Of a stretch of 41,155 nt of DNA, positions 1-41,155 are shown in pieces. The stretch comes from an uncultured bacterium (GTDB lineage Bacteria; Atribacterota; Atribacteria; Atribacterales; Caldatribacteriaceae), in assembly GCA_937139415.1 (NCBI GenBank), contig CAKZPS010000068.1:1-41155 (forward strand). Reading direction: 5' to 3'. The translations under genes and the position numbers were made by a program. The first letter of the stretch is position 1, and each line of letters opens with the position of its first letter. The notes below the pieces were generated by a model that did no database searches, was not told the DNA's origin, and was given only the letters and a program-made list of their open reading frames with translations.

Positions 1-100
1 CTTTCCTCCTCAACCCAAAACCTACCTTCCTGTTGCGCTTCATCCCCTCTACCTCTATCCCACACTTTTTATTATAGAACCTATCAGGACTTGACAGAGG
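1..100 (-). promoter_or_regulatory. promoter and ribosome site of a divergent gene beyond the left edge
   Basis: Read on the minus strand, bases 76-71 give a perfect TATAAT. Bases 11-2 give a strong Shine-Dalgarno core (GAGGAGGAAA) right at the window edge. The -35 is weak. This fits a gene transcribed leftward whose start codon lies just outside the window, divergent from the LacI-type regulator at 148. The two promoters are close enough that one repressor could control both. The gene itself is not visible. Confidence 0.5.
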
Positions 101-134
101 TTGCATCGTATGTAAGATCTTTTCAAAACGTTTC
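91..134 (+). promoter_or_regulatory. sigma-70-type promoter and LacI-type operator for regulator 1
   Basis: TTGACA at 91-96 and TAAGAT at 113-118 are separated by 16 bp. Transcription should start near 125. The palindrome AAACGTTT (126-133), with the central CG usual for LacI-family operators, lies on the predicted start point, so the regulator probably represses itself. The leader to the ATG at 148 is only about 22 nt and shows no clear Shine-Dalgarno, so translation may be leaderless-like or weak. Confidence 0.6.
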
Positions 135-147
135 AACGTAATAATTT

Positions 148-1161
148 ATGGTTACTATAAGTGATGTCGCTAAGTTAGCTGGGGTTTCTGTTGCCACGGC
201 CTCGATGGCTTTAAATAATAAGAAAAGGGTAAGCCCTAAGACTCGTCAAAAGGTTTTATCTGCTGCAAAAACCTTAGGGTATATTCCTAATAACCTTGCT
301 AAGAGCTTAACTACCAAAAGGACCGGAGTCATCGGAGTATTCATGGCAGAAATTGTCAATCCTTACCATTCAATGCTTATTCATTACATCCAAAAAGGAC
401 TTTACAGAAGGGGTTATAGGATGAATTTGGGCATTACGGGGGGAAGCACCAAGTTAGAGGAAGAGGTATTGAGGGATTTTATTGCTCAGAAAGTTGATGG
501 AGTATTAATTCATACTACCGATATCATTGATTTTAAATTTTCTACCTTTTATGAGTTGATCAGGAGGAAAATTCCAACAGTATTAGTTGGAGAGAAAATC
601 GAGGGTATTGAGTTTTCAGCGGTGGAAGTGAACCTAGAAAAAGGCAGTTATGAATTAACTCAGTATCTCATCAACCGTGGTTACAAGCGTTTTCTTTTTC
701 TCACCGGACAAAAAAGCGCTATTACTTTTAAGAGAAGAATCGAGGCTTTTTATAAAGCTATGGCGCAAAATGGTTATCCAGTTTGGGAAAGTGACATAAT
801 TGAAACTCATCCTAACATAGAAGGAGGCTATAAATTCGCTCTCGAGTGCATGACGAGAAATCGAAACCTTTATGATGTTATTATGTGTGTCAACGACTAT
901 ATGGCTTTTGGTGTATTGGAGGCACTTCAGGAACTAGGCATCAGGGTTCCAGACGAGATTGGTGTGGTGGGCTTTGATGATATACCATTTGCCTCGTTAG
1001 CTTTTATTCCTTTAACAACAGTTCGCATTCCTATCGAGGAATTAGCCCAAAAGAGTGTTGAGATGTTCTGTTCTCAACTTGACTTCGCTGGAACTGAGGT
1101 GGGAAACATTTATTATGAACTGGTCGATACAGAAATTGTGGTTCGCCAGTCCACAAGATAA
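148..1161 (+). CDS. LacI-family transcriptional regulator 1
   Basis: DNA-binding regulator of 337 residues, the normal length for the LacI/GalR family. The N-terminus (residues 3-24, ISDVAKLAGVSVATASMAL) is the helix-turn-helix, and the hinge helix region (PNNLAKSLTTKRT) follows near residue 50. The rest is a periplasmic-binding-protein-like sugar sensor with the typical late motif GVVGFDDIPFA. The start is the first Met of the helix-turn-helix, as usual for the family. The gene is intact and heads an operon of URO-D-like proteins and a sugar ABC transporter that is decaying. It probably represses that operon, and perhaps the divergent gene, through the palindrome at 126-133. The effector sugar cannot be inferred. 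Confidence 0.93.
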   Translation: MVTISDVAKLAGVSVATASMALNNKKRVSPKTRQKVLSAAKTLGYIPNNLAKSLTTKRTGVIGVFMAEIVNPYHSMLIHYIQKGLYRRGYRMNLGITGGSTKLEEEVLRDFIAQKVDGVLIHTTDIIDFKFSTFYELIRRKIPTVLVGEKIEGIEFSAVEVNLEKGSYELTQYLINRGYKRFLFLTGQKSAITFKRRIEAFYKAMAQNGYPVWESDIIETHPNIEGGYKFALECMTRNRNLYDVIMCVNDYMAFGVLEALQELGIRVPDEIGVVGFDDIPFASLAFIPLTTVRIPIEELAQKSVEMFCSQLDFAGTEVGNIYYELVDTEIVVRQSTR

Positions 1162-1164
1162 GAA

Positions 1165-1187
1165 GGCTCTTTCCCTAAGAAAGAGCC
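1165..1187 (+). terminator. hairpin after the LacI gene, possible attenuator
   Basis: A 9-bp perfect stem (GGCTCTTTC 1165-1173, GAAAGAGCC 1179-1187) with a 5-nt loop lies 3 nt after the LacI stop codon. A short T run comes only about 10 nt later, so this is not a textbook intrinsic terminator. It may limit read-through from the regulator into the operon or protect an mRNA end. Confidence 0.45.
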
Positions 1188-1216
1188 ATTGAGAGCTTTT
1201 TGGGAGGGGATGTTTC

Positions 1217-2307
1217 ATGACTCATAGGGAGAGGATGTTAGCAGCGTTGAAGCATCAGCCGGTTGACCATGTGCCTCATGGTGAGCAAATGTTACACGAC
1301 GTCCTCATCCAGAAAATCTTGGGGGTAAAAATGCCACGCGCTGAGGAAAACGCTCTCATTAGATGGATGACTGAAGCACTCACGGACTACCAGTTTGATT
1401 GCCACAAGCGGGCTCGAGAATTTTTGGGTTTTGATTTTGTGCTTGTGTTCCCGCGGGAAACTTGGATCAAGGTAGGGGAGTCTGAAGAGGGATATCCAAT
1501 TTTTCGAGACATATGGGGGATGGAAGCAATTTCTACTCCCTTTACTTATAGCGTTTTGCAAAAACCCGTTGAGAGACCAGAAGATATGAAGACCTATGAA
1601 TTCCCAAAGGCCGGTGTGTTCAAGTATGATAATCTGCATAGATGGGCTTATCATTCTGATTTTTTCGTCGTTGCTCAGGTAGAAACGGGTTTCTTTAAAA
1701 TCAGTCAACTTATGGGTTATGAAAAATACATGTTCTGGTTATACGAGTATCGAAAGGAACTTCTTGATTTTACGGCTAGATTCTTTGAACATGTTTCTGA
1801 GTTAGCAGAGCGGGTGATTAAAGAAGGTGCTGATTGTGTCTGGCTATCCAACGATTTTGCCTATAATGCTGGTCCATTCATCGCTCCTAAGGATCTTTAG
1901 GAATTCGACTTCTCCTTCATGAAACGAGTGGTACGAAAAATTCATGAGTTAGGAAAACCGGTTGTTCTGCATAGTTGTGGGAATCAGAACTATACTCTGG
2001 ACATGTTATTAGATTGCGAGCTTGATGGGCTCCATTCTTTACGGCCAACGGCTGGTAACGATATTTATTCGATGAAAGAGAAGGTTGGAAACCAGCTTTG
2101 TCTAATCGGTAACTTGGACATTAGCAGGTTACTCCCCTTCGGATCCCCATACGAAGTTGATCAGGCGGTGAAAAATTTAATAGAAAAAGTAGGTAAAAAG
2201 AGGGGTTTAGTTATTTCTACCTGCAATCTTCTTGATATGGATGTTCCAGTAGAGATGCTATTACCATGCACTTTGCAGTAGAAAAGTATAGTGCTATGTA
2301 TCTGTAG
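1217..2307 (+). pseudogene. URO-D/MtaA-type methyltransferase-like protein, disrupted (nonsense plus frameshift)
   Basis: Homologous to the uroporphyrinogen-decarboxylase-like superfamily that includes MtaA/CmuA corrinoid methyltransferases. Members occur in many sugar operons with unknown substrate. The start MTHRERMLAALKHQPVDHVP is typical and has a good ribosome site (GGAGGGG, 1203-1209). An in-frame TAG at 1898-1900 interrupts the protein after residue 227, and homology resumes immediately in the same frame. The zinc-site motif LHSCG follows the stop. Near 2255 one base appears to be lost: switching frame gives a natural C-terminus ending at the TAG at 2305-2307. The restored protein would be about 363 residues, normal for the family. 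Two independent lesions argue for a true pseudogene. The TAG could come from a TGG, CAG or AAG codon. Confidence 0.85.
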
Positions 2308-2459
2308 TGACGGAAAGCCTCTCATTGTGGGAGAAGCGAAACAGAGCCTCTAGATGGCTTGTTTAAAAGGAGGTGATGCAAAGATAGCTCATGAGTGAGG
2401 ATTGGTGGAGAGTGCTCATTGAGAATGTTTTTAGCAGCTTGTAAAAAGGGTGAATAGGT

Positions 2460-3843
2460 ATGAAGAAGGAAAAGATAGGTATTTTGATAGTTTTTTGCAT
2501 TTTATTACTTGTGGCCCCTGTTGCCTATGGGAAAACCCAGATTACTGTTTGGTGTCTTGCCTTTGATCCTCATGTAAATGGAAGTAACGCTGTGATCAAA
2601 GCATTCATGGAAAAAAATCCAGACGTTGAGGTGATCTTAGAACCACAACCCGGTCAGGCCGATTTAGTGGCAAAGATGAGGGCGGCGTTAGCTGCGGGGG
2701 AAGGTGCAGAGCTTTTCATTACTCCAGGGACAACAATTCTTGAGTGGGCGGTCCCAGGAAGCATTCAGCCATTGACCCCTGATGTTTTTCCATCGACCAA
2801 TTGGGTTAAAGAAAATGGGTTAAAGAAAATGGGTTAAAGAAAACCTTCTTCCAGAATATTATCTTCAGTGTACCTTAGACGGACAAATTTGGGCAGTTGG
2901 TATTCCAGATCCCCCCGGAGACACAGGTATTATAGTGAACGTAGATCACTTAGAAGAGGCTGGTTTATCGGTTGAAAAAGCCTTTGCCGATGTCGATCAG
3001 TTAGTGGATTACGCCAGAAAGTTATCGAAATATGATAATAGGGGTGATTTAATTCGAGCTGGTCTTAGTTTTCAGGAAAGTAATGATCCAATGTATTTTA
3101 TAAGTTATATCGCTGACCAGGGTGGAAAGTTTTGGGACAATGATAAGCAAGTCTTTACTTTTCAGACCCCCGAAGCAAAGGCAGCCCTGCAGTTTTTTTA
3201 TGACCTCTTCTTTACACATAAAGTAGACAGTACTGGCATGCCTAACAGCTTGGATGCACTGGTACAGGGTTTGGCATCGATGGCTTTTATGTGGCCAGAA
3301 TTCTTACCATTTGTGCAAATTGCCTATCCAGAAATGAACTTTCGATTCATTATGAAACCGGGATTTGTGAAAGGAAAGGAACCGCTTTTTAGCCACTCTG
3401 ATACTTGGAACTTTGTCATGCCATCCTATGTAAAGGATGAGAAGAAAACTGCTACAGTTAAGTTTTTGAGATTCTTGGCTAGCGAAGAAGGTCAATTGTT
3501 GTTCCTCGAACAAAACCCTGGTCTACCGATTCCTAGGAATCTCCTCGATCACGAATTCTTCAAAACGGGTAGGGGTGCCTATCTAGAACCGGTTATTGCT
3601 GCTATGAGAGAAGGATTTTACCGATATTGAGGTCCTTTTCCAGAGCAAGACACCTTACTTTACAACATTTGGTGGCCAAACATCGATACCATGATTCATG
3701 GACAGATGACGGTTGAAGAAACATTGAAGCGTATGGGAGAGGATTCTAACAAACAGGTTGAAACGATGAAAGCAAAGTACCCGAATGTACCTGAAGTTAT
3801 TATCTACTATGAAGGTTTACCTGAAGACCTGGCGGTCGAGTAG
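2460..3843 (+). pseudogene. extracellular sugar-binding protein 1 (family 1 ABC), disrupted
   Basis: A secreted solute-binding protein of the MalE/UgpB type with a signal peptide (MKKEKIGILIVFCILLLV) and the usual mature start ITVWCLAFDP. Two lesions are visible. At 2803-2843 a 14-bp unit occurs almost three times. Deleting two copies restores WVKENLLPEYYLQ and an uninterrupted frame into the rest of the gene. At 3628-3630 an in-frame TGA interrupts the C-terminus. Homology continues in the same frame (GPFPEQDTLLYNIWWPNI) to the TAG at 3841-3843. The restored protein would be about 450 residues, normal for the family. The gene sits between the broken URO-D gene and permease 1. Even if the repeat reverted, the TGA would still truncate the protein by about 70 residues. 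Confidence 0.88.
2803..2843 (+). repeat. 14-bp tandem repeat, nearly three copies, inside binding protein 1
   Basis: The unit gggttaaagaaaat is present at 2803-2816 and 2817-2830, followed by 13 of its 14 bases at 2831-2843. One copy gives the expected reading frame. Each extra copy adds 14 bp (+2 mod 3), so copy numbers 1 or 4 keep the frame and 2 or 3 do not. The structure is what slipped-strand mispairing produces. Confidence 0.95.
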
Positions 3844-3861
3844 GATTTTTGGTGAGTCTTG

Positions 3862-3883
3862 GGGGGAAGGTTTTCCTTCCCCC
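3862..3883 (+). promoter_or_regulatory. intercistronic hairpin between binding protein 1 and permease 1
   Basis: A perfect 9-bp GC-rich stem (GGGGGAAGG 3862-3870, CCTTCCCCC 3875-3883) with a TTTT loop lies 18 nt after the binding-protein stop and directly before the permease ribosome site (AGGAGG, 3884-3889). No T tract follows. This position is typical of stem-loops that stabilise the upstream binding-protein message or damp permease expression. The same arrangement recurs in the other two transporter operons here. Confidence 0.7.
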
Positions 3884-3897
3884 AGGAGGCGTGTAAT

Positions 3898-4803
3898 ATG
3901 AAAAGAGAGCTCGCACATCGTTATTTTCCGTGGCTTGTTCTTTTACCGGCCTTATGTTGGTTTGTGCTCTTTGTTGCTTATCCATCTTTCTATTCGTTGA
4001 CAAGTAGTTTTTTTCTATGGTTCGTTCAAAACCCGTTTGCAAGTAAGTTTGTCGGTTTTAAAAACTATGTCGAATTATTCCGTGATCCTCGGTTTATTAC
4101 TGCAGTTAGGAATACCTTTGTCTACGCAGTTCTTAAAACGGGTTTAGTAGCTCTTCTAGGAGTTATACTTGCAAAGACAGTCTTTGCTTTAAAACACGGT
4201 AGTCGGTTCTACATGTTTTCTATTTTTCTACCTTCCCTATGTTCTGCGACAGCCGTTGGTTTGTTTTTTACTTACCTTTATCAGCCTCAATTTGGACTTT
4301 TTAATTTTCTTCTTACTCGTCTTGGATTCCCACGTCAGGGTTTTCTCAATAATCCCCAGCAGGCTATTTATTGTGTGATTTTTACTGATATCTGGCAATC
4401 CCTCGGGTTTGCAACCTTAGTTTTTCTGGCTGGATTGCATAATATTCCTGATGTTTTTTACGAGGCTGCACAAATTGATGGAGCGCCAGATTTCGTCATA
4501 TTCTGGAAGGTAATATTCCCTTTAGCTCGGAGAGTATTCTTGTTCATTACGGTTGTCACTGCTGTCACGACTTTCCAAGCTTTTGACCTAGTTTTTGTTA
4601 TGACTTCATCAGGAGGTGGAACGGGAGGCGCATCTGGTGGACCTGGGTATAGCAGTTATACCTTAGCACTTCAAGTTTATAATGATGGTATGATGCGTTC
4701 TCAAATTGGAACAGCCTCAGCGGTTGCACTCGTTCTATTTTTGATTGTTGGCTTTCTCACCGTGTTGCAGTTTAAGATTCTTAAACCGGAATGGGAGTAC
4801 TGA
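3898..4803 (+). CDS. sugar ABC transporter permease 1a (MalF-type)
   Basis: Integral membrane permease of the MalF/UgpA type, 301 residues with about six membrane segments. The EAA loop that contacts the ATPase is intact (EAAQIDGAPDFVIFWKVIFP, near residue 200). The start at ATG 3898 is chosen because AGGAGG at 3884-3889 sits 8 nt upstream. An upstream in-frame extension would run through the hairpin. A glycine-rich loop (SSGGGTGGASGGPG) in the last third is longer than usual. This is the only uninterrupted transporter gene of operon 1, yet its partner permease and binding protein are both broken, so it is unlikely to form a working importer. No ATPase gene is nearby. Confidence 0.88.
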   Translation: MKRELAHRYFPWLVLLPALCWFVLFVAYPSFYSLTSSFFLWFVQNPFASKFVGFKNYVELFRDPRFITAVRNTFVYAVLKTGLVALLGVILAKTVFALKHGSRFYMFSIFLPSLCSATAVGLFFTYLYQPQFGLFNFLLTRLGFPRQGFLNNPQQAIYCVIFTDIWQSLGFATLVFLAGLHNIPDVFYEAAQIDGAPDFVIFWKVIFPLARRVFLFITVVTAVTTFQAFDLVFVMTSSGGGTGGASGGPGYSSYTLALQVYNDGMMRSQIGTASAVALVLFLIVGFLTVLQFKILKPEWEY

Positions 4804-4812
4804 GGTGATAAT

Positions 4813-5648
4813 ATGGTTCCCAAAAGTAGAGCTGAACGGAACACTCAAGTAAGATCTCACATAGTGTGTGGTATTATCGCTTTCATTATGGCGGTCCCCT
4901 TCGTATGGATGATTTTATCTTCTTTTAAGCCAAGCGCTGAGGTTGTTCGTATGCCTCCAACCTTTTTTCCCGAAAACTTTACTACAAAGACATAACTCTA
5001 TTCCAAAGGCTTCCGTTTGGTCGATATTTTGTGAATAGTGTTATTGTCTCTGGAGGAATTACTCTGATCTCGATATTTTCTAGCTCTCTTCTAGGATATG
5101 TATTTGCAAAATTTCGTTTTCCTTTGAAGGAGACCTTCTTTTTACTTTTATTGAGCGGTTTTATGATACCATTTGCAACGCTGGTCATTCCCATGTATCT
5201 CTTTATTTCGAGTATTCGCCTTGTCAACACTTATCTTGGCTTGATTCTTCCCTTTTGTGTAAACCCCTTTGGCATGTTTCTCATGAGACAATTTATCTCT
5301 GATATTCCTGATGATTACTTAGAGGCTGCACGACTTGATGGTGCGTCTGAATTTTGGATTTATAGACGAGTCGTTCTGCCCCTTACAAAAGCCGCGTTGG
5401 GAGGAGTGGCGATCTACAATTTTTTAACTACCTGGAACCAGCTTTGGTGGCCACTCATGGTAACTTCCCAACCCAACATGAGAACTCTGCCGCTGGGGGT
5501 TGCTGCACTTGCTTTCCAACACGCAAAACGGTATGACCTTTTAGTTACCGGTGCTTCGGTGTCTGTTATTCCAGTTATTGTTCTTTTCGTCGCAGCGCAG
5601 AAACAAATTGTAAAGGGGCTTTCAATATCGAGTGGTCTTAAGATGTGA
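4813..5648 (+). pseudogene. sugar ABC transporter permease 1b (MalG-type), frameshifted
   Basis: MalG/UgpE-type permease in two frames. The N-terminal part (60 residues, from ATG 4813 with GAGGTGAT upstream) covers the first membrane segment and ends at a TAA just after 4982. The remainder (about 5031-5648) carries the EAA loop (EAARLDGASEFWIYRRVVLP). Moving one base at about 4981-4983 joins them as [20 protein letters not shown], the expected sequence between the first and second membrane segments. The restored length of about 278 residues is normal. A single-base indel in this otherwise complete gene, together with lesions in two neighbours, points to decay. A sequencing error in a draft assembly is the alternative for this one lesion. 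Confidence 0.85.
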
Positions 5649-6841
5649 TACTATTCTTGGGGAGAGTGATCTCATGGGAACGGATTACGATTGGCATTGA
5701 TTATGAAGAGATAGTAAAAAGGGAAGCTCGTTGGAAAAAAGTTTTAGCGATGGAGATGCCAGATCGTGTACCAGTGTTGCATTACATTGGTGCGCGTTAT
5801 TGGTTACCTTTGATAGGTTTTGGAACGAGATTTAAGGATTATCTTTGGGATCCCGGTTTTATGTTGGAGGCGCAAATCCTTGGTACAAAATGGATATTAG
5901 AAAACGTAAAGTCAGACTTTTGTAAGATTGTTTTTTATCCTGATTTTATGTGGGCTGAGGACGTAGAGCCATTTGGCGCCGAGATCATTTATCCTGATGA
6001 TGACTCTCCTTGGGTGGCGCGACCAAATTTACTGCAAAGAAATGATGATTTAGCCCAATTGGAAGGCGTTGATTATGTTCATGGAGGACTCCATGGAAAG
6101 ACGATTACCTTCTATCGTGAGATGAAAAAAAGAGCCGAGGATTACGAAATTCAGTTTTTGGACGGCAAGGTGATCCCTGTTACGGAGTGTGTTTGTATGG
6201 GTGGTGGTGGGATTATTGGTCCAACAGTGATTGCAGGGGACTTGAGAGGAGCGGACGCCTTGGCCTTGGATTTTTACGATCGGCCAGAGTGGGTAAAAGC
6301 GCTACTCTCGATTATTACAGATAAAGCAATTGGTTGGTTAGACGCGGCTCGAGCCGTAAACGATAAGCGTGCCTTTTGTAGTTACATAATTGAGGGGGCT
6401 ACGTTCATTGGTGACGATGGTACTGCTCAGTTATCTCCAAAGCAATTTGAAGAATTTGCACTTCCTGTTCTCAAGAAACTAGCTTTACACCTCCATTCTC
6501 AAGGCCTCAAGGTTATCGCACATAATTGTGGACGGGTTGATCACCTTTTAAAATACTGGATTGAAGATATAGGTATTAATATATATTATGGTTTTAGTTA
6601 TTTGACCAATAAGAGTCTGATGAGAGAAACGATGGGTGGTAAAATTGTGCTCATAGGGGGCATTGATACTGTAAAACTTCACGCTGGTAAACCTGAGGAT
6701 GTTGAGGAGGATGTATTGCAAACCCTTCGTGTTCTGGGAGATTGTCCGGGCTATGTTGTCATGGATGGACACAACGTAGCGCCAGGAACTCCTGTAGAAA
6801 ATTTAAATGCTATGATGAATGCCGTCGAGAAATTTTGTTAA
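5645..6841 (+). CDS. URO-D/MtaA-type methyltransferase-like protein 2
   Basis: Second uroporphyrinogen-decarboxylase-like protein of operon 1, open over 398 codons. Near residue 300 the motif IAHNCG matches the H-x-C zinc site of MtaA-type proteins, and MDGHNVAPGTPVENLNAM is the conserved C-terminal end. The start is uncertain. GTG 5645 overlaps the permease stop as GTGA. ATG 5674 has a much better ribosome site (GGGGAGAG, 5660-5667) but is in another frame and reaches a stop after eight codons. One extra T at 5698 would join it to DYEEIVKREARWKKVL, the usual family beginning. So this gene may also carry a small N-terminal frameshift. Substrate unknown; the family is not expected to make haem precursors here. 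Confidence 0.8.
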   Translation: MILFLGRVISWERITIGIDYEEIVKREARWKKVLAMEMPDRVPVLHYIGARYWLPLIGFGTRFKDYLWDPGFMLEAQILGTKWILENVKSDFCKIVFYPDFMWAEDVEPFGAEIIYPDDDSPWVARPNLLQRNDDLAQLEGVDYVHGGLHGKTITFYREMKKRAEDYEIQFLDGKVIPVTECVCMGGGGIIGPTVIAGDLRGADALALDFYDRPEWVKALLSIITDKAIGWLDAARAVNDKRAFCSYIIEGATFIGDDGTAQLSPKQFEEFALPVLKKLALHLHSQGLKVIAHNCGRVDHLLKYWIEDIGINIYYGFSYLTNKSLMRETMGGKIVLIGGIDTVKLHAGKPEDVEEDVLQTLRVLGDCPGYVVMDGHNVAPGTPVENLNAMMNAVEKFC

Positions 6842-6956
6842 GTTTATCAAGTCTTTTAGTTTTTTATCCTCTCTTATTTCGGTTTTTAGTAGGAGTTCTT
6901 TGTTATGGTGTTTTCAGGTCAAGTCCAGTTTGCATGTAGCTTACAAGTTTCCTTAA

Positions 6957-6987
6957 AAAGACTAAGAAGTCTTTCTTATTCTTTTCC
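6957..6987 (+). terminator. candidate intrinsic terminator of operon 1
   Basis: A 7-bp stem (AAAGACT 6957-6963, AGTCTTT 6968-6974) with a 4-nt loop is followed by the T-rich stretch CTTATTCTTTTCC. It lies 115 nt after the last gene of operon 1. The stem is AT-rich, so efficiency is uncertain. Confidence 0.5.
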
Positions 6988-7138
6988 ATTCCTTGTGAGG
7001 AAATATCATTCCATGGTTGCCCTTCCGCTCAGGGGTCTACGCATGAGCGCATGGCTCAGGAGTCCACGCTTTTAAGGGGTTAGCGTAAACTTATCGTAGG
7101 AATTCCAAAAACAGTCTTTCAAAGTGAAAAGTCAAAAA

Positions 7139-7202
7139 GAGACCTCACCATCGAGTTTTGGTGGTATAAAATTACAAGCACCCTGTCGTGGAGTGAGGTC
7201 TC
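7139..7202. repeat. 10-bp inverted repeat pair
   Basis: GAGACCTCAC at 7139-7148 is perfectly repeated in inverse orientation (GTGAGGTCTC) at 7193-7202, with 44 nt between. It lies near the candidate left end of the IS256 relic. It may be an element end, a fold-back structure or chance. No function can be assigned. Confidence 0.4.
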
Positions 7203-7969
7203 ATGGAGATGGTGCACTGCCTCCTCAAGGTGCTCCAGGGGATTGGGGAAACAAGGAAGAATATTTTGACCCCTTGAGTCACCCAAGAACTTCCCTCTCG
7301 AATCGGTCTACCCTTGAGTATACCCATGGGGTGGATGGCTATGTCGAATACATGGAGAGGCAACGTACTGACTCCCTGCGAAAGAGGAAGCCTTGTAGAG
7401 AAATCAGGAACTCTCCTCCCGAGAGAAGGGTAATCCATCCTCCCGAAGAAGAGAGTATATGTCAAAATAGTGTTCCCAATTTACTCTCAGAAACACCGGA
7501 GACCCTCTTTGAACCAAGAGACGACCTTACTTGAGGGAAAATGACTCGATGGATTCACCTCCTCTTCTCGCAATATGGAAGATAAAAAGAGAGAGAAGAA
7601 TAGGACCTTTCTATGTGGTCAATTCTTTCCGTTATTTGAGTAAAGAGCGATTCATGAGTCGTCGGGCTTGGATCTTGGGTCAACCCGCAAGGGTTGTCCA
7701 TCTCCCCTCGCCTCTCTTTCTCCTTGTTTCCTTTTTCCTACTGAGGCTAAACGGAATAGAAGCGGTGGTAGGAAAGCTCCCTACCACTCGGGTTGGGTGA
7801 AGAATATTTCTTTGTGAACCCCCCTCGAGTGAGTTGGGGGAGGAGATCTCTCGTTAGTCAAGAGGGGGAAAGCCGGGAAGGGTAAGGAAAAAAGAGCAAT
7901 GGCCTGGAGGGAACGGTCTTGGTATTCCTGGATGATTGAAAAGAGTGTACCGTTTTGCCCACTCTCACT

Positions 7970-8715
7970 CAGGTCAATTCAAGATCGACTCCCCTTTCAC
8001 GGCAAAGGATTCTTTTTCACAATATTTCCCCTCAGGTACCCTCTCCACCACTACCAACTTGATCCTAAGAAACACCTCTGAAGGGTATTCTTTAGTCCCT
8101 CTCTGTACAAGACACACAGAGCCAGACGTTTTCCACCCTTCGTCTTTTAAGTTCTCAAAGAGATAGGTATCCATGGGTTCGGTACCAGGCTCTCCTTTCC
8201 CTCCTCAGACCCTGAAGGATAGCCTGGCTCTACTAATGAGGTATCTTTCCCGGAGAATAATCTTCTTGAGCACATCAACCCAGGTGAAAGTACTTTTCGC
8301 AAGGAGGAGGGAACCATTCGACTCGATCATGGAGGGCTTTAGTGATTGCTGAGACTTGAAGGCAGAGAGGGATTCAATTCCTAAGCTTTGAGCAAGAACA
8401 TTCATTTTCCGAGTGGAAACGTCATTGATAGGGGCTTCTTGAACCACCTCAAGGAGGGCTTGTGCAGAGCCTTCCCTTTCGGTAATCAAAAAAGGAAGGG
8501 AGCCTCTTCTAAAGAATGGTGGTTTGGGTTGGGTCATGTTCTCCCTTGTGAGCTCCAACTCTATGTTCAGCTTCCAGTTTCATGAGTTCATTGGTTAGCC
8601 ATTCGAGTATGGCATAGAGAGGATCAGGTTCATTCATTTTTGAGAAATGGTGTATGATGCTTATGAGCCATCGGATACTCCTCCTCGATGAAGTTTTTGT
8701 TTCGTGCAACCTTCA
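7970..8715 (-). pseudogene. IS256-family (mutator) transposase relic
   Basis: Minus-strand translations in shifting frames align in order with IS256-type transposases. Near 8600 the N-terminal helix LTNELMKLEAEHRVGA appears. Then RRGSLPFLITEREGSAQALL and VVQEAPINDVSTRKMNVLA match the conserved block with the family signature GVSTRKV. After a frame change come ITKALHDRVEWF and then FTWVD, which holds the first catalytic Asp. Further on, VCLVQRG and a frame-shifted FLGSSW..RGYLRGNIVKK match the conserved W-Q-R-C-x-V-H-x-x-R-N block. At least four frame changes and several stops mean no active enzyme. The last third of the protein is not recognisable. Confidence 0.7.
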
Positions 8716-9224
8716 TTTGGCGTCTCCGGTGGCTTTTTCAAGACACGAAATTGCAAACTTTAGTATGCTTTATCCTTGAGTTTACGGAGACCACAAGAAC
8801 TTCCGAGAAGACTTATTCTCTCCTCCCTCAGGAGAAGAGAAATCTTCCATGAACTCTAGAAAAGGGCAGAAAAAAAACAAGGAGGAAGACCACCGAGAGC
8901 CGAGACGAGAGACACTCCAAGACTATAGGGGAGAATTTTCTCAAAAACCCATTTCCGCCAATACCCTCGGTATTCATCCTCTCCTCAAAGAGGGCTTACT
9001 AACCGTCACGCTCTAGGTTTCTTGCTTCTCCTTTACTCAAAATTCTTTCTTCAAGTTTTCGCCAACTTGGTAAAAGGTTTTTGGGAAAGCACATCTTGAG
9101 AGAGTTCTCACCTCAAAGAGAGGAAAAAGAGTCAGAGAGGAAGATTGGTGAGAGAGGGTTCGAGAGCGTTCAAAAACTCGGTCTTAGCCTCTTTCTTCTT
9201 CTCCCGCATTGCAAACTCAAAGAG

Positions 9225-9395
9225 AGAGGGGGGAGACTCATACAAAGGGAGAGATGGTTCTTAGGTTCTTTCAAAAGCGAGGTCTACCTTGAAGCCACAA
9301 GAGATGATCTTCAGTACTGGGTTGAGGAAGTGGACAATAAAAGAAGCCTCCTTTTGCTTTGGAGAGGAAAAAACCTGATAATACCTAAAAGAGGA
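9225..9395 (+). pseudogene. possible DDE integrase (IS3/IS481-like) C-terminal scrap
   Basis: One plus-strand frame reads RLIQRERWFLGSFKSEVYLE and then DDLQYWVEEVDNKRS. This is reminiscent of the C-terminal end of IS481/IS3 integrases (E-R-x-x-x-x-x-K-x-E, then a Y-N-x-x-R-P-H-type ending). The key DDE glutamate would be the E of the first block, but the ending is degraded and nothing recognisable lies upstream. The similarity is weak and could be coincidence. Confidence 0.25.
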
Positions 9396-9436
9396 CTTTT
9401 TCCCATTGTCTCACATGTATTGAGCTATACAATCTA

Positions 9437-9477
9437 TTGACAACGTGAGAAAGGTTTTCTAAAATAGTTTCTGAAAC
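9437..9477 (+). promoter_or_regulatory. sigma-70-type promoter and operator for regulator 2
   Basis: TTGACA at 9437-9442 and TAAAAT at 9460-9465 are separated by the ideal 17 bp. The palindrome GTTTCTGAAAC (9467-9477) begins right after the -10 and covers the predicted start point near 9472. It is related in sequence to LacI-family operators but has an odd-numbered centre. This should give autoregulation of the LacI gene at 9508 and control of the mannoside operon. Confidence 0.72.
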
Positions 9478-9507
9478 AGTTTTAGAAGTTATTTTCGAAA
9501 GGAATCC

Positions 9508-10530
9508 ATGAGTAGAGTAAATATTTATGCCATCGCCAAAGAGGTCGGTGTTTCTCCGGCTACCGTCTCCAAAGCGCTCAATCATCCCGAACAGGTATCA
9601 TCCAAGACCAGAACCAAGGTTCTCAAGGCGATCGAGGAATTGGGTTTCATACCGAGCATGTTGAGTAAACGTAATGATACGGTCGCCGTAGTATACCATT
9701 GGTGGGAGAATGTCTTTCTCAACTACTATTTCTCTCGTCTCATTAACGGTATTGTCGGGGAACTCGAGAAATTTCACCTCAACCTCCTCTTCGTGTCCCC
9801 CGAACGGTGTTCTTCTCCTCAGGCATGGCAAACGTTTCTCCATCAGCATCACGCGATTGGTGTACTCATTATTAATCCTCCTCAAGGGAACAAGCGTTTT
9901 GAGTCTCTCTTTGCCTTAGGAGGTCGGGTCGTTGCAGTCGGTTCTCGCGTCGAAGAGTATCCGGTACATTTTGTAGATTGTGAAAATACTCACTCTACTT
10001 TGACGGCTTTACAGTATCTCTTCGATTTAGGACATCGTGCTATTGGTTTCATCGGAGGGGATCTTTCCCAGCTCGATCACTGGGAGCGTTTCTCTGCTTA
10101 CCTCGATTTTATGAAAACACGAGACCTTTATCGAGAGGAATACGTAGTCATTTCCGAAGATGTTTCCTCTTTCCTCTCGGGAAGAGGTGCATGGGAGGGA
10201 ATCAAGCGATTACTCAGACTTCCTTTACCTCCTACGGCGGTGTTCATTGGGAGTGGCAATTGTCTTTTAGGTGTTTTGCGGGGCATTCATGAATGTGGTA
10301 AGAGGGTTCCGGAGGATGTATCGCTGATTTGTTTTGATGATTTAGAAGAAGTGGTTCCGGGAATCACTTCAATTCGCCAACCCATTGAGATCATAGGTCG
10401 TGTGGCTGCTGAAGTGCTTTTAAGCAAGTTTTTTAATCCTTCTCATGCTACGCAGCTCGAAAAACGCATTCTCTCTTGCCAACTGATCCTCCGCGAGTCG
10501 GTAAGGAGTCTCTTTTTCGAAAGGGGGTGA
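9508..10530 (+). CDS. LacI-family transcriptional regulator 2
   Basis: LacI/GalR-type regulator of 340 residues. The helix-turn-helix is at residues 4-24 (IYAIAKEVGVSPATVSKAL), the hinge region follows (IPSMLSKRN), and the effector domain carries the late family motif LICFDDLEEV. The start ATG has a GAAAGGA ribosome site just upstream. The gene begins operon 2 and is followed after 71 nt by the binding protein at 10602. By position it is the likely repressor of the mannoside uptake and hydrolysis genes. The inducer may be a manno-oligosaccharide or mannose, inferred only from the neighbouring beta-mannosidase. Confidence 0.93.
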   Translation: MSRVNIYAIAKEVGVSPATVSKALNHPEQVSSKTRTKVLKAIEELGFIPSMLSKRNDTVAVVYHWWENVFLNYYFSRLINGIVGELEKFHLNLLFVSPERCSSPQAWQTFLHQHHAIGVLIINPPQGNKRFESLFALGGRVVAVGSRVEEYPVHFVDCENTHSTLTALQYLFDLGHRAIGFIGGDLSQLDHWERFSAYLDFMKTRDLYREEYVVISEDVSSFLSGRGAWEGIKRLLRLPLPPTAVFIGSGNCLLGVLRGIHECGKRVPEDVSLICFDDLEEVVPGITSIRQPIEIIGRVAAEVLLSKFFNPSHATQLEKRILSCQLILRESVRSLFFERG

Positions 10531-10601
10531 AGGTAAGAAGAGAAGATACAAGCGTTTCTGGAGTCTAATCGAATCTCAGAAGAATTTGAGGAGGGATGAC
10601 G

Positions 10602-11867
10602 ATGAAAAAAGCCTTGTGGGTAGCCCTTGTAACGATGGGTATTGTATGTTTCGGTGTTTGGGGATGGACCCAAGAAAAGATCGACCTTCAATTTTGGCAT
10701 ACTTATAGTCTTGCTGAGATCAAAGTTCTTACCGAACAGGTAGAACGGTACATGAAAGAGAACCCCCACGTACAGATTACCCTGACCAATATTCCTTTCG
10801 ATCAGCGGGCAACTATGATTATCAACGCCATTAAAGGAGGAGCACCCCCGGACCTCTACCGAGGAGATATGCCTATGCAGTTTCAAATTGCCCGTTTAGG
10901 AGCAGCTTTGCCTCTTTTAGAGTACATCCAAAAGTACGATCCCGGCATGATTGACGATGTTCCTCAGAACATTTGGGATATGTGCATTTACCAGGGGAAA
11001 ATCATTGCCATCCCGGAAGATTTTTTCGTTCCGGTTATCTACTACAATAAGAGTTTGTTTGAAAAAGCCGGCTTACAGGATTTTCCCACTACTTGGGAAG
11101 CATTGGGAGAGGCGGCAAAGAAGCTCCATAAGCCCCGGGAAGGTCAGTTTGGGATAGAGTGGATGAGTTGGGGAGATGGACCCTATTGGTCAACCGGTGC
11201 CCTATTCCTCTCTAACGGTGGTGGTTTCGTCAAAGACGGAGCAGTCATTTTCGATAGCGAGAATAATGTGAACACCTTTGAATTTTTGGTCGATCTTTTC
11301 CAATATACCCCACCTGGACTCTCTACCTTTGGGTATGATGATTGGGACAAGGCGTTTTACTTGGAAAAGGTAGCCATTCAGCTGGGCAACGGTTCTTGGA
11401 GCATTGGTAATTACGCCGAACTCGCTCCCAACTTAAACTACGGTATTGCTCCCTACAACTTGGTCGGCCCGATGGGTGACAAGCCCGTGGTACCCGGACA
11501 CGGAGTATGTTTTTACATGGTCATGCAAGATACTCGCTACCCCGATGAAGCTGCGAAGGTCATCACTTGGTTGGTGAATAGAGAAAACCACTTAGAGTGG
11601 TGTCAAAAGTTATGGCATACCCCCGTACGAAAATCAACCTTTGAGAATCCCTTTTTCGAAGACCCTCGTTTTGACGCCTTCAAATTCGAACTCACTCGTG
11701 CTGGAACAGAGTTTGCTGGCGATCTTGCTACCGTTTTCAGTCCCATTATCGCGGATGTCTTTAGACGAGTGTTCTGGGATATCGTAGAAGGTGGAGCAGA
11801 TATCGCTTCGACGGTAAAGAGCGGGGCTTCAGACATGGCAAAGGTACTCGCTGAGCTTGGGAAGTGA
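10602..11867 (+). CDS. extracellular sugar-binding protein 2 (family 1 ABC)
   Basis: Secreted solute-binding protein of 421 residues. A signal peptide (MKKALWVALVTMGIVCFGVWG) is followed by the mature start IDLQFWHTYS, typical of family 1 binding proteins. The central conserved region includes IPEDFFVPVIYYNKSLFEKA, where the family contacts sugar and closes the hinge. The start at ATG 10602 is chosen over ATG 10596 because AGGAGG (10589-10594) abuts the latter but is 7 nt from the former. No lipobox is seen. This is the only one of the three sugar-binding proteins in the window that is intact. With permeases 2a and 2b and the mannosidase, it probably binds beta-mannosides or manno-oligosaccharides. 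Confidence 0.92.
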   Translation: MKKALWVALVTMGIVCFGVWGWTQEKIDLQFWHTYSLAEIKVLTEQVERYMKENPHVQITLTNIPFDQRATMIINAIKGGAPPDLYRGDMPMQFQIARLGAALPLLEYIQKYDPGMIDDVPQNIWDMCIYQGKIIAIPEDFFVPVIYYNKSLFEKAGLQDFPTTWEALGEAAKKLHKPREGQFGIEWMSWGDGPYWSTGALFLSNGGGFVKDGAVIFDSENNVNTFEFLVDLFQYTPPGLSTFGYDDWDKAFYLEKVAIQLGNGSWSIGNYAELAPNLNYGIAPYNLVGPMGDKPVVPGHGVCFYMVMQDTRYPDEAAKVITWLVNRENHLEWCQKLWHTPVRKSTFENPFFEDPRFDAFKFELTRAGTEFAGDLATVFSPIIADVFRRVFWDIVEGGADIASTVKSGASDMAKVLAELGK

Positions 11868-11871
11868 AAAA

Positions 11872-11897
11872 TACCCCTCCCCAGAGGGGGAGGGGTA
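11872..11897 (+). promoter_or_regulatory. intercistronic hairpin between binding protein 2 and permease 2a
   Basis: A perfect 11-bp stem (TACCCCTCCCC 11872-11882, GGGGAGGGGTA 11887-11897) with a 4-nt loop starts 4 nt after the binding-protein stop. The permease ribosome site (AGGGAGGGA) begins at the last base of the stem. There is no T tract. It should stabilise the binding-protein mRNA and may reduce translation of the permease. Confidence 0.75.
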
Positions 11898-11911
11898 GGG
11901 AGGGAAATAAA

Positions 11912-12775
11912 GTGCTCCACTACAGAAAAAAGGTGCTCTTTCTCCTCTTTCCCCTTCTCTTTTTCCTGATCCTAACGTTTTTGTATCCCATTCTTTATCA
12001 GGTCAACCTGAGCTTCCGAGACTATACCCTCTATACCGTAAACCCCCAGTTTGTTGGTTTACGTAATTATGTGGCTGTACTTGGCGATCCCATTTTCTTT
12101 ACCGCGCTCAAAAATGCGCTTATTTGGACTATCCTTTCGGTTGTGTTTCAAATTGTATTGGGATTTTTTACCGCCTTACTCCTCAACGCATCGTCGCGAA
12201 AAGGTTACAAGGTATTTCGTAATCTTTCCTTACTCCCCTTCGTTTTGCCTCCCGTAGCGATTGCGGTAACCTGGAAATGGTTATATAACCCTCTTTATGG
12301 GCTTTTGAATTATTTCGTCATTCTCTTGGGGGGAGAACCGATCAACTTCCTCAGTCGGCAGTTGGCGCTCTACTCGGTGACCGCGGTAAATGTGTGGAAG
12401 GCGTTTCCTTTTTATGCTCTCTTCATTTTAGCAGGACTCCAATCTATTCCTCAAGAGATAGGAGAAGCAGCGCGAATCGACGGTGCAGGGTCATGGGCCC
12501 TTTTACGGTATATCACGTTTCCACTCCTTCGCCCACTTTTATTGGTACTCGCGCTCTTTGCCACCGTATGGACCTTCAACTATTTCGATTTAGTGTATTC
12601 TCTGACCCAAGGTGGTCCTGGCCAGGCTACGGAGATTTTAGCTACTTTGGCCTACAAGAATGTTTTCGTTCGTCTCCGTTTCGATTATGCGGCTACGATA
12701 GGTATGTTCATGTTTTTCATTAATTTGGGCTTGGTTATGCTCATTCGTTCGGTTTCGGTGCGAGGTGAAACATGA
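11912..12775 (+). CDS. sugar ABC transporter permease 2a (MalF-type)
   Basis: Membrane permease of 287 residues with about six membrane helices. The ATPase-contacting EAA loop reads EAARIDGAGSWALLRYITFP near residue 190. The start GTG 11912 is chosen because AGGGAGGGA at 11897-11905 lies about 6 nt upstream. The longer in-frame extension would read through the intercistronic hairpin. Its end overlaps the next gene (ATGA at 12772-12775), indicating translational coupling. It should form a heterodimer with permease 2b for the sugar delivered by the binding protein at 10602. The ATPase is not encoded here. Confidence 0.93.
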   Translation: MLHYRKKVLFLLFPLLFFLILTFLYPILYQVNLSFRDYTLYTVNPQFVGLRNYVAVLGDPIFFTALKNALIWTILSVVFQIVLGFFTALLLNASSRKGYKVFRNLSLLPFVLPPVAIAVTWKWLYNPLYGLLNYFVILLGGEPINFLSRQLALYSVTAVNVWKAFPFYALFILAGLQSIPQEIGEAARIDGAGSWALLRYITFPLLRPLLLVLALFATVWTFNYFDLVYSLTQGGPGQATEILATLAYKNVFVRLRFDYAATIGMFMFFINLGLVMLIRSVSVRGET

Positions 12776-13620
12776 GAGCCAAATCCTTATCCATTCTCTC
12801 TTACTATCTTCTCATTGGTTTACTCCTCTTTTTCATTCTCATCCCCATCTACTGGCTGATTATGCCCTCTTTTCTCCCCGCAAGCGAGATGTTTACTTTT
12901 CCTCCCCGTTTCTTCCCCAGAACCTTTACTCTCCAAAACTACTCTGATGTCCTTTTCACTTATCCTGCCACGGTAACCATAGAAATGCCCCGTTACCTGT
13001 GGAACTCGTTTTTGGTGTGTGGAGTGGTGAGTGTTATTGTGATGGTGGTGAGCACCTTTGCCGGATATGCCTTAGCGCGAATGATTTCGCCAATTAAAAA
13101 GTCTTTGCGGACTGTGGTGCTCTTCACCCAGATGATGCCTGCGGTGCTCTTTTTCATTCCTATTTACCTCTTGATGCGCCGTCTCGGCTTAGTGAATAAC
13201 CTTCTTTCACTCATTTTCATCTATCCTGGAATGGTGGCACCATTCAGTACCCTCATTAGCGAAGCCTACCTTCTTGGCATTCCGGAGGAAATTGAAGAGA
13301 GTGCCATGCTTGATGGAGCGGGAGTGGGAACCATCCTTGGGCGGATCGTCCTTCCACTTTCTGCACCCATGCTCATCGCGGTCTTGGTTTACTCTTTCGT
13401 TTGGACATGGAATGATTTAGTCATTGCCTTGGTTTTATGTCATGCCAACGAAGTCCGGACTGCCAGCGTAGGGTTATTTAGTTTCATCGGTGCAGCCACA
13501 GTAGAATGGGGTGGCCTTCTCGCGGGAACAGTATTCTGCATTCTCCCTCCACTTATCCTCTTTACTTTCTTTCAACGATACATGATTCAGGGAATATTAG
13601 CAGGAGGCTTAAAAACTTAA
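12772..13620 (+). CDS. sugar ABC transporter permease 2b (MalG-type)
   Basis: MalG/UgpE-type permease of 282 residues with six predicted membrane helices. The EAA loop (EESAMLDGAGVGTILGRIVLP, near residue 180) has the conserved Gly. The start ATG overlaps the stop of permease 2a by four bases. It is followed after 16 nt by the beta-mannosidase gene. It should be the second half of the translocation channel for mannosides. Family membership is certain; substrate is inferred from context. Confidence 0.93.
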   Translation: MRAKSLSILSYYLLIGLLLFFILIPIYWLIMPSFLPASEMFTFPPRFFPRTFTLQNYSDVLFTYPATVTIEMPRYLWNSFLVCGVVSVIVMVVSTFAGYALARMISPIKKSLRTVVLFTQMMPAVLFFIPIYLLMRRLGLVNNLLSLIFIYPGMVAPFSTLISEAYLLGIPEEIEESAMLDGAGVGTILGRIVLPLSAPMLIAVLVYSFVWTWNDLVIALVLCHANEVRTASVGLFSFIGAATVEWGGLLAGTVFCILPPLILFTFFQRYMIQGILAGGLKT

Positions 13621-13636
13621 TTGGTAAGGGAGGTTG

Positions 13637-16159
13637 GTGAGTGTGCAAAGTGTTTCTCTCAATGGTCAGTGGTTGATCGAGGCGTTTGATTATGGGAAGG
13701 GGGAAGCACAACGAGTCTTTGCCTTAGACTATGTTCCACAAAACCCTATTGAAGCCTGGGTTCCTGGTGAAATACACCTCGATCTCCTTCGCGCAAAGAA
13801 AATAGAGGAACCCCTTTGGGGGAGGAATGCACTCGAGGTGCAATGGGTAGAGGAGAAGGAATGGTGGTATCGCAAGGAATTTACGGTTGATGTTTCTCTC
13901 CTCAACCAATATGCTGAACTCGTGTTTGAAGGAATTGACACCGACTGTGACGTGTACCTCAATGGAGAAAAAATCGCAACTCACCGTAACATGTTCATTC
14001 CCCTTATCGTGAATGTGACGGGAAAACTCAAAGAGAAGAATGTCCTCGTGGTACGTGTCGATTCTGGGGTACCGCGTATCAAAGAAAAACCTTTTGTTCC
14101 TTACCCTGTGGGAAGCCCTGAACAAGACTATCGCCGAGTGTGGGTACGAAAGGCACAGTTTACCTTTGCTTGGGATTGGGCTCCCCGTCTTGTCAATGTT
14201 GGTATTTGGCGGGGAGTGTATGTACGTTTTTTTGAACTCTGCGCGTTACGGGAAGTTTTTATCCGAGGGGATGTGGACTTTTCCAATAGAAAAGCCACGA
14301 TTACAGTAAGTGGATATATAGAGAATTGGGCTTGTGACTTTGTCCACCAGCCTCTGGTTCGTCTACGATGCTTTGTCTATGAAAAGGAGGGAAAATTGGT
14401 CGGTTGCAATGAGCAAGTCTTGCGAGCGTATTCGGGTTGGTCCGCCTTTGAAAGCCGGATGGTTCTTGAGGAGCCACGTCTTTGGTGGCCCAACGGTATG
14501 GGAGAACCGCATTGTTACCGAATAGTCGTTCTCCTCACTGATCGGGAAGGAAAAGAGTACGACCGTTTTGAAAAGAATTGGGGTTTACGGCGTATCGATT
14601 TGCTCCAAGAGCCCCTTGCGGGAGGGGAAGGAGAATCCTTCACTCTCTGTATTAACGGTGAAAAGGTGTTTTGCAAAGGGGCGGATTGGGTACCAGCCGA
14701 TTCGATTATCGCTCGGGTGGATCGTGAAAAATATCGCCAACTCATCGATGAAGCTAAGGAGGCAAATTTCAACATGTTTCGTATCTGGGGAGGAGGAATC
14801 TACGAAGATCCCTTTTTCTATGAATACTGCGCCGAGCAAGGAATCATGATTTGGCAAGATTTCATGTTTGCTTGCGCGTATTATCCTCATGATGAGAGCT
14901 TTTTGAAGGAAGTAGAAGAAGAGGTTACCACCATAGTGAAGTTGCTTCGCAACGAAACCGCTTTAGTTCTATGGTGTGGTAACAATGAACTTGAATGGCT
15001 CAATGAACGTAATAGAGAGGTCAGTGGACAGAGAGACCTACCCTTCACCGACTACCCTATTTACCATCGCATGATGCCCCAAATTCTCAGGATCATCGAT
15101 CCTACTCGACCCTTCTGGTTTTCCAGTCCTTATGGGGGTGCCGACCCTAATTGTGAAGAGGAAGGGGATCGGCATGTGTGGGAGTTGAGTATTCTCGGGC
15201 CCACTGCTCAAGAGAGGGTCAACTACGAACAGTATGCTCGTGATCGAGGAAAGTTTGTCAGTGAATTCGGAATCCTTGCTCCTCCACCACTTGCTTCTTT
15301 GCAAGAGTTCCTCCCCAAAGAAGAGTGTTATGTCGATTCTCCTTCTTGGCAATTTCACAATAATGTTTTCGAACGAGGCAATATTCGGGAAATGCTCCGT
15401 GAATTTGTGGGCAATCCCGAACTCCTCTCTTTGGAAGAGTACCTCTATTACGCGCAACTTCTCCAAGGTGAAGCATTAAAATTTGCACTCGACCATTGGC
15501 GAAGGAGAAAGTTCAATACCTCTGGTGCTCTCTTTTGGATGTATAGTGACTGTTGGGGAGCAATCGGTTGGACGATTCTCGACTACTACCTCCGTCGTAA
15601 GGCCAGTTTCTACTTTGTACGCAGGGCTTTCCAGCCTCTCGACCTATCGTTGAAATCCGAAGAGGGATATACTACTATTTATCTCCTCAACGATACTTTG
15701 AAAGCCCACTCGGTATTGGTAGAGTACGGGTTGAGTTCTTTCGATGGAACACATTACAAAAGGGAAGAGCTCGCACTCGAGATGCCATCAAACAGTGTTC
15801 TCCCTATTATCGTTCTCAGGGAACCCCAAGAAGAACGGAAGAAAAGTTTCATATGGGCAAAACTTCACTCTATGGGGCGAGTTTTGGATTGGGAAAGGAG
15901 AGTTTTTTGCCGTTTTAAAGACCTCGGCCTTCCTGCTACGGAAGTGCACTACGAGTTCATAACCACCGGTGCTCATCAGGCATTGTTGCGCATAGTGGCA
16001 CCACGTTTTGCTTGGGGGGTTGAAATTCTTACTCCCCCAGGAGTGTTCCCCTCCGATAACTTTTTCGACCTTTTCCCGCAAGAAGAGCGGGTAATAGAAT
16101 TATACGGTACAAGGCCTTTTGACGAGAAAGATATAGTTCTACGGTGGTCCAATCGTTAA
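13637..16159 (+). CDS. beta-mannosidase, glycoside hydrolase family 2
   Basis: GH2 enzyme of about 840 residues, the usual length for bacterial and archaeal beta-mannosidases. The N-terminal jelly-roll sugar-binding domain (LNGQWLIEAFDY, then EWWYRKEFTV and FEGIDTDCDVYLNG) is followed by an Ig-like domain and a TIM barrel. The acid/base Glu is in LWCGNNELEW (near residue 450) and the nucleophile Glu in VSEFGILAP (near residue 543). There is no signal peptide, so it works in the cytoplasm on imported beta-mannosides and manno-oligosaccharides, releasing mannose. Start choice: GTG 13637 or GTG 13643 after the AGGGAGG at 13627-13633; both fit. It follows the permeases in operon 2. A related GH2 specificity (exo-glucosaminidase) is less likely given the W-C-G-N-N-E motif. 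Confidence 0.93.
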   Translation: MSVQSVSLNGQWLIEAFDYGKGEAQRVFALDYVPQNPIEAWVPGEIHLDLLRAKKIEEPLWGRNALEVQWVEEKEWWYRKEFTVDVSLLNQYAELVFEGIDTDCDVYLNGEKIATHRNMFIPLIVNVTGKLKEKNVLVVRVDSGVPRIKEKPFVPYPVGSPEQDYRRVWVRKAQFTFAWDWAPRLVNVGIWRGVYVRFFELCALREVFIRGDVDFSNRKATITVSGYIENWACDFVHQPLVRLRCFVYEKEGKLVGCNEQVLRAYSGWSAFESRMVLEEPRLWWPNGMGEPHCYRIVVLLTDREGKEYDRFEKNWGLRRIDLLQEPLAGGEGESFTLCINGEKVFCKGADWVPADSIIARVDREKYRQLIDEAKEANFNMFRIWGGGIYEDPFFYEYCAEQGIMIWQDFMFACAYYPHDESFLKEVEEEVTTIVKLLRNETALVLWCGNNELEWLNERNREVSGQRDLPFTDYPIYHRMMPQILRIIDPTRPFWFSSPYGGADPNCEEEGDRHVWELSILGPTAQERVNYEQYARDRGKFVSEFGILAPPPLASLQEFLPKEECYVDSPSWQFHNNVFERGNIREMLREFVGNPELLSLEEYLYYAQLLQGEALKFALDHWRRRKFNTSGALFWMYSDCWGAIGWTILDYYLRRKASFYFVRRAFQPLDLSLKSEEGYTTIYLLNDTLKAHSVLVEYGLSSFDGTHYKREELALEMPSNSVLPIIVLREPQEERKKSFIWAKLHSMGRVLDWERRVFCRFKDLGLPATEVHYEFITTGAHQALLRIVAPRFAWGVEILTPPGVFPSDNFFDLFPQEERVIELYGTRPFDEKDIVLRWSNR

Positions 16160-16215
16160 AGAGATTTTTGCGAGGGTGCGCCTCTTTGTGGTACCATTAG
16201 CCTGAGGTGAGAGCA

Positions 16216-16674
16216 ATGCGGAGTCTCTTGGTGGTGGTGTCGGTGCACCAGGGGAATACTCTCAAGGTAGCAGAGCGAATGGCACAAGAGCTCGAGGCGC
16301 GCCTTGTGACTCCTGAAGAGATTGTTCCTGAAGATATTGCCGAGTATGACCTTTTGGGTATCGGTTCGGGAATTTTCTTTGGAAAATTCCATCGTCGCCT
16401 CCTCCAGTTTGTGGAGCGTTTGCCCCGCCAGGAAGGGAAGAAGGTTTTTGTTTTTTCGACAAGCGGCTTGGGCCAAAAGGCATACAATGAGTTTTTGGAA
16501 GCTTCTCTGAGAAAGCGGGGTTTTCAGGTGGTGGGAAGTTTTGCTTGTCGAGGGTATGATACCTTCAGTGTACTCAAGCTTTTCGGAGGAATCAACCGTG
16601 GAAGACCCAACGAAGAGGATTTACGCACTTGCGCACTCTTTGCGGCACAACTCAAAAAGGAGTGTAAGCAGTGA
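16216..16674 (+). CDS. flavodoxin-like protein
   Basis: Short cytoplasmic flavodoxin-fold protein of 152 residues. The N-terminal strand LLVVVSVHQGNTLKVAERMA is the FMN phosphate-binding loop (S/T-x-x-x-G-N-T). Later glycine motifs IGSGIFFGKFHRRLL and FVFSTSGLGQ line the flavin site. Length is typical for single-domain flavodoxins. The start at ATG 16216 has GAGGTG 6 nt upstream. It lies 56 nt after the mannosidase and overlaps the following aldolase gene by four bases (GTGA), so it is co-translated with it. An electron-transfer or NAD(P)H-dehydrogenase role is likely. Why it sits between a mannosidase and an aldolase is unclear. Confidence 0.82.
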   Translation: MRSLLVVVSVHQGNTLKVAERMAQELEARLVTPEEIVPEDIAEYDLLGIGSGIFFGKFHRRLLQFVERLPRQEGKKVFVFSTSGLGQKAYNEFLEASLRKRGFQVVGSFACRGYDTFSVLKLFGGINRGRPNEEDLRTCALFAAQLKKECKQ

Positions 16675-17588
16675 AACTCGAAGCACTTCGAAAAATGGTT
16701 TGGCAGGCTCACCTCGAACTCGAAAAGCAGGGTGTAGGGTTCTCCGCTTGGGGGAGCGTGAGCGGGATTGACCGCGACCGGGGTTTAGTGGTCACCAAAC
16801 CCCAAGGTATTCCTCAGGGAGAACTACGCCCCGAAAGAATGGTGGTAGTAGACCTGGAAGGGAAGATCGTGGAAGGGGAGCTCAATCCTTCTTCGGATAC
16901 ACCGATCCATCTTGAGCTCTATCGTCACTTCTTAAGTGTTGGAGGTATTGCTCACACTCACTCTTCCTGGGCTTGTGTATGGGCCCAGGCAGGACAGGGC
17001 ATCCCCTGTTATGGGGTGGCCCATGCCGATTGTTTTCGCGGGACCATTCCCTGTACCCCGATGTTCACCGAAGAGGAAGTGCGGGGAGACTATGAACAAT
17101 CCACTGCCCAGGTGATCGTGGAATGTTTCCGTTTTCTCGATTATCGGGAGATTCCCGGGGTACTTGTGGCTGGTCACGGTCCTTTTACCTGGGGAGAAAA
17201 CCCTCAAGAAGCGGTGTACCATAGCGTGATCCTGGAAGAAGTGGCAAAAACCACCTTTTTCACCCTCCTCTTCCATCCCGAAAGGCCTCCCCTTCCCCAT
17301 TTTCTCCTCGACCGCCATTTCTTCGGTACGCATGTCCCACGTTCTTACAGGCAAAAGGAGGACTCTTTTCTTCCCTACCTTACCGTAATTACCGTGGCCA
17401 ACCGAGTGGAAGCAGAGTTGTTACGAGGACATCTGGAAGCGCAAGGAATCCAGGTAGTATTGAAACCCTCCACCTTTCCTTACGGTGGAGAGGCGTATTT
17501 TGGCGACACCGGTCCCTTTGAGGTTCAGGTGCGAGAAGACCAGGTACCCGAAGCACGACGGGTGATCGACGATTTAGGAATCCAATAG
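16671..17588 (+). CDS. class II aldolase/epimerase (AraD family) with C-terminal DUF2007-like domain
   Basis: Residues 1-215 form an AraD/FucA-type class II aldolase or L-ribulose-5-phosphate 4-epimerase domain. It has SAWGSVSG, the phosphate loop SSDTPIHLELY, the zinc ligands in AHTHSSWA, and GHGPFTWG. Typical epimerases read KPSG where this protein has KPQG. After a linker at about 216-235 the remaining 70 residues (LTVITVANRVEAELLRGHLE to VPEARRVIDDL) look like a DUF2007 putative signalling domain. The combination makes it about 80 residues longer than usual (305 vs about 225). The GTG start overlaps the flavodoxin stop. The exact reaction (epimerase or aldolase, and substrate) cannot be set from sequence. 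It should act on a phosphorylated sugar in the pathway of operon 2. Confidence 0.87.
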   Translation: MKLEALRKMVWQAHLELEKQGVGFSAWGSVSGIDRDRGLVVTKPQGIPQGELRPERMVVVDLEGKIVEGELNPSSDTPIHLELYRHFLSVGGIAHTHSSWACVWAQAGQGIPCYGVAHADCFRGTIPCTPMFTEEEVRGDYEQSTAQVIVECFRFLDYREIPGVLVAGHGPFTWGENPQEAVYHSVILEEVAKTTFFTLLFHPERPPLPHFLLDRHFFGTHVPRSYRQKEDSFLPYLTVITVANRVEAELLRGHLEAQGIQVVLKPSTFPYGGEAYFGDTGPFEVQVREDQVPEARRVIDDLGIQ

Positions 17589-17666
17589 GTTTTTTAGTTT
17601 TTTCGAACACCTCTCAACTTTTTACTCCCTTCTTGAGGGAAACCACTTTCTCGTTCTCACTGAGTA

Positions 17667-17697
17667 TGCTACAATGAAAATGTCGTTAACGTTAACG
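17667..17697 (+). promoter_or_regulatory. extended -10 promoter and perfect 14-bp operator for regulator 3
   Basis: TGCTACAAT at 17667-17675 is an extended -10 element; the -35 is weak. Transcription should start near 17682. The palindrome CGTTAACGTTAACG at 17684-17697 is perfect over 14 bp with a central CG, a textbook LacI-family operator, exactly at the start point. Its position means that the ATG at 17674 lies inside the -10 and cannot start translation. Confidence 0.8.
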
Positions 17698-17712
17698 GAA
17701 CGGGGGACCGTG

Positions 17713-18753
17713 GTGAAGGGACATCGTCCTACCCTTAAAGATATTGCCCGTCTTTCCGGTTTTTCTGTGGGTACGGTGGATAGAGCTCTCCATGGGAGGA
17801 GAGAAATTAATCCCCAAACACGGCAAAGAGTTTTAGAAGTCGCTCAAGCCTTGGGGTACCAAACGAATTGTGTAGCGAGTGTCCTCAGTCGAAAGAAACC
17901 TCTCGTTTTTGCCGCTATTTTCCCTCGAGAATTACACTATTTCTACGATGATCTTCGGCGCGGTTTTCAAGAAGCCATGTATAGATTAGCTCCTTTCAAA
18001 GTTGTGCCCCTCTCAAAAGAAGTGAAGGGCTTGGGGCAAGGGGAGGAAGAAGTTTTAGAAACGCTCTTCCGAGAAGAAGTGAGCGGGGTTGTTTTCGCTC
18101 CCGGCCATCGGAGCAGGTTGAATCAGTTCATCGACCGTTTTGCCGAAAAGAATGTCCCGGTGATTACCGTTTCTACCGATGCTCCGGAGAGTAAGCGTCT
18201 CACCGCGGTATACGTCGATCCCTATAAGAATGGGGAATTAGCCGGTGAACTCATGGGTCATTTTCTCGCCCTCGGGAGTCGGGTAGCAGTGATGGTTGGC
18301 TCTTTGGAGATAGAGGACCATTTCCAAAAGGTTCGGGGGTTTCAGAGAGGTATTCTCGCTGCCTGCAAGGACATCGAAATCGTTGGAGTATGGGAGAACG
18401 AGGAAAATGAAGAGTTAGCTCGCCACAACTTTGTCAGGATCATACAACGGTATCCCGATCTCGGTGGCATATACATTGCCACCGCCAATTCGATCGCCGT
18501 TTGTCGGGCGATAGAGGAAATGGGTCGGGAAAAGACCCTGCGAGTCATTACTACCGACCTATTTCAGGAGATAATTGCCTACATCGAGAAGGGGGTGATC
18601 CAGGCAACCATTTTTCAAAACCCGTATCGACAAGGTTTTGAAGCCACGATGTTGCTGTTCCGGTTCTTAATGGAAGGGATTGTACCACCGCCTTGCTACT
18701 ATTTGGAGCCGATTGTGGTCATGAAGAGCAATATGGGATTCTATTTTTCGTAG
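17713..18753 (+). CDS. LacI-family transcriptional regulator 3
   Basis: LacI/GalR regulator of 346 residues. Helix-turn-helix near residues 7-26 (LKDIARLSGFSVGTVDRAL). The TVDRAL in place of the common TVSRAL is found in a subset of family members. The effector domain is of the periplasmic sugar-binding type, with the late part VITTDLFQEIIAYIEKG. Upstream in-frame ATGs at 17674 and 17680 are rejected because the first lies in the promoter -10 and the second precedes the operator. GTG 17713 (or 17710), after GGGGGA, lies downstream of both. It is followed after 13 nt by the binding-protein gene, so it heads operon 3 and probably represses itself and the operon. Confidence 0.9.
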   Translation: MKGHRPTLKDIARLSGFSVGTVDRALHGRREINPQTRQRVLEVAQALGYQTNCVASVLSRKKPLVFAAIFPRELHYFYDDLRRGFQEAMYRLAPFKVVPLSKEVKGLGQGEEEVLETLFREEVSGVVFAPGHRSRLNQFIDRFAEKNVPVITVSTDAPESKRLTAVYVDPYKNGELAGELMGHFLALGSRVAVMVGSLEIEDHFQKVRGFQRGILAACKDIEIVGVWENEENEELARHNFVRIIQRYPDLGGIYIATANSIAVCRAIEEMGREKTLRVITTDLFQEIIAYIEKGVIQATIFQNPYRQGFEATMLLFRFLMEGIVPPPCYYLEPIVVMKSNMGFYFS

Positions 18754-18766
18754 AGGGGGGAAACCA

Positions 18767-20118
18767 ATGAAAAAGATTATAGTGGGTATTTTTTTGGTGG
18801 GCGTGGTTCTTGGACTTGCCCAGCTTGGCTATGCAGTGCAGTTAACGGTATGGTCTTCGCCCGATAACGCAGATGCCATCCATGAATTAGCGCAGAACTT
18901 TATGAACCAGTATCCGGAGGTGAGTATTGAGGTTACTCCGCTCTCGTGGGAAGCACTCTATCCCCGTATCTTACAAGACCTTACTGCAGGAGTGGGTTCT
19001 TTCGATGTGACTACCTGGGATTTAATGACCGCCGGTGCCATTGCTCCCGGGATGCTTGATTTAGAAGTTTTCGCCCAAGAACACCCGGATTTGGTGGATC
19101 CCCATTTTGACGATGCCGATTTCATTCCCACCGCACGATACGTGTACGGTTATTGGGGAGAAAAGCGAATTGGCTATCCTTTCTATGGTGCGGCGATGTT
19201 CTTCTACCGCAAGGACCTCTTTGCCGATCCCAATCTCCAGGCTCAATTCAAAGCCAAATACGGTCGAGACCTCGCGGTGCCCAAAAACTGGCAGGAGGCA
19301 AAAGAAGTAGCCGCCTTCTTCACCAAAAAGTTCAATCCTGCTTCTCCTACCGAGTACGGCATTGCCCTCATGCTTCCTCGCACTCACACCCTTTTCTATA
19401 TGTTTTTGAACTTTTTTTGTTTTTGAACTTTTTTGGACCGTACCGTCGGAGCCCTGAGAGCATAGCGAAATTCGGTGAGGTAAACCTTGACTGGGGGGAT
19501 TACTTCACCGCGCAGGGCAAGCCGGCTTTCAACTCCGAAGAGGGTGTACAGGCAGTGCAAGATATGCTCGATCTCATGCAGTATGCTCCTGATCCCTTGG
19601 GTTCTGATTACGGTGAAACTTTGGAGGCATTCTCCAAAGGCATGGTGGCCATGGTTCCCCAGTGGACGGCGTGTTTAGCCAGTTGGAAAGAATCACCCCA
19701 ACTCCAACCCTTTGAGGAAAAAGTAGGCGTCGCCCTCATGCCGGGTGGAGTTCCGGTGAGCGGTGGATGGGGATTAGGAATTAACGCTTCTTCTAAGAAC
19801 AAAGAGTGGGCGTTCCGTTTCATTCAATACGCTACGAGTAAAGAGGGAGATACCATCCAGTGGCTCAAGTACCGCATTGGTCCTACCCGTCAATCGGTGG
19901 TCGTCGATCCCCAAGTGGTAACAGACTCACCGTGGCTCCAGGAAGTTTACGTTGCTTCGTTGAATGGTGCTTCACATCGTCCCCGGATTCCGGAGGAACC
20001 GAAGTTGGAAGATGTTTTCGTTGGTGTACTTTCCGAAATACTCCTTGGTCAACAGCCGAATACCGTTGAAACCCTCAACGCCGTGGCAGAAGAGTGGGAA
20101 AGGGCTTTGCGAAAGTAA
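18767..20118 (+). pseudogene. extracellular sugar-binding protein 3 (family 1 ABC), split by a tandem duplication
   Basis: Secreted solute-binding protein with signal peptide MKKIIVGIFLVGVVLGLAQ and mature start VQLTVWSSPD. A first frame (18767-19426) ends near FYMFLNFFCF. Homology continues in another frame from about 19420 to 20118 (FLNFFGPYRRSPESIAKFG). A 17-bp unit is duplicated exactly at 19401-19434. Removing one copy joins the frames perfectly and restores a protein of about 444 residues, normal for the family. No other lesion is visible, and the surrounding permeases and enzymes are intact. Options: recent inactivation, a reversible length-switch, or an assembly error. The four ribosome-site bases and signal peptide are normal. 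Confidence 0.88.
19401..19434 (+). repeat. exact 17-bp tandem duplication inside binding protein 3
   Basis: The unit tgtttttgaactttttt occurs at 19401-19417 and immediately again at 19418-19434. One copy gives the continuous reading frame. Two copies (+17 bp, +2 mod 3) split the gene; copy numbers 1 or 4 would be in frame. It is rich in T runs, which favour replication slippage. Confidence 0.97.
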
Positions 20119-20124
20119 CTGAAA

Positions 20125-20150
20125 AAGAGGGGAGGACCTCCTCCCCTCTT
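20125..20150 (+). promoter_or_regulatory. intercistronic hairpin between binding protein 3 and permease 3a
   Basis: An 11-bp perfect stem (AAGAGGGGAGG 20125-20135, CCTCCCCTCTT 20140-20150) with an ACCT loop lies 6 nt after the binding-protein stop. The permease ribosome site (GAGGAG, 20152-20157) follows directly. There is no T tract. It is the third example in this window of the same layout. Confidence 0.75.
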
Positions 20151-20164
20151 CGAGGAGTGTGACC

Positions 20165-21052
20165 ATGAAGGCAAGAACTTCACGGAAGAAAATAACCGGT
20201 TTTCTCATGATTCTCCCTTTACTCATAGTTTTCATAGGGCTCACCCTCTACCCTTTTGGGTATATGATCTTCATGTCTTTTTTCCGTTATTCCTTAGCGT
20301 CCTGGGAAAAACCGGAGTTTGTAGGTATAGACAATTATCGTGAGGTGTTCCGTGACCGAACTGCCCGTTCCAGTGTCGATTTTACCCTTCTCCTCTTAGT
20401 GACCGCGGTTCCCTTGGAGATACTCCTTGGAATCGGAATTGCCTTTCTATTCCGTGATTCCTTGGGAGAGAAAGTCTTTCGGAGTGTTCTCCTCATTCCC
20501 ATGATGGTTCCCGCAGTGGTAGCGGGAATTGCCTGGAAGATGCTCTACAATTTCGAGTTTGGTCCTATCAATTACTTTCTTACCCTCCTGGGAGGGGAAA
20601 AAATTTCCTGGTTGGGGACGCAATTCTTCTCTCGCTTGGGAGTTATTTTGATCGACGTATGGCAGTGGACCCCGTTCGTTTTTCTGGTCATCTATGCGGG
20701 ATTGCAATCTATCCCTCGTGATGTCGTGGAAGCGAGCTTAGTTGATGGTGCTCGTGGTTTCACCGCCTTGCGTTACGTGGAACTCCCGCTCTTGCGGCCA
20801 CTCATTTGGGTAGTACTCATCATTCGGGTCATCGATGCTTTGAAACTGTTCGATATCGTCTATATGGTAACCTTTGGTGGTCCAGGATCGGCCACCCATT
20901 CTTACAGTTTTTACATCTATAAGGTGGGTGTTTCTTTTGGTTGGGATATCGGGTATGCTTCCGCGCTGAGTATCCTCCTCTTAATCGCGATTACCATTTT
21001 GACCAATCTTCTCTTCAGATTTTTACGTTTCCGGGAAACTTTGGAATTATAA
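20165..21052 (+). CDS. sugar ABC transporter permease 3a (MalF-type)
   Basis: MalF/UgpA-type permease of 295 residues with about six membrane helices (first: FLMILPLLIVFIGLTLYPF). The EAA loop reads EASLVDGARGFTALRYVELP near residue 192. The start at ATG 20165 is preferred because GAGGAG lies 7 nt upstream. It follows the split binding protein and its hairpin. The stop is 17 nt before permease 3b. It is intact, so import by operon 3 depends only on whether a full-length binding protein is made. Confidence 0.93.
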   Translation: MKARTSRKKITGFLMILPLLIVFIGLTLYPFGYMIFMSFFRYSLASWEKPEFVGIDNYREVFRDRTARSSVDFTLLLLVTAVPLEILLGIGIAFLFRDSLGEKVFRSVLLIPMMVPAVVAGIAWKMLYNFEFGPINYFLTLLGGEKISWLGTQFFSRLGVILIDVWQWTPFVFLVIYAGLQSIPRDVVEASLVDGARGFTALRYVELPLLRPLIWVVLIIRVIDALKLFDIVYMVTFGGPGSATHSYSFYIYKVGVSFGWDIGYASALSILLLIAITILTNLLFRFLRFRETLEL

Positions 21053-21069
21053 TTAGTGAGGAGTGGACT

Positions 21070-21918
21070 ATGAACTGGGTGTGGAGAAGTATCAAAGGAA
21101 TTTTGATTACTGCGGTACTCTTTTTCTTCCTCTTTCCGGTGTATTGGTTGGTGACTACTGCCTTTAAGAAAAGTGAGGCATGGTTCAGTTGGCCTCCTTC
21201 ATTGGTTGTTTTTCAGCCTACCTGGGAAAATTTTCTCGGGTCAGAGGGGGAATTTTTCGGGAGTACTACCACTGCCATTGCTACCATAACCCCTTACCTC
21301 CGTAACAGTATCGCGGTGGCCCTATGTGTGGCACTTTTTTCCACCGTTATCGCCGCTTGTGCCTCCTATGCGATTTCGCGCTTTCGTGTGGGGGGCATGG
21401 GTTTTGTTTCCTGGATTATTTCCATCCGTATGCTCCCGCCCATTGCCTCGGCGCTTCCGCTCTACGTGGTCTTTAGTCGGTTGCGTCTTGTCAATACCTG
21501 GTGGGCGCTCATTGCGGCACACCTTGTTTTTACCATCCCCTTCAGCGTGTGGATTTTACTCACCTTTTTCAACGAAATTCCTCGTGAACTCGATGAAGCG
21601 GCGTATGTCGATGGAGCCAACACCTGGCAAACTTTTCGCAGGGTGGTTCTCCCCTTGAGTGTTCCGGGATTAGCGGCTGTGGCCACTTTGGCTTTTATCC
21701 AGAGTTGGGGAGAATTTTTGATGGCTTTGGTACTCACCACCGGCAAAGAAGCGCAAACTCTTCCCATTTACCTGGGACGTTTCATAACCGGTTGGCGTAT
21801 TGCCTGGGGACCTTTAGCCGCGGCGGGTCTTGTGACCATGATTCCGGTCATCCTCTTTTCGCTCCTCATGCAACGGTACCTCTTGCGGGGCTTAACCTTT
21901 GGTGCGGTGAAGGGATAA
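21070..21918 (+). CDS. sugar ABC transporter permease 3b (MalG-type)
   Basis: MalG/UgpE-type permease of 282 residues. The first membrane helix begins GILITAVLFFFLFPVYWLV and the EAA loop reads DEAAYVDGANTWQTFRRVVL near residue 180. The start at ATG 21070 has GTGAGGAG upstream. A longer in-frame reading would run back into permease 3a and is not credible. It pairs with permease 3a. As in operons 1 and 2, no ATPase gene accompanies the two permeases. Confidence 0.93.
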   Translation: MNWVWRSIKGILITAVLFFFLFPVYWLVTTAFKKSEAWFSWPPSLVVFQPTWENFLGSEGEFFGSTTTAIATITPYLRNSIAVALCVALFSTVIAACASYAISRFRVGGMGFVSWIISIRMLPPIASALPLYVVFSRLRLVNTWWALIAAHLVFTIPFSVWILLTFFNEIPRELDEAAYVDGANTWQTFRRVVLPLSVPGLAAVATLAFIQSWGEFLMALVLTTGKEAQTLPIYLGRFITGWRIAWGPLAAAGLVTMIPVILFSLLMQRYLLRGLTFGAVKG

Positions 21919-21936
21919 AGGGAGGTTGCGGAGAGT

Positions 21937-22314
21937 ATGCTCGAAGAGATAAAAATTACTACCACCCAAAAGGAACAAGTCATCGATATTACCCCTGAGG
22001 TGGAGAGAGTGGTAGAAGCCACGGATGCGCTTCAAGCGGGTGTCTTTGTGTACGTGCCCCATTCCGATGCCGCGGTGAATATCCAGGAGTTTTCGACCTC
22101 TTCTCCACCTCCGTTAAACCGTTTATTGCACAAAGTCCTTCAAGACGAGGAGTTTCATGAACCCAGAACCGGAGCAGCGTTTGTCGCTCCTACCGAAGTA
22201 TTGATCGCCGCCCAAGGAAAACTCCTCCTCGGAGAGGGACAGCGGATTTGCTTCTATGAATTCAACGGACCAAAAGAGCGCTCGGTGTATGTGCTCGTGA
22301 TTCCGGCAAAGTAG
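21937..22314 (+). CDS. YjbQ-like (UPF0047) protein with altered active-site motif
   Basis: Protein of 125 residues resembling the YjbQ/UPF0047 family (small cytoplasmic trimers, some linked to thiamin-phosphate synthase-like activity). It keeps the fold signature: FVYVPHSDAAVNIQE near residue 40, and near the end LLGEGQRICFYEFNGPKERSVY, typical of the family. The usual H-E-G-N-x-x-A-H-I stretch reads HEPRTGAAFVAP here, so the conserved Asn and His of that motif are absent. It may bind a sugar or phosphate without the usual activity. It sits in operon 3 after the permeases, 18 nt downstream. A dedicated role in the sugar pathway is possible but not shown. Confidence 0.75.
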   Translation: MLEEIKITTTQKEQVIDITPEVERVVEATDALQAGVFVYVPHSDAAVNIQEFSTSSPPPLNRLLHKVLQDEEFHEPRTGAAFVAPTEVLIAAQGKLLLGEGQRICFYEFNGPKERSVYVLVIPAK

Positions 22315-22453
22315 CATTTTCGAAAGTTGCATGACGAACGGTGTTTTTGTCAATTGGGAGAGAGTTTTTGCTTTATTTTCTCCTTCTCGTTTGGTATCTT
22401 GTTGACTGAAAAAGATGGAGATCTTGAAGGAGTAAGGGTTGGGAGGGAAAAAT

Positions 22454-23401
22454 ATGCGTATCGGTTGCTTGGGTGAGCTTCTCGTCGAAATCATGCGGGA
22501 TAGAATTGATGAACCCTTAGGTGTTCCGGGAACCTTTGTAGGACCTTTTCCCAGCGGTGCTCCGGCGATCTTCGCCGATTGTTTAGCCCGTTTGGGAGAA
22601 GAGGTCTTTTTCGTGGGAGCGGTAGGGGAGGACGACTTTGGTACCCTCATTGTCGAGCGTTTGCGAGAAGACGGAGTGGATGTTTCGGGCATTAAGCGTT
22701 TGCCGGATTTTACCACCGGAGTGGCCTTTGTCACCTATTTCCGTGACGGGAGTCGGAAATTTATCTACCATATTTCCCGTGCTGCCTCAGGACAAATCTT
22801 CCCCGAAGACGTACAGGAGGAAGTTTTCACCCATCTCGATTTCCTCCATGTCATGGGTTCGAGCATGCTCATCAATGAGCAGTGCCGAGCTGCGCACCTT
22901 CGCGCCTTGGAGTACGTGAAAAAAGGCGGTGGGAAAGTGAGTTTCGATCCCAATTTCCGCCCTGAGCTCTTAGGAAAAGAGAGAGCACGGGAGCTTTTCC
23001 AACCTATTGTACGTGAAAGTACGGTTATTTTTCCTACCCAAGAGGAGTTGCGGGTCCTCTCCGATGAGGAGGATATCGACCGGGCGTGTGCGAAAGTTCT
23101 CGCGCAAGGTCCGGAAATCATCGCCCTCAAGCAGGGGAAGGAAGGTTCCACCATCTATACCCGGCAGGGGAAATGGGCGATTCCCGCCTTTCCCGTGGAA
23201 GAAGTCGACCCCACCGGTGCGGGGGATTGTTATTGCGCGGGGTTTTTGGCTGGTCTTGCCCAAGGGTTGCCCCTACCGGAAGTGGGAAAATTGGCCAATG
23301 CAGTGGGTGCTTTGGCGGTGACCAAGAAAGGTCCTATGGAGGGAGCTCCTCGGTTGAAAGAGGTGCAGGAATTTATGGGGCGCTTAGGAAGGAGAGAGTG
23401 A
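22454..23401 (+). CDS. PfkB-family sugar kinase
   Basis: Ribokinase/PfkB-type kinase of 315 residues. The N-terminal GELLVEI begins the first strand; SGAPAIFADCLARLG marks the sugar-binding part; the catalytic signature DPTGAGDCYCAGF (near residue 255) contains the base Asp. Sequence resembles 2-keto-3-deoxygluconate or tagatose/fructose kinases more than ribokinase. The start at ATG 22454 follows GGGAGGG. The preceding 139 nt after YjbQ may carry its own promoter. Its stop overlaps the start of the GatZ/KbaZ-like gene (GTGA at 23398-23401), so the two proteins are translationally coupled and probably act on consecutive intermediates. Exact substrate unknown. Confidence 0.87.
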   Translation: MRIGCLGELLVEIMRDRIDEPLGVPGTFVGPFPSGAPAIFADCLARLGEEVFFVGAVGEDDFGTLIVERLREDGVDVSGIKRLPDFTTGVAFVTYFRDGSRKFIYHISRAASGQIFPEDVQEEVFTHLDFLHVMGSSMLINEQCRAAHLRALEYVKKGGGKVSFDPNFRPELLGKERARELFQPIVRESTVIFPTQEELRVLSDEEDIDRACAKVLAQGPEIIALKQGKEGSTIYTRQGKWAIPAFPVEEVDPTGAGDCYCAGFLAGLAQGLPLPEVGKLANAVGALAVTKKGPMEGAPRLKEVQEFMGRLGRRE

Positions 23402-24708
23402 CTTTGTTCAGGAGAGAGAGAGTTGACCAGAGTATACTCCGTGAAGAAGCCTGCAGGAGGAATATCGCGGTATGTGATTTTTTGCTCCACATGATGAAAG
23501 TCTTGAAGAAGGAAGACGGTGTTCCCCGCACCCTCTTTGCAGTGTGCCCGAATTCAGAAACGGTCATCAAAGCAGCACTGCGGAGTGCGAAGAGGAACAA
23601 CGCCCCCATTAAATTTGCCGCTACCTTGAACCAGGTGGACATCGACCGGGGATACACCGGTTTTACCCCGCAAGAATTCGTGGAATTTGTAAAGAGTGAA
23701 GCCGAAGCTATTCAATATCAGGGACTCATCATTATCGCCGTCGATCACGGGGGACCCTGGGTCAAAGATATCCAGAGTTTTGAACACTGGCCGCTTGAAC
23801 GGTGTATGGAATGGACCAAACGCTCTTTCGAGGCTGCGATACAGGCAGGGTATGATCTCCTCCACGTTGATCCCACCGTGGACCGCACCCTCCCCCCGGG
23901 GGCGGTGATTCCCATTGAGTGGGTGATTGAACGGACGGTGGAACTCATCCGACATGCAGAAGAGTATAGGAGAGCGCAAGGATTTCCTCCCATTGCCTAC
24001 GAAGTCGGTACCGAGGAAGTCCATGGAGGACTCGCCAATCTCGAGGTTTTTGAGCGATTTTTGGAAGGGCTCAAAGAAGGATTGAAGCGGGTCGGTCTTG
24101 CGTCGGTGTGGCCCATCTTTGTGGTGGGGAAAGTAGGGACCGATCTCCACACTACTCTCTTCGATCCCCAAGTGGCGCGGGAATTGGCCGAGAGAGCCGG
24201 GCGGTACGGATCGTACCTGAAAGGACACTACACCGATTATGTGGAAAACCCAGAGGCTTACCCCCTTTCGGGCATGGGAGCAGCTAATGTGGGCCCAGAG
24301 TTTACCGAAGAGGAATACCATGCCTTGGCGGAACTCGTGGGCCTCGAGGAGCAACTGTGGCAAGAAAGGCAAATCGTTCGTCGCTCTCATCTCCTCAGGG
24401 TTCTTGAAGAAGAAGTGGATAGGAGTGGACGATGGAAGAAGTGGCTACAGGAAGGAGAGGAAGGAAAAGCGCTTCAAGAGCTTTCCCCGGAACGGAGAGC
24501 GTGGCTAGTGAAAACGGGATGCCGGTATATTTGGGCCCATCTGCGTGTTTTGGCCTCGCGCGGTCTCCTCTACCGGAACCTCGCCCAAAACGGATACGAG
24601 CCTGAAGAGATGGTACTCCTGCGGATTGAACGAGCTATGGATAAGTATTTTCGGGCCTTTCACCTCCTCGACTTAGAGGAGAAGCTCACTCGGTTACTCA
24701 AAGGATGA
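23398..24708 (+). CDS. GatZ/KbaZ-like protein (tagatose-bisphosphate aldolase subunit or sugar-phosphate epimerase family)
   Basis: TIM-barrel protein of 436 residues resembling the GatZ/KbaZ family. Recognisable parts are FAATLNQVDIDRGYTGFTPQ (first third), IAVDHGGPW, LLHVDPTVDR, YEVGTEEVHGG, and LKGHYTDYVENPEAYPLSG. In enteric bacteria GatZ/KbaZ supports the aldolase GatY/KbaY, but no GatY is in this window. Some family members are reported to be tagatose-phosphate 4-epimerases, which would fit a kinase-epimerase pair. The GTG start at 23398 overlaps the kinase stop and has AGGAAGGAG upstream. A longer in-frame reading would overlap the kinase by 300 bases and is rejected. Exact reaction uncertain. 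Confidence 0.83.
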   Translation: MTLFRRERVDQSILREEACRRNIAVCDFLLHMMKVLKKEDGVPRTLFAVCPNSETVIKAALRSAKRNNAPIKFAATLNQVDIDRGYTGFTPQEFVEFVKSEAEAIQYQGLIIIAVDHGGPWVKDIQSFEHWPLERCMEWTKRSFEAAIQAGYDLLHVDPTVDRTLPPGAVIPIEWVIERTVELIRHAEEYRRAQGFPPIAYEVGTEEVHGGLANLEVFERFLEGLKEGLKRVGLASVWPIFVVGKVGTDLHTTLFDPQVARELAERAGRYGSYLKGHYTDYVENPEAYPLSGMGAANVGPEFTEEEYHALAELVGLEEQLWQERQIVRRSHLLRVLEEEVDRSGRWKKWLQEGEEGKALQELSPERRAWLVKTGCRYIWAHLRVLASRGLLYRNLAQNGYEPEEMVLLRIERAMDKYFRAFHLLDLEEKLTRLLKG

Positions 24709-24724
24709 AAAGGAGTGAGTTTCT

Positions 24725-25489
24725 ATGGGAGAAGGGACCCATTTTTGGGAGAAACTGAGTACGCAAAAGGTTTGTTTAGGTACTTAGGTTACTTTTACCG
24801 ATCCTACGGTAACCGAGATCCTCTGTGGGGCAGGATATGATTTTTGGTGCTCCATATGGAACACGCGCCGTTACATTGAGAAACCGTGCAATTTCACCTT
24901 TTGGCATTGCCACCGGGAGCTATGGGTGTTGTGCGTGTGCCGTGGAATAATCAGGTTGTTTTGAAGCAGGTTCTTGACCTCGGTGCGGAAGCGGTGATGG
25001 TTCCCATGGTGAATACGAGAGAAGAAGCGGAGAGAGCGGTAGCTTCCTCTCTTTATCCTTCCTTGGGCGTGCGAGGATTTGGCCCGCGGCGGGCTTCGCA
25101 ATATGATCGTTGAGGAGAAAGTTGTTTGACCAAAGCTCGGGATGAAACCTTTTTTATGGTCCAAATTGAGCACATCGGGGCAGTGAAAGTATTCGTGAGA
25201 TTCTTGCCGCCGAGGGAATAGGGATGGTTTTTATCGGTCCGTGAGATTGAGAGCTTCCTTGGGTGTATTGGGGAACACTACCCGCCCCGGGTGTGTGACT
25301 GTATCGAGGCGGTGATTGGGGAGGCGCAATTACAGAAGATTCCCGTAGGTATTGTTGCTTCGTACTCTGAAAAAGAAATAGAACAATGGATCCAATATGG
25401 CGTAAGTTGTGTGAGATTATGGCTTCTTATCGCGGAATGGAGATATGACCGTACAGGAAATAAGAGCGAAACTCGGAAGAGAAGCATAG
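24725..25489 (+). pseudogene. HpcH/HpaI-type class II aldolase, degraded
   Basis: Remnant of a 2-keto-3-deoxy acid aldolase (HpcH/HpaI/RhmA family, about 255 residues, which is the span here). Pieces in changing frames align in order: a normal start (AAAAGGAG upstream), then an in-frame TAG at 24785-24787, then GAGYDF. After one missing T come LVLHMEHAPLH and, after another shift, GAMGVVRVPWNNQVVLKQVL, VMVPMVNTREEAERAV and GVRGFGPRRASQY. Beyond a stop come MVQIEHI, FLGVLGNT and IPVGIVASYSEKEIEQWIQY. The last frame ends naturally at 25487-25489. At least five lesions make it non-functional. Ancestrally it would have cleaved the keto-acid or sugar made by the operon 3 kinase. Confidence 0.8.
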
Positions 25490-25510
25490 CCCTAAAAGGT
25501 AGATACGTGC

Positions 25511-25539
25511 TTGTTTTTCCCAGATACTCATGTTACCAT
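25511..25539 (+). promoter_or_regulatory. promoter of the cobalamin riboswitch transcript
   Basis: TTGTTT at 25511-25516 and TACCAT at 25534-25539 are separated by 17 bp, with TGT immediately before the latter (extended -10). This predicts transcription from about 25546, just before the riboswitch. Confidence 0.55.
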
Positions 25540-25545
25540 GGGTGT

Positions 25546-25707
25546 AGTGGATGGCTTGAGGTGGTGTGAAGAGGGAAGACCGGTGAAAATCCGGCACGGT
25601 CCCGCCACTGTGACTGGGGAGCGAGTTGCCGTAACCACTGACTCGCGAGAGTTGGGAAGGGGTAACAAGCGGTGATCCAGAAGTCAGGAGACCTGCCTCA
25701 AGCGGAT
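25546..25707 (+). ncRNA. cobalamin (adenosylcobalamin) riboswitch
   Basis: Conserved core elements are present in order: GGGAA at 25573, CCGGTGAAAATCCGGCACGG, CCCGCCACTGTGA, GTAACCACTGACT, and the B12 box AAGTCAGGAGACCTGCC (25681-25697), followed by a closing segment. Spacing matches the class. It lies upstream of the BtuF-BtuC-BtuD genes, which it should switch off when cobalamin is plentiful. The 5' boundary is approximate. A loop-loop contact with the expression platform at 25708-25816 is expected. Confidence 0.93.
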
Positions 25708-25816
25708 CCCGCCCTCTTCGTGGAAAGAGGAGGTGGGAAAGATGTGTTGGATTGTTCCTCAGCGTGGGTAGCCCTCCCTCTCCCTCCTCCTCTTGCGATG
25801 TGGAAAAGAAAGGAGG
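25708..25816 (+). promoter_or_regulatory. riboswitch expression platform with alternative pairings
   Basis: Two mutually exclusive pairings can be drawn. Bases 25708-25718 (CCCGCCCTCTT) pair with 25725-25737 (AAGAGGAGGTGGG, with a 2-nt bulge), hiding the ribosome site GAGGAGG at 25727-25733. Alternatively 25725-25733 (AAGAGGAGG) pairs perfectly over 9 nt with 25786-25794 (CCTCCTCTT). That segment can also pair with the btuF ribosome site AGGAGG at 25811-25816. No T tract is seen, so control by translation is more likely than by termination. Confidence 0.55.
25742..25771 (+). CDS. nine-residue leader ORF downstream of the riboswitch
   Basis: ATG at 25742 follows a strong ribosome site (GAGGAGG 25727-25733, 8 nt upstream) that the riboswitch platform can hide. 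It encodes MCWIVPQRG and stops at TAG 25769-25771, about 40 nt before the btuF ribosome site. It could be a regulatory leader peptide, with translation clearing the pairing between 25725-25733 and 25786-25794, or simply a chance ORF after the switch. No family can be assigned to a peptide this short. Confidence 0.4.
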   Translation: MCWIVPQRG

Positions 25817-25823
25817 AATGACA

Positions 25824-26747
25824 ATGCGAAGAGTGCTTTGGGGAGCTCTCGGATTGGTATGGTGTATTCTCGTTACCTTTGCGGGATTTACGCAAGAGAT
25901 TGTACTTCAAGATGACTGGGGGAGAGAGGTCAAGCTCTCTGCGCCGCTCCGGCGCATTATCTCCCTTTCTCCTTCGAATACGGAGATAGTTTTTGCTTTG
26001 GGAATGGAGGAATTTTTGGTTGGCGTAACGAGCTACTGCAACTATCCACCGCAGACGCAAAAGATAGAGAAAGTGGGCAATGTCACCGAGGTGGATGTGG
26101 AAAGAGTAGTGGCGCTCAATCCGGAAGTGGTTTTAGCCGGTTCTCTGACTCCTCCTGAGGTGGTGGAGCGCTTAGAAAAGCTTGGTATCCCGGTTTTTGT
26201 TCTCGATCCCCATAATATCGAGGAAGTGCTTGAAGATATTGACAAAGTGGCCATTATTGGGGGAGTAGAAAAGAGAGGACAAGAGATGGTGCAAGCCATG
26301 CGGGCAAAAATCCAAGCGATCACCGACCGGATTTCTTCCCTCTCCGAAGAGGAAAAACCGCGGGTCTTGCACGTTCTCTGGCATGATCCCATTTGGACGG
26401 CGGGGAAAGGAACCTTTATCGATGAATTCATTGTCAAAGCGGGTGGAGTGAACGCGGTTTCCGATCTCACTGGTTATGTGATCTTGGATTTAGAGGAGGT
26501 GTTCCGGCGTAATCCGGAGATCATCACAGTGGTTACCTCCCATGGCGCGGAGAAGGTCTCATACGAGTTTTTCCTCACCGATGAACGCCTTAAAGTGCTT
26601 CGGGCGGTAGAGGCGGGGAAGGTGTTCATGGTGGATAGCGATCTCGTTTCGCGACCCGGTCCACGGGTGGTGGAGGCGTTGTCTCTTTTTGCCCAAATCG
26701 TGCATCCGGAGATTTTCGATGTATATGTCCCACCGCAGGAAGAATAG
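25824..26747 (+). CDS. btuF: cobalamin/corrinoid-binding protein of ABC transporter (BtuF-type)
   Basis: Secreted class III substrate-binding protein of 307 residues. A signal peptide (RRVLWGALGLVWCILVTFAG) precedes ISLSPSNTEIVFALGM, typical of BtuF/FecB-type proteins. Later parts include LWHDPIWTAGKGTF and DEFIVKAGGVN, and a short C-terminal helix. No lipobox is seen. The start at ATG 25824 has AGGAGG 7 nt upstream (ATG 25818 is too close). It lies directly after a cobalamin riboswitch, which strongly supports corrinoid rather than siderophore as substrate. Its end overlaps the permease gene by 29 bases. Confidence 0.9.
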   Translation: MRRVLWGALGLVWCILVTFAGFTQEIVLQDDWGREVKLSAPLRRIISLSPSNTEIVFALGMEEFLVGVTSYCNYPPQTQKIEKVGNVTEVDVERVVALNPEVVLAGSLTPPEVVERLEKLGIPVFVLDPHNIEEVLEDIDKVAIIGGVEKRGQEMVQAMRAKIQAITDRISSLSEEEKPRVLHVLWHDPIWTAGKGTFIDEFIVKAGGVNAVSDLTGYVILDLEEVFRRNPEIITVVTSHGAEKVSYEFFLTDERLKVLRAVEAGKVFMVDSDLVSRPGPRVVEALSLFAQIVHPEIFDVYVPPQEE

Positions 26748-27732
26748 GCAATTCCTCCGTCTTCTTGGTCTCGTGGTGGGAGGCTTATTGGGGAGCATCG
26801 TGTTTGCCCAAGGGGTTGGTGGTGGGGGATACTCTTGGCATGACTCTTTTGCTCTCTTTTCTCCTTCTACCCTCTCCACGATTGACCGAACCATTCTCTT
26901 CCACATCCGTCTCCCACGGATCATTATTGCCGTGCTCGTGGGAGGAGGATTGGCCCTTGGTGGGGCAGCCCTCCAGGGCATGTTCCATAACCCTCTCGTC
27001 GATCCCTATGTTTTGGGAGTGAGTTCCGGAGCCGCACTCGGAGCGGTGGTGGCTATGGTGAGCGGCATTTATTTCGGACTCTTCACCATCCCTCTTTTTG
27101 CTTTTAGTGGTGCGGTTTGCACGGCTTTTGTCGTCTTTCGCTTGGGAATGGTAGCAAAACGCATCCCTCTTGAAACCCTCCTCTTGGCGGGGGTGGCTAT
27201 GGGCATGTTCCTCTCTGCCTTTATCTCCTTGGGTATGTTTTTAGCCGGGGAGGATCTCCATCAGATTGTTTTTTGGACCATGGGAGGATTGTGGGGCCGG
27301 GGATGGATGGAGGTGAGGATGGTAGTTTTCCCCTTTCTCATCGGGGTTCCCCTTCTCTTTTCTTTTACTCGGGAGCTCAACGCCTTTCTCTTGGGAGAGA
27401 AGGTGGCGCAGAGTTTAGGGGTGGACGTGGAGAAGGTGAAAAAGTGGCTTCTTCTCTTCGTTTCTCTCCTTGTGGCTTCCTGTGTTGCCGTGAGTGGGGT
27501 CATCGGTTTTGTGGGTTTGGTCGTTCCTCATCTTTTGCGTCTTTTGGGCTGCGAGGACCATCGCTTTCTCTTACCCCTTTCTTTCTTGGTAGGAGGGGTA
27601 GTGCTCCTGTGGGCGGATACCTTGGCGAGAACCATTTTGAATCCGGTAGAGCTCCCGGTGGGTATTGTGACCAGTATCATTGGTGCCCCCTTTTTTATTT
27701 ATCTCTTGCGGCGTAAGAAAAGAGAATGGTAA
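26719..27732 (+). CDS. btuC: cobalamin ABC transporter permease (BtuC/FecCD family)
   Basis: FecCD/BtuC-type permease of 337 residues, the usual length, with about ten membrane helices. The conserved block GGAALQGMFHNPLVDPYVLG followed by GVSSGAALGA (residues about 75-110) is diagnostic for the family, and FVGLVVPHLLRLL marks the later conserved ATPase-contact region. The start is ATG 26719 or 26725; the first has GGAGAT 5 nt upstream. It overlaps btuF at its start and btuD at its end (ATGG at 27726 lies before the TAA), showing tight translational coupling in a three-gene cobalamin-regulated operon. Confidence 0.93.
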   Translation: MYMSHRRKNRQFLRLLGLVVGGLLGSIVFAQGVGGGGYSWHDSFALFSPSTLSTIDRTILFHIRLPRIIIAVLVGGGLALGGAALQGMFHNPLVDPYVLGVSSGAALGAVVAMVSGIYFGLFTIPLFAFSGAVCTAFVVFRLGMVAKRIPLETLLLAGVAMGMFLSAFISLGMFLAGEDLHQIVFWTMGGLWGRGWMEVRMVVFPFLIGVPLLFSFTRELNAFLLGEKVAQSLGVDVEKVKKWLLLFVSLLVASCVAVSGVIGFVGLVVPHLLRLLGCEDHRFLLPLSFLVGGVVLLWADTLARTILNPVELPVGIVTSIIGAPFFIYLLRRKKREW

Positions 27733-28964
27733 AAGAATTGCTCTCCGTCCACCATCTCACTTTCGCCTACTCCGGAGATTGTGTTCTCCAGGGAGTGGAT
27801 TTTACGCTCCATCGAGGAACCTTCTTGGGGATCGTCGGCCCGAACGGTTCGGGGAAAACTACCCTCCTCCATCTTTTGGCTCGGCTCCTCCCTTTGCAGG
27901 AAGGGATAATCTGTTTTGAGGGTAAGGAGATATGGCGTTACAGTCACACCGAATGGGCAAAAAAGGTGGCCATTGTCTTTCAGGAAATTCCCACTCGAGT
28001 GAGTTTGCCCTGTCAGGAGGTGATCGCCATGGGGCGATTTCCCTACCTCCGTCGTTTTGCCCGAGAGGGGGAGGAAGACGAACGAGCCGTGCAATGGGCA
28101 ATGGAAATGACGGAAACGTGGCAGTTTGCCGAGCGGGATTTTGGGGAACTCTCCGGTGGTGAGAAACAACGAGTGATGATTGCTCGAGCCTTGGCACAGA
28201 AGCCCACTCTTTTACTCCTTGACGAGCCGACCAGTCACTTGGATGTTTTGCATCAACTTGAAGTGATGCAAATCTTACGTGCTCTGCAGCGGGAAGGCAT
28301 CACGATTATTGGTATTTTCCATGATCCCAACGTGGTTGCCCAGTGGTGTCAGTACGCCCTTTTCCTGAAGGGAGGGAGAGTCTTACGATTTGGTACCACC
28401 GAAGAGGTGATGCGCAAAGAGTATCTCGCCGAACTTTTGGAGGTGGAATTTATAGAACATACCCATCCCCTCTCTCTACGCCCCTTTTTCACGCCCCTTG
28501 AGCTTCGGAAGAGACCCTCACGGGGAATTACCGTTCACCTCATCTGTGGAGGAGGACGAGGCATTCCCTTCGTAAGAAAATTTTTGGAAGCCGGATTTTC
28601 CTTGAGTGTGGGCATTGTCAATCGCTTCGATTCTGACGAAGAACTGGCTATACAGCTCCGACTTCCGGTAGTCAGCGAAAAACCGTTTTCTCCCTTTAGT
28701 GAAGAGAGTTTGCACCATGCCTTACATCTTGCCCGCAAAGCACAGTGGGTCTTTATCGTACCCACCTATTGGGGAAGGGGAAACCTCCTCAACTTGGAAC
28801 TTGCCCGACTCCTCCTTCTTGAGGGGAAACGAGTTTTCTTGCTTCGCGAGGGTTTCGATCCCCGTTTCGATTATACCGGTGGCGAGGCACGAAAAAAGTT
28901 AGCAGAACTGGCACACCACGGAGCCCAGGTGTTGGAACGGGTGGAAGAATTGTGGGAGAAGTAA
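27726..28964 (+). CDS. btuD: cobalamin ABC transporter ATPase (BtuD/FecE) with C-terminal extension
   Basis: ABC ATPase of 412 residues. Residues 1-255 are a normal BtuD/FecE domain: Walker A GPNGSGKTT (near 38), signature LSGGEKQRV (near 142), Walker B LLLLDEPTSHLD, and the switch His in FHDPN. Usual length is about 260, so about 155 extra residues follow. The tail begins ITVHLICGGGRGIPFVRKFL and continues with SVGIVNRFDSDEELA, VFIVPTYWGRGNLLNLELA and FLLREGFDPRFDYTGG. It looks like a nucleotide- or cofactor-binding Rossmann-type fold (repeated beta-alpha units and a glycine-rich first loop). Its family is not recognised here. A regulatory or corrinoid-handling role is conceivable. No obvious break suggests it is a second gene. 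Confidence 0.9.
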   Translation: MVKELLSVHHLTFAYSGDCVLQGVDFTLHRGTFLGIVGPNGSGKTTLLHLLARLLPLQEGIICFEGKEIWRYSHTEWAKKVAIVFQEIPTRVSLPCQEVIAMGRFPYLRRFAREGEEDERAVQWAMEMTETWQFAERDFGELSGGEKQRVMIARALAQKPTLLLLDEPTSHLDVLHQLEVMQILRALQREGITIIGIFHDPNVVAQWCQYALFLKGGRVLRFGTTEEVMRKEYLAELLEVEFIEHTHPLSLRPFFTPLELRKRPSRGITVHLICGGGRGIPFVRKFLEAGFSLSVGIVNRFDSDEELAIQLRLPVVSEKPFSPFSEESLHHALHLARKAQWVFIVPTYWGRGNLLNLELARLLLLEGKRVFLLREGFDPRFDYTGGEARKKLAELAHHGAQVLERVEELWEK

Positions 28965-29008
28965 GGGTGACACGGTATTCCCGCGATTCTCGAAGAATAA
29001 AAGCAGTG

Positions 29009-29017
29009 TGATATAAT
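29009..29017 (+). promoter_or_regulatory. extended -10 promoter before the surface-protein gene
   Basis: TGATATAAT at 29009-29017 is a perfect TATAAT with the TGn extension. The -35 is weak. Transcription would start near 29024, with the ribosome site GAGGTGAAAGGA following and ATG at 29041, so this probably starts a new unit after the Btu operon. Confidence 0.6.
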
Positions 29018-29040
29018 TGTACTAAGCGAGGTGAAAGGAT

Positions 29041-30573
29041 ATGAGAGCCCGTTTTTGGCCCTTCTTGGTGATCGTTTTGGTGATGGTGTTTTTGGGGGTT
29101 TCGCCCTTCCTTTTTGCCCAACCGCGAGTTTTTCTCCGCTTCAATCTTCGGCCGGAAATCTATATTTCCATTCCTCGGTCTCCCCAAATAACTCTTTCCA
29201 TCGATCGAGGAGAGGGAGCCAATTATTTCATCGGCGATCCTTTGCGGATTACCTATCGCACCACTCGAGAAGGGTACATTAATCTCATTGACTACCTTCC
29301 CGATGGGGATGTTCGCATTTTGGTGAGAGATGAATTGGTTCGAGGGGGTGTGGGCAATGAGTATCGGACCACCGTTTCCGGTCCGGGTGGCGAAGAACGC
29401 TTAGTCATTCTCTTCACCCCCAACCCGGTGAGTGAGAGTTTGCTTGAAGAGTTCATTCGTGCTCCTCATCAGGGGAGTCGAATTTTCGGTGGGCGATACG
29501 CAGTCGATCGTATTTCCTTTCACGTGATGAGTCGTTTAGAGGCAACCACCTTGACCATCGAGCCTGCCTCGGTCACTATCGGTGCTTCGCGGTCTCTCGT
29601 TTTCACTGCCGTTTTACGGACCTCAAGTGGTCGGCCTTTGGCTGGTCGGGAGCTCTTGTGGTCGGTTGACGGAGGTTTGTTGAGTTCTTCACGGACCTTG
29701 ACCGATCCTCAGGGACGTTCGCGAAATACTTTCTATGCTCCTTCTTTCGCCGGTACCGTTCACATACAGGTGAGTTTTTCGGGAGATATCCGTTTGGCGC
29801 CGTCGCAGGCGGTAGCAACAGTTGAAGTAGGTGTAAGGCCTCTTGCCACTACCCTGCGGATTGAACCCTCTTCTTTCACGATGGAGTCGGGTGGAAATAT
29901 ACGCCTCAACGCTTTCTTGGAAGACGAAGACGGTAACCCTCTTCCCGGGCAGAAAATCTCCTGGGAAGGAGATGCAGGGAGTTTCAGTGCCCGCTCTACC
30001 ACTACCGATGCCACCGGAAAAACCTCGGTAGTTTACTCTGCACCTTCGGTGACCGAAGGTACCTCGGTAGAGATAACCGCAAGTTTCGGAGGGACGTCGC
30101 GCTTTTCTCCTTCTTCGGCCACGGTTTCGGTGGAGGTCCTGCCCCCGTTGTCCTACGCTCTCAATGCTACTCTCTTCTATGTTGACTTTGGTGGGGATAC
30201 GATTCGCCACAATGGCGATAACCTCCGCTATACGGGGAGAATCGTGTCGGGATTTGGAGCGAATGAAGTTTCCTTCTTAGAGATGCGCAGTAGAGATGCG
30301 GTGGAGTTTGTTTTTTCACCGGGGGGACTGCCCACCGAGGGGAGTATTTTGCTCTGGATGCAGGGCGAGGCAGGAGCCCGTGCTCGCCTTACCCTCAACG
30401 GTAAGCGTTTGGGGGTTTTTCCCGTTGAGCGGGATGTTTTGAGCCCCACCGAAGAGTACGAAGTGGTTCTCTCTCAAAAGAACCTGGTGGGAGGAGAGAA
30501 TCGCCTCCGTATTGAGGTTGATCCACAAACCGGAAAAACCATCCGTTTGCAGAAGGTGATCGTGGCCTTCTGA
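29041..30573 (+). CDS. secreted DUF4384 and Ig-like repeat protein
   Basis: Secreted protein of 510 residues. The signal peptide (RFWPFLVIVLVMVFLGVSPF) is cut before the mature start QPRVFLRFN. Residues about 55-160 resemble DUF4384 (YFIGDPLRITYRTTREGYIN, then DYLPDGDVRILV), a domain found in envelope-associated proteins. Two Ig-like/invasin-type (Big) repeats follow at about 170-265 and 268-365; each begins ATTLTIEPASVT or ATTLRIEPSSFT and contains GRPLAG/GNPLPG and TTDATGKTSVVYSAPS. The last 140 residues are another beta-rich module (LFYVDFGGDTIRHNGDN). It is probably anchored or displayed in the periplasm or on the surface. Function unknown. Confidence 0.82.
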   Translation: MRARFWPFLVIVLVMVFLGVSPFLFAQPRVFLRFNLRPEIYISIPRSPQITLSIDRGEGANYFIGDPLRITYRTTREGYINLIDYLPDGDVRILVRDELVRGGVGNEYRTTVSGPGGEERLVILFTPNPVSESLLEEFIRAPHQGSRIFGGRYAVDRISFHVMSRLEATTLTIEPASVTIGASRSLVFTAVLRTSSGRPLAGRELLWSVDGGLLSSSRTLTDPQGRSRNTFYAPSFAGTVHIQVSFSGDIRLAPSQAVATVEVGVRPLATTLRIEPSSFTMESGGNIRLNAFLEDEDGNPLPGQKISWEGDAGSFSARSTTTDATGKTSVVYSAPSVTEGTSVEITASFGGTSRFSPSSATVSVEVLPPLSYALNATLFYVDFGGDTIRHNGDNLRYTGRIVSGFGANEVSFLEMRSRDAVEFVFSPGGLPTEGSILLWMQGEAGARARLTLNGKRLGVFPVERDVLSPTEEYEVVLSQKNLVGGENRLRIEVDPQTGKTIRLQKVIVAF

Positions 30574-30580
30574 GTCATTG

Positions 30581-32143
30581 GTGAACATGGATTGGGATAT
30601 ATATCGAGTTTTTGACCGTATCAACGGGTACGTATATCTTATCGATGCCGAGACGTATAGAGTGCTCTATGCCAATGCCGCCCTGAAAAGACTTTACGGA
30701 GAGGCAATCGAGGGGCGCTTGTGCTTTGAAGTTTTTCAAGGGCAGAACGCCCCGTGTTCTTTCTGTCCCAACGAAAAAGTTCTTGCTTCACCTAAGAGAG
30801 TGCATTTTTTCGAGTGGTACCACGAGAAGCTCGGGCGCCATTTCTACTGCATGGATTTCGCCTTGGATAGCGTAGGGAATCGCAAGGGGAAGTTAGAAAT
30901 TGCCATTGACATCACCGAAGCAGCTTCGCTGCGTTCCGCACTGGAAGAGTTCTCCCGTCTTTTTCTCTCCTTGACCCACGATTATGAAACGAACATTGAG
31001 AAAATCTTACGTTTCGTGCTCGAGAAGTGGCAGGGGAGAGAGGTTGCCTATCGCAACGCAGACGGAGAAGTGGTGGTAGTTCGAGAAGGAGAACAAATTT
31101 TTACTCCCCAAACATGGCGGGATATTCTCGCCATCAAGGAGCGAAGAACGGTTTTACGGTTGAAAAAAGATGGGAGGCGAATTTTGGTCTTTCGGGTTGG
31201 TTACGAGGCCGCGCTGGGCATCATTCGGAGTATGCAAAAAAGACCGGTATGGTTGGGGGATCTTCATCTTATTGTTGTGCAACTCTTGAGTTTAGAAGAA
31301 GGACAGAGAAGAGAAAAACGGCGTTGGTTCAATCTCTTCGATCGTAGTCCAGACCTCTTATTTTTGGTTGCTGAGGATGGAACCATCGCGGAAAGTAACA
31401 CCCGAGTGAGAGAAATTTTGGGATGGGAGAAAGAATCTTTGGTGGGCCAGCATATCGAAACCTTATTTGGTGCCGGAATATGGCCTATGCTTCTTGCCCG
31501 AGTTCGCGTTGCTCCTTCTTCTTCGGTGGAAATTGATGTTCTCGATGTTCACGAAACTTGGTTCCATTTTGAGGCCCGCATTTCCCTCTTTGGAGAACAT
31601 GAAGGGAAGTTTTTTTACCTTGTGGCCTTGCGGGACATTGGTGAACGGAAAAAGTACGAATCGGTTCTCCTGAAATTCGCCCTCTGTGACCAGCTGACCG
31701 GACTGTATAATCGTCATTTCTTGGAAGAGTATTTAGCCAAGGAACTGGCGCGGTGTAAGAGAGAAGGGTATCCCCTTTCCATAGCCATGGTGGACGTCGA
31801 TTCGTTTAAAAAAATTAACGATTTCTACGGTCACATTTTTGGCGACGAGGTTTTGAAAATGGTGGCAAAAACTATGCAGGAGACGGTGCGGGCCAGTGAT
31901 ATTGTGGCTCGTTATGGAGGCGATGAATTCATACTCGTTTTACCCAGGGCGGGCGAAGATGAAGCTCTTTTGGTGATGGAACGATTGGTGAAGCGCCTCC
32001 GGAGTGGGCAAATCCAGGGCGAGCCTTTTTCCGTCGCCATCTCCTATGGGGTACATACCTGGGACGGGCAAAAGAATGTTACCGAACTCTTCCACGAAAT
32101 TGATCACCGCATGTATGCAATGAAAAAGAGAGGCTCTCTATGA
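30581..32143 (+). CDS. PAS-PAS-GGDEF diguanylate cyclase
   Basis: Cytoplasmic signalling enzyme of about 520 residues that makes cyclic di-GMP from two GTP. Residues about 5-115 form a PAS domain with a cysteine cluster (APCSFCPNEKVL), as in redox or metal-sensing PAS proteins. A second PAS domain is at about 245-360 (FDRSPDLLFLVAEDGTIAE). The GGDEF domain follows (DQLTGLYNRHFLEEYL, MVDVDSFKKIND, RYGGDEFILVLPR). The active motif GGDEF is intact. The inhibitory I-site RxxD (RASD) lies exactly five residues before it, so feedback inhibition is expected. No membrane helix is seen. The start (GTG 30581 or ATG 30587) is uncertain because the ribosome site is weak. Confidence 0.92.
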   Translation: MNMDWDIYRVFDRINGYVYLIDAETYRVLYANAALKRLYGEAIEGRLCFEVFQGQNAPCSFCPNEKVLASPKRVHFFEWYHEKLGRHFYCMDFALDSVGNRKGKLEIAIDITEAASLRSALEEFSRLFLSLTHDYETNIEKILRFVLEKWQGREVAYRNADGEVVVVREGEQIFTPQTWRDILAIKERRTVLRLKKDGRRILVFRVGYEAALGIIRSMQKRPVWLGDLHLIVVQLLSLEEGQRREKRRWFNLFDRSPDLLFLVAEDGTIAESNTRVREILGWEKESLVGQHIETLFGAGIWPMLLARVRVAPSSSVEIDVLDVHETWFHFEARISLFGEHEGKFFYLVALRDIGERKKYESVLLKFALCDQLTGLYNRHFLEEYLAKELARCKREGYPLSIAMVDVDSFKKINDFYGHIFGDEVLKMVAKTMQETVRASDIVARYGGDEFILVLPRAGEDEALLVMERLVKRLRSGQIQGEPFSVAISYGVHTWDGQKNVTELFHEIDHRMYAMKKRGSL

Positions 32144-33639
32144 CCTTTTTGCGAGGGAATGTTTTTCTTCCCCCCGGAACTCCATTTCGGGAGAAGAATC
32201 CTTGGGACTACGTTCCTGCCCTCAACGAAGAGAATGCTCGAGAGAACCTGGTTCCCCTCCCCGAAGCCCTGGTTCGGGTAGTCCTTCCGGAGACTCGTTC
32301 CGTGGTAACCCAAGGGTTGACCAATGACGAGGGAGAATTTTTTGTCCGAGTCCCCCCGGAAGCGCAGTATCTCGTGGAAGTTTTTTTCGGCGGGAAACTG
32401 ATTGCGTTAGCTTTTATTGAGGTAAAAGAAAAGAAGGAGCTCGATGTCGGAGCTATCGATAGTCTTTCCACCGCCTATGCTTTGGGGAAAATACAGGAGA
32501 GTGTTTTCAGAGCAAGTGTTTCTCCCCGAACCTTACAGAAATTGCAACGAGAGGTAGAACGTCTGTGGAAGAAGGGGTGGGGATTAGAAAAGCTACCGGC
32601 AAAAAAAGGCTTGGTCACTCCACCTCCTTATCCCTTCGACCCCTTCGGTTTAATTCGGCGGTTTGAGTATTTCTTTGTTCCTCAAGAGAAGCATCTCGTC
32701 GTGGCTTGGGAAACGAACGAAGAAGTTGAGGCTATTTTGTATTATCGTTCTTTCCGGGCGCGTCATTATAGTAGAGAACGGAGTGTTTTCGGTCTCCAAG
32801 GACGATTTGAAATAAAGGTTTACGAGTTTGAAGGTTACCTCTTTTACTTGGAAGTGCGAACCCGTCACCATCTTTTGGGACGGACCCCCGTTTCGGTAGC
32901 TCGTGCTCCCATTCTCCCTGTTCGTTGGCATATGGAGCTTCCTGGCCGACAGGAGGGTCCTCTTACTGTGACTCGAAAGGAAGTATCCGGGAGGAAGACT
33001 CTCCCCTTCCCGAACGGTGAAGGAGAATTGCCCATTGCTCTCAGAAAAGCTTTAGAACGCCGTTTCGAAGCGGAGGTCGAATTTTCTTTTCCCCGGCGGG
33101 CCAACATTCCTCGCTATTTCATCCGTGAGGGTTTTGAAGAACTTGAGCTTACCTTCTATTTTCCTGAGGACCATTCGGTACTGTGGGGGCCGGTAGGCCA
33201 ATCATCGGGGGTCATGGTCGCTCAAAATGATTGGCAACGTTTCTTGGGGCAATGGGAGAAAATAGTTCCCCAATTTTCCTTTGAGACTCATTTTCTGGAA
33301 ATGGGGTATAGTACCCCTTTTGTGGAAGTCGTTGCCTATCGGAACGGGGAATACTTTCGCCTCTTCACTCATGCGGAGTTACGTGACCCGGTGGTCATCT
33401 TATCGGCGCGTTCGCTCCTCTCCTTAGATTTAGACACGGTTCTCTACTACCGGGGCAAATTACACCTCTTTGGCGAGGGTCTGTTTGAGGAGTACGTTAT
33501 TGAACTCGATTTCGAAGGGGAGTTTAGAGAAGAAGTAGACGACCATCACCTCAATCGGTGTGGGGGAGAATGCGTGGGCAAGGTCACTTTTTGGGTAGAC
33601 TTAACGATGAGGCATCGGGATACGGACAAAGCGATCTGA
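32140..33639 (+). CDS. protein of unknown function with regulatory-like and fibronectin-like domains
   Basis: Protein of 499 residues, no known function recognised. The start ATG overlaps the cyclase stop by four bases (ATGA), so it is probably co-translated with it. Residues about 40-105 resemble a carboxypeptidase-regulatory/prealbumin-like beta domain (ALVRVVLPETRSVVTQGLTN, GEFFVRVPPEAQYLVEVFF). Residues about 170-250 look like a fibronectin-type beta sandwich (VAWETNEEVEAILYYRSF and VYEFEGYLFYLEVRTRHHLL). No signal peptide or membrane segment is seen. Near the end HHLNRCGGECVGKV has a cysteine pair that might bind metal. Its last 56 bases overlap the 3' end of nth on the other strand. It could be a partner of the cyclase, but this is only from linkage. 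Confidence 0.75.
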   Translation: MTFLRGNVFLPPGTPFREKNPWDYVPALNEENARENLVPLPEALVRVVLPETRSVVTQGLTNDEGEFFVRVPPEAQYLVEVFFGGKLIALAFIEVKEKKELDVGAIDSLSTAYALGKIQESVFRASVSPRTLQKLQREVERLWKKGWGLEKLPAKKGLVTPPPYPFDPFGLIRRFEYFFVPQEKHLVVAWETNEEVEAILYYRSFRARHYSRERSVFGLQGRFEIKVYEFEGYLFYLEVRTRHHLLGRTPVSVARAPILPVRWHMELPGRQEGPLTVTRKEVSGRKTLPFPNGEGELPIALRKALERRFEAEVEFSFPRRANIPRYFIREGFEELELTFYFPEDHSVLWGPVGQSSGVMVAQNDWQRFLGQWEKIVPQFSFETHFLEMGYSTPFVEVVAYRNGEYFRLFTHAELRDPVVILSARSLLSLDLDTVLYYRGKLHLFGEGLFEEYVIELDFEGEFREEVDDHHLNRCGGECVGKVTFWVDLTMRHRDTDKAI

Positions 33640-34231
33640 CCGGACAACGGGAACACTGCGGTTTTTTGGCCTGGCAAATGAACCGTCCTAAGAAGCCTAA
33701 GAGGTGGGTGGCACGAACCCACTGCGGTTGAGGAATGAGGCGCATCAAGTCGCTTTCAATTTTTTCTGGGGAAGAAGAGGAAGAGAGACGGAGACGTTGT
33801 GCCACCCTCCCCACGTGGGTATCCACCGGTAGCGCAGGTTGTCCGAAAGCATTACCGAGCACGATATTGGCCGTTTTTCTCCCCACTCCAGGAAGCTGTA
33901 CCAACTCTTCGATCGACGGGGGAACTTCTCCGTGGAACTTTTCCACTAAAATGCGGCTCGCTTCTTGAATGAAGCGCGACTTCTGACGGTAGTAACTCAA
34001 GGAACGAATCATTGCCTCGACCCCTTCTTGAGGGGCTTCGGCTAAAGCTTGAGGAGTGGGAAAACGAGCGAAGAGAACCTTAGTGACTTGATTCACTCTC
34101 TCGTCTTGTGCTTGCGCTGCTAAAATGGTGGCGATGAGGAGCTCGAAAGGGTTGCGAAATTCAAGGAGTAACCGTGCCTCCGGAAAATGTTGTTCTAAGA
34201 GACCTAAAATACGAGTTACTCGGTCTTCCAT
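33584..34231 (-). CDS. nth: endonuclease III
   Basis: Base-excision DNA glycosylase/AP lyase of 215 residues, the usual length. The helix-hairpin-helix LPGVGRKTANIVL contains the catalytic Lys. The catalytic Asp is in LPVDTHVGRVAQRL. The [4Fe-4S] cluster cysteines have the exact C-x6-C-x2-C-x5-C spacing (CQAKKPQCSRCPVRSLC). The start at minus-strand ATG (34231) follows AAAGGGGGG; the GTG at 34237 is less likely. It is transcribed leftward from an upstream promoter shared with the LptA-like gene and overlaps the convergent gene at 32140-33639 by 56 bases. It repairs oxidised pyrimidines. Confidence 0.95.
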   Translation of the reverse strand: MEDRVTRILGLLEQHFPEARLLLEFRNPFELLIATILAAQAQDERVNQVTKVLFARFPTPQALAEAPQEGVEAMIRSLSYYRQKSRFIQEASRILVEKFHGEVPPSIEELVQLPGVGRKTANIVLGNAFGQPALPVDTHVGRVAQRLRLSSSSSPEKIESDLMRLIPQPQWVRATHLLGFLGRFICQAKKPQCSRCPVRSLCPYPDASSLSLPKK

Positions 34232-34249
34232 CAGCACCCCCCTTTTTAA

Positions 34250-34259
34250 TGATATAATA
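34250..34259. promoter_or_regulatory. overlapping divergent -10 elements (nth and LptA-like gene)
   Basis: On the plus strand TGATATAAT (34250-34258) is an extended -10 for the LptA-like gene at 34295. On the minus strand the same bases read TATTAT (34259-34254) and can serve nth, whose ATG is at 34231. The two promoters overlap and would compete. The -35 elements are not clear on either strand. Confidence 0.5.
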
Positions 34260-34294
34260 AAGGAAAGCTTTTGCCTATAGTGGGGGAATGGAAA

Positions 34295-34981
34295 TTGAAA
34301 AAATCATGGGGATGGATGGTCGTCATTCTTGCCGTTTTTTTGGGGGGGTATGGAGGGGCCGAAGAAGGACCTCTTCCCACGCCCACACCCAAGGAGGTCA
34401 TTCTGGAAAAGGCGGATCGCATCAAGTATGATTCCAAAGGGGAAACGTTTCTTGCCTCAGGTAAGGTGGTAGCAATTCAAGGGGAAAATCGCATTCAGTG
34501 TGAAGAGTTATCCTTCAATTTGAAGGAAAACCGTGGAACATTTAGCGGAGGAGTCGTGGTGGTGCGAGGGAAAACCGAAATTCGCGCACAAACCATGGAG
34601 GGTGATTTCGATACCGAACTCTACCAGTTTCAGGGTCAAGTGGAGTTGAAGAAAGAGCGTAAAGAGAACGAGGGAGAAACTTCATTCATCGTTTGGAAAT
34701 CAACGGTTCTCTCCTACCATGGAGGGAGCGAGGAAGCGTGGAGCGAGAACGGTGTAGAAATCGAGTGGAAGGACATTCGTCTTCGCGCGACCAAGGCTCA
34801 CTATTTTCCGGAAAGAGGAGAAGAAGCGGAGAGACTCGCCCTCGAGGGAGAGGTATTGATTGTGGAGAAAGAGCGAGAGCTCGAAGTTGCCAAGGCGATT
34901 TATTACCTTGATACGGAAATTTTAGAAGCCGAAGGTATTGTCCGAGGAAAATTTTTGGTCCAGGAAAAGGAGACCGAATAG
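34295..34981 (+). CDS. LptA/OstA-like lipopolysaccharide transport protein
   Basis: Periplasmic protein of 228 residues of the OstA/LptA type. It has a signal peptide (KKSWGWMVVILAVFLGGYGG) and then repeated beta strands of the LptA pattern: ILEKADRIKYDSKGETFLAS, GKVVAIQGENRIQCEELSF, RGTFSGGVVVVRGKTEIRAQ and YLDTEILEAEGIV. The start is chosen at TTG 34295, because GGGGGA lies 7 nt upstream and this gives a clean signal peptide. A longer reading from 34271 adds charged residues before it. It is 3 nt from the LptD-like gene. It should form part of the bridge carrying lipopolysaccharide across the periplasm. LptC is the alternative. Confidence 0.8.
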   Translation: MKKSWGWMVVILAVFLGGYGGAEEGPLPTPTPKEVILEKADRIKYDSKGETFLASGKVVAIQGENRIQCEELSFNLKENRGTFSGGVVVVRGKTEIRAQTMEGDFDTELYQFQGQVELKKERKENEGETSFIVWKSTVLSYHGGSEEAWSENGVEIEWKDIRLRATKAHYFPERGEEAERLALEGEVLIVEKERELEVAKAIYYLDTEILEAEGIVRGKFLVQEKETE

Positions 34982-34984
34982 TCG

Positions 34985-36985
34985 GTGTTGCACATACGAA
35001 CCGTCTCTCTTTGGGGTCTCGGCCTCATTTTTTTACTCTCCTTGTGCGCTTTCGGATTTGCTGAAGAAACTTTAGAGCTCACCGGAGAGCGTCTCTGGTA
35101 TAGTATTGGAGAAAAAGAGGTCCTCGTGTATCGAGGGAAAATTACCTACCGAGATGTCACCTTAGAAGCGGAGAGAATTCGCCTCTTTCTCGATCGAGAG
35201 GAGCTTGAAGCCGAAGGACAGGTGATCGTACAGAGGAAAGACGAAGGATTGCTGGCGGAAGAAGTCTCCTACCATTGGGGAAAAGATTGGTGGAAATTCC
35301 GGGGAGTTCGTTCTGATATTACTGGGGCATCAATCAGGGGGAAACTCTTTTTTCGCGGAGAAACGATTGAGAGAGAAGGGGAACGTACCGATATTGAAAG
35401 TGCCCTTTTTACCGGGTGTGATTTAGAAGAGCCTCATTACTATATCGAGGCGAGGAAAATCGTCATTTTCCCCAATCGGAGGGTCGATATTTACCATTTG
35501 TCCTATTGGGATTTTGGGAAGCGTTTATTCTCGCTCCCTTATTACTCCTTTTTCCTGGATCGCGTCGATCAGCTCCCGCTTTTCCCCATTTTCGGTTATT
35601 CCCGTACCACGGGTCTCAATCTGGGTTATTTCTACAATTACCTGTTGAGCGACGTTTCGTTCGGAACGATTATCCTCAACTGGTGGCAGAAAGATGGTTG
35701 GAGCGTTGAGCTTCGGCACTACCTCGATGACCAAGAACATGGTGAGAGGGGAAAGCTTAGCCTCCTCTATCGGGATTATCCGAGCTCGCCTTCCAAACTC
35801 ACCGCGGCGCTCAGCTATCAGAAAACCATTGATGAATTTACTAAACTTACGGGGAGTTTCGATTATGCGAAGACTATTGGAGAAACCGATGACCGGTATA
35901 CTCTTCTTTTGAGTGTTGACCGTACCAAGAAGGACGAAGTCGGAAAGTTCAACCTGAGCTACAATGCCGATTTCGCCAATGAGAAAGATAAGTTGTCTCT
36001 CATTTTGACGTATCAGCGGGAGTTGACCGAAACGGTGTGGGGAGGTGCAGAATTTTACTATTGGGAGAACGCGAAGTGGGTCGTTTTCGTAGACCAAGAT
36101 TTGCGTTATCTCCTCTTTCTCCGCAAAACCCAAGATATATGGACGTACACCCTGCGTTACACCGGTCACAGTGACCTCGAGGGCGATGCCTATACCGGAG
36201 ATACCATTCGGGTGGTTCGCAAGATACCCGAACTGGAAATTGCTCGCAAAGAAGAGCGCATTGGCAGGTCAGACTTCTCCTATAGTTATGCTGTGACCGC
36301 CGGATACTACTTTGAAGAGGAAACCGGGGTCAGAGACAGTCGCTTGAATTTCTCGCTCGACCTCGTGGGGAAGAGTCAGCTGGGGGTAAACACAAGACTC
36401 CAACCCACCCTTCACTTTGAACAAAATTTTTACGGCAATGGGTTTGCTCGGTATCTGTGGTCGAGTAGCTTGGGAGTGGAACAGCAATTGAGTCCTTCCT
36501 TGGCACTCTCCCTTTCCTACGATTGGCGGGGGTATCGTGGGGCTACTCCTTTCAAGTTCGATTATATCACCAAGGAGTCAAGCTATCTTGCTGCCGGATT
36601 GACCTACGCCAGTAACCCCTGGAAGATCACCCTGGAAGGGGGCTACGATTTCCTGAGTGAGGAATTCGTCGAAGCAATCCTTTCCCTCGATTACACCGCC
36701 TCAGTGCAGAAAAAGTTCACCTTGAAAGGGAGCTATAATGTTGAAGATGGTGTGTGGGAGGGAATGAGTTTTACCGTGGCCTGGCCTCTCTCCCCACAAT
36801 GGAGTATCGGGTTAGAGGGGGTATGGGATTTTGCCGAGGGGGAATTGGATGCCCTGGAAGTCAAATTGACTCATGATCTCCATTGCCGAGAAATCAGTTT
36901 ACTCTACGACAAATCAGAGGGGACCGTGTGGTTAGAGTATAGCCTCAAGGTTTTCCCCAGTCAGAAATTTACCTTAGGAGGATAG
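34985..36985 (+). CDS. lptD: LptD-like outer-membrane protein
   Basis: Protein of 666 residues with a signal peptide (VSLWGLGLIFLLSLCAFGFA). An N-terminal OstA-like domain follows (residues about 25-160: LELTGERLWYSIGEKEVLVY, EELEAEGQVIVQRKDEGLLA). A long beta-strand-rich region is consistent with an outer-membrane barrel. The junction sequence GKRLFSLPYYSFFLDR followed by FPIFGYSRTTGLNLGYFYNYLL matches the start of the LptD barrel. Alternating hydrophobic strands such as GKLSLLYRDYPSSPSKLTAALSY continue to the end. It should insert lipopolysaccharide into the outer leaflet with LptE. Cysteines in the N-terminal region are few, so the LptD disulphide pattern is not evident. Start GTG 34985 follows AAGGAGA. 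Confidence 0.82.
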   Translation: MLHIRTVSLWGLGLIFLLSLCAFGFAEETLELTGERLWYSIGEKEVLVYRGKITYRDVTLEAERIRLFLDREELEAEGQVIVQRKDEGLLAEEVSYHWGKDWWKFRGVRSDITGASIRGKLFFRGETIEREGERTDIESALFTGCDLEEPHYYIEARKIVIFPNRRVDIYHLSYWDFGKRLFSLPYYSFFLDRVDQLPLFPIFGYSRTTGLNLGYFYNYLLSDVSFGTIILNWWQKDGWSVELRHYLDDQEHGERGKLSLLYRDYPSSPSKLTAALSYQKTIDEFTKLTGSFDYAKTIGETDDRYTLLLSVDRTKKDEVGKFNLSYNADFANEKDKLSLILTYQRELTETVWGGAEFYYWENAKWVVFVDQDLRYLLFLRKTQDIWTYTLRYTGHSDLEGDAYTGDTIRVVRKIPELEIARKEERIGRSDFSYSYAVTAGYYFEEETGVRDSRLNFSLDLVGKSQLGVNTRLQPTLHFEQNFYGNGFARYLWSSSLGVEQQLSPSLALSLSYDWRGYRGATPFKFDYITKESSYLAAGLTYASNPWKITLEGGYDFLSEEFVEAILSLDYTASVQKKFTLKGSYNVEDGVWEGMSFTVAWPLSPQWSIGLEGVWDFAEGELDALEVKLTHDLHCREISLLYDKSEGTVWLEYSLKVFPSQKFTLGG

Positions 36986-36989
36986 AGCC

Positions 36990-37526
36990 ATGTCCATGCG
37001 ATCATCCCTACTCATTTTGGCGAGTGTCGCTCTCATTGTGGCCGGTTGTGCCCATGGTGAACAACCCTCTTGGGGGGAAGGTGCGAAGAGCGTAATCATC
37101 ACCGTCACTACCCAGGGTGAGATCAGTACCAGTATGGAATATTTCATTGCTTTGGATACCGATGGAAACCTGCTCACCGGGCCCGGCGACGATCCGACTC
37201 AGTGGAATACGTTTTATCGCTTGCGCTGGGCCAACGGTAATTTCTATTTCCGAAAACCCGGAGAGAGTGAACAGTTCTTTACCAATAGTTCGGTTGCCGG
37301 GAACACCATAACCGTAGAAGTTGATATGGATGATCTCGGAGATCCTTCCCTCCTCGACATCATGGTGGTCACCACTGACCGCGGGGGGAATCTCGTCGAT
37401 GCTCTCGCCAACTATTTCACCGTCCGTTTGGGGTCTCAGTCGTATGTGTCAAGGAGTGATGCCTCTTCTGAGGTGAGTAATCCTCAAGGAGACATTGTCC
37501 GGGTAGAAGTGGAGGTCAAACGATGA
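36990..37526 (+). CDS. lipoprotein of unknown function
   Basis: Lipoprotein of 178 residues. The signal SLLILASVALIVAGC ends in a clear lipobox (VAGC), and the mature part is beta-rich (SVIITVTTQGEISTSMEYFI, TVEVDMDDLGDPSLLDIMVV). It follows LptD-like by 4 nt, after an AGGAGG ribosome site (36976-36981), and overlaps the clostripain-family gene by four bases (ATGA at 37523). So it is translated with that peptidase and may be its partner or cofactor. The tail (SSEVSNPQGDIVRVEVEVKR) suggests a surface or periplasmic beta-sandwich. No family recognised. Confidence 0.8.
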   Translation: MSMRSSLLILASVALIVAGCAHGEQPSWGEGAKSVIITVTTQGEISTSMEYFIALDTDGNLLTGPGDDPTQWNTFYRLRWANGNFYFRKPGESEQFFTNSSVAGNTITVEVDMDDLGDPSLLDIMVVTTDRGGNLVDALANYFTVRLGSQSYVSRSDASSEVSNPQGDIVRVEVEVKR

Positions 37527-38686
37527 AGCGCGCCATGTCCATGAGTGTGGTGGGAATTCTCTTAGCTCTGTGTTTGTTTTTTGCCGGTTGCCTACCGAAC
37601 AATCCTTCCTTACCCTCGAGCGCCAGTGATTGGACGGTCATGGTGTTTATGAACGGAGATAACGACCTGGCCCAGGATGCTTGGCAGGATTTTAATTCCA
37701 TGGAAATGGTTGGTTCTACCGATCGGGTGAATATCGTGGTGCAGATGGATACTCCCAGATTGGGAACCTACCGTTACTTAGTAACCCAGGATACTTCAAC
37801 GAACGAAATTACTTCCCCGGTTTTAGAGAGTTTGGGGAATGTAGATATGGGGAATTATAATGCTCTCATTGACTTTGTTCGCTTTTGTGTTGAACGGTAT
37901 CCAGCGAAACAATATGCCCTCATTCTTTGGAATCACGGTGGCGGCTTTCGCGGGAAAGACATTTCCTTTGACTTCTCTTCGGGAAATGCCATTACCATTC
38001 CCCAACTGGGCTATGCGTTGTCGCAGATTCGGAATCTCATCGGGAAAAAGGTGGATCTTTTGGGTATGGATGCCTGTCTCATGGCCATGGTCGAAGTGGC
38101 TTATGAAGTGAGGGATTACGCCGACCTTTTGGTGGCTTCCGAGGAGTATGTGCCGGGAGAAGGATGGGATTACGTAGCCTTTCTCTCTTCGCTCGTTATG
38201 ACTCCTTCGCTCCGCCCTGAGCAACTCGCCCGGGTGATCGTGGATACTTATGTCGATTCCTACACAACGATAGAGGTGACTCAGTCGGTCGTCGATTTGG
38301 AGGCTCTGACCCCATTGGTCCAAAGTATTGACGCTCTCTCCCAGGCGGTTTTAGCGGATACCCTTACTCCTCCGCGGTTGTATCTTGAGGTAGGAGATCG
38401 GGCCCTCTATTTTGGGGATTACGATTTTGTGGATTTAGGGGATTTAGCGCGCTTGTGGCAGAGCTGGCCTACCATCCGGAGTCCTTTAGTAAAAGAGCGG
38501 ACGACGCAGGTTGCGAACGCTTTGGCGCAAGCGGTCGTTTACGAACGGAACAACGCGGGGAAAACGTTGGGCGGCTTGAGTATTTACTTCCCTTACCAGC
38601 ATTATGATTCCCGGTATGATGCGCTTGCCTTTGCTTCTTCCACTTCCTGGGATGACATGCTAAAACATCTCTTTCGTTACCGGTAG
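37523..38686 (+). CDS. clostripain-family cysteine peptidase lipoprotein (C11)
   Basis: Lipoprotein peptidase of 387 residues. The signal peptide ends at a lipobox (FFAGC). The domain start WTVMVFMNGDNDLAQDAW is typical of family C11. The catalytic His is in LILWNHGGGFRG and the catalytic Cys in LGMDACLMAMVEVAYE, where the family places its His-Cys dyad. The protein is membrane-anchored outside the cytoplasm, perhaps processing surface or secreted proteins. It is calcium-dependent if like clostripain. The start overlaps the upstream lipoprotein stop. Substrate is unknown; C11 enzymes usually cleave after Lys or Arg. Confidence 0.87.
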   Translation: MKRAMSMSVVGILLALCLFFAGCLPNNPSLPSSASDWTVMVFMNGDNDLAQDAWQDFNSMEMVGSTDRVNIVVQMDTPRLGTYRYLVTQDTSTNEITSPVLESLGNVDMGNYNALIDFVRFCVERYPAKQYALILWNHGGGFRGKDISFDFSSGNAITIPQLGYALSQIRNLIGKKVDLLGMDACLMAMVEVAYEVRDYADLLVASEEYVPGEGWDYVAFLSSLVMTPSLRPEQLARVIVDTYVDSYTTIEVTQSVVDLEALTPLVQSIDALSQAVLADTLTPPRLYLEVGDRALYFGDYDFVDLGDLARLWQSWPTIRSPLVKERTTQVANALAQAVVYERNNAGKTLGGLSIYFPYQHYDSRYDALAFASSTSWDDMLKHLFRYR

Positions 38687-38713
38687 AGTTGGCCAAGGAA
38701 AGGAGGAAGATGC

Positions 38714-39757
38714 ATGAATCGATATGAAGCACAGATTTTGCGTTCGCTCAAAGAAGGACCGAAGAGCTTTTGGCGGTTATTGGATGAGCAGGATGAGCAC
38801 ATCCAGGGTTTTGTGGCCCGCGTGAAGCGTTTACTTGCCGAAGGGGTGATCCAGTATAGAGAAGGGAAGTTTTTCCTCTCGGAATCAGGGGTGGAGAGAG
38901 CTCAGTCTCTTCTTCCCTATCGGAGGGCAACCTGTGAGCGATGTCGGGGAGGATATAACCCCCTCTTTTGGGAGGAAGCTTTCTCTTTATATGCGCGTTT
39001 AGTGACCGATCGTCCTTTGCCTAATCTCGATTTTGACCAGGGGTTTATGACGAAAGAAGATATTTTCGCCCGGATCGCCTTTATGTATGAGCGGGGAGAC
39101 TTAGAAGCCCAGAATATTTTGATTTTGGGCGATGACGATTTATTCAGCTTAGCCTTAGCGGCAACTGGTCTTCCTGCCTCCATCACCGTTTTAGAAATTG
39201 ACCCGCGTCTTGTAGAATTCATTGGTGAACGAACCAAGGAGAACGGTTTTGCCATTGAGGTTCGCGAGTATAACGTTGCCGATTCCTACCCGTTACGCGA
39301 TCACGCTTTTGATGTTCTGGTCACCGATCCGGTAGAGAGCGAGAGGGGTCTCATCGCCACCCTTTCGCGGGGGGCACAAGCCTTACGCAGGGAAGGGGTA
39401 CTCTATTTCGGTTTGACTACCATTGAATCCTCTTGGCACAAATGGTACAATATTGAGAAAGTGCTCCTTGACATGAAATTCGTCATCACCGACATCCTGC
39501 GTAGGTTCAGTGCTTATCCTGACGATGACAACCAGTTTGATGAAGTGTTCTACGATCGGACCATGATGCGCCGGTTGTTGGCGGTGGAGCTTCCCTTGCC
39601 TGCTGATGCCGATTGGTTTCGATCGAGCTTTATTCGCTGCGAGGCGATAGAAGAACCTCGGCCGATCGTGGTGGGAAAGGTTCCTTTTGACCGAAGTTTT
39701 TACTTAGACGATGAGACGGTGGCCACGCCGGGTTATGGATCGGAAAAAAAATTGTAA
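38714..39757 (+). CDS. bpsA: branched-chain polyamine synthase (BpsA family)
   Basis: Aminopropyltransferase of 347 residues, the BpsA family (previously DUF43), which makes N4-bis(aminopropyl)spermidine from spermidine and decarboxylated S-adenosylmethionine. The N-terminal 60 residues form a winged-helix-like part. A CERC cysteine pair (near residue 73) is followed by the family motifs NLDFDQGFMTKEDIFARIAF, LILGDDDLFSLALA (Rossmann-like SAM site with the acidic GDDD) and VLVTDPVESERG. The length and motifs match the archaeal and Thermus enzymes. This product is known mainly from thermophiles, where it stabilises nucleic acids. It has an AAGGAGGAAG ribosome site upstream. Confidence 0.92.
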   Translation: MNRYEAQILRSLKEGPKSFWRLLDEQDEHIQGFVARVKRLLAEGVIQYREGKFFLSESGVERAQSLLPYRRATCERCRGGYNPLFWEEAFSLYARLVTDRPLPNLDFDQGFMTKEDIFARIAFMYERGDLEAQNILILGDDDLFSLALAATGLPASITVLEIDPRLVEFIGERTKENGFAIEVREYNVADSYPLRDHAFDVLVTDPVESERGLIATLSRGAQALRREGVLYFGLTTIESSWHKWYNIEKVLLDMKFVITDILRRFSAYPDDDNQFDEVFYDRTMMRRLLAVELPLPADADWFRSSFIRCEAIEEPRPIVVGKVPFDRSFYLDDETVATPGYGSEKKL

Positions 39758-39775
39758 ATTTTTTGGTTTCTTGAG

Positions 39776-39830
39776 TAGTCAAAAGGCATATTTTGACGTA
39801 TATTATTTATAGGATACGTGTGGCTATCCT
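39776..39830 (+). promoter_or_regulatory. candidate promoter and 5' stem-loop of the SLH-porin gene
   Basis: TAGTCA at 39776-39781 and TATATT at 39799-39804 are 17 bp apart, giving a predicted start near 39811. A 6-bp stem (AGGATA 39811-39816, TATCCT 39825-39830) lies exactly there. A stem-loop at the very 5' end would protect an abundant mRNA, as in ompA-type leaders. The -35 is a poor match. The leader to ATG 40013 is about 200 nt. The rest of the gap (39831-40012) is purine-rich and shows nothing else clear. Confidence 0.4.
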
Positions 39831-40012
39831 GTCCCACATCCCGGGTAAGGGAGAGGAGGTGAAAAGAGGACTTGGTGACCCAGGGAGAGGGGATAAGTGA
39901 TAGAAGCTGGATGTCTCAAAAAGAGAGAAAAGAGAGGAAACAGGGATACTCTCATCGTTCTCTCCTTGGCGAGACAGAAGGCGCAGAAATCAAAACGACC
40001 AAGGAGGTTCGT

Positions 40013-41155
40013 ATGATGAAGAAGTTAGTGTTAGCGCTTATCGTAGTGTTGGCCTTTGCTCTTCCTGCTTTGGCCAATCCTTTTGTTGATGTGCCCTTGA
40101 ACCACTGGGCATATGATGCTGTTCAGAGCTTGGCGGCCAAGGGAGTCATCATTGGTTATCCCGATGGCACCTTTGGTGGCAATCGAGCCCTGACTCGGTA
40201 TGAATTTGCCATGGCTATTGCTCGGGCTATTGGTTACCTCGAGGCCAAGATCGACGAAGCTGGTTTTGCCACTCAAGAGGACATTGCTACTCTGGAGAAA
40301 TTGGTCAAAGAATTTGCCGATGAATTGAAGGCGCTCGGTGTGACCGTTGACGATCTCAAAAAGGCTTTGGGTGAGCAGAGCGAAGCCGTCAAAGCCTTGG
40401 AAGCTCGGGTAGCAGAGCTCGAGAAATACGCTGAACCGGTAAAGGTCACCGGAGAATTCACTTCTACTTGGGAAGCTTTCTTACCTACTGCTTCGGGTAA
40501 AACCGAGGTTACCTTGAGCGATTCCACGAGCCTTTACATTGCGGCAACCATCAACGAATACACCATTGCCGGAGTTGATCTGACCATTGACGACACCTTC
40601 TCTACTCCCTCGGTCAGTGCAGATAACTTCTACATCCAATATGAAAAAGACGAGTGGTTTGTCCGTGTTGGTGACATTTGTGAAGGGAAACTTGGTCTTG
40701 GGTTAGTGCTCGGTAATTACCAGCCCAATGATGATCGTGATGACCTCGACTACGAAGGTGCTTACGTGAAGTATGCTCCAGAGGATAGCGATATTACTTG
40801 GAAAGCCTACGCAGCACCTAATGATTTCTACTCTATTCGCGCAGAGTGGGAGAAAGTCGGTGTGGGTGTTACCTGGATGCCGGAAGGCGCTTCGCTCTAT
40901 AATACCGGTTCCGATCTCATCATTAGCGCCGATGCCTGGACTGACTTCGACGAGTCTGATGTCAAGTTGACTTTAGAAGGTGCATATGCGGTTCTCTCCG
41001 GAGCCTTCGGCGTGGCTGGTGAAGTAGCGATTAAGGCTACTGAGGACGTAACTATCACTCTCGATGGTCACTACGTCACCGCTGGATTCACCCCTGCAGT
41101 TTCAGCGGCGAGTCCCAGTGCTTTTGATGCTGATGAGTTAGGTTTCGGTGTTGCC
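40013..41155 (+). CDS. SLH-domain outer-membrane porin (OmpM-like), 3' end outside the window
   Basis: At least 381 residues, open to the edge. A signal peptide (KKLVLALIVVLAFALPALA) is followed by one SLH domain (residues about 22-75: FVDVPLNHWAYDAVQSLAAK, IGYPDGTFGGNRALTRYEFA) that binds peptidoglycan-linked polymer. A coiled-coil spacer follows (about 75-140: EKLVKEFADELKALGV, EQSEAVKALEARVAELEK). A beta-rich barrel region then begins near residue 145 (VKVTGEFTSTWEAFL). This order is that of OmpM/SlpA-type porins that tie the outer membrane to the cell wall in diderms lacking Braun's lipoprotein. The start (ATG 40013) has AAGGAGG 6 nt upstream. It is probably a major, highly expressed protein. 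Confidence 0.88.
   Translation, partial: MMKKLVLALIVVLAFALPALANPFVDVPLNHWAYDAVQSLAAKGVIIGYPDGTFGGNRALTRYEFAMAIARAIGYLEAKIDEAGFATQEDIATLEKLVKEFADELKALGVTVDDLKKALGEQSEAVKALEARVAELEKYAEPVKVTGEFTSTWEAFLPTASGKTEVTLSDSTSLYIAATINEYTIAGVDLTIDDTFSTPSVSADNFYIQYEKDEWFVRVGDICEGKLGLGLVLGNYQPNDDRDDLDYEGAYVKYAPEDSDITWKAYAAPNDFYSIRAEWEKVGVGVTWMPEGASLYNTGSDLIISADAWTDFDESDVKLTLEGAYAVLSGAFGVAGEVAIKATEDVTITLDGHYVTAGFTPAVSAASPSAFDADELGFGVA

Follow-up and report, generated by a model that had tools for sequence, protein, structure and literature searches.

The window, by which we mean the whole analysed stretch of 41,155 nucleotides, contains an operon in which a LacI-family regulator is followed by a sugar-binding protein gene, two permease genes, a YjbQ-like gene, a PfkB kinase gene and a GatZ-like gene. 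The operon contains no ATPase gene. A binding protein and two BPD_transp_1 permeases in line, in an order shared by the relatives, mark it as a CUT1-type sugar ABC operon. The features considered here are the following:

17674–18753, + strand, LacI-family regulator of the operon, intact
18767–19426, + strand, N-terminal part of the sugar-binding protein gene, with signal peptide and SBP_bac_1 domain, 219 aa (open frame)
19199–19204, + strand, loss of one Phe codon, TTC TTC against three Phe codons in 9/9 orthologues (orthologue comparison)
19401–19417, + strand, first copy of TGTTTTTGAACTTTTTT, aligned with the single copy in nine relatives
19412–19418, + strand, run of seven T spanning the junction of the copies
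19418–19434, + strand, second copy of TGTTTTTGAACTTTTTT, identical
19424–19426, + strand, premature TGA at the copy junction, seen at all multi-copy states tested (2–7 copies)
19435–20118, + strand, C-terminal remainder of the binding-protein gene, in a different frame from the start, with protein-level conservation remaining
20159–21052, + strand, permease A, intact
21070–21918, + strand, permease B, intact
21937–22314, + strand, YjbQ/UPF0047-like gene, open
22454–23401, + strand, PfkB-family sugar kinase gene, intact; the nearest NCBIfam model is tagatose kinase, scored below its cut-off
23401–24708, + strand, GatZ/KbaZ-like gene, open
24735–25480, + strand, HpcH/HpaI aldolase remnant, degraded
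2802–2843, + strand, TGGGTTAAAGAAAA, three exact copies of a 14-bp unit, splitting a second sugar-binding protein gene (2460–3843)

The 17-bp unit TGTTTTTGAACTTTTTT is present at 19401–19434 in two exact, adjacent copies. Tandem Repeats Finder reported a period of 17, 2.0 copies and 100% matches, and across the whole genome (2.32 Mb, 76 contigs) the unit has these two occurrences and no other, which confirms the exact tandem duplication described in the original prediction. The real window contains two exact tandem duplications of 14–40 bp, and none was found in 3000 local dinucleotide shuffles (240 bp) or in 20 whole-window shuffles. The duplicated segment is a T-rich stretch coding for a conserved Met-Phe-Leu-Asn-Phe-Phe helix. 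It has no flanking microhomology, since the array comprises two units exactly and the repeat does not continue into either flank; microhomology as the origin of the duplication is thereby ruled out.

The binding-protein gene is open from 18767. The 17-bp duplication changes the frame, so that the TGA at 19424–19426 (codon 220) ends the protein after 219 codons; counted with one copy, a frame of 444 codons continues to the TAA at 20116–20118. Both halves of the gene match Pfam families of bacterial extracellular solute-binding proteins. The full frame with one copy, the inactivation of the gene by the duplication and the reversibility of the lesion, in that exact loss of one copy would restore the frame, were all anticipated in the original prediction and are borne out. 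The copy number thus toggles the frame, one copy being open and two closed, as at a contingency locus, but there is a single on state among one to seven copies. Three to seven copies are ruled out as further on states, since translation ends at the same codon at every copy number from two to seven; the frame can therefore be regained only by exact copy loss, and the many states typical of simple-sequence loci are missing here.

Nine orthologues, all from other genera and with 68–75% DNA identity, were compared with the window gene. They belong to Caldatribacteriales, phylum Atribacterota, and several come from named Candidatus Caldatribacterium genomes. Each of the nine has an open frame and a single copy at the site, indicating that the duplication is derived and lineage-specific. 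One relative (G001) carries the identical 17-mer, once, and the codons at the site do not preserve the repeat, so that a kept or recurring repeat, which would be expected of a contingency locus, was seen in 0/9 orthologues. The window gene is disrupted relative to intact orthologues, as a pseudogene is; relaxed constraint after the lesion, another mark of a pseudogene, was not detectable in the downstream part. There, dN is about 0.11 while dS is close to saturation, and the window gene and its nearest relative have similar numbers of lineage-specific changes (for example, 24 against 18 and 22 against 25). The lack of a clear excess of amino-acid change downstream indicates that the frame break is recent relative to the divergence of these genera.

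The model of one orthologue (L034; mean pLDDT 90.7) matches Thermotoga MalE3 (6dtq/6dtr), Agrobacterium Arad_9887 (5iai) and other CUT1 sugar-binding proteins in fold and sequence. The likeness to MalE3 and Arad_9887 lies in the fold of the orthologue model, with identity of only about 18–26%, and the window copy differs from both in being truncated. Judging by the neighbouring kinase and GatZ-like genes, the ligand may be a ketohexose or a sugar alcohol.

The duplication is not the only change in the gene. The motif MFFFYRKDLF or MFFFYRQDLF, present in 9/9 orthologues, reads MFFYRKDLF in the window gene; one conserved Phe codon is absent and no second frame break was found there. This does not fit the earlier description of the duplication as the sole lesion. 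The site falls in a predicted core strand, corresponding to residues 137–149 of the orthologue model, and the spacing from the preceding Pro to the motif is constant in all orthologues and in nearly all other SBP homologues checked. Among the homologues in the DNA examined, the one real exception is distant and one residue longer. The loss of Phe may nevertheless be tolerated in the window protein. No other window-only indels were found in the operon genes, except for one residue in YjbQ, where only two comparators were at hand. The LacI regulator gene is open, as are the permease, YjbQ-like, kinase and GatZ-like genes, which had been described as open from the start; the aldolase, correctly called degraded, is an HpcH/HpaI remnant with several stops and frame changes, and no aldolase gene was found after GatZ in the nearest relative.

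Decay is also visible in the first sugar operon of the window (1217–5648). Besides the threefold 14-bp repeat, the binding-protein gene at 2460–3843 has a nonsense codon at 3628, while its orthologues in another family of the order are open. A UroD-like (uroporphyrinogen-decarboxylase-like) gene has a nonsense codon at 1898, and a permease gene has a frameshift near 4993. This operon is decayed further than the one with the 17-bp duplication, and at least 11 other SBP genes are open in the genome.

We consider it probable that the locus carries a recent inactivating 17-bp tandem duplication and stands at the beginning of pseudogenisation, which could in principle be undone; there is no sign of maintained or selected switching. 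A spontaneous duplication would have arisen recently in the T-rich stretch of the binding-protein gene, shifting the frame of the binding protein in a CUT1-type ABC operon, as is seen in the sequence. The protein would end after 219 residues, within a helix matching residues 208–222 of the orthologue model; with such an end a working binding-protein fold is not expected, and uptake via the transporter should be lost. The gene would be decaying beside the further-decayed sugar genes of the window, and the lesion would in principle be reversible by deleting exactly one copy. With neighbouring sugar genes decaying as well, the lesion looks more like recent gene loss of an ordinary kind than like a switch built for the purpose. 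On the other hand, with the other operon genes open and conserved, the loss may be a passing one or limited to some cells, which counts against pseudogenisation. Read as early gene loss, the locus is a modest example of an uncultured thermophile-type (hot-spring-type) bacterium shedding sugar transporters, with a lesion young enough for reversal and the remaining operon still intact.

Known systems make copy loss at 19401–19434 possible. Pneumococcal capsule genes undergo phase variation by tandem duplication (Waite 2001, 2003, as cited in PMC4243769 and PMC4022640); as in the window, an exact short duplication within the ORF inactivates the gene and exact copy loss would restore the frame. 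Reversion, a population mix and recurrence are features of the capsule genes, whereas the window case is known from one assembly; it also differs in concerning a sugar-uptake gene of an environmental bacterium, with a second change in the gene. In fission yeast ssp1, a microhomology-mediated reversible tandem duplication (Dan 2021, as cited in PMC13207564) resembles the present case in being a spontaneous in-gene duplication with a premature stop and possible collapse back, but the window duplication is without flanking microhomology. M. tuberculosis has tandem repeats of phase-variable copy number (PMC12817950). The parallel lies in how many copies a short direct repeat has in or beside a metabolic gene; the M. 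tuberculosis repeats are longer, lie in promoters and are polymorphic between strains and within cultures. Simple-sequence contingency loci, which act by slipped-strand mispairing, share with the window a coding-DNA repeat that controls the frame, but the window repeat has two copies only, no frame-opening expansion state and no conservation.

The original prediction read the locus as a candidate reversible switch, off when the 17-bp copy is gained and on when it is lost by slippage, with a population mixing sugar users and non-users. The exactness of the copies, the restoration of the frame by exact loss of one, the intact remainder of the operon and the spontaneous reversible duplications of the capsule genes (PMC4243769 and PMC4022640) are all in its favour. 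Nevertheless, we regard a switch as unlikely. The comparison with related genomes, which the original prediction had proposed, counts against it, all nine orthologues having a single copy and site codons without the repeat; the on state exists at one copy number only, and the Phe loss is a second change in the binding protein. PMC4022640 gives reversion of insertions no longer than 9 bp as about 1e-5 at most, which is low for a switch, although the rate for 17 bp may be somewhat higher. The original prediction also named further decay, together with a fixed two-copy state, as telling against switching; the decay is present in the window, in the aldolase remnant and the first operon. Should copy numbers in the population prove to be mixed, the locus would rank among rare cases: an environmental bacterium switching a metabolic uptake gene through reversible duplication, beyond the known pathogen examples.

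An assembly or sequencing error, with one copy in the true genome, is in our view very unlikely. The genome is a draft in 76 contigs, and both length changes in the binding-protein gene lie in T-rich repeats, which speaks for an error, but reads are usually longer than the 34-bp array. Frames elsewhere are largely sound: among 282 comparable genes of the genome, 5 are broken, including one in the window, and the reverse comparison, with a one-contig relative, gave 3 of 316. Tandem-repeat counts covered 1.53 Mb, about 66% of the 2.32-Mb genome, in which two tandem repeats of at least 14 bp were found, both in broken genes of the window; three exact duplications of that size in 0.8 Mb of the relative show that they are no commoner here, which rules out a genome-wide excess of artefactual or mutator origin. 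The local confinement of the decay argues against poor sequence quality.

The two repeats of the window (17 bp twice and, at 2802–2843, 14 bp three times) could be taken together to mean that sugar-binding-protein genes of a lineage with an apparent lack of MutS/MutL are repeatedly toggled by short exact tandem duplications, giving within-population diversity of sugar uptake; we hold this to be highly improbable. MutL (PF01119) had no match in 50/50 Atribacterota genomes, the source genome included, MutS_I (PF01624) had none in 25/25 genomes of the order, and NucS had none in the source genome. MutS_V proteins, probably MutS2, are present, one of them of 787 aa. The lineage thus appears to be without MutS/MutL mismatch repair, an absence that would promote small slippage events like the loss of the TTC. 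Loops of 14–17 bases generally escape mismatch repair anyway, so that its absence alone does not explain the duplications. Our literature search on mismatch repair in Atribacterota found nothing, and a topic search on short reversible duplications in bacteria returned nothing.

Recoding, i.e., slippage of RNA polymerase or the ribosome on the seven-T run to give some full-length protein with six extra residues, is scarcely credible: one extra T in RNA or DNA does give an open frame of 450 aa, but the site offers no good two-codon slippery heptamer, seven T is short for transcriptional slippage, the six added residues would fall in a conserved helix, and the run exists only through the duplication and so is not a conserved device.

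Three further observations concern other DNA of the window and genome. About 2.5 kb at 7000–9500 had no gene match among the short ORFs tested and is possibly decayed DNA. In L111, on contig C65 of the same genome, several gene starts at 5034–11667 match relatives in another frame than the remainder of the gene, pointing to possible frameshifts or misjudged starts. At 25542–25714 of the window, a cobalamin riboswitch (106 bits) lies ahead of a BtuF/FecCD-type ABC transporter.
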